From positions 20,458,197-20,522,196 of the forward strand of contig NC_135218.1 of NCBI RefSeq assembly GCF_052324685.1: a DNA stretch of 64,000 nucleotides, in the 5' to 3' direction. Origin of the DNA: Brachyhypopomus gauderio (taxonomy: Eukaryota > Chordata > Actinopteri > Gymnotiformes > Hypopomidae). A program made the translations under genes and the position numbers. Below, piece by piece: positions 1-64,000 of this stretch (positions are counted from its first letter, which is position 1; the number at the start of each line of letters is the position of its first letter). The notes beneath the pieces are model-generated. The model did not search any database, was not told where the DNA came from, and saw only the letters and a list, made by a program, of their open reading frames with translations.

Positions 1-1084
1 AGTGACGGTAGTACCCATGATCCCCCATGATACTGTTCAAGGTTATGTGTAGTGTAAAGACGTGTGTTCGTTATTGTATTGGATTATGTGAACTGTTTAA
101 TTAAGTTGCCTTGTACCTGCTTATGTAGTTGTACCGTGTGAGTTATTTCCTGCCATGTATGTGTGATGCCACCCTGTCAATGAAATTCCCTCATGTTTCG
201 TGTGCTGTTAAAGAGTCTGTTCTGCGTGATCACGGGTCCTTGCAAGTCACGGTACAGCCCCTGACTCCTCCTCCTTTTGGGCATGTCTATGACTGAATCC
301 GAAATGCTATACTTAAGCAGTAGGCACTACATTTCAATGCAGTACATTCTGCTCAATCGCTAAAGCTAATTATAATAAACCGTTAAAAAAAATAATTATT
401 TAAATATAGCACCTTTCAAGAAACCCCAAGGACACTGCACAAAGGTTAAAAAAATATACATTAAGAATAAAAAGTGAGAATTCAACCAAGATAAAAATAG
501 AAAATAAAATGATAAACATGATAAAATGTTCATCCATAAGGTAACTGGAACAGATGTGCTTTTAGACCAGCTTTGAACAAAGAGAAGGAGGAGCATGAAC
601 ACAGCTCTATTTGAAGTCTTAGCCGTTTCCATAGTGCCCATAACATCTCCAAAATGCCCATAACCAGTCTGCAATGTCCATAACTAGTGTAAAGTGCCCG
701 AAATATATTACGCTTTGTTGAATGTAATATGAATATAAATAATCTAGCAAACAAATGTATGGCAAACAACTATTACAATTTATTACAAAAAACTAATTTA
801 TAATACAAACAAAACAATTTAGAAAAAATGTGTTATAAACACTGCTATGATGTCAGGACTGGCTAAGTTCCTAAAATAGCAAACACCCCCCCACCCCCAC
901 AATGCTAAAGCTAACCTAAAATAAATAGCAATAATAATAATAATAATAATAATGATACAATCCTACATCAATAAAGTTCAAAAATACAAGGCACCACTCC
1001 CTACAAAACCAGAAACTATACACTATTTAGAACAATTACAAGTGTGACATTACAACTACAAATATTTAGAACAATTACAAAATA
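1..1084. other. Gene-free AT-rich stretch
   Basis: No coding region seen. Positions 240-390 (a GTCACGGTACAGCCCCTGAC-type block followed by AATAAA near 375) resemble the start of the LTR-like repeats at 40.2 and 52.3 kb, but I could not define ends. A short (ATA)n tract lies at about 929-953. The rest is A/T-rich and unrecognised. Confidence 0.5.
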
Positions 1085-2840
1085 TTACACATGCAAGTGC
1101 ACAAAAGGCCCTATAGGGGCGCAAGACTGAGCTAGCTGGATGTAGCTCTCCCTGGCCTCAAGTGGTGGTCTGGTCGACACATGGGGGTTGAACACAGTGA
1201 AAGAGGGCAGACCAGTGCTCCTAAACTTAGTGTTCATTACATCAAGTAGTTGAACACATCTCCTCCTGCCTTGTGTAGATTTCAGGTGAGGATCGGTCAC
1301 TGCATTGCAAACTGTAACAGGGACGCAACCCTGTGGTCTCTCCTGCGGGACTTGAGGCAGAGATGATATAGATGCCTCACTGGCATCCTCTTCTGGGGAC
1401 TGTGGCTTCCCAGCACGAGCCATCTCCATGCATGGCACCTCCCTGAAGCACTTCTGGGTGAGGGGCTTCTGTTTTGCCTGGACCATGTCCTTGTGAATAA
1501 TGAATTCACCACTGTGATGTCAATAAAGTGGAGAAATAGCTTCACATACCATCTGCGTGTCTTCTATGTTTCGGAGAAGTATTCGATGAGAGCGTCAGAC
1601 TTTCACTGTTGTACACTTTCAGTGTCCGATACAGGGATCTGCTTGGTAGACCAGGCACCAGTTTGAATTCTTAGCCACTGCTGCACAGACTGTCTGCTGT
1701 TTGCCTTGTGGACAGTGGAACACACAGTTACATCATGAGTGTCCCTCCACTTCACAAAACACAATTGGCCATCCCTGATTTACCATTTTTGGGAAGCCAA
1801 GCCTGGTCTCCCAGATGGTTCCACAGGCTCCAAAGCCAATTCCATGCCACAGAACAGTAGTGAAGTTGTGTAAAAGTCCACATATACATTGTACCCTGGT
1901 CCCATGGAAGGCACATAGATAAGGTTGGTGATGGCATCAAAGCTGAGTCCATTCCCTGATGGTCTTCTTGCCTTCCCCTCATATACTCAATGAAGTTATG
2001 AGTATAGCTGTTGGAGCTGTCAACCAGGACAAAGAGTTAGTACCCCCACTTGATTGGATTGTCCTTCATGTACTGCTTCATCCCAGTCCTTGCCTTGGTA
2101 GCCACCATATGCTCATCTATAGCCATGTTCTGATTAGGATGATCGTACGCCTGGTAGGCAGTCAGGATCTGGTCCTGCAGTGATTTCAGGTGGAACAGGA
2201 CATAATACCCAGGTTGACCTCGCTGCAGATCATTTTTGGCATCTTCCACTGGGTTGCTGATGTGACGGTATGAGCTGATGGCCTCATACCAGTACCCTGG
2301 CATCAGAGGTGGGATAGGGATGGCTGTGAAGATGGTCCTTCCTCCATAGGTCCTGAATCACTGAAGGCATTACCAGTCCGAGGTAGATTGTCATGCTGAT
2401 AAACCTCTGCATTTCATCAGAATCAACGTCCATCCACTGATTCTTCCTGCCTGCTGTGGTTTCTTGTGCTGCATATCTATTGGTATTTCTGCAGAGTGTA
2501 CGGCAGTGGACGAGGTTCTTCATCCTCTTCTGTAGCATCATGCCATAACAGGTGGTGGTGGGGTTGTGGACCACAGTGCTGGAGTCATGCTCATGCTCCT
2601 TCCTCTAGCACTACATTGTTGGGAAGTGCTAGGTGTTGGAGGTGGTGTAGGCATTCTTCTCTTTGCAGGTCGCCTGATGGAGCTGCCGCTAACCTGTCCA
2701 TCAGCAGAAGTGTGAGGAGTGTCTGCAGTTGGGGGGAGGGTGGAGGTTGATGGCCCTGGCAGTGGAACAAAAGTGCAATATTCTCTCTGTGGGGGGCAGT
2801 GTGAATCCGCTTCACTGTAAGAAAGATAGAAGGTAGCCAA
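1085..2840 (-). pseudogene. Decayed piggyBac (PGBD-type) transposase
   Basis: Seen in the sequence: reading frames on the minus strand line up in order with a piggyBac DDE transposase but are broken by frameshifts and stops. A Ser/Pro-rich N-terminal part (2538-2840) is followed by a segment with MQRFISMTIYLGLVM (2284-2574), then one with QDQILTAYQAYDHPNQNMAIDEHMV and KQYMKDNPIKWGY (2037-2303), the region around the catalytic aspartates in this family. Then comes a frameshifted stretch near 1800-1930 with a GPGYNVYVDFYTTS-like motif, and a C-terminal remnant down to about 1085. Family knowledge: these enzymes cut and paste at TTAA sites. Intact enzymes are near 550-600 residues; this copy cannot make one. 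I could not define terminal repeats. It is a fossil, not a host gene. Confidence 0.75.
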
Positions 2841-3798
2841 ATGAATACATGCAACATGAAAAATACATACATAAAAAAACGTAAGAACTCCAGCGCAACA
2901 TTTAATGCATGTTTATATAATCTAGGCTAAGTGGAAACATTATTTGAATGATTATTTCAGTAAGGCAGTGAAATTTTCTGATTAATTTACTTTATGTTAC
3001 CTAATAAGGGCTTACTACAATGTATGCGTGAAGGATATCTTAATAGTTGTAATTTCAATGCATCACCTCTAAGTGCCGCTAATTGACGAAAACACATTAG
3101 AAACATGCATACGCCTGAAGTGAAAGTGTCGTGGGTGTACGCACTTTCTCACGTTCAGATCACATTTCGTACATCTGACCGTTTGCGTGAAACATAGCAT
3201 ACGCAATGTTTTTGTGCGTACGCACCGTTCGTACATGAGGCCCCAGGTGTTTAAATACCTTGACCAGCCATCAATTTCTCTCTCTGGTCTGATCTTCACC
3301 GAGGCTAGACCTATTTAAGAGAGGCCACAATATTACGTTAGTACACAGTATGAATTACGCTAACTCGTATTATATGATACCAATGAACCATGTACAAACT
3401 TGTAATAATAAATCATTCTATATAAAACTCCCTTGTGTGGAGGTGTCGTTTTTCACAAGAAAATATAATACACAAACATAACTGTGGCAGACATAAAATC
3501 ACAATTTTAGTCTTCATATATACGTCGGGCACACTCAGGCTCCCTATTAAATAAAACTGTCGTAAGGTTGCCCTATTAGCTTGAAGCTAGCTAGCTAAAA
3601 TAAAATCAAGACTGATTAAAAACGTTAATCCTTTTTACACTCTCATCAGCCCACCAAAGTACGCAATAACGGTAATAATACAACTTACAATATTTTCTGC
3701 ACAACATTCGTTCGTGTGAAAACAGCATGAATATATTAAATGAATGAAATAAATATAACGTTACGAGGGCAAACTTACCCTCATCAGTGTAAAATGCC
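2841..3798. other. Gene-free stretch with repeat-end-like sequence
   Basis: No gene seen. Positions about 3085-3245 are rich in CGTACGCA-type short repeats and end in TGAGGCCCC, which resembles the ends of some fish PIF/Harbinger elements; this is a resemblance only. The rest is A/T-rich single-copy-looking DNA. Confidence 0.35.
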
Positions 3799-3806
3799 AC
3801 TGTGAG

Positions 3807-4660
3807 TAGGGGTGGGCGGATCGATATTTATATCGATAGTATCGATACAAAGGTGAGGATCGGTATCGGATCGATACCACGGCGAAAATATCGATTCTTT
3901 TGCTGCAGTTTAGAGGTCTGCGCGGGACTGCTTTTAAAATCCCGCTCCCGCTTGTTTTAATCCCACTCTCGCCAAAAAATCGCTTGTTTTAATCCCGCTC
4001 CCGCCCGCACCTGCTTGTTTTAGTCCCGCTCCCGCCCGCACCGGCCAAAAAATTGCTTGTTTTTAATCCCGCACCCGCCCGCCACATACACATTTCTGTC
4101 GCCCCTGCCCGCAATCCTAATATGAATTAAATTAATTAGATTTAGTACTTGAAATTTTATGTATTTATTAAAACAGCAATATAGCGATGGATTGCGCTGT
4201 CCCATTTCTTACCACAGTCCAAACACATGCCGTCAGGTGACGTACACCAACACTTTCTGATATCAATCACAAGCCGATTTCCCTCTCCATTAATTACAAT
4301 GGAATATGACTTCCATACATCAGACTTTCCTGTAGTTGGCTTAATTGTGGTGTATTCGCCTGTTTTAATTAAATTTTCCACAGCTGAAACTGGTTGACCG
4401 TCTACAGCAGGGGTCGGCAACCTATGGCACGCGTGCCACCATTGGCACGAGGCATAATCACTGGCACGCGACACGCTGGACCAGCATCAGCAAAAATATA
4501 TATAATTTAATATAAATTATTATATTAATGGATTATAATTTCAAGTAAAAAGTATCGCCCCCCCAACGGTTTGGAAGTATCGGTATCGGTATCGGCGATA
4601 CTGACCAGTATCGTATCGGTATCGTATCGATACCAAAATTCCGAGTATCGCCCACCCCTA
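3807..4660. mobile_element. Non-autonomous hAT element with perfect 8-bp target duplication
   Basis: The element begins TAGGGGTGGGCG and ends with the inverse CGCCCACCCCTA. It is flanked on both sides by ACTGTGAG (3799-3806 and 4661-4668), the 8-bp duplication expected of hAT insertion. Next to each terminus are arrays of the motif TATCGGTATCG/TATCGATA. Inside, the minus strand of 4157-4474 keeps a short KSDVWK stretch typical of the BED-finger N-terminus of hAT transposases, so this is probably a deleted derivative of a BED-containing parent. A second hAT-type end (CAGGGGTCGGCAACC at 4408) lies inside, suggesting a nested fragment. The intact duplication suggests a fairly recent insertion. 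Confidence 0.85.
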
Positions 4661-4668
4661 ACTGTGAG

Positions 4669-7568
4669 GGGGTGGGGGGGGAGGCAGCACAATATATTTT
4701 TCGCGGGTGCGCAGAGCATTTCCGGTCTTTCAAAATAAAAGACCAAAAATGATACACACTACATCGTTACACTACCTCCTGCATATCTATCAGAATGAGA
4801 TATGTAACAGAGTAAGTTGTAAGCAGCAGATAGCTACCAGGCCTCGAAACTCAGAACTTTGTAGTATTCTAATGGCATTAACCTTATACTGCAGTTTTAC
4901 TAGCCCTTGATGCTTTACGCTGTTTGGCAGCCATCTTTGAGCGAATGGTACTAGTACACTTCAACACTAGATATCTCAAGTTGTACATATAGGAAAATCA
5001 TCATTCATGGCTCAAACTGAAGTAGACAGTTGGGGGAACATACTGATTCACTTCAATATCATATTCACATAATTTGGTTTATTTTAGAGCCTCTATTACA
5101 AATGCTAAAATGCCAGGAATGTCAAAAATTTTGACTTGAACTTGAACATGACTGGAATGTATATTCACATAGTTATTCAAATCTCTTATTGGAAATTGCA
5201 AAAAGTTTCGCTAGGGTCTTTTCTAACAACACAGAAAAAATGAAGCAAATCCATGCAAGCATTGCAAAGTTATTCCACTTTGTTCCAAGGAATGTCCAGT
5301 TCACCACACCCTGTCCAAATGTGCTAAGTATGTGCCACACCCGGTACACACCCTTAGTCAACCAAGCTAACATGCTAACAAATTCCATACACGAAACCGA
5401 TGAGCCATTTCAAACAACAACGCTGCACATATTACAGAAAGACCAGAAAATTCCAATGAATAAATTCCATGTCCAAATATGAACGTTATGATATCATATT
5501 TATGTCCAATATAGTCCGACAGCATAAGCTAGGTTACCGTAGCCAACTCCGGTAGCATCCGACACGATACAGAGTGCTGCAGCACTCAAACGCTCTAAAA
5601 CTGTTTATAATCTAACGCTTAGTTAATGTTTAGTATTAGAATATATATTTTGTACAATATCGCTTATGAAAAATTATCCATTGTCACTCACAGTACGTAG
5701 AATCGCGTCGTAGCCGGTGTACCATCTCACTTCCGGGTTGGCGAAAATTCCGAAAATTGCCCATATATTCCACACAAAGTAATCCGTTTATGTTCAAAAG
5801 TATCCACAATCCACATAAAAACGAACAAAATAATCCATGGCAGCTTCAGTTTCGCCGAACAGTGTGTTCTGGGGAGCTTAGCTTAGGTTAGCAAAGGGTT
5901 AGCTTATGTTGCTATGCTAGCGGCCAAAATTGGAAATGAAGCGCCAGTTTCCGAGGGCTCAATTTAAAAATATACTTGACCAATCATGTCATATGAGGGC
6001 TGGTTAGCTTCGGAAGGATGTACACTATTGGTTAGAACAGCTTTCAATCACTTCTGAGGCTCCAGCTTGTCTCTGTGGGCTTATTGGTTCACCCTCCCCC
6101 ACTCCCCTTCGCACCTCGCCGTGGGAGAAGTTGTAAAACCTGTCATTCAAAGTCACTACCCCACTTTAGACCAATAAAAACCACTCAAATCAAAGCAGAA
6201 CCGCTGCAGCTTTGTAATGAGGGATCAAATCAGCGTTAAAAACGCTTCTGTGACGCTTAGGGGGCAGATTTGTCGGAGTGTCTCATTCAGGAAGCGGATT
6301 TTGGAAAATTTTGCAGTGAGGTGAGCAAGCTTTTTAAGGTACTTAACCACAACGGATCTACGCTGTTAAGGTCTTAAATTAAAGCCTTATTAGTAAACGA
6401 TTTTTAGGTGACAAAACATTAAGACATTTCACAACATAAATATGTTTTGTAAACGGATATGTCGGGAGACCCCCTCGCGGGGTGCACTTTTGTGGTCAAC
6501 TTCAAAGCCGGATATCTCGCGATCGGCTGCACGTAGACGGCTGAAACTCGGTAGGCATGTAGATGGGATAGGAAATTTTGATTTAAGCGCTTTTGTTCGG
6601 AGATTCATTAATGTTTAATATGTTTTATATCGCCGTAAAGGAGCTGGGCCCGCCGGCGGGCCCACTAGGGGGCGCTTCTGCATAATTAAAGAGGCAGATT
6701 GAAATTCTTGCTCACTGAGAGAAGGAATACACGGTACGTTAGAATTTAAGCAGGGGAGCATGTAACCTACTCAAATTATTAATAATCAAATAAGTTGTAA
6801 TACATGAAAAAAATGTATTGATGATTAGTTAGATGGGTCATGCCTCTCCGTAGGGTGCGTGGGGTGCCAGGAGATCCCACATCCCACAACCCTGTGGCAA
6901 CCCTAGTGAATGGGAAAAAAAAACCCGAAATATTAAGAATAAGGTATGGTTATGCACAACCATACCACTTTGTACTATATTTTTATACTTCATTTTTATC
7001 TGATGCCATGTGTGTTTCACACCACTCGGATTAGACCTGGAATTAGTAAATGTTCAATTAAAAATTCTTTTAAAAAAACTCAATACAGTATTATAAATGT
7101 GGACAATACATATTAATTAATTTAATCACATCCTTCTGCTAAATATATAAATAGAATTTTCACTCACGCATTAACTCTGTTGGCAATTTTTTGTCATGCT
7201 GACTGCCTTTCTCTAGCAGTTGCAGCATTACATTTGTGCTTAATAATATCTTAGTATTCCGTATACGCAGTCATTAATACTAAAAGGTTCAGTGGTGTGA
7301 AGTATGATGCTCGGCTGATTTTTGCATTTACATCCATGGAAAATCTTATTTATCAGCTTTCCGTTAAGAATGCCTTTTATAGTATTCTGTCAGGGTTAAT
7401 CTACTTAGGGTTGATCTACCCTGAATACTTTTTTGGAACCGAAAAACTCTGAGTATGTCAGGGCAGGGTAAGACAACTCAGATTTCAGGGTTAAGTTTAG
7501 AGTTTGTTAAACCTGCTTTCTGAAATACCCCCCAGGAAGAGCAGAGAACTATATGGGACACTGGCCAG
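4669..7568. other. Gene-free stretch, unclassified repeats
   Basis: No gene seen on either strand. A perfect 18-bp G/C palindrome, GGGCCCGCCGGCGGGCCC, sits at 6646-6663 inside a G/C-richer block (about 6460-6690) that looks like part of a mobile element. Positions about 7385-7535 (repeated CAGGGTTAA / AACTCTGAG motifs) resemble fish MITE ends. The remainder is unrecognised A/T-rich DNA. Confidence 0.4.
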
Positions 7569-7889
7569 CAGAATTGGAAAGAGTACTGAAAAATTGTAAT
7601 TGAGTAAAAGTATCATTACTTTGCCTAAAATCTACTCAGAGTAAAAGTAAAATTACCCATCTCAAAATTTACTCGAGTAAAAGTACAAAATTACTTCATT
7701 TAAAATGTAATTTGAGTAAAAGTTACTTAGTTACTTTCAGTTATTTAATGCATGGATGAATCATGAACCAAAATCAGCACAAGTTGTTTTAATCGATTTC
7801 AAAGCGTATTTAAGTGCACATCCACACTTGCAAAAGATCAGCTGGGCTCAGGAACTTACATCCTCACAGCACAAGGACAGTGACAACCT

Positions 7890-7998
7890 GGGGTGAGTTT
7901 CCCGAAACGTTCTTAGCGCTAAGTACTTCTTAACCTCATACGTTTCATACGAGGTTACGAAGTACTTAGCGCTACGAACGTTTCGGGAAACCCACCCC
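7890..7998. repeat. Foldback palindrome (MITE-like)
   Basis: An almost perfect inverted repeat of about 50-bp arms: GTTTCCCGAAACGTTC... with ...GAACGTTTCGGGAAAC. The internal arms read CTTAGCGCTAAGTACTTC and its inverse, around a short loop near 7945. It would extrude as a long hairpin. No coding content. Confidence 0.8.
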
Positions 7999-8094
7999 TG
8001 TACCATAAAGTGCAAACTATTTTCAGTCCTATTGTCCAACGGACAACACTATTATAAGAATAAAAAAAATTTAATTACAAATTATTCAAAAAAC

Positions 8095-8772
8095 AAAATG
8101 CATACAAAATTAAGTGCCCACAAGATGCCACAAATCAAACTAAAACGTAACAGGATTCCACTACTCACAATAAAATGCCCACAGGATCCCACATCAAAAA
8201 TTAAAAAATGCACATAGGATCCCACAATTTAAAAGTAAGTGCTCACAGAATCCAACTATTCAAAATACAGTGCCCACCGGATCCCACTATTCACAATAAA
8301 ATGCCCACAGGTTGCCACAGCTCAAAATAGGGGCTGTCATGGTCCTGTGGTTAGGGAACTGGTCTTCTGACCGGAGGGTCGTGGGTTCGATTCCCAGACC
8401 TGAGGCCATGACTGAGGTGCCCTTGAGCAAGGCACCTAACCCCAACTGCTCCCCGGGTGCCGGGCTAGGGCTGCCCACCGCTCTGGGCATGTATGCACCA
8501 CAGCCCCCTAGTAATCACTGGTGTGTGTGTGTGTTAACTGCACAGATGGGTTAAAAGCGGAGGACAAATTTCAATTGCGGTGTAAAATATCACAATTGAC
8601 AAAATATGGCACATTTAATATAAAATGACCACAGGATCCCACATCTCAAAATAAAACAAAATACGCACAGGATTCCACTATTTAAAATGCTCACAGGATC
8701 CAACTATTCAAAATACAGTGCGCACAGGATTCCACTTTTCACAATAAAATGTCCACAGGATCCCACAGAACC
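8095..8772. repeat. Degenerate tandem array, about 34-bp unit, split by a SINE
   Basis: Repeated, mutated copies of AATAAAATGCCCACAGGATC with a CCCACTATTCAC-type linker recur about every 30-36 bp from 8095 to 8330, and again from about 8600 to 8772 after the SINE. There are more than a dozen recognisable copies. This is an internal tandem region of the surrounding hAT element; no coding role is seen. Confidence 0.7.
8331..8600 (+). mobile_element. tRNA-derived SINE
   Basis: The head resembles a tRNA gene with RNA polymerase III control elements: an A-box-like GTGGTTAGGGAACTGG near 8347 and a B box GGTTCGATTCC at 8384-8394. These are followed by a non-tRNA body containing CCCTTGAGCAAGGCACCTAA and a short (GT)n near 8520. 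It interrupts the tandem array around it, so it inserted after that array formed. It is not a functional tRNA gene, because the downstream half lacks a cloverleaf and continues into the SINE body. Confidence 0.85.
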
Positions 8773-9137
8773 TGATAGATAGACGATTTAAAGATAGAAC
8801 AATCTCATCCTTTTGGAAATAAGTGCACCAGATAATGACCTGATTATGAGACAATGGAAAGGGCGCGCGCAAGGCAAGGCCACGCAATTGGCCTTCAGTT
8901 CTGGGACTCAGAAGTTTAAATTTCTGCCCGCATTAAATTTTTCACCATCAATATATTTTTTACTCAGTAATGTGAGGCCGTTTAAAAGTAGTGAAGTAAA
9001 ACTACTTGGGTCAAAATTTACTCAAGTAAAAGTAAAAATTACATATTTCAAAAACTACTCAGAAATTACAAATTACTCATAAAAAGTACTCAATTACAGT
9101 AATGTGAGTAAATGTAATTAGTTACTTTCTACCCCTG

Positions 9138-9754
9138 CTGGCCAGACAGGGAAGTGTACAGGAGGCTGGACAATGGGAGGAGCAGCTGGGCAGGGGACTG
9201 GACAAACACTGACTGGACAAATGGCTTGAGAGGAGACATGAGAATGGGGAAGGTTCACCCCATGGGGTTCCACAAGATTGACCAAGTCAGCATAAATACA
9301 AACTAACCTCAAACAGGAAATGCCTCTTCCCAGGAGCTGGTCCGACCTATCCAAGATATCCAAGAATCTGCCACTTGCTGTTTGTGTAGGCATTCCTTTT
9401 CTGTGTTAGTGGGCATGCCTAACTAAGTGGAAACTTCCTCATAAAATGATCCTAAATTGGCTTGCTGCATCCTTAATAGGTTAATGATTAATGATTGTGT
9501 AATAATTCTGCCCTTGTTGCAGATTAGGATGCAAATGCAAGATTTTCTTTATCAGGGAAGGAAACAAAAGTAATGACAAATATGAAGAACAAAAACGAAA
9601 GAAAAACAAAAATGGAAAAACAACTTAACAAGGGAAAGCAAGAAGGCATAAAGACCAGAAACAAATGGCAGCATAACCCACTGACAAAACTAGGACAAAA
9701 AACACAGAGTATAAATACACAGGTGACTGAGGAGAAACAATGTCAACTCAGGTC
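9138..9754. other. Gene-free stretch
   Basis: No gene or recognisable repeat seen apart from the target duplication at 9138-9145. The short frames present have no recognisable similarity. Confidence 0.4.
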
Positions 9755-10115
9755 AGGTCAGGTCAATTTTATTTATGTAGCACTTTTTACAACATAATAC
9801 AAATAGCTTTACACATGCATGGGTCCAGATACCTAACGAGCAATCAGGGGTGACAATGGCAAGAAAAAACTCCCTAGGAAGAAGGGGATTAGGAAGAAAC
9901 CTTGGGAGGACCAAAACTCAAAAGGGAACTCATTCTCCATTGGATGTCCCAGCTAGTAGCAGTCCATATTATAGTTCTACATCTACTCCGAGCAGTCCCT
10001 CCAATGTGGATGTTGGCAGCAGCACATCTGTTCACGGCATTGGCACATCCATGGCAAGCCAACTAATTTTCTAGGTGCTTTTATGGAATTGTCTTTATAG
10101 AAGCAACAGGTGGGG
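9755..10115 (+). repeat. Dispersed fish repeat, copy A
   Basis: Begins with the AATTTTATTTATGTAGCACTT-type sequence common to many teleost repeats, then a GGCAAGAAAAAACTCCCTAG block and an AGGAAGAAACCTTGGGAGGA block. The same series recurs at 36325-37320 (same strand) and 55870-56560 (opposite strand), and all three can be followed to a CTAGGTGCTT...GGAATTGTCTTT segment. No protein is encoded. Parent element class unknown. Confidence 0.75.
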
Positions 10116-12299
10116 AAATTACTGACTTCACAGGGCAGAGAAAGAAATGTTCATGAACATGGGAACTATGACACCACAGGGGAAAAGATCAAACAATCTT
10201 TCCATATTTATTTATATTTTTGGTTGTTTACATTGACCTCCTTTCAGTCACTTTGAGTCATGTTATAAGATACTTTAGAAGCCGTTCCACTATTCCACCC
10301 CATGCAAGTCTATATCTGTAAGAAAACAGCGGAATCTGTTACGTGCCAGGTGCTTGTACAGTGGACAAAAAAGCCACACTGTCCTGCCAAAAAAATCATG
10401 GAATTAGTTTATATGTACTGAAACAAGAGTTAACAAAATGAAAAGAATCATAACGTGAAAGGGATAAAATTGTACAGTATATTCCTCAGGCAAGTGAATG
10501 CTATATGTAAAATGGATTGAATGGGTTAAGTGACAAAAGTTACATAATGAATCAAGTAGCTGAGTATTTATCCCTTAGAGAGTTACGTAAAGTAATGCTT
10601 TGGGTGAACCACATTCAGAGAAATGTATGTAATGCTGTTCAACTGCAATCCCTTGCAGCTAATGGTGCTAAACAGCAATCACAGAAAATGACTGAAAGCT
10701 TTTTTATATGTTTAGAATTTCACCAATAAGAAGATACATTTTATAGTGAGCAACATGGTCACTACAAATGGTAACACCATCATGCCCCCCCCAGCCACAG
10801 GAGTTTGATGTCTTCTTTGACCAAACACTACTGCTATTATTTCAGTAACATGTTTAGTCTGAAAAAAATTAATGTCATCTTAATTTTTCAAGTGGAATAA
10901 ATGTATTCTTTTGCTGGGGGAGAATACGCCTCTTGTGCTTTATCTAAGCTTCTCCATACAGACCCTCCCACCCCGAGAGATCAAGCTCAAAGTAAACTTT
11001 ATTATCCCCCAAAGGAGCTATTTATTGCACAGTCAGCAATTAATCAACAATCAACACAATCTAAAGGACACACAAACCAATTTACAAAGAAACAAGAAAA
11101 CTACATCCCATTATTCAAAAGGCCAATAACAGCAAGGACAAATAATTTTTTTTATGTATTAGTTCTGTATCTTGGCAGACTAAACCTGTGACTAGATGGA
11201 AGCAGTCTGAACTCACTGAACAAAGGGTACGGACAACAAAATCTGGCTGAATACAACAAGAATAAAACTTGTCATAACACAAGCTCCTGAACCTGTCATA
11301 TACAGTACCTAAATGCTTTCAACTCTACTACTTACCGACTCCTTCAACAGCTACTATAGCGAATTAGTTGCTATGTTGATCACTTTATCTAACTTGTTAA
11401 CAAATGAAATAATAATAAACAGCATATTTTGACCATCTCTTATAATTTTTTAATGTGATGTCAGTTACCTAAAATGCATGTGATAAATAATGTACAACTT
11501 CACAACTGAGCACCAAAACCATTTGAAGTATTTGTGATGGAGACTATCAGGAAGGTAAATGTGGTTGCTGGTTGCCATGCCAGAAAGCTGGCTCTTTGAC
11601 AGCTGCCAGGAGGACCCATAATTAAGGCTAGGTGTGGTTGCTGTCCTCTTTGCTATGAATGTTGCCAGTGAAGCAGTCACCCTCCGGCCCATAACCTACA
11701 CTGCTGTAGGGTGGTGATGGAGACCAAAGTGAAACTCTTCTTTTTTTATTTTAAAGAGAATTTTTAGAATATTTAGGTGCTTTTCATTTCATTTTTCCCT
11801 TTTTTTCATATTTTTAGAATAACTTAATCAAATCAGAATGGCAAACCTATGTGACAAATATTGTCAAAAATGTATTTTTACATTTATTCTGTCAGTAGTA
11901 CAAAATTGTGCTGGTCTCACAATATGGCCACTCGGAGGCACTACAGACCAAAAAAATCTGTATAGTTACGCTACAGTTTTTAAAAGTTAATATGCCAAAA
12001 ACAACAAAATTCGAACCACCTCAATATAGTTAATAGTCAATGTAATTAAAAAAAAGACATTCCGATTAATCGTGCATTAGATACAGGATTAAACGTACGA
12101 ATTAGTCATTATCGTGTCGTTAAAACCTTTTAGCGACCTTTTAAAACCCTTTTTTAAACCTTTTAAAATCATCACTGCCAGAAATCAACAATTGAAGAAT
12201 CAGAGAACAGACACGTGGTTTGTGTATTTACAAAAACTCCCCTTTTGCAGTATTATCATGCAGTATGAGCCCCCCCCTCCCCCTCTCCCCCCTCCCCTC
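10116..12299. other. Gene-free stretch upstream of dzip1
   Basis: No gene seen. In the human block DNAJC3 lies upstream of DZIP1 in divergent orientation, but I find no dnajc3-like exon here. Positions about 10985-11030 (AAACTTTATTATCCCCCAAAGG) look like a retroelement 3' tail. The rest is A/T-rich and unrecognised. Confidence 0.45.
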
Positions 12300-12425
12300 C
12301 ACGGGGTGATGAGCAGCCTGTGGAATGTGCTGCTCTACGTCACGGCTGCATCTCGGACGCAGTTTTCCTAAAGTAACTTGGCCGTTAGCTAGCCAGCTAG
12401 CTAGTTAGTTAGCTTGCTAGGTAAG
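12300..12425 (+). promoter_or_regulatory. Possible dzip1 promoter / non-coding first exon
   Basis: After a C-rich tract (12270-12300) a G/C-richer segment contains TACGTCAC at 12336-12343, which carries a CRE-type core (ACGTCA). It ends in GCTAG followed by GTAAGC at about 12420, a good splice-donor match. This could be an untranslated first exon spliced to the ATG exon near 13.2 kb. No transcript evidence is available here; an alternative start at 13.05-13.2 kb is equally possible. Confidence 0.25.
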
Positions 12426-13148
12426 CATTCATTTTTTCGTTATTTGCTGCGTTATGCTAGTTGTAATATGAACTTTAGTTTTAAATTTAATCGATATATT
12501 ATATCTGTGCAAAAAATGAGCAGACGTTTTTATCCCAATGAGTAAAAATGTCCTTCCCGTTACTTGGTTATCTTTTCTTAAGTAGTTAACTAACAATGCT
12601 AGCTAGCTTTGGATGAAGACTTGAAGACGGTTTATTTTTGTGTCCTGGAAAATGGTAGGATCACCGCGGTGAATAATGAACTATGAATGCAGCTGTACAG
12701 TTAACTTGTCTCGTTTTCTTTTAAGTTGGCTGTTCAGTACTTCGTGACCTCCCCACTCCACCGCTCATAACGCACGTCTTCGCCTTTTGTTCAGGGAGCT
12801 TGTCCTAACTTGAAGTTAGGAGACCAAGTAACTCGAGACGCCGCTAGGTTCCCTTATTTGGTAGCTTGATGGTTGGTATAGATTAGATTTAATTGGCAAA
12901 CTTATTTTGTAAAAGAGAAACTAGCTATGATGTTAAAACTGTGTGTGTGTGGTGTTGGGCTTAGAATGGACTCTTGTGGGTAATGTCTCGGCTATCTTGA
13001 AAATGTTTTAACCGACCGTCATCCTCAATAGTATGCTTAAAACACTGTTTCTTTTCGTCCATTTTGCCAGCCACACAGCGCGGACACACTCTCCTCTCCT
13101 TCCAGCTAACGTTAGCCAGCAGCTAGCAAACTGAGGACGCGCGTCTGT

Positions 13149-13162
13149 GTTTCCATGGAGAC
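13149..13162. promoter_or_regulatory. Imperfect X-box (RFX site) near dzip1 start
   Basis: GTTTCCATGGAGAC matches the palindromic X-box GTTGCCATGGCAAC at 11 of 14 positions, 86 bp before the dzip1 ATG. RFX factors drive many ciliary genes through such sites. It is weak alone, but two better matches lie in intron 2. Confidence 0.35.
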
Positions 13163-13247
13163 TGACGGGACGCCCTGATTCGGCGTCGGCACGAGCGAGG
13201 GGGGAAGAGCCGCCGCCGCTGTTTGTGCAGCCTTGTGAAAACACAAG

Positions 13248-16200
13248 ATGGTAAGAGGACTAACGGCGAACCAGCAACATAAGGTGGTCAGCAGTGCAAT
13301 TTGACGTTTGCATTCATTTGCTGTTTTGTCTGTACTTATTGTGGTAGGCATCTTTCTAATTTTATTTGCTGTGCATGTGCATGATCCGTTGTAGCTATAT
13401 TATCCTTGAAAACGTGTTTGGCAGATAATTAATTTGTTTATTGACGCATTTCATTATACAGATGGTTTCTGTATCTGTATTGATTGCATACGGCCTTTTT
13501 TCCTGTTTGCAGCCATTTTACAACAATATCTACTACCCGTTGTCGTCAGAGCCCCAGGGGGCTCATTCCTCAGCAGGGATACCATCTCTACTGAGCTCCC
13601 CACTGAGCCAGGCATCCTCGGGCAGCCAGGGCAGAGGTGACGGCTCTACAATGTCCGGAGCCTTCGGTGGCACCACTGTCCCCGCTGTCCCCGCCCCCTT
13701 CAAGTTCCGCGCCCGCCGCGAAAGCGTGGACTGGCGCCGGATCAACGCAGTCGACGTGGACCGCGTAGCCTGCGAGCTGGACTTCCAGACGCTGCAGGAG
13801 CACGTGGCCACCGTGGCGTTCTGCAGCCTGGAGGGTGAGCGGTGCGGCTGCTGCCACAGCCTGGTGGACCCGGCGCTGCTCAAACTCTTCCGGCTGGCCC
13901 AGCTCACGGTGGAGTACCTGCTGCACTCGCAGGACTGCCTGGCCGTCAGCTTGCAGGCGGCCGAGCGACGGCTCCAGGCCCAGGCGCAGGACGCGGAGCA
14001 GCTCAGGGAGCAGATTCAGAAGCACACGCAGGATGCCAAGTCCTTAAAGGAGGAGCTCAAGCAGAGAAAGAAGATCATTACCTCTCAGCAAGCCATGATC
14101 AGCGCCGGCTTGGCCAATTACCATAAGGTCGGTGCGGCTCTTGGGGTGGGCTCGCTGGGGGGTGATTGCATCTTTATAGTGTGGAGTGAGCCACTACCCT
14201 CCCCCACACAAACTGTTGGCCCCTTAATGTCTCCAGTGAGTGAGTGAAAGAAAGCACATCAAATGCTCTCAAATGTGAGGGTCTGGATATAACTCTTGCA
14301 GTCTAGACTCTGTTCAGATTTGTCCTGATTATGCACTGCATTGTATTTTGGGGCAGTGTTCAGGATTCAGAGCTTAAAGCAGATGGTGACAGCTGGTGAC
14401 AGTGACTTCTATCAAACTTATAAAAAGCCTCATGAACCTTTTAAATTGTTACCACCATTATTTCCTGCTCTTTGCTCTACATTTTTCTTGATGCTGAAAT
14501 TGAACAGCTGCCTATTGCCATCGCAATTGACCATTGGCCAGCTGTTGCCAGGGCAACCCCTGTGTGTCATATGCGTGTGGTTGCTAGGTGCTGGCTGAGA
14601 GCAGCGTTTAAATGTCACCTCCAGAGTGTGGATCCATAATTAACTGGCTTCTGAACAGCATCTAAATCTCATCCTCAACTGTTACGTCATATGTGATGCT
14701 GACTCACTCAAAATGGAGCCAAAGGTGAATTGGTGATGGAGCCAGGAGGAGGTGCTGATGGTGCACTGCAGTCTACAGTGTTGGAGTGTATCTGCTGGGC
14801 TCCCTGTTAAGCCAGAGTTTGCTGCAGTGCTGATACTGAAAACCTGAATCCCTCTTTGCCAAGATTCCTCAGCAGCGCCTCGTGGGTGATGGTGGTGATC
14901 GGTGCACACCTCTGTGTTCGTCTCGTCAACCACACATGCACGTGTGCAGACGCACACACGAACATGCGTCATGTAATGTGTCAGCGTGTCCTTTGTGGGG
15001 AGAGTAAATCTGAATTTGGGAGGGATGTGTCGGTACTGACTGTGGTGCACAGAATCACGTTGGCTTCCCTCTTATTATCTGAGGCTCCCGCAATGATGAG
15101 AGGAGAGTGCCACTGCATGTTTCCATGGCAACGCCTTCCTTGCTTTACCCCTTTGCTACTGCTGCTGTGTGTAGTCTATGAGTGGCAGGTTTATTGTGGC
15201 CAGTTGAGACCTGGTTGTCTTTTCGGTCTGAAGTGGAACCTGAAGTGACTTGGTTACAGTTTTGTTCTCCGCTACCCCTGTTTTTTTACAAATTGCATGA
15301 ATCATCTGTGTTCTAACCAGAATTGTTTGCCATCACCAGTAATTTAACCCAGTTTCATTTTGCTTATTCTCCAGTGCCAACACTGTGAAAAAGCCTTCAT
15401 GAACATCTCTTTTCTGCAAAGTCACATGCAACGCAGGCATCCTACGGAGTATGACATCAGTGAGTTCCATTGCAACTCCACTGACCTCAGTGAATGACTT
15501 CATGTATATGTATTGATTTAATTTATGTTGATTCATATCCTTATTCTTTTCACAGAACTGGTGATGGATAATCAGAAGAAAGCTCATAATCTGAAGCTAG
15601 CAGAAGAGGTCAACAGGCTACAGGATCAGCTAGCGCTGACCAAATCCCAAATAGAGGCACAACAGAAAGATTTCAATGCCGAACGCAGTAGAGTTGGGTA
15701 CACTTTGTAAGACTTAGTTTGATAGTGCAAAACATGATTATTCCAGATCTTATTCTGCGTTAATTATACATTTATATATATAAAAAATTAATTAAAAATT
15801 GTCATGATTGTAATTAGTCAATTACTTTATTTCTTTCTGCTTAGATGTATTTTTGTGTGTACAGGTGTTTAAACCTATTTTAATATTGTGCCATTCAGGA
15901 GAAAGATCTAACACAAAAACACGAGGAGTTTAAGAAGCAGTTGGAGGTCTGGAAAGAGGATGAGCGCATACGTATGAACAACAAAATTGATGAAGTCAAA
16001 CAAGCCTGTCAACAAGAAATGGATTCACTGCACCAGAGGAACAGAAACCTAGAGAAAGTGAGTTTTCAGTACAAGAAAAGCCCCCATTTGAATGAATTAT
16101 GTGCTTTATAAGAAGGTGCTGTATTTAATGTAGAAATAAATCTAGGATCGTGCAGACTACCAGCATCCTTTGAATGGGAGCTCATGAAAACAAATTATTC

Positions 16201-19200
16201 TCAAATTATGGAAATAATACTAAAAGAAAAGCTATAATCCCATCTGTGTTGGAGGAAGTACTAAAGCTGCAGCAGAACATTAAGATGCAGGAGATCTTGG
16301 AGGCTGCACCACCACAGGCCAAGTCGGTCCAGAATGGTGGTGATGAGCAATGGCAGGAGGTTGCCCAGCTCCGACAGAAACTCCACAAACAGGTCAGAGT
16401 CCATGAATGGGAACAAATGCGCTTATGACCTGTTGTGTACAGAACATTTTAAAAACATTTTTAACATAACAAAAAAAATATTTTTAATGCTTTTCAGGAG
16501 ATGAAGTGGGTTGCAAAAATGCAAAGAATGAAGGAGGAGCATGAGAGCGAGAATAAGCAGGTACGTTCCAGTGCGAGAATAGGCACGTATGTTCCAGAGT
16601 GAGAATAGGCACGTATGTTCCAGAGTGAGAATAGGCACGCATGTTCCAGAGCGAGAATAAGCACGCATGTTCCAGAGTGAGAGTAGGCACACATGTTCCA
16701 GAGGGAGAGTAGGCACGCAGGTTCCAGAGGGAGAATAAACACATATGTTTCAGAGTGAGAATAGGCACGCATGTTCCAGTGCGAGAATAAGCACGCATGT
16801 TCCAGAGTGAGAATAGGCACGCATGTTCCAGGGCGAGAATAGGCACACATGTTCCAGAGTGAGAATAGGCACGCATGTTCCAGGGCGAGAATAGGCACGC
16901 ATGTTCCAGAGTGAGAATAGGCACGCATGTTCCAGGGCGAGAATAGGCACACATGTTCCAGAGTGAGAATAGGCACACATGTTCCAGTGCGAGAATAAGC
17001 ACGCATGTTCCAGAGTGAGAATAGGCACGCATGTTCCAGGGCGAGAATAGGCACACATGTTCCAGAGTGAGAATAGGCACGCATGTTCCAGGGCGAGAAT
17101 AGGCACGCATGTTCCAGAGTGAGAATAGGCACGCATGTTCCAGAGTGAGAATAGGCACGTATGTTCCAGAGTGAGAATAGGCACGTATGTTCCAGAGCGA
17201 GAATAGGCACGCATGTTCCAGAGCGAGAGTAGGCACACATGTTCCAGAGCGAGAATAGGCACACATGTTCCAGAGCGAGAGTAGGCACGCATGTTCCAGA
17301 GCGAGAGTAGGCACGCATGTTCCAGAGCGAGAATAGGCACGCATGTTCCAGAGCGAGAGTAGGCACGCATGTTCCAGAGCGAGAATAGGCACGCATGTTC
17401 CAGAGCGAGAATAGGCACGCATGTTCCAGAGCGAGAGTAGGCACGCATGTTCCAGAGCGAGAATAGGCACGCATGTTCCAGAGCGAGAGTAGGCACGCAT
17501 GTTCCAGAGCGAGAATAGGCACGCATGTTCCAGAGCGAGAATAGGCACGCATGTTCCAGAGCGAGAATAGGCACGCATGTTCCAGAGTGAGAATAGGCAC
17601 GCATGTTCCAGAGCGAGAATAGGCACGCATGTTCTAGAGCGAGAATAGGCACGCATGTTCCAGAGCGAGAGTAGGCACACATGTTCTAGAGTGAGAATAG
17701 GCACGCATGTTCCAGAGCGAGAATAGGCACGCATGTTCTAGAGCGAGAATAGGCACGCATGTTCCAGAGCGAGAATAGGCACGCATGTTCCAGAGCGAGA
17801 ATAGGCACGCATGTTCCAGAGCGAGAATAGGCACGCATGTTCCAGAGCGAGAATAGGCACGCATGTTCCAGAGCGAGAATAGGCACGCATGTTCCAGAGC
17901 GAGAATAGGCACGCATGTTCTAGAGCGAGAATAGGCACGCATGTTCCAGAGCGAGAGTAGGCACACATGTTCTAGAGTGAGAATAGGCACGCATGTTCCA
18001 GAGGGAGAATAGGCAGGTACATTTGCTGTTCAGGCTGGCTCTGATTCAGTGTTCCTCTACAGTCTTAATATCTTATTCCTTAACACCCAAACGTGCTTTG
18101 TGTGTTCTTGGCTCAGCTCCAGACTGCTCTGGCCCAGACACGCTCCTCCATGTCCGAAGGGAAGGAAGAGACATGGAGGCAGGTGAAAGAGTTGCAGCTC
18201 CAGCTACAGGAGCAGCAGCAGATCATCGCCTCCCAGAGCAAGCAGGTCAGCACTGCAGAGCAAAGCAGGAAGTCTGAGGCTTGTTCAGGATTTCCTGTAT
18301 TGGCCTAGCTGCCTGTCTACAGCCTGCTTTTCGGGAAGAGAGCGTGTTCTGGATCTAATCGAACACAAGTTCTCCAGAGACTAATTTAGAGACATGTGAT
18401 GTGAAATAGGAAGTGTCAGTTCTTGAAAAGGAAGACTGCTAAAACAATGTTTTTCTTTTCTGTTGACTTGCACATTCCTATATTTTCATTGCTTTCACAT
18501 ACTTGATCTCATGAAAAGCTGTGTAATTAATTCAGTTGTGTTAAAACAGGGAAGAATAATTAAATATTTATTCTTTTAATTAGCAACTCCTAAACATGTA
18601 TAATGAATTTTGTTTGCTTTACAGATTAAACAGATCACTTCAAGTCCTCCTACTCTAGTAGTGCAGCGTGAAGGTATCATTTTATTTTATACTATGTGTA
18701 TTTATATATTTAATATTGCTATTATTTTACAGCTTTAAATAACAATTTTCTCTTTTTTTATGTCAGCACCAGACCCTAAACCCAAGGTGGTGCTCAGTGG
18801 TATGTCATGACACAGTTCTGTAAAAACTGTTATTTTCCACTTTTGTTTGTCTACTATAGTCAATGGAGATACTGAATTAGTGTTGTCTATCCCTGCCTTC
18901 TATACAGTAGATAACTATGAATTACTATTCAGACATAAGACCTACAATTCAGACCATTAACAGTGGCAATGCACTTAATTTAGCCATGTTAGTCAGTGTG
19001 TCTGTACTTTCACTAATATTGGTATTAACTGTATGTTATTTCATTTTTTAAAATAAGTGAAACCTTTTTGCTTGCTCAAATCCCCAAAATAAACAACTAA
19101 AATGTAAGCTAAATATAGATGACCAAGAACTATGTGTTACTCAATAACAGTGCAATAGTAGCCCAAAACCTGCAGATTATTCAAAAAGATCTAAAAAGCA

Positions 19201-22200
19201 AGAGCTTTTCTAGACTTTTACACAGGTTACCCAGGCTTTTTGCCCAGCCTCTAATCCCCACTCTTGTCTGACTCCCTGTGTGATGTCCTAGTAGAGCAGT
19301 CCAACTTGGTCCATAAATTGGATCCTATAGTGGAGCTGTCAGAGGAGGACAAAGGTAAAATGAGCAAACCAAAAAAGTTGGCTGTGGACATCTGGCATGC
19401 ATGTACGCTTTCTGCATGGAGTCTGTGTCTGTTGTTCAGGTCCTTCTTGCCCGGTCAGTGAGCATGTGTCAGTAATTGCAAGGTCCAGTCAGGAGAGGGA
19501 CACCAACCTATAATTTTTTTTAAAAAAAAGAGAAACAAAGGAGTCTGGTTCTCAGCCCTCATCTTTCTTTGCCAGCAGTCTGTTCTGCAGCATGTTTGAT
19601 GCTACAAACTGACAAAAAAATGTAGGAGAAGCAAATTAACGAGAGCTTTGATCTGGTTCATCATTCATACGTCCTCCTCTGACTGGTGCACATGGTAAGA
19701 TTGGGCTGGATGGTAGCAGATACACATTGATTTTGTCTTGCCAGATTCCTCAAGCATCTCAGAAGCCCCTGTTGATACCCAGTCCTGGCAGCAAAAGGCG
19801 GACGAGCTACTCAAGCAGCCTGGTCTCAGGAAGGACATGCGGCTTGCTGTGCAGCAGAGCCTCCAATACAAGCTGCTTAACTTGGGCATCCAACCTGTGA
19901 GTCTTCTTCCTGTCCTATGTACTGCACACATGTGACATAACCTGTGTAACCTTCTGGCTTTTGCATTGCTCAGGGTGTGAATGGGCTCTCTAAGGCGGCC
20001 TATAAGAGCGTCATGACAAAGGTGGCATCTGAAAGACAGCAGAAGCAGAAGGAGGACCCAGAGTACCTTAAGGTACAGAAGGAGATAAACCACAAACTTG
20101 AGCACAGGGCTCAGGAAAGGACAGCAGAGTTCGCCTTTAAACCCAAACAACCAGCACAAGGTCAGCATGCCCTGTATTGGTGCAAGAAGGCTTTTACTTG
20201 TTTTTGTTGTTGAATGGCCAAGATGCTTATGAATCCCTCGATTACAATGCTACATTTTGTATAATGTGCTAGTGTGTCCATTGTAAATTGTGCCCTTCTT
20301 TGATATCAGAGAAGCGACCAACCAATTGTTGTGCACCCTTAACCCATATCGGTTCCAGCACAGTCCAGCGTGCTCTTTGTACTTTCCAGTCTTGGAAAGT
20401 CAGCACAGTATAAACAAAAACCAGATTTTGATTTCTTATTCCATTTCTACTGCAAATTGTGTTATTCTAGGCAACATAGTAAAACCTGCTAGTTAAAGCT
20501 TGAGGTAACATAATTAAAGGTTTGTCTGGCATATTCTGAACATTTGGCCTATTTGGATTAACCTAATGACTTACTTCTTTCAACACTTGCAGTAGCTCAA
20601 CACAGGCCACGCTCTAGTAGTCTGCCCATCACAGTCACCAGAGTATCATCAAGCCAACCACCCAGAATGCAGCGCACAGCCCAGCCAGCCCAGCAGACCA
20701 GGACTGGCACTCAGAAACCCAAGACATCCACACCGCTCCGACATGAAAAGTAAGCAGCTGCTTGCAGCCTGTTGCCAGGATTTAAACTGATATGAGGTAG
20801 CTGACATAGAAATATGGCTCACCCACTCCTCTTTTTGTAGGTTTAAAAAGACATTTAAACTCATTTCAAGTGATTTATTGACATGTTCCACCGTCGCCCT
20901 CACTTCAATAGAACCCCTCCATTCAGTTCTGACGAAGACTCCTCGGAGGAAGACGAGTCTGAAGAAAATTCTCCACAGATTCAGAAAGCCCCTCGTGCTA
21001 AAGCACCACAGGTGAACACTTCAACAGTGAAAACTCAGCCTCCAAGAGCCCAGCCGCGTACTGTTCCCCAGGCGACACGAGCCCGCCAGGTTCTGGCCTC
21101 ACATCCCGATGCCCTTCAAGTGGGTGTGCAACACTCTGGAGCACCCCAGGCTTCTGTACTCAGAGTGAGCAGGACGGAGGTGACGGAGGTCCACAGTGAG
21201 AGTGAGTGGACTGAAGGCAGTGAGATGGAGGAGCTTGTTTTGGATCGATTGCCGAAGTTAACGGACCAGAATGGAAACGTGCAGAAAACCTTTCACAGTA
21301 AGAAGCTTTTTTTCCAACCTGTACTGCTGAGTTTATTACCAACACTTTTACAGAGAAATGTCTAACAGTTGTTAAAATTACAGAAATTAGTTGTAGTAGA
21401 GGAACATTTCAGTCAGGTGTTGGACCTACCATTGGTGTGAAGGAGCACTTCTCAAAAGTTTTCAATAATTTGAGAGCTAACAGGGACTGTTTTTTCCTAG
21501 TGTGTGAGCTGTTGACAAAGGTGACCACTTAAGCAGTTGCTGAGTTGCATTTGTGTCTTTGGCTCAGCATGAGACTGGTGCATATTCTCCTTAAGTGAAT
21601 TTAATGTTGGTTGGGTATGTGCACATAAAAGCATATATATATAAATAGTCACCTCACAGAGTCTAGAGGCTGAATACTTTATATAGGCACAGTATATCTG
21701 TCCTTTGCATGTGATAATGGGTTTCTGACATTGTCCTCACTGCTAGCAGTGAGAAACATGTCTATTCCTGTGTCAGATTGACTGGATTACCATGGTAGTC
21801 TTTTAGCTAGACCACCCAAGAACTCATTTCCTGATTTGAATCCTTTTACCAGAATTATAGCACTGATCAGAAGGAAACACCCCAGCAGACATTAAGGCTT
21901 TTAAATCACTGCAGTTACTACTTATAACATTTGGAATTGATTTGAACATTTTTGTTTGTTAAATTTTGTTGTACATTCTCTTGCTCCTTTTTGCCTTAGG
22001 AACATTTTTGTTTAACTTGTCCTAGAGATCAATTAGATCATCAAAAACAACTTGCTTGTCAACCCAGAAACCTGGCTGAACAGAGGGGATATTACTGTGG
22101 CCCAGAGCTCTAGAATGAATTAAAATCTATAAAAAATATTGATAGAGCCGCCTTACACATTTGATTAATATCCATTAGATTTTTTTTATGTTCTTACGTT

Positions 22201-25200
22201 TTGTTTAGTTTTTTCCTGTAAAGTAATGGGTCAACTTTATTTTACAGATGCACTATGTAAATGAAGCTTATTTTCCGTATTCTTAGTATATGACCCTTGC
22301 CATTGTTTGTCTGCCAATAGATAACGTGAAGGCACTGGCCAAGAACCTGGAGCAACAGCTTGAAGAGCGATGCCCGAGAAAGCCAGCAGGGGGCGTAGAC
22401 ACAGTACCGCAGAAGCCTTCTGTAGTTACTGCAACAAATGATGTGGTGCAGAAGCTAAAAGTAAGAATTCACCATCATTGCCAGTCAGAGCCAGTGCCAT
22501 TGCTGTTAAGTCTTGAAGTGATTAACAGCAAACCTTAAAGGCTATAGCGTAGTGCTAACACTTTATTTTCAGGCAGTAGTTATCAGGCATTATCATACAC
22601 CACTATCATTAACTATTATTGCAAATAAGCTGTTTTGAAACTAATAAGTGGCCAATGAAAGGGTCACAGGTTTCCTCTTGAGTGTGACTAGCCTTCATGG
22701 CATCTCATGATTCATTCAGATGAACAGGTGCAAAATCCTTAAAGACAGCTAATCTCTCTTCTTAGCATGGCCCAGAACAAAAACATAGTGACTTCACCTC
22801 TGAAACAGTATTTTATGGTTCAAGCAGTTGTTTGTCACACAGGATTATAAATGTGCCAGACAAAATATTCCTGCAATTTCTGATTTAAGTTCTTAGTGTC
22901 CCTCTGCCAAGATGGAAAGTAATGGAATATTGATATCTGAGGTAGTCAAAGACCGATCTTCCAAAATGTTATAATAGATATAGAGAGGAACCTAAACTGG
23001 ATCTTTGCTTTTCTGCTTGTGTTTTACAGTGCACGGATATAAATGACAGTGATGATGATGACTGGGATATCTCCTCTCTGGAAGATGTTCCTGTTGCGCT
23101 CAAAGCCAGTCCAACCCTCGTCAGGAAGAGTGCAGACAAGAGCTTTGACACCAGCACTAGTGTGTGGGGCACCTCCACAGGCAAAGGACAGAAGCCAGGT
23201 ACTGTGTTTGGCTTTGGTCAGTGTATGTGTAACAGGAATCCTTGCATATCATCTTTGAAACAAAAGCAACCAAGGTATGCTTAAAATCAAATTAAAATCA
23301 AATCAATCAATTGCTTAAAATCAAACCATTCAGATTTAGCATATCATAATAGACAAAGTAAAAGACAGTGATGAAATAAAAGACAGTGGTGTACTTTATA
23401 ATGTGAGATTATAAGAGTGAACAAGTCTTTTTTCCGATTTATATCCAGTAAAGTATATGTTCATACTGGGAAAGACACTGAAGTCACACACTACCCAACC
23501 CAGTGGTATGGCCCACTGTATGCTATGGTTTAGGGTATCAAGAGTTAGGTCATTATATGAAGATCATCACAGTCATGAATCAATCGTATTGCAACACTTA
23601 CAGCTTGTTTTATAAGAAAACTACCTTCTGGCTTTTGGTAGCTACTGCCATCTGCAGGAATTATGTTGGTACTGTACACTGATGGGTTTGAATCAATGAA
23701 CAAATGTAACTTCATAATAGATGCAAAGTATTAATACAATATTGTGAAAAATATAATTATGATGCAGTATTTCAACATGGATTTCATTACTGTAAATTCC
23801 CCTCCAATGTTCTGAGGGTTTTGGGACATTTATTATATCACTGGTGCATTCTGATTAATTAAAAGTACTATCATTGTTGCAGGTGATGTAGTGTTAAATG
23901 CCATGAAAATAGATTCTGATTTATGTCAGAATGTGGTGTAGAAATAATAATAATAAAAAAACATACATTTACATTGATACCTTAATTAACAGAATATAAC
24001 AAAAGTAAATATCACTAAAAGATAAAAAAAAAGATTTAGAACTCAATTGAGGGTTAAAACAAAGGGGGCAGGGGAGTAATGGTAGTAATTTATAGAATAT
24101 GGGTGTAACGTTTTGTGGTTTGAAATTTTGGATGGTTACACAACTTCCACTAATGCACTTGCACTATTGAAGCACATCTATTCACCACTGTTCCTGAAAG
24201 TGAGATGGCATAACATAGCTGAGAGTATTATAAATTATATAAAGTTCTTCTATGTTCACTATTTGATTAATATGTAAAGTGGGTTGGTTCTTCATTTAAT
24301 TTCCTTACATTTATCGATGTTGAAGATTCTGTAAAATTATAGATCAAGATTTGGAACATAATGTTTGTTAGTTGGCCAGGTAAAGGGTACTATCATGTTT
24401 CCTGAATTTCTGTTGAGTAAGTAATATGTTGCAGATATGCAGCATTAATAGATTAGGTTGGACTTGCATGATGGTTCTAAGAAAAACATACTTATAATAA
24501 TAATAATCTTTATTTGTATAGCACCTTTCATACATACATGCAACTCAAAGTGCTTTACAGAATAAATAAAAAGACACATTAAAAGAAGCAAAGATAAGAC
24601 AAAAAGAAAATGTTAAATTAAAGATGTGGGAAACTACTTAGTAGATGTGGGAATGAAAAATGTAATCTGTCATGCTTAGTTAATGTGCATGGCTCACTTC
24701 AGCTCAGAACAGACACATTTCCTGCTTTGCTGAGGCAAGGCAAGTTTATTTATATAGCACCTTTCATACACACTGGCATTTCAAAGTGCTTTACACAAGA
24801 AAAGAAGAAGCTTATTACGACCCAAGGTCTTGCCCACAAAATATAATACATAAAAATAAAAAACAAGATTTTAAAGCAATGAAAATAGAAAGTAAAATTA
24901 ATTAAATAATGAAATTAAAATGATTACAATATAAAAGGTAAAATTATTAAAAAAATAAAAGAATTAAAGAGGACAATAAAAATCAATAAAACTGGAAACT
25001 GAGAGAAAATAAATAAGAAAATTTAGTTTAATAAATAAATAATTATATTTTTTATTAATAGGTAAATAACCTGTGGCAGAACTAACTGATTAGTTCCTAG
25101 TGACCTAAGATTTTTGCCTGGCTCATAGCTCTGCAGCATGTCAGATAGATACACTGCTCCTACACAATTAAGTGATTTACAGACCAGTAATTGTGCTGGT

Positions 25201-27326
25201 AGCCAGTGTAAGAACTTAAGAATGGGTTGATATGATCACTTATTTTGCTCCTAGTGAGAACTCTAGCAGCTGCATTTGGAATCAGCTGTAACTGTTTGAT
25301 TGTCTTTCTTGGGAGTCCTATTAGGAGGCCATTACAGTTATGAACCCCGCTAGAGACAAAAGCATGTTCTCAAGATCTGCCTTTGTCAAGAAATATCTGA
25401 TCTCATTGATATTCTTAAGATGATATGATGCTGACTTGGTTACTGATTTCATGTGGCTGCTAAAACTGAGATCAGAATCTATTAATACGCCTAGGTTACG
25501 AGCTAACTCCCTACGGTTTATAACCAAATATAATAATCTCTGTTTTATCTTTGTTCAGCTGTAGAAAGTTTTTTGACTCATCTAGTTAGTGATGTGCTCA
25601 AGGCACTTGCAGAGAGAGTTACAGGGACTGTAGTTGTCATGTGAAAATGCAAAGTACTGTAGATCTGAGTGTCATCTGCGTAGCTGTGGTACGACAGCCC
25701 AGAGTCTAGTTTGATCTGTCCAAGTGGAAGCATGTATAAATAAAATAGGAGTGGCCCATGAATCAAACCTTGTGGAACACCACAAGTCACTGGCACTATT
25801 TCAGAAATCTTATTTGCAATATCAACAAAATAATTTGTGCCTTGCAGATAAGAACTGAACCATTTTAGGAATGTTCTTGAGAGACCAACCCATTTCTCTA
25901 GTCTATCTATAAGAATGTTATGGTCTACAGTATCAAAGACTGCACTAAGGTCAAGCAGTACTAAAACAGACAGCTTCCCTGAATTTGTGTTCAAACGAAT
26001 GTCACTAATTACCTTAATTAGAGCAGTTTCAGTACTGTGAGCAGGTTGAAAACCTGACTGAAATTTGTCTAGGCAGCCACTTGCAGATAGAAAAACAGAG
26101 AGTTGCTTGAAGATTATTTTCCCAATAAATGGTAGATTTGAGATGGGCCTGTTATTACTTAGCACAGTTGCCTCCAAATTTTTCTTTTCTAACAGAGGTT
26201 TCACCACAGCAGTTTTCAGTGCATTAGGAAAAACACCCGATAGGAGTGAAGTGTTTACTATCTGAAGTCATCTGCTATTGAGTGAAATACATTCTGCAGT
26301 AGCATTTCCCAATGGTGCTCTCTGTTCACCTGAAATAGTTTTAGCTTTGAGTTGAGTAATTTCATCCATAACACTAACAATGTTTGAGTTGAAATTGTTC
26401 AACAAATAATCAACAGATCCAGATGATTCATATGGTGCCGTGCTCATTTTGCTTGTGAAAAGTGTAGCGGTTCTGTCTTTGATAAACCTCTTCCTATAAT
26501 TGACATGCCGAATCATCCGTTCTGCTGAGGCCCATGTATCAAAGAACACACAGTAATGAATAAAAGCTGTAGCTGATAAAGCTACATCTTTAACAGAGGC
26601 TGATATGTTGAGATCTTTTGAAATAACCAAGTCCAGAGTGTGACCATGACAGTGCGTACTCCCAGCTACATGCTGAATGAGCCCAAATGAGTCTAGTATA
26701 GCACAGAGCTCCTTGGTGTAACTGTCCTTCAGACTGTCTATGTATATGTAAAAATCCCCAGCAATTATAAAATGGTTGAAATCTTTGGAAATGAGAGATA
26801 GCAAATCTGAAAATTCACAAGTAAAATCTGCATTGTACCTTGGAGGCCTATAGACCATCACTAGTAATATTTGTGGAATGCCAGTCAGAACTACACAGAG
26901 ATACTCAAAGGATGTCAAATAAACAAATGCATTGATAGGACCATTAAATAAAGCAGCTATATCTCCACCTTTACCAATGGCTCGAGAGACATTTAAGAAT
27001 TTGAAGTTTGGTGGTGCTGATTCAATTCATACAGTTGTGGAAGTGCATTCATTTAACTATTTTTCAGTTAAAACATAAAATCAAGCCAAAAGGCAAAACT
27101 CAGACATGTGTGAGAATTCTATTTGTGTATTGTTGCCAAGTCTCAGTTGTCATACCTGTTAAGAGGTACTCCACAACATTCAGTTATTAGTTTTCAAGAA
27201 AATTGTGTGTGTGGGTGTGTGTGTGTGTGTGTGTGTGTTTCAGGTCTCAATGATGCAGGGACAGGCAGCACTCTGAAGAGCAGTATTGTGACAGTTAGTG
27301 ACTGGGATGACTCGGATGACATATAA
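13248..27326 (+). CDS. DZIP1 (iguana), zinc-finger coiled-coil ciliary/Hedgehog protein
   Basis: Rebuilt from 18 coding exons: 13248-13250, 13513-14127, 15375-15459, 15556-15692, 15899-16057, 16255-16392, 16498-16560, 18117-18245, 18625-18673, 18767-18799, 19292-19354, 19745-19896, 19974-20160, 20593-20749, 20912-21297, 22321-22460, 23030-23198, 27244-27326. These total 2748 nt, 915 residues, with all phases consistent. Exon 1 contributes only the ATG; exon 2 continues PFYNNIYYP, the start known for fish DZIP1. The conserved N-terminal domain is followed by one C2H2 finger (C207, C210, H223, H228), a Gln/Glu/Lys-rich coiled coil at about 235-450, an acidic [15 protein letters not shown] region, [12 protein letters not shown], and the C-terminus [11 protein letters not shown]. 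Known role: basal-body/transition-zone assembly and Hedgehog (Gli) regulation. The exon 4 end (donor GTTGGG) and the exon 6 acceptor are the weakest boundaries. Confidence 0.95.
14544..14557. promoter_or_regulatory. Perfect X-box palindrome in dzip1 intron 2
   Basis: GTTGCCAGGGCAAC fits the RFX X-box arrangement exactly: GTTGCC, two bases, then its inverse GGCAAC. It lies in dzip1 intron 2, about 1.3 kb after the ATG. Regulation of dzip1 by RFX is inferred from this motif and the ciliary role of the protein. Confidence 0.5.
15119..15132. promoter_or_regulatory. Second X-box in dzip1 intron 2
   Basis: GTTTCCATGGCAAC matches the X-box consensus at 13 of 14 positions. It lies 575 bp downstream of the perfect copy and about 240 bp before exon 3. 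Confidence 0.45.
16545..18020. repeat. 26-bp minisatellite, about 57 copies, filling dzip1 intron 7
   Basis: Head-to-tail units of 26 bp with core GAGCGAGAATAGGCACG followed by CATGTTCCA. Variants (GAGTAGG, GTGAGAAT, GGGCGAG, CACGTATG) form runs and higher-order alternation, as around 16800-17100. The first unit is the 3' end of dzip1 exon 7 plus its donor: exon sequence GAGCGAGAATAAGCAG, then GTACGTTCCAG. The last unit again ends CAG-GTAC (18014-18020). Most copies carry CACGCATGT where the true donor has CAGGTACGT. Because 26 is not a multiple of 3 and the minus strand lacks stops in the unit, long open frames of 310-416 codons appear there; these are artefacts. Confidence 0.95.
21298..22320. 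other. dzip1 intron 15, no recognised content
   Basis: About 1 kb of A/T-rich intron between exon 15 and exon 16. No repeat or internal gene recognised. Confidence 0.5.
24503..24830. repeat. Two fish retroelement-tail fragments in dzip1 intron 17
   Basis: TTTATTTGTATAGCACCTTT...CTCAAAGTGCTTTACAG (24508-24560) and a second copy, TTTATTTATATAGCACCTTT...TCAAAGTGCTTTACAC (24746-24800), are two tandem-oriented copies of a tail shared by many teleost SINE/LINE elements. A-rich DNA follows to about 25060. The earlier part of the intron (23199-24500) shows nothing recognisable. Confidence 0.65.
25060..27000 (-). mobile_element. Degenerate L2/CR1-type LINE, antisense in dzip1 intron 17
   Basis: On the minus strand, an apurinic-endonuclease-like segment (26268-26918; [27 protein letters not shown]) is followed by a reverse transcriptase segment (25578-26207; [71 protein letters not shown]). 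Then come [20 protein letters not shown] (25321-25527) and a decayed C-terminal part to about 25060. The YADD catalytic motif is still present, but frameshifts and stops separate the pieces, so it is inactive. It lies antisense to dzip1. Assignment to the L2 rather than another non-LTR clade is by motif flavour only. Confidence 0.85.
27202..27240 (+). repeat. (TG)n tract abutting the last dzip1 splice acceptor
   Basis: TGTGTGTGTGGG(TG)n runs directly into TTTCAG at 27238-27243, so the pyrimidine tract of the final dzip1 acceptor is a TG microsatellite plus three T's. See findings for the possible effect on splicing. Confidence 0.85.
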
Positions 27327-27728
27327 ATGCAATAGCATGTATTACAAAAGCAATAGTAAAATCACAATACCAAAAACTTAAAATAGAATAAATAAATTCC
27401 TGCATTAAGTAGTGAATACTTGCTAGTTAATGTATCAAATCAGCTGTAACAGCCTGGTTAAGGTACAATTTATTCAGGGATACCAGTACAGCTAAAGGCT
27501 TTAATACCTTGTCCATTCCTTGACAGCATTTACTATATTGAGTGTTAAAGTTTGTATATGTAAGTAATAAAGTATGGAAGTAATAAATAATTGTTCATTT
27601 TAGACCTCGTCACATAAAACTGCACTTTTCAAAAATTATACGTGAGCGAGAGAATACATTTAAGAGAGAATGTAAGCAATTTGCTATTTTTTCTAAAGAA
27701 CGTGACAAATGTGATGTTTCTATAACAC

Positions 27729-27734
27729 AATAAA
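27729..27734 (+). terminator. Candidate dzip1 polyadenylation signal
   Basis: AATAAA about 400 nt after the dzip1 stop. Earlier AATAAA copies at about 27387, 27566 and 27585 are equally possible; which is used cannot be read from sequence. Confidence 0.4.
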
Positions 27735-28374
27735 CCTTTTTTCAACAAAACATGAATTCTTTGTGCTTGGTATGTGTTCTTTAGAATAAAATTTTAAAAG
27801 ACAAAGTGCTTTCCATTTTCCACTCTTGTAGACCCTGTTGCTCCACCTTCGGGCTGCCGTCACAACCTTTAAGGTTTAAGGGTGTGTGGGCAAAATGCTG
27901 CAAAGTAAGAATGCTTTCAAAAATTGTTTGTGTTAATAATTTAAGTGTTAATACTTTATTTTTGTCAATTAACAAAATGCAAAATGAATGAATAAAATAA
28001 TTTAAATCAAATCAATATTTGCTGAAACCACCCTATGCCTTCAAAACGGCACCAGTTCTTCTAGGTACACTAGCACAAAGTCAGGGTTTTTAGGATTATA
28101 TTTATGTATATGATTAACCAATTATGTCAAATGATAATAACAATAATTTTCATATGTAAGTTTCAATATAGTCATTAAATGAAACAAACAGCTGGGATGA
28201 AAGTTGGATAAATCATCTTCATTTTACATTTTTGCACACACTACAACTATAAACACAACATTACATTTGTTCCAGTGTATCAAGGATGCAACCATGATAT
28301 GAGCCAGGATATAGGTGTTCTTACTCTTAGCCACCTAGATTATGCTTTGCCAGTGTAATGTATGGCACACAGGA
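27735..28374. other. Gene-free gap between dzip1 and the first claudin gene
   Basis: Convergent 3' ends: dzip1 (+) ends to the left and the claudin-10-like gene (-) to the right. A/T-rich, no further gene seen; it probably includes the 3' UTR of the claudin gene. Confidence 0.5.
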
Positions 28375-31300
28375 TCACACATATGAATCAATGTTCAGAG
28401 ACACAGGTACTCTGGCTGTCCTGTTAGTGTAAGTTCTCTGTGTGTTTTGTGTCCTGGTTCTTTTGCTGTCCCTGCCCGACTCTAATAAGGGGGACATGAT
28501 GACTGTGGTGTGTTTGGAGGAGGCAGGTATCCTGTATGTTCCTCTGGTCCGAGCTGTTATGGAGCTGTCTTTGGATGGACTTCTCATGTAAACATATGAC
28601 CATTGTTGGCTTTTATTTGAACTGAAAAAAAGATTGGCAGAGTGGAATTATGAAAAATATTCTTCAAGGAGGTTTAATCTTAGAGTCATCAAGATCAATG
28701 ATTTTAAGATAATTAAAAATTACACAGGTCAACAGCATTTTTGGGGCCAAAGATATTTCAACGAATTTAGGGTAACTTTGGGGTGCTGATTCTGAATATG
28801 TCATCAGTTTTGCCAGATTGGCTCAAGTTTTTGAGATTTTTCGTGAAATGTGTAAAAAAAACACTATGTGTGGTGCCCAAGCATATCAAGCATAACCCCA
28901 AAATAGGCCAAATACACTTTTTTTATGAAGTCTGTTATGTTTCTTCTATGTTTTTGCAGTGTATATTCACCACAAATGTAACAGAATGTGTCTGGATCGT
29001 TATTACAACTTCTTCTTGTGCTATAAATGCTATATGCTAATGCTATATAAGTGCTATAAATAAGATACCAAAAATCTCAAAAACTTGAGCCAATCTGGCA
29101 AAACTGATAGCATATTCAGAATCAGCACCCCAAAAATACCCCAAATTCATTAAAATATTTTGGGCACCAGTAAATTTTATTTTTTTTGTTGACCTGTGTT
29201 ATCTTTGCTTATTCTGTAAAATACTGTAGATATTAGAGTGCAGTGATCAGGGCCTTACTTTGAGCAGAGTCCCTGTCTCACAGATAAATAACACATAACG
29301 GCACTTCCAACTATGATCAGGGATGACCCTCCCCAGCCTACAAACACAGCCGCACCTATTTCAAATCTGAAGAGTTAACACAATAGTAAATTGCTGTAAA
29401 TAAAATGTTATTTTTACAATGTCCAGTTCAGAATGGTGTTAAAAGCAAAGCAATCAACTTGTCTAATGTTTAACACATGTGACACATAATCATTAAAATA
29501 GACCAACAGGCAAAATCATATGTAGCAATTACTTACTTTTGTGCCATGTAGTTTTGATCCACAAATTGTGAACGTGTTCTTTGTCCCCACATAGAATAGA
29601 CTATCATACCACTGAATCCTGTGGCACAAAGAGTGGCATCAGTGGCATCAGTGTGCTCATTTCATGCCAAGGTGAGAAATAAGAATGAAAACATGTCCCA
29701 CCTGATGCCATGTAGGTGAGAGCAGCTGCAAATGTCACCCGAGCATTGGCCAGTTCAGAGCCCCCAATCTTGGTGCACTTCATTCCGATCAAGGCGAGCA
29801 CGGCTCCCCAAAACCCCAGGATTACAGAGACCACAGCCAGTGCACGGCACACATGCAAGAAAACTTAAGAGAGTGTAGTGCTTAATAAACCATGGCCCTC
29901 ACTGCCATTTTTCTAAATATCATCTTTACTAATTAACCCTTAGATGCATAAGTGGGGTCAAAAATGACCCCAGGGGGTTTTATTCTTCAAAATCTCTGAG
30001 AGTAAATTTTTTTAAACTTCCATATTCCAGGTAGTCCTCATAAAACTTGTTTGTGACTTGAGGCCATTTGAATTTTTTTGTTTGTTTTTATACATTTTAT
30101 GAAATTGCAGTTTTTGTGTCACTACCCCAGTCTTCCATAAGTGGGGTAAAAAATGACCCCAAGTATTTCGTACAGAATCTCAAGGCTTTGCTTTGGGAAC
30201 TTTTGATTTTTAGCAACTGTGACTGTCAGGATACAATTTTTGTCCCTCTTACACATCTGATGCCTGCATTCTCACCACCAGGAGGTCACAGCAGCATACA
30301 TGTAAGTATCTGTCCTATTGTATAACACGTAATTTTGTAATAACAGTGTAATAACACGATTCGTCCTTGGGGTCAATCTGACCCCAGGGATATTTACCTC
30401 CAGAAAAAGATTTACAGAACATTGTTGACGAAGTATGAAAGGATGAAGACAACATGAAAATCCACCCATTTGTGAAACATGTCAAACATGAAATAGTTCT
30501 ACTGTGGGAATTATCAAAGTATATCAACAAAATATATCAACTTAGCTCTTATCAACTGCACCTGCAGGTGTGGTCATGTTAGATCACACACACTGATAGA
30601 CAAGTTTTAAGCTTGGGGTCAAATTGACCCGAGGATAACCAATGCGTGCAATATGTGTTCAGCACATTGAAAAAATATTTTCATGACAATTTTATGCTTT
30701 ATCACTTGTCCCCATCAAATTAGGAATTGTCATGAAATATGAAGCAAAAGAAAAAAAGTCAACTACTATTTTTTTGAATGATAAACATTCAGTGGGGTCA
30801 AATTGACCCCAAGGACGATAGGAGGGGTATTATCTTCATTTATCAACTTCATGCCTTTTCCGTCATAGAGTTACATGTTGGTCAGCAAAGTAGACAGGTA
30901 TTTAACTAGCTAACTACAAAATAAGGTTAGTAGTAATGTTAGTACTGTGTTAGCTGTGTGTGTGTGTGCGGGCGCACATGCATATCTATGCTTTTACTTA
31001 TAAATGCACAGACATTTACTTAGATAGCTACATATTGATTTATTGTTTTGTGTGTCATTGTTTTTGTTTGTCAAACATTGTCTGTTTTATATTTTCTCAT
31101 CTAGACTATCATGGCTACTCAGAGGTCTGCTAGGATACCCGGAGACCTTTCTGGAGATCTGATCCTGAACGGATGGGATCAAGAGCCCATCGGTGGGATT
31201 GACTCAGAATCTGACATCTCAGATGTAGAGGATCCAGAATATTTGTTTTGTTGAACCAAATATAATAAATATAATCACCTTTAACCAAAACTAAAAGCAT

Positions 31301-31686
31301 TTTTTAAAATTTGTTGCAAAAACACATTGATTCTAATTGGGGTCATTTTTGACCCCACTCATGGAAGAGTGTATGTATTTTCGCTTATGCATCTAAGGGC
31401 TACCACAGTCATAATTTTTAATGAATAGCTTGGAGTAAGACATTAAAAAACCCTTACCTGGTAGACCCATCATAGAGGCGTAGTACTTGCAGTCTGATGC
31501 ACCAGTGGTGTCAGATACGCAGTCCATCCATAGGTTGGAGAAAAAGTTAATCGTGGTGAGAACATCCTGGTTCACCTCTGAGAAATTCCAGTATTCAGTG
31601 GCCAGAGTTGAACAATTCAAGATCCAGCCATAGAGACAACACACAAAGCAGCCGATCTCCAAATACATCACCACTGTGTGATTCAT
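28375..31686 (-). CDS. Claudin-10-like protein, copy 1
   Basis: Five coding exons on the minus strand, in order: 31686-31458 (229 nt), 29863-29702 (162), 29618-29537 (82), 29366-29259 (108), 28621-28375 (247). They total 828 nt, 275 residues. Claudin features: four membrane spans, and a first extracellular loop with W..NLW..C......C (EYWNF, FFSNLWMDCVSDTTGASDC). Exon 2 reads VCRALAVVSVILGFWGAVLA followed by GMKCTKIGGS; span four is FEIGAAVFVGWGGSSLIIVG. The tail is long and basic, ending DSYV, a PDZ-binding C-terminus like the AYV of claudin-10. Exon 2 and exon 4 lengths equal those I recall for human CLDN10. Role by family: tight-junction paracellular ion pore. Exon 4 could also be read through to a TAA just past its donor, giving a short-tailed form. 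Intron 1 is almost entirely a transposon. Confidence 0.88.
28722..29199. mobile_element. Foldback MITE in intron 4 of claudin copy 1
   Basis: Begins ACACAGGTCAAC and ends with its inverse GTTGACCTGTGT. The arms are about 115 bp and closely matched, for example TTGCCAGATTGGCTCAAGTT on the left and its inverse at about 29087-29106. The centre is A/T-rich and non-coding. It occupies most of the intron between exons 5 and 4. Confidence 0.85.
29937..31399. mobile_element. Non-autonomous piggyBac-like element inside claudin copy 1
   Basis: The termini are CCCTTAGATGCATAAG and its inverse CTTATGCATCTAAGGG. The left flank is TTAA (29933-29936), the piggyBac target; the right flank has decayed to CTAC. 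Inside, 31111-31254 on the plus strand encodes a short acidic peptide with SESDISDVEDPEY, like the N-terminus of piggyBac transposases; the rest of the enzyme is missing. Six copies of a GGGGTCA/TGACCCC palindrome are spread along the element, at 29953, 30142 (one half mutated), 30368, 30614, 30793 and 31338. Palindromes also sit next to both ends, so they may be transposase-binding sites. Confidence 0.75.
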
Positions 31687-33081
31687 GTTGCTGGCTTTGT
31701 AGTGAAGGGTTTACAAACTTATTAAAACATTATAAAGATAATAAAATGTCAGACAAAAGAAATCTATGGATTCTGTCACCAGTGCTGAAGTCAGTACAAA
31801 ATAGAAGAATATGGTAGTATCTGAGGCCTGAAACCTAGTAACTTTCAGTGGTCTTGAACCGTAAGCACTTTCTTATCCTTCAAGGTGTATCCAGCTGTCA
31901 CTGAGCTGGACATTCTGGTGGGGGCGGTCTCTAATTACTGCTGCACTCAGTGCTACATTTACTGTACTGAAAGAAAATCACCCTTATTGCACAGATCTAC
32001 CATAAGGGCTAGAGCAGAGATGACAATTCTCCCTCCCCTTTCCCAGGGCTTCAGTTCTGTAAACAAAACCAGTAGAAATGCTGAACATGCATAACAAGAT
32101 TCAGAACATGGAGTTATCCTGCTGGGTCTCTCTCCATCAATAGCCCTACGGTTAGGCTTACCCTAACCCTAGGTGCAGCCAGGAAACAGAACTTTCCAGA
32201 ATGTCTTCTAATTCTGCTGCCTGTGCGGGTGACGTGTGCATAATCAGCAAGTATAAGATGACGTGTGCCTGAGTGCACTCTAATGAGAAACCCAAGAACC
32301 ACAGCCACAGCACACCTTACATCATTACATCAGTCAACAACTGGGCTGGGTTAGGGAATATAGTAAACTGTCCTGTTGTCCTCCACCAATGTGCATGTAA
32401 AATGTCACTATTCTAAAATGTTTCTGAGTGAACATGTATTGTGAAATGTGTGAAATACTGAATTGACACACAACTATTAATACAGTTATTCTAACTACTA
32501 ATACATAATAGTGTCTCTACTGAATGATTGTAACCATTAATACAATGAATAAACACAAGTAGGTTGAACAAATTTTACATTTTAAATTCTATATTCAAGG
32601 GTTCATTTAAGACTACTAGGATTAGGGTTAGCAATGGATTTGAAGTTGTACTGGATCTTATGGATCACCAATACCACTGATTTAGTTTTTTCAGTCCAAT
32701 CCCAAGTGATACCAAAGATATCATAATACCAATACTGACTTTCTTGTAAACATATAATTTTTGTGCACATGAAAAAAATGGGAACGTTTTCATTTTCATA
32801 TTTGAAAGGCTTTGCAATAGTATTAAATAACTTCCCAAAAGCTTTTCTGTTTGCATCTTATTAAGATGTTATCTGTTTGGAATGAGAAGATAAAATGTGA
32901 TAATGAAGGTATTTTTTGTTCCCTTGTGTCTAGTTGCAAAGTACAGTATGCTTACAATTATTGTGATGCTTGATTTACCTGTGTCTTATTATAGATTCAA
33001 AAAAAAAAAAAAGAAATTGGTTGGTAATGTCAGTATTGGCCACAACAAGTCGCTAGATGTCAATAACTGTATTAACCCAAG
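31687..33081. other. Upstream region of claudin copy 1, with a segment repeated at 39.2 kb
   Basis: No gene seen. Positions about 32565-32870 are clearly similar to 39215-39521 plus 39838-39865 (shared TACTGGATCTTATGGATCA and AATACTGACTTTCTTGTAAA). This copy lacks the LTR insertion present in the other. A short poly-A run lies at 33000-33012. Confidence 0.55.
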
Positions 33082-33378
33082 TGTGACGGTGAGGCGGCTC
33101 CCTACCAGCCGTCTCTGTCCACAGCGGCTGTTGTTGTTATTGTCTGGTGACGTCATGTGCGTCCCTCAGGTGGGCGGAGCCCGTGATCCGTCTCACCTGA
33201 GGGTCGTTTGTTTGCCTATATATGTCTTGTCTTTGTACCAGTTGACCGCTGGTCATTATATCCTTAATTTGGATCTATTGCACGGGTTTTAGGTTTGCAC
33301 ACTTTCTATTAAACCATCCTTTTTCCCTGAGACTTGGCGTGATCGCTTCCTTTTGGTTCGCACACCCTGCCCGTCACA
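33082..33378 (+). repeat. 5' LTR
   Basis: 297 bp, TG...CA ends. It differs from the 3' LTR by a few substitutions and small indels (for example the GTTGTTGTTATTG tract), consistent with a moderately recent insertion. Confidence 0.9.
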
Positions 33379-34100
33379 GAATGACCAGCCACCCTTCGGA
33401 AGCCGCCGAGTCTCTTTTACTTTCTCCTTCGTTCGTGGTCATGTCTCGTGGTAAGTGTTTGTCTACGTGGTGTTTTGTTTGAAGAGCTCCGCCGTGCTTT
33501 TGTGTTTTGTGTGTGTGTGTGTGTATGTGTGTAGCACGGCGAGGACCAGGGCAGTCTGCCCTGGGAAAGCCCTTCGTGTCCGTTGTGTGTTGAGAGAGTT
33601 CCGCCGTGCGTTTGTTTGTGTGTGGCCGGTGAGGACCAGGGTGTCTGCCTGGGAAAACTCTCGTGTGTGTGTGTGTAAGTGTGTACGGGTAACGGACCGG
33701 AGGATCAGTGTGCGTTCGCGTCGTTATGTGTTTAGTGTTTAATGTGTGTGACGCGGTCGCCGCTCGTCACGGTCGCCTCGCTCCCCGTGTATCTTGTGTT
33801 TAATGTGGGGAGCGACTGCGACTCTGAGCGGCGCGTCACTATTGTGTTTATGTAGAGCACGCACGTTTTGAACCCGTTCGTTTACTGTTTGTACACCGTT
33901 TTTTGTTTGTCTAGTATTTGCGTGTGTGTTTTGTCCTAGCGTGTTTAATGTTTACATGTAATTCCACGCATGCTCCTCCCCTTAAATGTGTGTTTGGGGG
34001 GGGGACCGGCTGTGGTCCCGTGCCATGGGGTGTGGCACGGAGGGCGTCTCTCCCAAGGGAGGCCCTGAATAGGGTAAGGCGCGTTTGTGTTTCCTGTTTG

Positions 34101-34140
<40 letters not shown>

Positions 34141-34892
34141 TGTGTTCTTTGTGCAGGTGCTTCTCCTTGGCAGTGTTCCTGGACCTTGTGGGGGTCTCCA
34201 CCTGGCAGGAGCCCCCTTGTGTTGTGGGGTGACCGGAGCCCGCTCATGAAGAGCCCCTCCCTAGAGGGCTGGGGCCCCCGGATGTTTGGGGACCATGGGG
34301 CTCCGGTCTGAAAAGCTCCTGCTGGGGATGGAGATCCTCCCTCCTGCCCGGGGTGACCAGGAAGCCCTTGGGGCTGCTCCCTAGCCCGCGTCGGGGGTGC
34401 TCTGGGCCTCGGTCTCTGGCGCTCCTGGGTTGGGTGGAGGAGTCCACCTTGAGATGAGAGGCCCCGGGAGGGGTTGGCTCCCCAGGAGGCTGGGGTGACC
34501 CCTAGCAGAAGGCAGGGGTCAGCTCTGGGAGGAGGTAGGTCCAGGAGGTGAAGTAGCTACGCCTTGGGGAGGTAGCCTGCACACCCACACACACGAGGGA
34601 CGAGAGAGGAGCCGTAGCCCCTCGTCCCCACACCCATGGGGCTTACCAGCTGAATGCCGGTTAGGGCGTGAGGGCCCTGTGACCGACTGGGGCGTGGTTT
34701 TGTGTTGTTAACGGCCCGGTCGGTCCAGGGTCCCGCCCGGGGAGGCGAGTTGAGTAATGTTTTATGTTTCAGCTCCCGGACGGCAGGAGGCGTGTTCCTG
34801 CTTGTCTCTGCCTTCCTGCCCCTTCATGTTTTGTGTGCAGCCGCTGTGTGCCACACACCCAGTGGAGGGGAGTGCGGCTTGGTGGGGGGGTC

Positions 34893-35186
34893 TGTGACGG
34901 TGAGGCGGCCCCCTACCAGCCGTCTCTGTCCACAGCGGCGGCTGTTATTGTCTGGTGACGTCATGTGCGTCCCTCAGGTGGGCGGAGCCCGTGATCCGTC
35001 TCACCTGAGGGTTGTTTGTTTGCCTATATATGTCTTGTCTTTGTACCAGTTGACCGCTGGTCATTATATCCTTAATTTGGATCTATTGCACGGGTTTTAG
35101 GTTTGCACACTTTCTATTAAACCATCCTTTTTCCCTGAGACTTGGCGTGATCGCTTCCTTTTGGTTCGCACACCCTGCCCGTCACA
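34893..35186 (+). repeat. 3' LTR
   Basis: 294 bp, TG...CA ends, followed directly by the CCAAG target duplication. Confidence 0.9.
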
Positions 35187-35449
35187 CCAAGGAATTCACT
35201 TGTTATTATATTTGTTATTATAATCTGCCCAAAAATGAAAAGAACCCTTAAATCACAAAGGGGATCTTGAACAAAAGATTCAAGATTCAAGGTTCAAAGA
35301 TATTTACAAATAGAAATTGCATACTTTATAGAGAACAAAATAGCAACGGTCAATGGAAACCATAATCATCACTACATTGAGGACTGAATTCAAAATCACA
35401 TGAAAAATCAAAGTTAAAACTGAAATCACAGGCTGATCCAATTAGCATG

Positions 35450-36290
35450 AATTTCATCCTGGCGACTCATAATGTGACTCAGACATGGCTCAGGGCATCA
35501 GTGACGACCTGTACAGGTTGTGGCACTACTTGGCAACATCCAGTCTATTGCCATGTAACATCCCACAGGTTCTCGAATGGACTCTGTCAGAACAACAAGG
35601 AGGGCATTCTCTAGCACCAAAAAGAACCCAGGGACCACAATAACAGTGTAAGGTTTGACAATGGCCTAACAACAGTAAGGTTACTGTTAGCTATCATGTG
35701 GAGGTTCGTGCAGTGAAGGATATGCTTCCAGAAACCATCACTCACCCACCCCCAAACCTTGCTGTATGTTGATGCAGGCAGCATAATGTTCACCAGGGCA
35801 TCTCCTGACTCATTCATTTCTCACATGTGCTCATTGTGAACCTGCTCTCGTCTGTGAAGAAAGTTCTTGTCTGTGCCAATGGCAGACCTGCTAGATCTGG
35901 TGTTAGAGTGCTGGTCGAGCTGGGCTGTGAGCAGTGGTCCCACTAGAGGACACTGGACTTTCGTTACTCATGGAGTCTGTTTCTGGCAGTTTTGTGAAAA
36001 CTACCAACGGTGCCAAGGACACAACCAAAAAGCAAAGCTAGAGTACTATAGAGAAGAATCAGTCTGGAGTGTAACTGTGTATGGGCACCCCCTGCAAAAG
36101 CATTCCCTTTCTGGGAGTTGTCTTGCTGTTACCAATCTAATGCGCCTGCTGTCACTTTAATTTGTACCAAAGTCTGTGAAATTTCTTCACAATTGCTTAT
36201 GCTTCTTAACTGGACAAATCCTTCCCCTATAGTATAATTGACTTGGTGTTGCACTGTGATTAATAATGTTTGATTGTAGTATATTAGAGC
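35450..36290 (-). mobile_element. Degenerate Tc1-like DNA transposon fragment
   Basis: The sequence, including CATGGAGTCTGTTTCTG and ATAATTGACTTGGTGTTGCA, resembles a very common teleost Tc1-type repeat whose transposase lies on this strand. I see no usable reading frame. The family call rests on remembered similarity, not a search. Confidence 0.4.
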
Positions 36291-36324
36291 ATGTAGTTAT
36301 ATTGAGTATTGTATAACAATTTTA

Positions 36325-37320
36325 TGTACATCAAAGTCAAATTTATTTATATAGCACTTTTTACAATCATATGGGTCCAGATCCCTAATGAACAAGCTAG
36401 AAGCAACAATGGCAAGGAAAAACTCCCTAAGATGGCAGGGATTAGGAAGAAACTTTGGGAAGACCAAGACTCAAAAGTGAACCCATCCTCCATTGGACAG
36501 ACCACTAGTAGAAGTCTGTATTTATAGTTCAAATATAGTTCTATAGTTATAGTTCTGATTCCAGGCAGAGTAGTCACAGTGCCTTCAATGCAGATGATGA
36601 GCCTCAGGTAGGAGTTGGCATCAGCATGTCCTCTTGCTGCAATGGCACATACAACCACAGCATCGGCACATCCACTGAAAAGCCAGACCATCTCCTAGGT
36701 GCTTGTATGGAATTGTCTTTGGCAAAAGCATGCAACCAAGATATAAAATACAGGTTGAGTATGTGAACATCAATTTAGACAACCATTGATTTAAACATAC
36801 ATACATAGCTCATGTGCCAGTGATTAGCATGTGTCTCTTGCAAGTTTATCTATAGCAGCATAACTAAAGGGAGGGGTTCAGAAGTGACCACAGTCATGAG
36901 GGCTCACTCAATCATTGCTTTCCACCCAAGTCATTGTCACAACTAGATTCATCACATGACATTGCTGGATGACAGCATCAACATCTCAGATTACCAGAAG
37001 ACTCAACGTCTGGGCCCCCCTGAGCTCCACACATTCACATGTAGAATATTAACTGAAGACTTGACTAAATAGGTAAGTCTTAGGTCTAGATTTAAAGATT
37101 GGAACTGTGTCAGAATCTCAGATTGGAGCTGAAAGGCTATTCCTTAACTGAGGGGCTTTAAAAGAGAAAGCTCTGCCTCTGGCTGTAGTATTAGACATTT
37201 TTGGAACTAAGAGAAATCCTACATTTTTGGAGCACAGAAGGCAAGATGCGTTATAGTATGCAATGAGTTCATTCAGATATTGTGGAGCAAGAACATTTAA
37301 CATATAGCGGGTACACTGGT
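36325..37320 (+). repeat. Dispersed fish repeat, copy B (longest copy)
   Basis: Begins AAATTTATTTATATAGCACT and contains the GGCAAGGAAAAACTCCCTAA and AGGAAGAAACTTTGGGAAGA blocks shared with copies A and C. It then continues into a segment with CACAGTCATGAGGGC and CATCTCAGATT that is also in copy C, plus a further unit (37080-37320) with AGCTCTGCCTCTGGCTGTAG. Non-coding. Confidence 0.7.
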
Positions 37321-38911
37321 TATTTATGAATTATGAAACGGGGCACCATACTGATTGGTCAGGAACCAATATTTTGATAACAGGAACAGGTGGAATATTG
37401 TTGAATCAGTCTCACAACTGATGCATAATAAGGCATATGTGAAAAGATTTGGCCCAAGAATGGAACTAAACCTACTGTATATGTAAGTCTACTAATCTAA
37501 GCAAGGATAGAATAATAAACAATAAAGGAAAGAAAATTAAACAACAATAAAGAATAATAAACAACTGTTGATGTCTTTTAACTGGATGCTCAGCCGGTGT
37601 ATCACTGATGGCAAACCTGTTTCATTCGAACCGCAACAAGGGCTCTAATGCCGGAGCCGGGGGCTTGTTAACTATGGCTGTGGCAACCGGGCCTGCTACA
37701 CTAGATGTCGCCGACTCTCTAGGACATTCTGGAGCCCGGATGCGCTCCTCTAAATGTGAAATCTTCTCTGTCAGGCTAATGTTCAGTCAATGAGTTTTCT
37801 TTATTTTCATGACTAGTTACGTTGTAGATTCTCACTGAAGGCATCAAAACTATGAATGAACACATGTGGAGTCATGTACTCAGACATGATGAATTACTTA
37901 GCTTAGTTGAACTTAGATGTTTTTGAAGGTGGAAAAGGTCTTTCGACGGCTCGTGGAATGTTGCTGGTATCGGAGTTATGTGTAGATATATCCAAAATTT
38001 TTAAGATTTTCAAAATGAATAAGTAACTCGTTTAGCAGTATGGCATACAGTGGCATTCGCGAGAAAATGGTTAGAAAACCAGAAGCCAATGACATAGTAA
38101 TTCACCTAACTAATTTGAGATAGGTTGCACTAAGTAACTTGTTGCATTTTACATTAAATGCTGCTCACCAATATCAGAAAAAAAACGTGCTACACTATGT
38201 AGAAAGTTATCCAAAGTAAGAAAAAATGTTAAGGTTCAGCTCCACATGGAGTGTTTTGCATCTTGAATTAAATATATTTTAAATATTTTAATTTAAATAT
38301 ATTTAGTTCTAATTACCTGGAAGTGATGGACAGTCAAAGCACTATTTATAACTCTTTTAACTACCACCATGCAGCATGTCCCAAAACGTAGTAAAACAGA
38401 AGTTCTCAGACTATAGGATGATCTTTACATGAGCAGCTTCTCATTACCAGAAGTGGATGTGGTCATCATTTTTGTCAGTTTCAATATCCTGATCTCTGCT
38501 TGCTTAACTCAGTGATTCTTTTGAAGGTATAAATCAATATTTAGACATTTAGGGTAAGTTTAGGTTACAAGCAAAATTCATCATCTTTGCCAAGATTTAC
38601 ACAGTTTACATTTTTTTAATAAATGTTTCATTTGAATTAACACAATGGTGAATACAGTAAGAAATCTAACAAATTAGACAAGACTAGATTTAACAGACAA
38701 ACAAAACAACTCTTAATAACTAAACAGCTGGTGAATGATAAGACATGATAAGTGAAATCTAAGAAACCAGGTCATTCTACGTTGGAGAATCTAAACTCTG
38801 TCTCTTGAAGTTCATATTGACAGTATAAGATGTTGTGCTCTGCATCCCTCATCAGCTGGACCCAAAGGAAGTCTAAGAATGGGAAGAAGGCTGTGTTAAA
38901 GTGCAGTCCTG
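37321..38911. other. Gene-free stretch downstream of claudin copy 2
   Basis: No gene seen. Positions about 37580-37790 are G/C-richer and may be an element fragment. An A/T palindrome-like run lies at about 38265-38305. The right part probably contains the 3' UTR of claudin copy 2. Confidence 0.45.
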
Positions 38912-41607
38912 TCATCTCCCTGAGTTCCGGTCTTGAGGAGTATTAGGTTTGGAAGGACACTGGGTGTCATGTGAGATTTTGGAAGACTGCTTTACAGAGA
39001 GATCCGACACAGTGGACACTTTGGACATGGTGGAAAGCTCAGAGACACTGGAGAAATTTGTAGGAGTAGGGTGCAAGGCTGAACCTTCTTCAGCAGAAAT
39101 CACTGGATCTTGGTTACTGAGGAGATATTTTATTAAACACAATTAAAATCACATTTTCATACAAGTAAGTGAGGTTAATAGTCTTTCAATTATGTATTAG
39201 AGGGTCACAGACACAAACTTTACATTTTGAATTCTATATTCAAGAATTTGCTTAAGACTACTACAACTACAAATTTGTTTCATTAGTTGTGTAAGGGGCA
39301 ATGGATGTACTGGAATTGTACTGGATCTTATGGATCATCAATATCACTAATTTAATTTTTCAGTCCAATCCCAATTGATACAGAGGCTATTATCATAATA
39401 CCAATACTGACTTTCTTGTAAACATATATTTGTTTTGTTCACATGAAAAGCGGGAATCTTTGCAACTTCTTCATATTTGAAAGAGTTAGCAGTAGTGTTA
39501 AATAACCTCCCAAAGCTTTTTGTGATGCGAGGTGGTAGGCAGGATGACGGGACAAGCGTACGTTTTAAACAGCACTTTATTTCACACAAACATCAGAGCA
39601 CCTAATGTAGCGAGACTCAAACAAAGATGAGTAATAATCACAACATCAACACATGAAATACCTTAACATAAATAAGAACCAATTGCAATGCATAGCGTTG
39701 ACATCACAAGCCATAGGTCGGATGAACGCATGCACATAGTACCACCACACCAAAAGGAAATATATATATGGACATAAACAGACTCAGACCACAGATACAC
39801 ACACCTGAGGGGAGGGGCCAGGGGTGGTACCATGACACTTTTCTGTTTGCGTCTTATTAAGAGCAATTATAAAAATGTTAAATGCTTTAGAAATGTTTGA
39901 TTATTGTTGTTACTCTTAAATAATTAAGTGTTGTAATGAAATACAAATATCAGAAATCCTAAAATGACAACTAAATATAACTTTTAGGTCATTTAATGTA
40001 GCTTAATGTGTTACATTATATATGAGAATGGAAATTTACAATAGCTTAATCTTAAATCCAGTTGAGTCAATGTATGTATATGTATAGGAGAGCGTAGAGG
40101 TTGACACTTTTAATTCCTTCTCCATGCAGGAACAGCAAGATATCATACATTGTTTTAAATCTCTTAAGATTGAAACTGAAGTAACTTTATTGGCGATCTA
40201 TGGTGATTTTGAACTTCATATAGTAGTCTGAATAAACTACAAATACAATGACATGGTCCAGCCCCTGACTCAACCCCGGGCGTGTCTGTGTGTGTATCTA
40301 TTCATCTAGGTCTATGTATGTACTTCCGTTTGTGTTTTGCTCTGTGTGTCTGTTATTTGTTTCATCTGTTCATGGTGTTAATGTTATGTGTCACCCTTGT
40401 TGCTGTTGTTTGTGTTTTTGTAGTGCTTATGCACTATTTTGCGATGTTGCTAAAATAAATATTTGCTTTAACGTTGCAGTCGTCTCGGCTTCCTGCCTTC
40501 ACCCACTAAATGTTACTCACAAGTCTAAAAAGTAACTTGTCAAATAAATGAACAAAATTATTATATTTTTTACAGTTTCATGTCCCTGACGGGGACAGTC
40601 AAGTTACTATGGTATTTTTAGATGTAAACTCACGTGCTCTCCTTCAGTAACCAGGGCTTATTTAAAGAAACCAGGTAGAAGAGACCTCCGCTGACTTGAA
40701 ATAAACATCCAACCCATCCAAGGAACAGTGGTGTACCCAAATCGAACCTGGGAATAAAGTAATAGAAAACTCACAGTAATCCTATCTTACTGAACATTTG
40801 AAAGTAGCACATTAACAGATGTTTTATATTGGCTCTGGTGTCCTTAAATTCCCAAGCAACAGTACTTACTTCAGTTCAAAACTTGGATTGAAGTATTCTC
40901 CATACACATGCCAAGCATACACAATGTAACCTGATGCAGCCAACAAACCTTACACACATGACAGGGAAAAGCAAAAAGGTTGCTCATTTCACTTGAATAT
41001 TATGGTGTAAATGTATAATATGCACAAGTTAAATTAATAAATAACTTTAATACCACTGGTGATGTGACAGAGACCTCCAAAGAAGACTTTTCTGTTCTTG
41101 CTCTTCTTTTTGCCTCCAATATAAGTGCATTCCATCCCCACCATGTTGAGAATAAACCCCAGCTTTCCAATCGCCAGGCCACTCATTAGCAGTCCCCTTA
41201 CGATCTGGATATGATCTGTGCACAAAAGTTTGTCACCTTGCATCAGTGTGATTGTAAATGGCTTTGAACACAGCACAGTCATATTAGGTAGGGAAACCAT
41301 TCTTCATTTCAAATGGGAAAAGTGTAAAGCGCAACAGAAATGATCAACAACAGCTATTATTGTACTCACACTCAACAGACCAGAGGATGGGGAAGTCGTA
41401 GCAGGTAGAGACATTGTTGGAGAGAGTGGAGCAGGACCTCCACAAGCTGGACCAGTACCATGCCACGATCATCACGGCACTGCCACCCTGGCCGCCAGTA
41501 GCAGCCACCTTCCACCCCTCCATGGCTAATGAACAGGCAATAAAGATCCAGCCCAGGGCAGACAGGAGGAAGCCCCAAATCTGCATGACACGGATGTTCA
41601 TCTTCAA
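38912..41607 (-). CDS. Claudin-10-like protein, copy 2
   Basis: Five coding exons on the minus strand: 41607-41370 (238 nt), 41215-41054 (162), 40948-40870 (79), 40747-40634 (114), 39116-38912 (205). They total 798 nt, 265 residues, all phases consistent. The first loop keeps the claudin W..LW..C...C pattern (EGWKVAA, YWSSLWRSC, STCYDFP). Exon 2 reads YHIQIVRGLLMSGLAIGKLG, then VGMECTYIGG. Exon 3 has GYIVYAWHVYGEYFNPSFEL and exon 4 KFDLGTPLFLGWVG. The tail is Ser/Thr-rich and ends NSGR, so the usual C-terminal PDZ-binding YV is absent. Copy 2 is the most diverged; several internal ATGs near the start (41601, 41586) are alternatives. Intron 4 holds two LTR-like insertions, so a different last exon cannot be excluded. 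Role inferred: tight-junction claudin. Confidence 0.85.
39215..39865. repeat. Segment paralogous to 32565-32870, split by a solo LTR
   Basis: Matches the segment upstream of claudin copy 1 over about 300 bp on the left of the LTR and resumes directly after it with CTTTTCTGTTTGCGTCTTAT. It lies in intron 4 of claudin copy 2. Either a dispersed element or a relic of the claudin tandem duplication. Confidence 0.7.
39522..39837 (-). mobile_element. Solo LTR with 5-bp target duplication
   Basis: 316 bp, TGTGATGCG...CCATGACA, flanked by CTTTT on both sides (39517-39521 and 39838-39842). Read on the minus strand it starts TGTCATGGTACC and carries AATAAA near its far end, like the other LTRs in this window. 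The paralogous copy at 32.8 kb has the uninterrupted site. Confidence 0.88.
40249..40545 (+). repeat. LTR-like repeat in intron 4 of claudin copy 2
   Basis: TGACATGGTCCAGCCCCTGA, G/T-rich body, AATAAATATT near 40454, then CTTCCTGCC. This is the same layout as the solo LTR just to its left but on the plus strand. I could not find a target duplication, so the right end is uncertain. Confidence 0.5.
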
Positions 41608-43930
41608 CTTCCAGCTTTAACTTCCAGTGCCTGGAAAGTCCACGCCTTTAATGCTTCTTGCTGGTCAATAACCCTTTAAATAACACACTCTCTCCTTGAA
41701 TCTCTCTATTCATCTGTTTAAATTTTCCATTTTTGGCTGTGTTTACTGTAGTCCATACGGTTATCTACTTCTTGGCATGTCATTGACTGTTCCAGTAGTT
41801 TCTAAATTGTGACTTGGTGAAAATGCCTCTTCACAGTACTTTTTGGCTCGTCTTCAAAAAGTAGAGCACAGAACTGTCTCAATGGCAGCTCTTCTCCTGG
41901 CTGTCAGTGAGAGCTTGTACAAGTATACATTCCCAGAGTTGTCTGATGACGTGTGTGAGAAGAGGAATTGTAGTGAGAGTGCTTACCTAGACAGGTAGCT
42001 CAAATTTCTACTCAAATTTCACATATCATTGTTTTAAAAGATCCTTGTGTTTAAAACCTTTTAAGCAAAGAGATAAAATTCTTTTGTGATGTAATCTTAA
42101 GTGTTCAAGCAAAAGAGGAAAAAAGAAAGAAAGAAAAGCGATGTTGTCATCATCTAGTAATTTGTGTACAGTTTTTCATTTTTTATATAAAAAAATAAAT
42201 GTAAAATAAAAAATATATATTTCTGACTGTCATAAAAGATCACATGTGGACCAACTGAAACACAGGTCAGTAAATTCTGATTAGTTCTGATTATGTTCTT
42301 TAGAAATTATGCAAATTTCTGAAAGAAACAAAGAATACAGTGCTAGAGTTTTATTCTAAAGTTTTTATTCTAAGTTTTATTCTAAGAACTACTCTTCCTA
42401 TTCACAGAAGCAAAACAACATTACATTGATATTAAAAAGTCAAAGCTTTGAAAATCCTTTGACAAACCCAATGAGTACATTTTTACATCAAATATGCAGT
42501 TTATGCTTTCTGTACACCACTCCCAAACACCACTATCACATTCTGCAATAAACATTTGTATACATAAACCTGGTAAGATACTTTTGATAATAGTATCGGC
42601 CTAAGACCACATTGCCTGACTCTGAAATCAGAAATCAGGCACTTTGCTGATTTGAAGAGCTGGATTTCATAACTTTATTGTTTTGAAACCTCTAATTAAG
42701 GCATTGCATGAAAGGGCCTCAGTATATTGTAGTAATGACTTACAATTACAGGTTCTTACAATAAACTACACCAAGGCTATGGAGCGTCCTAATGGTCAGC
42801 CCCACAGTTAGGGACCGCTAGAACAGATCAATACTTTACCTTTTATAAATTTGACACATATAGATTTGTTATGAGGAACTGCATGTATACACACATATTT
42901 AATTACATATGTATTCCATTAAGGAAAAGGTGGTGTTTAAATGTACAATAATTTTCCTTTTTTGGCTATACCTCTCAATCTGTTTGTGGCAAGGGATTCA
43001 AAGTCTGATCCTGGATTGTCCAATTGCCAATTGATCAGCTCAGATACACCTACTAAGCCTGTACGTTGCTGACTTTCCCATCACAGCATTACAGTGTTTC
43101 ATTAATATTAGTAAATATAGTACTGTGGTGTCAATCCCTGGTCTAAGGGTCAGAGCCCAGTGTGGTTTGGTGATCTGCTTAATGGCACCTGGTTCCACTC
43201 ATGAATCTGCACCTAGTTTGAAAAGGCATTATGGAGCAGGGCAAGCACATGGCTGTATTCTAGTTCTCCATGATTTTACCAGTTATTTACTGGGAAAAAA
43301 TAATGAAGATGCTAAACTAGTGGGATCATATTTCTAGTGAGTTTAATTATATTTTATTGTCATGAATGGCATTTTTTTGAGAAATGATCTTTTAAAACAT
43401 AACCATGTTCAAACTACAAACAAGTAAATCTTCAGCTTTTAACAGATAAATAGCTTATAATAGATCTATTTTAGCAGTATGCTACTACAGAGAGTTTGAA
43501 CACCAACCTTTGAACAACCGGCAAGTTTACAGAAATAAAGATTATATAAGGAAATACCATACCAAATATATTTTTGTTTTGAATTTTTAAAGAGCAACGC
43601 TGAAATAGCCAATGCTTGTTGTTATGGAAACACCTGGCTGCAGCATGATGTTTGAGGTCCACACAAGCTCCAGCCTGCACAAGAACCTCACATGCAGGTC
43701 AAGGTCTAGGGTTTCCAGTGATCACAAGGTGGAGACAGACGTTTGGGCCCAGAGAACAGGTGACTTCCGATCTGACTTCCTCATCCAGACAGCATGTTCC
43801 ATTGACGGAGCACAGTCCCAACTATGATCTTTCAAAACAAAGCTTAAAAACTAACAAAAAAACAAATAAACTTAAATAGACCAGACCTGACACCTTATGC
43901 ATGATTGTATGAAAGGAAATAACTGAATAT
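41608..43930. other. Gene-free stretch between claudin copies 2 and 3
   Basis: No gene seen. On the minus strand a TTATTTAAAGG sequence near 41675-41685 is a possible TATA element for copy 2. The rest is A/T-rich and unrecognised. Confidence 0.45.
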
Positions 43931-45040
43931 TGTAACGCTTCTGTTGTGGACTTGGGTAAAGTAGGACACAAACGCGTAGAGACCAGGGTTGCATTTGCAG
44001 TAGACTGTATATTTAATTTAGAATCCAAAGACAGATGACCAATTGACAAACTCCCGACACGGTGACGAGACCGACGAGGCATTCTGGACAGACCATGAAA
44101 CACTGGGATTACATCACCTCACTAATACCTCAATATAACAATATTAAGACAGAACAATGACATCTCTTAACATGGTGACTTAATGAACGAGGCAGTACAT
44201 AATGCATGTAACATGGCCAGTAACACTCTTTACGTGACGACTAGATCACCGACAGTACATAACACATGCAACCTGGGCAGTAACACTCTTTACGTGACGA
44301 CTAGATCACCGACAGTACATAACACATGCAACCTGGGCAGTAACACTCTTTACGTGACGACTAGATCACCGAGGCATTTAAATAAACCACATAACATTAT
44401 GGGCAGTAACAACTCTTTAAACGGTGACCAGATCAACAAGACATTAGAAACAACCACGTCAGTAGTCTTTGATAATTCGTGTGTGAAAGGGAGTAAATGC
44501 CTAGATTTAGAAAAGACAAACGAAACTAAGTATTCAGCTACATAGGACTTTGACCACGTAACTCAAAATTAGAACACACGCGGACATGAACCTTAATATA
44601 AAAACATTGACAGACAGGGAAATCAAAAGAACAAACACGGACAACGACCAAAACTAACAGGGTTGCGAACTAGAAGAACAACGTTTCCCCAAAGGCAACG
44701 GCCAACCCCGAAGGAGACAAATACACGATAACCATAACAACATAACTTGTAATAACCAAAGACAGAACAGACTGATAAAGACTAAAACGAAGACTAAAGT
44801 GAATCGACTAAAATCTAGAGCACTGACAGACGGCACTGGACAACCTGGAAACGCGGAGGGCATGAAACAATGATCGCCAAAGACCGTGTCCTAACTAAGG
44901 ATTTAAATACCCACTTATTTAAACAACAATGAGGTACAGGTGAGACCCATAATACCAAGGGCTGGAACAAGGCGGTGCAAAACACTAAAACCGGCGAATA
45001 AACGTAAGTAAATGAGGGGGGGGCGGAGTAACGCGTTACA
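43931..45040 (-). mobile_element. Long solo-LTR-like element with 5-bp target duplication
   Basis: The ends TGTAACGC and GCGTTACA are flanked by AATAT on both sides (43926-43930 and 45041-45045). The interior shows no long meaningful frame. In minus orientation there is a TATTTAAAT box near the start, fitting an LTR promoter. At 1110 bp it is long for an LTR, so a deleted composite element is an alternative. A 60-bp tandem repeat lies inside. Confidence 0.65.
44189..44373. repeat. 60-bp tandem repeat, three copies
   Basis: Period exactly 60 bp; the copies starting around 44221, 44281 and 44341 share AACACTCTTTACGTGACGAC without change, and the first copy is slightly diverged. As 60 is a multiple of 3, it gives a repeating 20-residue open frame (44183-44545), which I regard as a by-product. 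Confidence 0.85.
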
Positions 45041-45325
45041 AATATGTAAAAACAAATCTGAGGTATTAAATGTAAGATGAGACTCATAGTACTTAGTGAA
45101 TTGCTATTGCTTTTAAAAAGTTTTTACCAATTTTTGGCATAGTACCATCCATTTGCTTTATTAACTAAAAATGGACTTTATCATTTATGTCCTATTGTTA
45201 ATGTCATGGGTTTCGAGATGTGAGGAATTTCCCTCATGTAGCCAGTACACAAACAGTATATGCCTCTTATTGGCTGCACAGTCATATCAGTGTTGGTCTC
45301 CATGGAGATGTCCTGTGGGAGTACA

Positions 45326-47472
45326 TTACACGTAAGCATTCCTCCCAAACTGTCTAGCAGAGCAGCCTTGCTGTGCTGCATCTTTTGGACGACTTCCCGA
45401 ACTCTTTTTATGTTGAGTTGATATGAATGATGTCGCACCATTGTAGGAGTATTCCCTTTAAGAGGAGAGAAACGTGTTATTCTAGGTCCTGTAAGGTGGA
45501 CATACTATTTACATAACTTTATAGAATGCTTACAAAATATCAGTATTTGTAAATATGTGTTTAAAGCCTCTAAAATAATTTGGTATCAGAAAACATTAGT
45601 CAATTTATTTATTATTACTCTATTGCCCTCAGCTCTGTTATGTGGGGTGTGGGGAGTTGGGCTGATGCTGGCCTCACTAACCCTAGAAGATGCACAACCT
45701 TTCTTCCATGTTATATAAAACAAAATGATGTGAATTAATGATCCTGGCCAGGATGAAGTTTGTTGTACAGTGTGCATCAGATCATACCTCATGCCAATGG
45801 ACTCTGTCATAGAAAAGCAGAAAACTACACCTCCCACAATGCAGAGAACAGATCCAGCCCAGCCGATAAACAGGGCAGCCCCCAGCTCAAACCTGTACAG
45901 ACATGTGTTATGTGAATTTGCTGGCTATAGTGGTCATCATATTCTTTACAGTTCACATACTTTGTTTTAAGATCTTACTTTTGTGCCACGAATAAAGGGT
46001 CAAAAAACTCAGAGGTAATTCTGTGGGCATATATTGAACATGTCGTCAATGAGCAGATACCTACAGAGGGGGGTAGGGTGGGGGACAGAAAGAAGCCCAA
46101 ACCTGTTATATTTTCCTTTATAATCTAGCAAGACACTGCATGTACCAAATCAGAAATCTGTGCATGTCTGATTGCTTGCAAATTACTTGCAGACTATCAC
46201 TGTAAGGTAAAGCTCTATAAAAGTCACACAAAAGGCCTTATATTCACCACAGATGATAAAGTGCAGTCCAGAAAGGCAGGTTATCTTGGCCTTGGTGGTC
46301 TCAGAGCCACCTATCTTTGTGCATTTCATCCCCACCAGGGCCAGAATGGCCCCAAAGAAGCCCAGACACACAGCTGAGATCATCAGGCCACGGCACACTT
46401 GGATATAAGCTATAGGATCAGACAGACAGAGGTTGCAATTCATTATGATATTTACAGTACATCAGTGTCTGATTTGTAACCTATAGATTACATTACACCA
46501 TATTAATTAGTATTATCAGTGGCAAGTGTTTAGTATATGCCACATGTGCAACAATTGGTGGTGGGTGACAACATTGAATACATTTGTGATTCTCCATGAC
46601 TGATAACCATAGACTGGGTTCACACATATTCACTCAATAACGTTTTTCCAAAAGGCATTTTGCTGGATCATGTATATGACAAGCTGTGCATGCTCAGACG
46701 TCTCTTAATATTTTACTTAATAATTTTCTTAGACTGAAATTGACACATTGCATGTAGAATTTGTTTATGTTCTGTTTTTTCTGGGGAAATTTTAAAAAGG
46801 TAAGTGGCCAGTTAAAGCCTTACACCTCATGCATCTCTGTAGCCCATCCCCATTCATGTTAGAAATTTTATATTTCCTCAAAACTGCTGTTAGTGTTACT
46901 TTAAGTACATTTGGCACATTTCAAACAGCCTTGGCTCAGTCAGGTACCTTTTAAATGGTACAATAAGTTACTTGGCCTGGCTAATTTGTGCCATGCTAGT
47001 ACATGGCTCAAGCCAAAACCACATTAGAGCTATCTGATACCTTCCTGCTCTTTTCATCCACAATATTACTCATTTGTTCTTTTTGAGAGGTCGAACTAGC
47101 ACCCTGAGAAGCACAAGTCTCAGAAAAACACTCACAACAAGCCTACACAGAAAAACCAAATATAGTTTGCCTGCATTGTTACAAAGGTCTATACAAAGCA
47201 TGTATTTCTTTTGTGGCAAAAACACAAGCTGTTAAAAAAATCAATAACAAACCATCCAGAGCCAGCATGGAGGGGAAGTCCTTGCAGTTTGAGACTCCAG
47301 TGGAATCTGTAACGCACGTCTTCCAGAGATTAGACCAGAAGGTCGCTGTAGTGATGACTGTTCCATCTACTGATGACACCTTCCAGTAGTCAGTGGGGAG
47401 TGTGGAGGAGATTAGAACCCACCCTGATATGGTTAGCAAGAAGGCAAAAATCTCTGTTACCATGTTTCCCAT
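45326..47472 (-). CDS. cldn10: Claudin-10
   Basis: Five coding exons on the minus strand: 47472-47253 (220 nt), 46409-46248 (162), 46060-45979 (82), 45892-45788 (105), 45455-45326 (130). They total 699 nt, 232 residues. The protein follows human claudin-10b closely: GWVLISSTLPTDYWKVS, TATFWSNLWKTCVTDSTGVS with NCKDFPSMLALDG, AYIQVCRGLMISAV, GMKCTKIGGS, ITSEFFDPLFVAQK, FELGAALFIGWAG. The tail starts YSYNGATS and ends RNAYV, the PDZ-binding motif for ZO proteins. Exon 5 is read in a different frame from the longest open frame there; the homologous tail fixes the choice. A TATA box lies about 215 bp upstream, and AATAAA (minus strand, 45157-45162) lies about 165 nt after the stop. Role by family: paracellular cation pore in epithelia. 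A second start at 47463 is possible. Confidence 0.95.
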
Positions 47473-47686
47473 TGTTCTCCAATATTGATGAGTTCAAACA
47501 ATGACCCAAACTCAGGTCAACTGAGGTTAGCAGCCAATGATTAGATAAATGCTGGTCGAAACTGAATAGAGAAAACAGTAGCCAGAATTGCCTATGGTCT
47601 CTAGAAGTCAGGGTAACACTATGTCCAGTGTCTGATTCTGGAGAGGATGTTGTGGAATGGAGTTGTCTGGAACTGGGTCTCTCTGC

Positions 47687-47694
47687 TTTATATA
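47687..47694 (-). promoter_or_regulatory. TATA box of cldn10
   Basis: TATATAAA on the minus strand, 215 bp before the cldn10 ATG, implying transcription from about 47660 and a 5' UTR near 190 nt. Confidence 0.6.
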
Positions 47695-47699
47695 CTACA

Positions 47700-48987
47700 G
47701 GGAGGGATCTGTCCTGAAACCTTTTCAAGAACTGACCAATAGCCTTTTGTATCCACATTAACCATCCAAGTCACCACAACACAGTTATGTAGATGTACAC
47801 ACATCACTCTGCAAGACTGATTTGAGGGAGATGGCTAAGATGTAAGAGGTTAGTATATGAGTACATTAGAAGTGGGTGTTATTGGAAGGGCCTGAAATGT
47901 GTGTCTACAGTGGATATTGGAAAAATGCATGTCTAGATAAGAGGAAGAAGTAGTTAACTCCCTTCCCTGCAAAGACCTGTCGGTCAAGACTCTCATTCCT
48001 ACTACATACTTATTAGTTTCAGTGTAGTTGAAAATTAATGGTTTTCAGAAGATACTACATAATAATTTAATTAAATAACAAAAATAACAGAAAAAGTTGA
48101 AGAGCTTTGTGTGAAGAGCTTAATTCCTCTTGCTAATTAGAACACCAGTTGGCTTACATGTCAGCCTGGGAACCCTGGAACCCATTTAAAGTGGTCAAAC
48201 AGTTCTCAACATGTTGAGATCTAGTACCATTCCCTGTTAAAATCCTGCCTTAGCATCAGTCAATACAGAGAGTTAGGTATGAGCAGATGATATATTGGGG
48301 GATAACTGTTAGAGAAGTGGTGTGTGTTCTTAGTTAGGACACAGAGCAAGGACACAGGGAGATCTCCATTTACAGTAGACACTTTGCTGTTCATAATTTC
48401 AGGAGATTTTCTTAGCAATTTGCTCATGATATCCAAAGTACATTTTAAAGGGATGCAACAGATTGGAATTACGATATCTGCAGCCTCTGTGGCAGGAAGA
48501 CTGCAATTTAAAATGCAGATGAGGGGTGAAATGAAATGTACAATTAAACCATTTGACATACAGAGCTGGAATGTTTGGAGTTACTGAATTTTATTCAGAG
48601 TTTTAACACTCATATCTTCTGCCTGCAGCTGCAAACTTCTGCAATTGACCATGTAATGTCATAAATACCAACAAATTGGAACATATCTGACAAAAATGGC
48701 CCATTGTTGTTTTTGTATATGGAATGAGCTGCAGGCCTGTGTGTGACATGGATGTTTTAACATGATGAGTGGTGTCCTTAGTTGTTGATATAGTTACATT
48801 TTCAACGTATTCTCAGCATAGCTGCTTAACAGTAAGCTGGTTCTCTGATCTCAACAGTATTTCTGTAAAAGTTCTGTAGTTAACACTATCATATGGCAAA
48901 TAAATCATATTCCTATTTGATTCTTTCTATTTGATTCATAGTTCTTGATTCAAATTACCTTTACTTTGATTATTTTCTCTTGTTTTA
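47700..48987. other. Gene-free stretch upstream of cldn10
   Basis: No gene or clear repeat seen; A/T-rich. Confidence 0.45.
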
Positions 48988-49755
48988 CCCTCCTGTTATG
49001 TTACAGGTCAAACTGACCCATTTAAAAGTTTGAAGATCTAGGAAAAATTGTATAAAACGTCTTCTGTTTGCCTTAATTAGTGTAATCAACATAGCTATAA
49101 TATGAAAATGGTTCCTTTCACATATTTGCAACCGCCCCCTGCATATTTGAATCGCATAGATACTGTTCAGGTCAATTTGACCTAGCAGTCAAACTGGAGG
49201 TGAAAGGGTGGGAAGGGAGTACTTTTTTCTTTGTAACTGTGAGATATATTTCATCCCAATCACACACCCACACACGCACACACACACAGGTGCACAGGTG
49301 CACAGGTGCAGATGGTATGACTTTTGACAGGAACCATTTATGTTCTCGCAGGAACACATTCTCAACCCAGAGTCCTACCAACATTACACTCTGCCAGGCA
49401 GACCTTTTCAAAATGAGCAGCAGAAGCATAAGGACGACGAGGTCATCATTGATCATGACGGTGAAAAAGAGGAGGATGTGTCTGAAGACGAAAACTATCT
49501 TGAGCTAAATTCTGATTCTAATGATTCTGATTTTGAACCAGATGAGGGAATTGCTATTTGTATTGCTACAAGCAAGACATTCATGTCAAACATGGTGAAA
49601 TACAGTGGTCTTCATCCCCAAATATACATCAGGCAAAACTGTCTGTAGAAAACATAATAAAGACCAAGGACCTCAGCCGCTGCAGCCATGGTGAGGGAGA
49701 TCCAGGAGAAGACTGCACCAAGTACTACACCAGTGCGTGAGGTAAGTCAGTCAGG

Positions 49756-49834
<79 letters not shown>

Positions 49835-50412
49835 AGTGTATGAGAGTGTGCTGTGTGTCTTGGTATCAGCAAAAAGACCCCATATAAAGGTAACCATGGT
49901 CCTCTTGTTTCTAGGTTGCTGCTGAGAGACAAAGAGAGAGGAAGAGGAAGAGAGAGGAAGACCATCTGACCATGTCAAGACAAGCCGGACCTGTGTGAAA
50001 TGTGCACAATTCATTTGCACAAAGCACAGTGTGCTGACATGTCACTTGTGTGCTGTGTAGACACACACACGTTCATATTGTGATTGCTTGTTTGTTGTAT
50101 TATGATTTTGTTCATTTCTGGTTCACAGTGCATGTATGTAAAACAAAATTGAAATGTTATGTTTCAATGTTTGAACATGTATTTTATGAAAAATTAGTGA
50201 ATTATCCTAATTGAACCATTACCTGTTAGAGTTAAGGAACACCACTGCACTACATATTGATAGAATAATTAGTCACGGAGTTAGTAATTAAATATTCACA
50301 CTGCTTGTTAGTATTTATTTGGATATTATTATTATTTTGGATACTTAAACATGCTCCAGGTCAAATTGACCTGGGAACACCATGGCTGTTCCAAATGAAC
50401 ATAACAGGAGGG
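48988..50412 (+). mobile_element. Internally deleted piggyBac-like element
   Basis: The termini are CCCTCCTGTTATGTT and its inverse AACATAACAGGAGGG. The flanks TTTA and GTAA look like mutated TTAA. The plus strand keeps two ends of a transposase: an acidic N-terminal part (about 49340-49560; EDVSEDENYLELNSDSNDSD, DFEPDE) and a C-terminal Cys/His cluster with stop (about 49940-50061; RTCVKCAQFICTKHS, LTCHLCAV). The catalytic core is missing and a (GT)n tract lies between. Three GGTCA-NNN-TGACC palindromes sit at 49006, 49170 and 50359, near the ends. It is similar in design to the element at 29.9 kb but with different termini. Confidence 0.8.
49760..49830. repeat. (GT)n microsatellite
   Basis: About 35 GT units, inside the piggyBac-like element. 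Confidence 0.95.
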
Positions 50413-52295
50413 GTAAGGCCACACCCATTCACCTTTGGCCAAGAGAATATTACCAGGATTTATCTTAAGATTGGAATGTATAGTATAAGCCATATGGAAT
50501 ATTCTGGAAGCAAATGACACATAAGGTACCTTGACTGTTTATAGATTTAAAAAGCAGATCTCCTCAGACACATGTGAACACCCCAGCTGGTTTGGAAATG
50601 TTTCCTATTGAGGCATGTTTCTGTGGAGAGGCAGTGTGGGGCTGGGGATGATGTTTGGAGCTCTCTGACACTGGCCTCATCCTCATCCTTCTCTTCAGTG
50701 TTGGGTAAAGAAAGGTAGTCGTATCTGTCTGAGGCCTGCAAATCCTCCCCAGGGGCCCCTCATCTGCTGGGAACAGAACACTTGGCCCAGCCCTCTCATG
50801 CAACCCTGGCTATGGGCCAGCTGGGTTTGGGTTGCAGGTGAAGACAGCACTTCATTGGGTCACAAAGGAAGGGTTTGTGTGGAACACACTGGCGCTCCCT
50901 GTGACATCATAGTGATGTATTGCCCGACGGCTCCACCTGCAGACCTGGTCCAAATGCAAAAAATAAAAATAAAAAAATGAACGTCAGAGCAGGGAGCCAG
51001 CATGGGCTGGAAAAGTGCAAATGTGAGATGTATGGGAGCCGTCTGCACACCAGGAGCAAGAGGCCAATTTTCAGTACCTGGCCCACCTGATCACTGAAGA
51101 TGCCATTTGTTATTAACACTATCCAACTTTTTACCTGAATTTTTGGGCTGTGTTTATTCTTTTGCCCATTTTCATACTTTAGCTTGATTTTTAGGACCCT
51201 AGATGATCAAATAAGTTGTCAGCAATCCTTTTCTTTGGCCAGTAGAGGTCCTCCTCCACTGAATTCTAGTCTAGTCACCATTCATGGTTAGAACTAATCT
51301 TGACTAACATATTTTTGCTCTTTACGCTGCTTTTTGGAGATATTTTGCTGCATAAAAAAAAACTTTCAAATGGGTCATTCACATTTCATTAAGTCTAAAT
51401 AATAACTTTTGACCTGAAAGTCTATTTTGTGCTTCAACTTTGATTTCTCATGCTTAGATTGATTGTAATACTTGTAATTATGTTTGTAATGTTTTTTTAT
51501 CACGTTTGTAATCATGTTTTCTCATGGCTGACAGGAAAACCACTTCAATGAGTCACAGCTATCTGGAATGAACAACCCTCTGAAAATTTCAGTTGCTCTC
51601 TCTTTGAGTGTCATTTAAATTGTGTTTTCAAGGAAACCAAGGACCCTCTCACATTTTGCACACTGCTCACTGAAAGTGATAAGATAAAGCACTAGCTCTG
51701 ATAATTCAGTAGTACTAGGATTTCGTTGGCTGACGAAATATGAATGCTTGTTATTGACCTTGTATTGCTTCAATCTTTGATAAGACTTAACATACACTTT
51801 ACACATTGTATGCTATTGGTCTGCCTGTAACTAAAGTAACTCTAACAGTGAGGTTACAGTATAACTTTGATTCCATTCTTCTGAATGAATATAATATGTT
51901 GCCATGGATGAGCGAGGCAAACCTTTTGCAGTGTGCAGAGTTAAACTTGCTAGCTAATCATAAAGAATGAGTGAGCTAAAGGTCTCACTTAATAAAGGAA
52001 ATGCTAATGCAGTAAACACAGGTTTTTAATGCAGACGTTTAATGCAGTCTTGGAATTTAAAGAAGTTTGTGCAACTGTGCAATTGCTATTGGTGATGGAA
52101 AGTTCAAATTTATATGATCTTAAAATGGCTGCTTCAAATCTTTCTTAAAAGGTCGATTCGTCAATTCCACTTTTTACAATTAATTAAATGCACTATTAAA
52201 ATAAACTGTACAATATATAGATAGTTTAATGTAAATTTAGCAGTGGAATCAGTACAGGTAATAGCTCCCTGAGAAAATTTGCCATATCTGTGTTT
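50413..52295. other. Gene-free stretch with one unassigned open segment
   Basis: No confident gene. The minus strand of 50547-50741 has an open segment ending in a stop (SDRYDYLSLPNTEEKDED...), locally richer in G/C; see findings. The rest is A/T-rich and unrecognised. Confidence 0.4.
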
Positions 52296-52300
52296 ATACT

Positions 52301-52627
52301 TGTCACAGTACAGCCCCTTACACCTGCCTTCAGGTGTGTCCATGTATTTATTGTTGCCTCCATGTCCATATATGTATTTCCCTAGGTGTGGTTCGGGTTG
52401 TGTGTTCCTGCATCGCAGCTGTTACTTGTCTCGTTATCGTTATGTGTTGCACTTCTCCCTTGTTTATGTTGGAGTGTTTAATGTGTGCCTGGTCTTCATT
52501 TGAGTTCCCTCTCGTGTTTGTGTTCTGTTCCTTGTGGCTAAGAGCTATCGTGCTGTTAAGAATAAATGTTTTGTGCTGCAAAAACAACACCTTGGTCTTG
52601 ACATCCTCCCACACCCCTCGCTTTACA
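52301..52627 (+). mobile_element. Solo LTR with 5-bp target duplication
   Basis: 327 bp from TGTCACAGTACAG to CGCTTTACA, flanked by ATACT on both sides (52296-52300 and 52628-52632). AATAAATG near 52561 fits an LTR poly-A signal. Same layout as the LTRs at 39.5 and 63.4 kb. Confidence 0.85.
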
Positions 52628-52989
52628 ATACTGACTCTCTGTTTTCCTTCGTGCTCCCATTTCTCCATGCCTCTATTATGGAATAAAAATAAGTAATCAA
52701 AACATTGTGATCTAGGTGTTCTAAGTCATATTGCTGTGTATTGGATACATATGAACATGGATAGAATCAGGGTTGAAAATTATAGATTCAGCTAGGCTTT
52801 TGTTGTTCACACTGCCACTCAAATGCCAATTTTGTGTCACATATGGAGAAAAAGACCAGATTTAAACCATATTTATTTATACTGCTGTGTGAATGTGGCC
52901 TTAACAGTGTGATTTGTGTTCAAGGTGGATCCAAAGAGTTTCCCCTTTGTCAAAACATACATTCTTTAGTATCTTGTAGTATTTTGTAA

Positions 52990-54345
52990 GATGCTCCCTG
53001 GTGTCTCAGTCCCCTTGGTTACCTGTGTTGTGTCTCTGTTTCGCCTCCTTTCTCTCATTATATTTACTCCACCCCCTTGTTAGATTCAACTGTTTGCAGT
53101 TATCCTCCGATAGCCCTAGTATTTAAGCCGTGTTTCCTTAATTATGTCGCTCATCGTTGTCATATGTTCTTTGTCTGTGATAATCCTGTGCTCATGATTC
53201 GTGTGTGTAACCTTTATATAGACTGACTTGTTTGTCCTTTTATGTTTGTGTTTAGCTCTCATATTTTGTTTGTCAGGCATTACAATGTTTACAGTTGCTT
53301 TTCTTGTCTCTTTGTAAATAAATCTCGCTCTTCTTCAGTTGCTCCACATTACATGTGTTGCTTTAGAGAAAACACATACTGGAGAAGAAAAGGGTTGAAC
53401 TGAAAAATGTGGACAAGGTGGAACTGGAAAGATGATGGTGATGGTGTTTTGTTCATCGTAAAGACCTTTGCTAGCATTCAACCAGGTGTTTTGGTGCAAG
53501 TTCCTCAGGAATGGGAGAGGACGATAGCACTTTTTCAATTTTATATATGTGTTTTATTTTGAGACAGAATGTATTTGGTATTTCATCTCTGAGAAACTGG
53601 TTGTGAAACTGGTTTAATGTCACCATTAAACCATTTGTAGGTTTCTTTGGTTGAGTGCACAACAAGCTTAGCAATAATTTGCAAAGCATTCTGATAAGCT
53701 TCTCATATATCTCTGCTTAGAGCATGCCTTTAAAAAGCCTCTCTATGGAAGGCTATGTAGCCCTAAAATTTCACCCCATCCCTCCATCCCAACAAAAATC
53801 AGGATCTCTCGTATTCAAGAACTAAGGACTAAGTGGTGGTGGAGAAAGGGATGAAATGAGGTTGTCTTCATATGGAAGCAGACACAGGCTGTGCAGAAGG
53901 TAAGAGGCAGGTGAATTTTACCTTGCTGGTGAATTTTTATTTCTATACTTCCATACAACTACAGGACAAATAGCAATATATTTATGAATGTTGATGAAGA
54001 AGAAACCAGAATTCAAGGTTACTTAATGCCATGTGTCTGGGTGTCTATATACGGTTGTTTTCCTGTGTGTGTCTTGACGTGTGTTCATCTGTGCTGTTTG
54101 TGTTAATCATATCACCTGTCATTTATCTTGTTCTCATTGTGTACTGCACTCTTGTCTTGTTATCACCAGTGTATTTAAGAGAGCGTGGTGTATGTTTTCT
54201 TTGTCAGTCTTTGTTTTGACTGTACGGCTCACTGTGTGTGTGTGTGTCTGTGTGTGTCATTCCTTTCTTCCTTTGTGTTGTGTTAGCCAGACTGCTACCG
54301 CTATTTGTAAAAATAAACGTTAAACTCTTCTGAAACTATATATTT
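52990..54345 (+). other. Two T/G-rich LTR-like blocks, no gene
   Basis: About 52990-53355 (TCTCAGTCCCCTTGG start, AAATAAATCTCGC near 53317) and 54030-54345 (TGTCTGGGTGTC start, AAAATAAACG near 54310) share the layout of the solo LTRs: G/T-rich body and AATAAA near the right end. I could not find target duplications. Short frames here are not genes. Confidence 0.4.
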
Positions 54346-55009
54346 AAAAACTATAATAATGCTGGTGCAGACTGTAGCTACTCAAATTCAAATATCTTTT
54401 ACATCTCACCTACAAGTGTAAGGTAGGACTTCCCTTAATCAAGCAGCCAAACTTGGCAGCAACACACATGTTGAACGTCAGTCACTTTTCAGAAGCTCAG
54501 TCGAAGACTTGGTGAATGCAGACGTTGTTATTGTGACGTTTTGACAATTACAAGGCCTTGCACAGAAAATGACAATCCTAAAGATAGCCAAAACGTAAAT
54601 AAAGACAATTATGTCATTAGACTCCAAGAAAATGGTAACAGTCCATTGATACATTTTTACATGCTCACTAGCTGGAAATCAGTAATTCAACACAGATTCT
54701 GCACTTTATTTCCAAATGAGGCCAAAATACTAAACTTAGATCAGATCATTATCTGATTTCTGTAGACATTAAAGGATCTGTGTCCTGCATTTTTCTGTGT
54801 CCACTCACATTTGTATATTTCAAAAGTATTTTTCCAACCTCTCTTTATAGCTTAGAACTAAACAGGCTGTCTGTATTACTATGCCTAATGCTGAGTTTAC
54901 ATAAATTAAATTATGAACATAAATCTGTAGTGTGCAGTACTAGCTACATAAAAAAGATTAAAAGTATATCAAAATATTATTAAAGGTTATACCACACACA
55001 CACACACAC
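54346..55009. other. Gene-free stretch
   Basis: A/T-rich, with a short (CA)n at about 54994-55010. Nothing else recognised. Confidence 0.45.
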
Positions 55010-55375
55010 AATTAACATTTGTGAAAGAATGGGTTGCTCCCAGGAGCTCAGTGAATTCCAGCATGGAACTGTGATAGGATGACACCTGTGCAACAAATCC
55101 AGTCATGAAATTTCCTCACTCCTAAATATTCCACAGTCAACTGTCAGCTGCATTATAAGAAAATGGAAGTGTTTGGGAATGACAGCAACTCAGCCACAAA
55201 GTGGTAGGCCACGTAAACTGACGAAGCGGGGGTCAGTGGATGCTGAAGCACATAGTGCGAAGAGCTCGCCAACTTTCTGCAGAGTCAATCACTACAGACA
55301 TCCAAACTTTATGTGGCCTTGAAATTAGCCCAAGGGTGATAGTGGGAAAAACTCCTGAGCCTGAACTTTTTCTGA
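55010..55375 (+). pseudogene. Tc1-like transposase fragment (N-terminal)
   Basis: The plus strand gives the DNA-binding part of a Tc1-type transposase: GCSQELSEFQHGTVIG, a short break, LCNKSSHEISSLLNIPQSTV with a CIIRKWK helix, then QPQSGRPRKLTKRG and, after a frameshift near 55230, RRARQLSAESITTDIQTLCG. The catalytic domain is absent; the match stops shortly before a 30-base G run. Confidence 0.75.
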
Positions 55376-55376
55376 G

Positions 55377-55377
<1 letters not shown>

Positions 55378-55407
<30 letters not shown>
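55378..55407 (+). repeat. 30-base poly(G) run
   Basis: Uninterrupted G run directly after the Tc1 fragment. It may be partly a sequencing or assembly artefact; if real, a strong G-quadruplex former. Confidence 0.8.
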
Positions 55408-55408
<1 letters not shown>

Positions 55409-55869
55409 TGTTAGTGTACCATATTTAGAATATTTTATAATTAATCTTTAAATTAATTAATAATAAATAAGTCAGGCAATCAAAAAGTTACTTTTTAAAG
55501 GATTAATCAGTAATCAGAAATCAAATTACTTTTTCAAGGTAACTAAGCCATCAGTGATAAAATGTGCAATAGAATGGAGAAACTCTATTTACCTTGGCAT
55601 ACTTCAAAAGGGAGACTTTGGTACATAGAACGGACATACCTTCAAATGTATATCCCACATAAGCAAAACAGTAAATTGTTGTAAAACCGACAATTCCAAA
55701 AATCCTAGACTGTTATGCCTGTTATGTTATGTATGGTCCTACATTTTGCATATACCAGCCCAGGTTCTACCCTATGAAATATTAACATGGAACTGCACAA
55801 CTGAAACTTCATCTATTCTTCAGGTAGCTATTGAAAAGAACAAAACAAAGACAATGATGTAATGGACGT
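55408..55869. other. Gene-free stretch
   Basis: A/T-rich; nothing recognised. Confidence 0.4.
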
Positions 55870-56560
55870 GGCTGACATTTAGATTCAGGGTTTCTCTTAG
55901 TTCTGGGTCCCCCGTCATAGAGTCTTCTGGCAATCTGAGATGTTGATACTGTCATCCAGCCACGTCATTCATTCAGTTTAGTTTGTTACGATGATTTGGG
56001 TGGAATTCAATAGCTCAGTAAGTCATCATGACTGTGGTCACCTACAGGCCCTGCCTTTAGTTATGATGCTATAGATAAGTCTGCAGGAGCCACTGATATT
56101 CATAATGTATATATGGACAGTGCATTCTGTGTTTATCTCTACAACCTGCAACTTGTGTTTTGCTTATATGTTTCTACAAGAAGATGCCAATATTGACCAC
56201 AAAGCACTAGAAAATGCTCTGGTTTGCCAGTGAACGCATCCATTCCAACAGTGGACACACGGATGCCTCCACATCAGAAACCCATCTACTCTGGTATTGC
56301 TGAAATACTCACAGTTACATCAGAGGGAGCACTCAGTCTATAAACAGCACTTTAAAGGATGGACTGCTACCACATGGGCAGCCCAATGGGTTGTCTGTTT
56401 ACTCTTGGTCCTCCCAAGGTTCTTTCCTAACTTGTCCTGGGGAATATTTCCTTGCTACTGTCACCCCTGTCTTGCTAATCAAATGCATGGATCTGGACCC
56501 ATGCATTTGTAAGGTTGCTTTCTGACAATAAATCTCATAAAAAGTGGTATATAAAACCGT
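55870..56560 (-). repeat. Dispersed fish repeat, copy C
   Basis: Inverse orientation copy of the 36.3-kb repeat. On the minus strand it contains ATGGGTCCAGATCCATGCAT, then a GGCAAGGAAAAACTCCCTAA-like block (GTAGCAAGGAAATATTCC) and ACCTTGGGAGGACCAAGAG. It continues into the same CACAGTCATGA / CATCTCAGATT region as copy B. Confidence 0.7.
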
Positions 56561-56849
56561 AGACAATATCAACAAGGCTTTTGAAACTAATAAGATGGGC
56601 ATCATTCTGAACACAAAAAGTATGTACCATGCTTGGCAATTTGGTCTACATTTGTTGAAACAAGATAGTTTTACATTTAGATTCGTGATCTAACAACTTC
56701 AGTTAATTTGTTAGCTAATTTACCAGTGTTTTCAGATCAAGCGCAAGTAGCTAACTAGTAGCTACCAGCAATTTCCAAGTAACTACACTAGCTAACCTAA
56801 CTAAATAGTATGACAGCGTCACTTATAGTTACGAAGATTAATTAAAATT

Positions 56850-57115
56850 TTCTGCCTGTGTCCCATTCATGTGTTCAACTTCCTGGTTCACCTGCATCTT
56901 GTTTATCCATGTATTTAAATTGCTGTTTGTTGGTTAATTTATTGTATTTCAGTATTTTAGTTAGTTGTACTAATGTATTTCATTAGTATTGTTCAGTTTG
57001 TCTTTGTTTGATGTGTTCATGTTTTTCATATTTTTGTTTGTTCTTATAATAAATTGCTTAAATATTCGCACTTGCAAATGAATCCCTTTGTCCAGCCTCA
57101 GCCATCCCTTGTTAC
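56850..57115 (+). repeat. T/G-rich LTR-like block
   Basis: Same general layout as the solo LTRs (TGTGTCCCATTCATGTG start, ATAATAAATTGC near 57045, CCATCCCTTGTTACA end), but no matching target duplication found. Confidence 0.35.
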
Positions 57116-58945
57116 ACATATTTATTATAGTATATTTATTAAGATCAATTGTTTGAGAACTGAAATATTCCAAATGCATGCTCAAATGTATAAAAACTAG
57201 ATGTTTAAATTCTCCAAAGTTTTAATTTACTTTGTTTTGTCAAGATCAAAAGCAAGTAGCTAGCTACTATATGTAACTTATGTACTAGCAAGTTCCAAGT
57301 AACTAGCAAAGATAGCTAAATAGCATGACAATCTACTTTATATATAGGGAGTTATGTCACTAATGAATATTTACTTTATTCATCCTGTCTTTTTACAGTT
57401 CACATAACATTAAACCATCCATGATATGGGGACAGACCAGTAGGAAAAAAACATGATATAAGCTGGACTGAGCATCAGACCTGTGTTGGGGAGATGGGAG
57501 AACTGAGCTCATGCAAAATATTACTTTGGATGTGCGCTTAAATGTTGCCTATTGGGGTTTCAAAATTGTGTGTTACCCCTTACACTATTCAGCACATAAT
57601 AGAATACACTGCAGACAAAGAACAGATCTGTTTCTGTACTACAAATAAATAATTTTCAGATCACACATTAAACTGCCTTTAATATCCCAAATGGAACTGA
57701 AGAATTCCCAGTACAAGAAGGCATGTATGCACAGAATGTTCATGAGATCTTCCTACAAGGATTCTAGAAAGCACATCTGTTATAATTTCATGACAATTAT
57801 TTTCAGCACTTATTTTCACCTATTTGAAGACATTGCTCAGTGTCCATACCTTCTAGGTACTACTAGTTACCCAATGAAGGGAAAGTCTCATGAGGGTGTG
57901 GTGTTTAGCTTGCACTGTGTTTTTCTGGAGAGTGCAAATGCTATCCGCTAATTGCTCTAGTTGGTGGAATACCACTGAGTATTAATGAACATCAAAGTGA
58001 GTGCTGCCTTGGAGACCTTGTAGTGTCCCTAAGGAGTGGTGCTCTGAGAACATGTTGTATTCTTCTCATCAGTGATCATCAAAATCATCACATCCTCAGT
58101 GTGGTGATGGGCAAATATGACTGAGATGTCATTTTATATCACATGGACAATGAGGTATTCATGACTTATCTTAGAGGCTGTAGTACATATTACTGAGGCC
58201 TTTTATATTACCACACATTAGGAGTGTATATATATTGATAATGTGATAAATATAATATATATGTTAAATATACAGTATATGGTTAAAAATAAAACTGATG
58301 AGTAATTTTATATTTCATTTTCTGTATGTAGATTGTATTTTACAGTGAAACACTGATATTTTAATAACACAAATATGAGGCATGTGGCAATTAAATATAA
58401 CTGAAAGGTAGACTAGCTCTAAGCACTAAACAGTCTTTTGAACATTATGCAAGTTAAAGACAAATCCCCCATATTAAGCATATCACAAGATTCCCACATG
58501 GCACTGGTTTATGTTTCCACTGTGCTGTGATTACATAAGGAGAGTGCAATAGCTCACTGGTGTTTTCCTCCTTTAAAGCAGGGTTCAGGCAGTGTGAGAC
58601 TGCTTGTGTGACTCATCACTTTTGAGAAATTACATGATTTACTCAGTAACATGATGAAGGCTTGCTAGTCAACCAACTACTGACTTTGATTCAACCAGTG
58701 TGAGTAGTTAAAACCAAGTGACTTTGCAGGGAAAATTAAGTTAGTTTGCATTCAACAATGTGTCTCTTTTGTTTTTTTAACTTAAATTTGGTTTTGGCAT
58801 TTAGTAGTGTTTACCTTCAGTAATATAGGTAAATAGATCTGAAAGAAAACCCCCCAAAAGGACATTGGCAGAGATCTGTGGGCATGTGTATGCTTTATCC
58901 TTTGCAGTGGCCAACTGCTCTACGTCTGGCAGAAATTCTGGAGTG
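57116..58945. other. Gene-free stretch
   Basis: A/T-rich; no gene, no recognised repeat. Confidence 0.45.
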
Positions 58946-59066
<121 letters not shown>

Positions 59067-59189
59067 AGAGAGAAACTGAGACAAATGAGAATGTTTGAAA
59101 TAACCTAAATACATACTGTCCACTGATATTGTTTTGCTATTTCAAATATAGCTAGAAATAGAATTTGCTTGACAGCAATTATTAGGTAC

Positions 59190-59870
59190 ACCTGCTAAAT
59201 CATGTCATTAGCCAATCATCCAATCAGCACTATGCATAAACTCAAGCACTGCAAAGAAAGGTTGTGTCATACACACAAAGGAAAAGGTGTGATATGAGTC
59301 ACTTGGAGTTGCTGGTGGAAATGCCTTGTTGATAAAGGTAAAAGCAAATGGCTAGACTGGTTGACGCTGACTATGATAACTCAAGCAATATTTACAACTC
59401 TGGCATCTCGGTACACATGTTGAGCCATGACTTACAGCAGCAGTCAAGTTTCACTCCTGTCAGCCAAGAATTAGTAATGGTACAAAGGGTCCTGAAACTA
59501 GAAAGTTGTAGTTCAGAAGTCTATTGCCTGGCTGATAAATCTTGATTTCTGCTGTGACTAATTCTAGAGACAAAAGTTTATATAAAATGCCCTTGTGTCA
59601 ATAGGTCATCATAGAACAAATGCCATCTTAAAAATAGTAAAGTGAGGATCACAATGAACACAAATGATCACATTTAAGTTGATCTTGACACTGATGATTT
59701 TAGGAAATGTGACCCAGGCTGGTGGTGGTTTAATGGTATGAGCAATGTTGCCTTTGCATACATTGGACGCTTGAATCAGTCAGAGTACTGCTGCTGACCA
59801 TGGACACTTCTAGACTATCTGTTATAATGGGATACACAGAATTAAGGAGGCTAAATCTAATCCCTTTGCT
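59190..59870 (+). mobile_element. Degenerate Tc1-like element
   Basis: ATTATTAGGTACACCTGCT at the start and TGGTGGTTTAATGGTATGAG... with GTACTGCTGCTGACCATG (about 59723-59802) match, as I recall it, a widespread teleost Tc1-type element. The frame is lost. The right end is undefined. Confidence 0.5.
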
Positions 59871-60272
59871 TGTCAGTTATGGGGGAGAATAAGTAATGTG
59901 GATGGACACTCGCAAGTAATTGTGGCAACGCCCATGACTAGGTCATTTACACCGAACATCTGATGCTGGTTGGAATTGTATTGGTCACTTTCGCCCTTTC
60001 TTTATTGGTATATTTATAGTCTACCAATCATGGTTCAGCACTTGGATTAATAAAAAATAAGTAAAACTACACACTGTCGTTTATTTTTCTTGTGCTGTGA
60101 AAAGCCTTCTACATTTACGACTGGAACATCCAACTCCCTTCGTAATTCATCACTGAATCAATATCCTGTTCTTAACGCTTTAGGCAAAGAAACCAATAGA
60201 ATTTATATGTGCTTTTCTGAGCCAATGACATGCGCTCAATGACAAACTGGGCGGTGAATCCGCTTCGTCTCC

Positions 60273-60283
60273 GTGATACAGCA
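60273..60283 (+). promoter_or_regulatory. Antioxidant-response-element match upstream of abcc4
   Basis: GTGATACAGCA fits the RTGAYNNNGC core 130 bp before the abcc4 ATG. ABCC4 is known as an NRF2-responsive exporter in mammals, so a regulatory role is plausible but inferred. The start of transcription is not visible. Confidence 0.3.
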
Positions 60284-60412
60284 GCATGAGGTCTGCCGAC
60301 AGTCACTGGCGTGCGCTTCAAAGTTATACAGTGGTAAATATCGGTTCCCAAGTGAAGTGAACTGTCTGCAGGTCCGCAGGTGCATGGCTGGTTGAACCGC
60401 AGGAAAATCTAT

Positions 60413-62510
60413 ATGGAGCCGCTAAAGAAAGACGCGAAGATTAATCCGGCCGCTTCGGCTAATATTTTATCGCAGATATTCTTCTGGTAAGTAGTAATGG
60501 GCTCCTACGATGACATATAAATACGTCAGGGGTTTTCTTTCTAGGAAGTTAAATATTTCTGTTTGTTCCAGATAACAAGAACGCAATGCGACGCATTGGG
60601 CTCGAATTATAACGCCATAGTTAATATTCTGGCAGCTAGAATATTAGCTAGCTACATGGATTGCTATAAGACTTATGAAGCAGGTAGCTGCATAGATTCT
60701 AACCTGCTACCTGCCCAACTACACAGGGTACCTACACTGCTAATTCGAGACCTAGCCAAATTAGTTTTAACTTAAAGGAAACACGTACAGTAGGTTATAT
60801 AATGTTTGTTTTTATTTATTATTGACACGTAACGTAGCGCTTCCTAATTTTTAATCAATTAAAACTAAACCGCCAAACTACCACTCGTTTAGTTTCAGTT
60901 TAATATGACCTGCAACTAGACAAATGTGTACAGGCTGTCATGTCACTGCATGACTCCGCTTTTCTGGTGTCTACTGAATAAGGTAACGTGTTGGTGTCCT
61001 TGAGCCCTACTGACTACCAAAAGAGATTATTCACGCACATTAGTGTCAAAGATGTGGAGATTATTTAAAATGCATATAACTGAAACACAACGGTCGCTTT
61101 CCTTTTTCTGTCCATAAAGCACGTTAGGCTAAACTTTTTTTGTCTATAGCTTTTCTTATACATTAAATTTTTAGTGGTTGACTTTTGCATAAACTGAGTG
61201 TTGCTCATCAATGATTATTTATAAAATGATCAAATTGAATAGGTTACAGGGGCACGACAGTATTGGCGCTGCTGTCAAAAACCTACACCTTTCATGCCGC
61301 CCTATTCTCACATTGACTAATGATGCGTTAAAAAAACAAAGGTAGGGGAGACCGGGTATGGTTGTAACATGGGGAGAGATGTCCAGAGGTGTCAATTACA
61401 GGTTCAGAAAGTAAAAGTCCTCACCAGAATGTTGCTCAAGCTTGCTAGATTTTCTAATTAGTGCAATCCAGATAAAATTAGTGGAATCAACACAATCCAG
61501 GAAGCCTGAGCAAAATCCCGGTGAGGACTTTTACTTTCTGAACCTGGAATTGACACCTCTGGATGTAACACCATCAATTCCAACGATCACGGATAAGATA
61601 GGAGTCATATGATCATTCCAGTGTTTACACAATTCCCCCTGAACCCACATGGTTGAATATCAAGGCTGGAAACAGGCACATGCAGATTCCATAGAGAAAA
61701 AACTGATTTCTGAATCAAGACTATATTTTGTTTAGTACTATTGCTGATAAAGCCAAATTAATTATATCACATTAAACTAGTTTCTCAGGTAGATTGTGAT
61801 GCATTTTCCCCTTGTCAATTTTAAATCAACTTGCTAATACAGCTAGCCAAACAATGGCTGACAGGGGTGGGGTGGGTGGTAAAACACACACTCCTGAGTA
61901 AAACAGAAAGTGGATATGAGTTATGGTCAGTCACAGAGAGAGAAACATTGTTCTGGATTGTTTATTATTTCATTTCAAAAACCTCTTTTTGAAGCATATT
62001 GCATGGTGTGGCCTGTTTTTACTTCTTTTGTCCAATTGTTATAACTTGCCCCAGCATGTGTTACAACCTACCCTGGTAGAGGGGTAGGTTGTAACAAAGT
62101 AACACCATGTATTTGACATCAACTCACAAGGGCTGTGATGTTTGAATTGGTGCAATTTGTATTAAACAAATGTATGTACTTTGCATAAAAGTTTGAGAAC
62201 TCAAGCTCAAAAATTCAGTAAATTCCAAGTACTGATACAAAAAGTATTACAACCATACCCGGTCTTCCCTCAGAGTAAATTAAAACCATCTTTTAGATGT
62301 TTTTGTTTCAAATTAGATACATTAGTTTTAGATTAGATAAATTAGTTTTTTTTCCAGTTCATATTTATACTATGTTGTCCTATAATGTCTTTTGGTTAGC
62401 TGGTTGAATCCACTGTTCCGCATTGGATACAAACGAAGACTTGGAGAAGATGACATGTTCAAAGTACTTCCTGAGGATGGGTCCAAGAGACTTGGGGAAG
62501 AACTTCAGAG
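60413..62510 (+). CDS. abcc4: ABCC4 (MRP4) multidrug exporter, N-terminal part
   Basis: Two coding exons: 60413-60486 (74 nt, donor GTAAGT) and 62400-62510 (111 nt, donor GTACAT). They give [20 protein letters not shown], then [20 protein letters not shown], then [20 protein letters not shown], then Q. This is the cytoplasmic N-terminus of ABCC4, close to the human FFWWLNPLF...HKRRLEEDDMYSVLPED segment (a C replaces one W at the exon join). The gene is about 1300 residues in vertebrates, so nearly all of it lies beyond the window. Family role: ATP-driven export of cyclic nucleotides, prostaglandins and drugs at the plasma membrane. A three-codon upstream frame at 60384 could precede the start if it lies in the 5' UTR. 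Position after cldn10 matches conserved synteny. Confidence 0.93.
61344..62270. mobile_element. MITE with long terminal inverted repeats in abcc4 intron 1
   Basis: The ends AGGGGAGACCGGGTATGG and inverse CCATACCCGGTCTTCCCT extend to about 26 bp and include TTGTAACA/TATTACAA. Non-coding interior with further GGTTGTAACA repeats near 62088. A foldback element lies inside. Confidence 0.8.
61382..61563. mobile_element. Nested foldback element
   Basis: TCCAGAGGTGTCAATT ... AATTGACACCTCTGGA. The arms of about 60 bp include TTCAGAAAGTAAAAGTCCTC and its inverse. It interrupts the left part of the surrounding MITE. Confidence 0.85.
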
Positions 62511-63061
62511 GTACATGAAGTAGTATAACCTTTGTGTAACAAACTTAGTCAAATTGTTCAGGCTGCAAACAGTGTATCTGTGTTCTGCAGTGTGTGTGAA
62601 GACTGCAACAGGCCTAATTGGATAAATAGAAGGGGTTTATAATACAAGTGCTAAATGTGTGCTTAGGACATTTAGATCACATTTTTTACTCGTATAGTGG
62701 AAATGATCTCATAGCTACTGTCAAGGAACATGTGCATATCTCTGTGAAATGTTCCAATATCTTCAACCCTGTAAGCATAGATTCCTAGAAAGAATTTTCT
62801 CTCTCCAAATCTATAATAATAGTAATCGTTGATTGCATCAGACTATATGGAAAAGTTGGTGACATGGCCATACTACACAGCAAAAAGTCCAGTGTTGAAT
62901 TGACTCCCATAAGAGTTAATTTTAACACTTCTTAAGGGTTTATATAGCTCCACACACTTTCAAAAATAGTTAAAATATTGGTGAGTTACTTTGTTACCTC
63001 TCAAAACAGAGATAAAGTAAATCTTTTATACTATTTCAGTAGTGTTGGTTTCACTCCCTAA
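62511..63061. other. abcc4 intron 2, left part
   Basis: No abcc4 exon 3 recognised. Positions about 62880-63000 resemble fish MITE sequence (AGAGTTAATTTTAACACTT). Confidence 0.4.
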
Positions 63062-64000
63062 ATAGTTGGATATTAGGCCTGTGTTGAAAAAATCGATTTT
63101 CCGATTCAGAATCGATTTGCATATGACGATCTGATAATCGATTCGTACGTCCAAAGATCGATTTTTTCAGTGAACTTTTACCCCCGCCTCGTCACTGAAT
63201 TCACGCAGGCGTGCTCGGTCTAACTAACTGTAAAACAACATGGCGTCGGACAGTGCCGGTAATGACGATAGTCAAATCGGCAATCTAAAAACAGAAGGAC
63301 AGTTTATCCAGTGTCAGTGACTATTTACAGTTAGTCCATGTCACTGACAGTTTACCCAGTGTTTTTACAGTTTAAAAAAGTTTAAAATGTTCTTGTAACG
63401 TTGGGCGCAAGGCGATGGACGAGACAGAATCCTTTGCACTTTCCAAATCGTTACGTTTATTACATTTACCGAAGCACAGACAGCGCACATAAAACACGTT
63501 TACATAGAACATGTGTGACTCAAAACAACGAGGAGCACAGAACGCACATTAGACAAACCACATAAACTCCACGTGATGACGAGAGCCACAGGTGAGACGG
63601 ATTATCACAAGACGCACCCGCACCCACGGAGATCCACAGACGCAGACAACGTTAACACACGCACAACAGGGAGGGGTCGGGGACCGTAACGTGACAGTTC
63701 TGTTCTTATATTCTCACTTTAAAGAAAAATACACGTTTACATTTTATACTTTCAGTTTATTAAGTGTGAGCACTTTTAAAATAAAAATGCATTTGGTAGC
63801 AACAGCTTTTGGGTGAATTCTTAATTATTTCAATCATAATAATAATGCACTGGTTCGTGTCCCAGTAGGAGTCCACTGTTGCAGACATAGACACCTCAAA
63901 GATGTCCTCTGTTTATTGTCCTGGATTACCTTTCTTGAAGGTAGATTTATGATTACCCTTTTCACCAGTCTTCCAGCCATCAGTAACTACCAACTACCAA
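63062..64000. repeat. hAT-like fragment interrupted by a solo LTR
   Basis: GGCCTGTGTTGAAAAAATCG with repeated AATCGATTT motifs (63078-63165) resembles the end of a fish hAT family. The sequence continues on both sides of the LTR at 63394-63696. No coding region seen to the window end. Confidence 0.45.
63394..63696 (-). mobile_element. Solo LTR with 5-bp target duplication
   Basis: 303 bp, TGTAACGTTGG...CGTAACGTGACA, flanked by GTTCT on both sides (63389-63393 and 63697-63701). On the minus strand it starts TGTCACGTTACGG and has AATAAACG near its far end, like the other LTRs here. Confidence 0.87.

Follow-up and report, generated by a model that had tools for sequence, protein, structure and literature searches.

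A minisatellite that begins inside a coding exon, runs through its splice donor and fills most of the following intron raises two questions: whether the array grew out of that border, and whether its many donor-like copies disturb the splicing of the gene. We addressed both for an array in Brachyhypopomus gauderio, in a gene that is probably the fish copy of the cilia gene dzip1 and is called dzip1 below. The analysis covered a stretch of 64,000 nt (C8:20458197-20522196, hereafter the window), and genome-wide searches covered 796,539,105 bases in 840 contigs.

The dzip1 gene and its exon 7

A model of exons 2-9 was built by hand, using the exon numbering of the sequence-only reading, an earlier annotation of the same DNA. 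The N-terminal part of the model matched Pfam Dzip-like_N (PF13815) over the whole profile (1-118) with an E-value of 3.7e-37, which supports the identification as dzip1 made in that reading. Dzip-like_N was the sole domain listed by Pfam at 0.001; a putative C2H2 finger and a downstream coiled coil, both dzip1 features, were read by eye in the translation. Using the protein against its own genome, six exon matches were obtained at E up to 0.001, all at the dzip1 locus. A search of solved structures gave no match at 0.01, and a protein scan of viral contigs gave 14 candidate stretches, none of which was confirmed. When exon 7 was joined to its neighbouring exons, the frame of the hand-built model stayed open throughout, and the proposed exon of 63 nt (21 codons) holds in that frame. 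Two borders of the model are uncertain, one at the 5' side of exon 6 and one at the donor of exon 4 (score -0.89), and exon 7 is independent of both. The features of the locus are as follows.

16498..16560, + strand: dzip1 exon 7, 63 nt, 21 codons; acceptor ttttcag|GAG, donor CAG|gtacgt; protein match C8:20474691-20474768
16544..16569, + strand: unit 1, final 17 nt of exon 7 and first 9 nt of intron 7; predicted working donor
16570..17999, + strand: units 2-56, 26-bp minisatellite with decayed donors
16778..17141, + strand: block duplication, units 10-15 repeated as units 18-23, 8-unit step
17610..17999, + strand: block duplication, units 42-45 repeated as units 53-56, 11-unit step
18000..18023, + strand: unit 57 at the far end; relic donor CAG|GTACAT, cut site behind 18016
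18017..18116, + strand: putative pre-expansion intron 7, 100 nt, from length and unit layout
18117..18245, + strand: dzip1 exon 8, from gene model and protein match

The array and its unit

At 16544-18015, Tandem Repeats Finder (TRF) detected one array, made of 56.6 copies of a 26-bp unit that match at 92% and show no indels; its score of 2468 is the highest of the 29 TRF rows in the window, followed by 325. When the array was cut from 16544, 57 units were obtained, the last of which matches to base 24 and ends at 18023. Both results agree with the array of about 57 copies that had been described, except that the unit string quoted there has 27 nt, one base more than the 26-bp unit. As a head-to-tail array of many 26-bp units, the element is a minisatellite (size range about 10-100 bp).

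The unit had also been described as a copy of the end of exon 7 together with the start of intron 7, and this was borne out. Unit 1 joins the end of exon 7, AGAGCGAGAATAAGCAG, whose last base is 16560, to the opening bases of intron 7, GTACGTTCC. Of the 17 exon bases in this unit, 15 agree with the unit consensus, and the best match among 62,473 other window positions in the same register on the + strand was 12 of 17; using any of the 26 registers and both strands (124,946 positions), the best match was 14. The likeness stops abruptly on both sides, with 7 of 26 bases matching to the left of 16544 and 6 of 26 to the right of unit 57. Intron 7 is now 1556 nt long, and 100 nt lie between the far-end donor and exon 8. 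Judging from the two ends of the array as a guide to the state before it arose, these 100 nt would be the original length of intron 7.

Donor sites within the array

Donor sites were scored with an approximate matrix, so that all scores given here are rough, and their pairing with U1 was calculated. The exon 7 donor had the highest score (9.59) among the eight exon donors and unit 57, with a U1 pairing energy of -8.1 kcal/mol, and the far-end donor, 18016|GTACAT, scored 6.28 with -7.3 kcal/mol. The corresponding nonamers of the 55 inner units are CACGCATGT in 40 units, CACACATGT in nine, CACGTATGT in four, and CACATATGT and CACGCAGGT in one each. CAC|GCATGT, carried by 40 inner units, scored -1.46 (U1 +0.7 kcal/mol), and CAC|GTATGT, carried by four, scored 5.17 (U1 -2.1 kcal/mol). 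Two further kinds of site lie off-register: AGA|GTGAGA in 16 inner units (score 4.92, U1 -5.7 to -7.3 kcal/mol) and AGA|GTAGGC in 10 (score 3.15, U1 -5.5 kcal/mol). The AGA|GTGAGA sites differ from the consensus by a C-to-T change at a CpG and, given their U1 energies, are nearer to the true donor by pairing alone than by score. Neither these off-register sites nor a possible role of the far-end donor had been considered in the sequence-only reading.

A donor within the unit was thus found as CAG|GTAC in units 1 and 57 and as GTATGT in four inner units. The locus had been called a field of decayed splice donors in which a few units still carry a usable GTATGT. The first part stands for the 51 of 55 inner units that lack GTATGT, but the second is weakened, since no inner site reached 5.5. 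As a serious threat to exon 7, the few GTATGT units do not hold up, with a score of 5.2 against 9.6 and a U1 energy of -2.1 against -8.1 kcal/mol.

When + strand sites between the two end donors were counted, none scored at least 5.5, and each of 42 other window blocks of equal length held at least one; at a threshold of 4.9, 20 sites were counted between the end donors, and the 42 blocks held at most 12. The array is rich in mediocre pseudo-donors and empty of good ones. This emptiness alone is unremarkable, since a repeat multiplies a single poor unit, and 37% of the shuffles of the consensus unit scored equally low or lower. Selection that silenced the inner donors was considered as a cause. 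It is weakly suggested by the clustering of changes in the donor described below (0.042 and 0.032), but is opposed by the 16 AGA|GTGAGA units and by the shuffles, and we did not adopt it. The same 16 units give no sign of continuing selection against donor-like sequence.

Predicted consequences for splicing

Exons 8-9 were linked to each of seven downstream donors, namely those of units 2, 3, 24, 25 and 57 and a pair of AGA|GTGAGA sites. All seven joins ran into a stop; counting the exon 7 start as 0, it falls at residue 34 for five of the donors and at residues 52 and 56 for the other two. Retention of intron 7 brings a TGA at 16600. Among the 98 GTs in 16562-18115, just one (16591, score -4.87) is in frame, adds 30 nt and stays open through exon 8. 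Among plausible donors, only the first therefore keeps Dzip1 whole, which would explain its intactness. Being much the strongest, the first donor should be the one in use, and the scores argue against use of the inner-unit donors in transcripts. Most likely, the array has no effect beyond a longer intron, and it is probably neutral.

The alternative that survives best is an effect on splicing, in which the far-end donor competes with the true donor by intron definition, or the off-register AGA|GTGAGA sites occasionally serve as donors, so that frame-broken mRNA would be made according to array length. The far-end donor is the sole site in intron 7 past the true donor that reaches 5.5 (6.28, U1 -7.3), its use would give an intron of 100 nt, equal to the proposed ancestral distance, and the 20 sites of at least 4.9 exceed the 12 at most in the 42 equal blocks. 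However, the true donor has both the best score (9.59) and the best U1 pairing, no inner site reaches 5.5, the scores come from an approximate matrix, and a 7-unit RNA fold is ordinary (z 0.51). We regard such an effect as unlikely. Its particular form as a length-tunable switch, in which the far-end donor, 100 nt before exon 8, competes with the donor of exon 7 at a distance of 1456 nt in the upstream direction, is a long shot. If such a switch existed, array length would determine what fraction of the dzip1 mRNA is frame-broken and, through it, the dose of Dzip1 between individuals. With the far-end donor in use, array length would act as a natural dial on a cilia gene; if it is not used, the array is a well-preserved, ordinary minisatellite.

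The fold itself was compared with shuffles of the same seven units, 141 of 200 of which folded equally well or better, and an array of RNA hairpins was rejected on this basis.

Probable local origin and proposed history

When a 25-mer of the unit was searched in the 797-Mb genome with up to 2 mismatches, all 52 matches lay inside the dzip1 array (match counts for this 25-mer are lower bounds). Several loci, as expected of a dispersed satellite or mobile repeat, were not seen at up to 2 mismatches, and with zero matches beyond the array genome-wide, a foreign or dispersed repeat was rejected. The 16-mer of the exon end has three exact sites in the genome, namely the array and two isolated sites whose surroundings are unlike the window. 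Because the unit is confined to this locus, the repeat most likely arose locally, that is, its sequence distribution points to a birth at dzip1.

The two ends of the array carry further information on its origin. CAG|GTAC is kept by units 1 and 57 only, as had been noted for the final unit, which reads CAG|GTACAT, and CAC stands in all 55 inner units. Over 24 nt, 3 positions separate unit 1 from unit 57, and the inner units show 4-7 differences from unit 57 and 3-7 from unit 1. Since unit 5 ties with unit 57 at 3 of 24 in its distance to unit 1, the pairing of the end units depends on the donor sites. The end units agree at 21 of 24 sites, and the inner consensus departs from them at 3 of these, all within the 9-nt donor. 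The chance that all three departures fall in the donor is 0.042 when the agreeing sites are considered and 0.032 when all 26 sites are, as a post hoc test on a single locus. Taken together, the presence of the unit at one locus and of donors in both end units supports the proposal that the array grew from the border between exon 7 and intron 7.

A second alternative reverses the direction, such that an array from elsewhere, or one grown within the intron, overran the exon end by conversion and exon 7 acquired its 17 terminal nt from the repeat. The exon end and the array form one continuous repeat, which fits this alternative, and for that reason the sequence of a single species cannot alone give the direction. 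However, the genome search, which allowed up to 2 mismatches, showed the unit at no other locus, donors are present at both ends and absent from the inner units, and the frame of exon 7 is still open. We consider overrun by conversion very unlikely.

With good confidence, we favour a locally born intronic minisatellite that straddles the exon 7 border, with a history of duplication followed by amplification of a donor-weakened unit. First, a tandem duplication of about 26 bp that spanned the donor of exon 7 would have left one donor per copy. Second, the first donor would have been kept in use, and the second, being free to drift because only the first plausibly keeps the frame, would have been left to do so. 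Third, judging from the unit map, a copy in between may have changed at -1 (G to C) and +4 (C to T), and most units would later have changed at +2 (T to C). Slippage or unequal exchange, some of it duplicating whole multi-unit blocks, could then have amplified the weakened unit to the 55 inner copies, which would have stretched intron 7 from about 100 to 1556 nt. Last, and as is seen in the sequence, the inner units now differ chiefly through transitions. The locus would be a clear example of an intron that grew about 15-fold out of its own border with the exon retained, with the strong donor kept in front, weakened copies behind it and a single relic at the far end. In addition, the restriction of good donors to the two end units could be used as a search signature for border-born minisatellites in annotated genomes.

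Growth and variation inside the array

Units 10-15 return as units 18-23 and units 42-45 as units 53-56, which shows that blocks of several units were copied and that the array has changed in the past; variation in length from one individual to another is common, though not required, among minisatellites. Such ordered unit differences, within a contig of 27.6 Mb, leave an assembly artefact in the number or order of units barely credible, even though assembly can compress or inflate repeats. The first 24 inner units average 1.79 mismatches to the consensus and the last 31 average 0.65, and mismatches decrease along the inner units (Spearman -0.55, p 1.6e-5), so the 3' part of the array is the more uniform. 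Among the inner variants, 57 of 63 are transitions, and 26 of the 57 lie at the two CpGs of the unit, although this share does not equal a number of events because variants copied along with units are counted repeatedly. The observed/expected CpG ratio of the array is 0.88, compared with 0.39 for the remaining window.

The first four units (CAGGTACG, CACGTATG twice and CACGCATG) suggest a decay outward from the exon. Stepwise outward decay was nevertheless rejected, since the distance to unit 1 shows no significant trend along the whole array (Spearman -0.21, p 0.12) and the middle state returns in units 24-25. Open frames of 417, 379 and 311 aa cross the array on the minus strand (16487-17737). 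They were rejected as genes and arise because the 26-bp consensus, as read by eye, has no stop in any minus frame; frames of this kind could be mis-annotated as a gene.

For comparison, 20 stretches of 10 kb from the same contig (200,000 bases, including 9,223 N) were searched for arrays with a period of at least 10, at least 5 copies and a score of at least 500. Five array places were found in 3 of the 20 stretches, with a best score of 1848 against 2468 at dzip1; among the five, two consist of simple units rich in G/T or A/C, and one is truncated by the end of its stretch. Sizeable tandem arrays are thus common on this contig, and ones as large as the dzip1 array perhaps uncommon. In one sampled stretch (L035, 7914-8116), a 13/26-bp array has a unit with TCACGCCTGTTCC, which resembles the part CACGCATGTTCC of the dzip1 unit at 11 of 12 positions by eye. 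This likeness is probably due to chance.

Comparison with known systems

Among the matches listed in a literature search, a minisatellite in dzip1 was not found in titles or abstract openings. By its title, the report of Turri, Cuin and Porter (NAR 1995 23:1854) concerns a minisatellite that supplies splice donors in a transcribed gene. Like that element, as far as the title goes, the dzip1 array carries splice donor sequence in its repeats within a transcribed gene; unlike it, where by the title several donors serve the transcript, the donors of the 55 inner dzip1 units are lost or weakened. In potato RdRp, intron gain through a tandem duplication that crosses the boundary of exon and intron has been described (PMC4974935). 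In both genes the tandem duplication spans the border and doubles the splice signals, but a new intron was formed there, whereas the amplification in dzip1 extends an existing intron with no new one evident. The C. elegans minisatellite CeRep25B has 24 bases, is mostly intronic, lies close to alternative exons and shows a statistical link to alternative splicing (PMC4039745). The dzip1 array is likewise an intronic minisatellite of similar unit size (24 and 26 bases), but in contrast to that many-copy family it was found at a single locus, and the donor is part of its own sequence. The gene in which several repeat donors serve the transcript is reportedly the human interferon-induced 6-16 (IFI6/G1P3).

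Neighbouring features of the window

Several other features were observed in the window. On the minus strand at 29607-47493, exons of the claudin family stand in a row, and PMP22_Claudin was matched in 4 of 6 tested open frames, two of the four matches being slightly below the family cut-off; the arrangement suggests a tandem claudin cluster adjoining dzip1. A 60-bp unit is repeated three times at 44193-44372 (95% matches), within an open frame of 124 aa that has no Pfam match at 0.001. Also on the minus strand, 25581-27026 holds a remnant of an RVT_1 reverse transcriptase together with an endonuclease match below the cut-off and is LINE-like, and 2040-2357 holds a remnant of a DDE_Tnp_1_7 transposase, presumably piggyBac-like.
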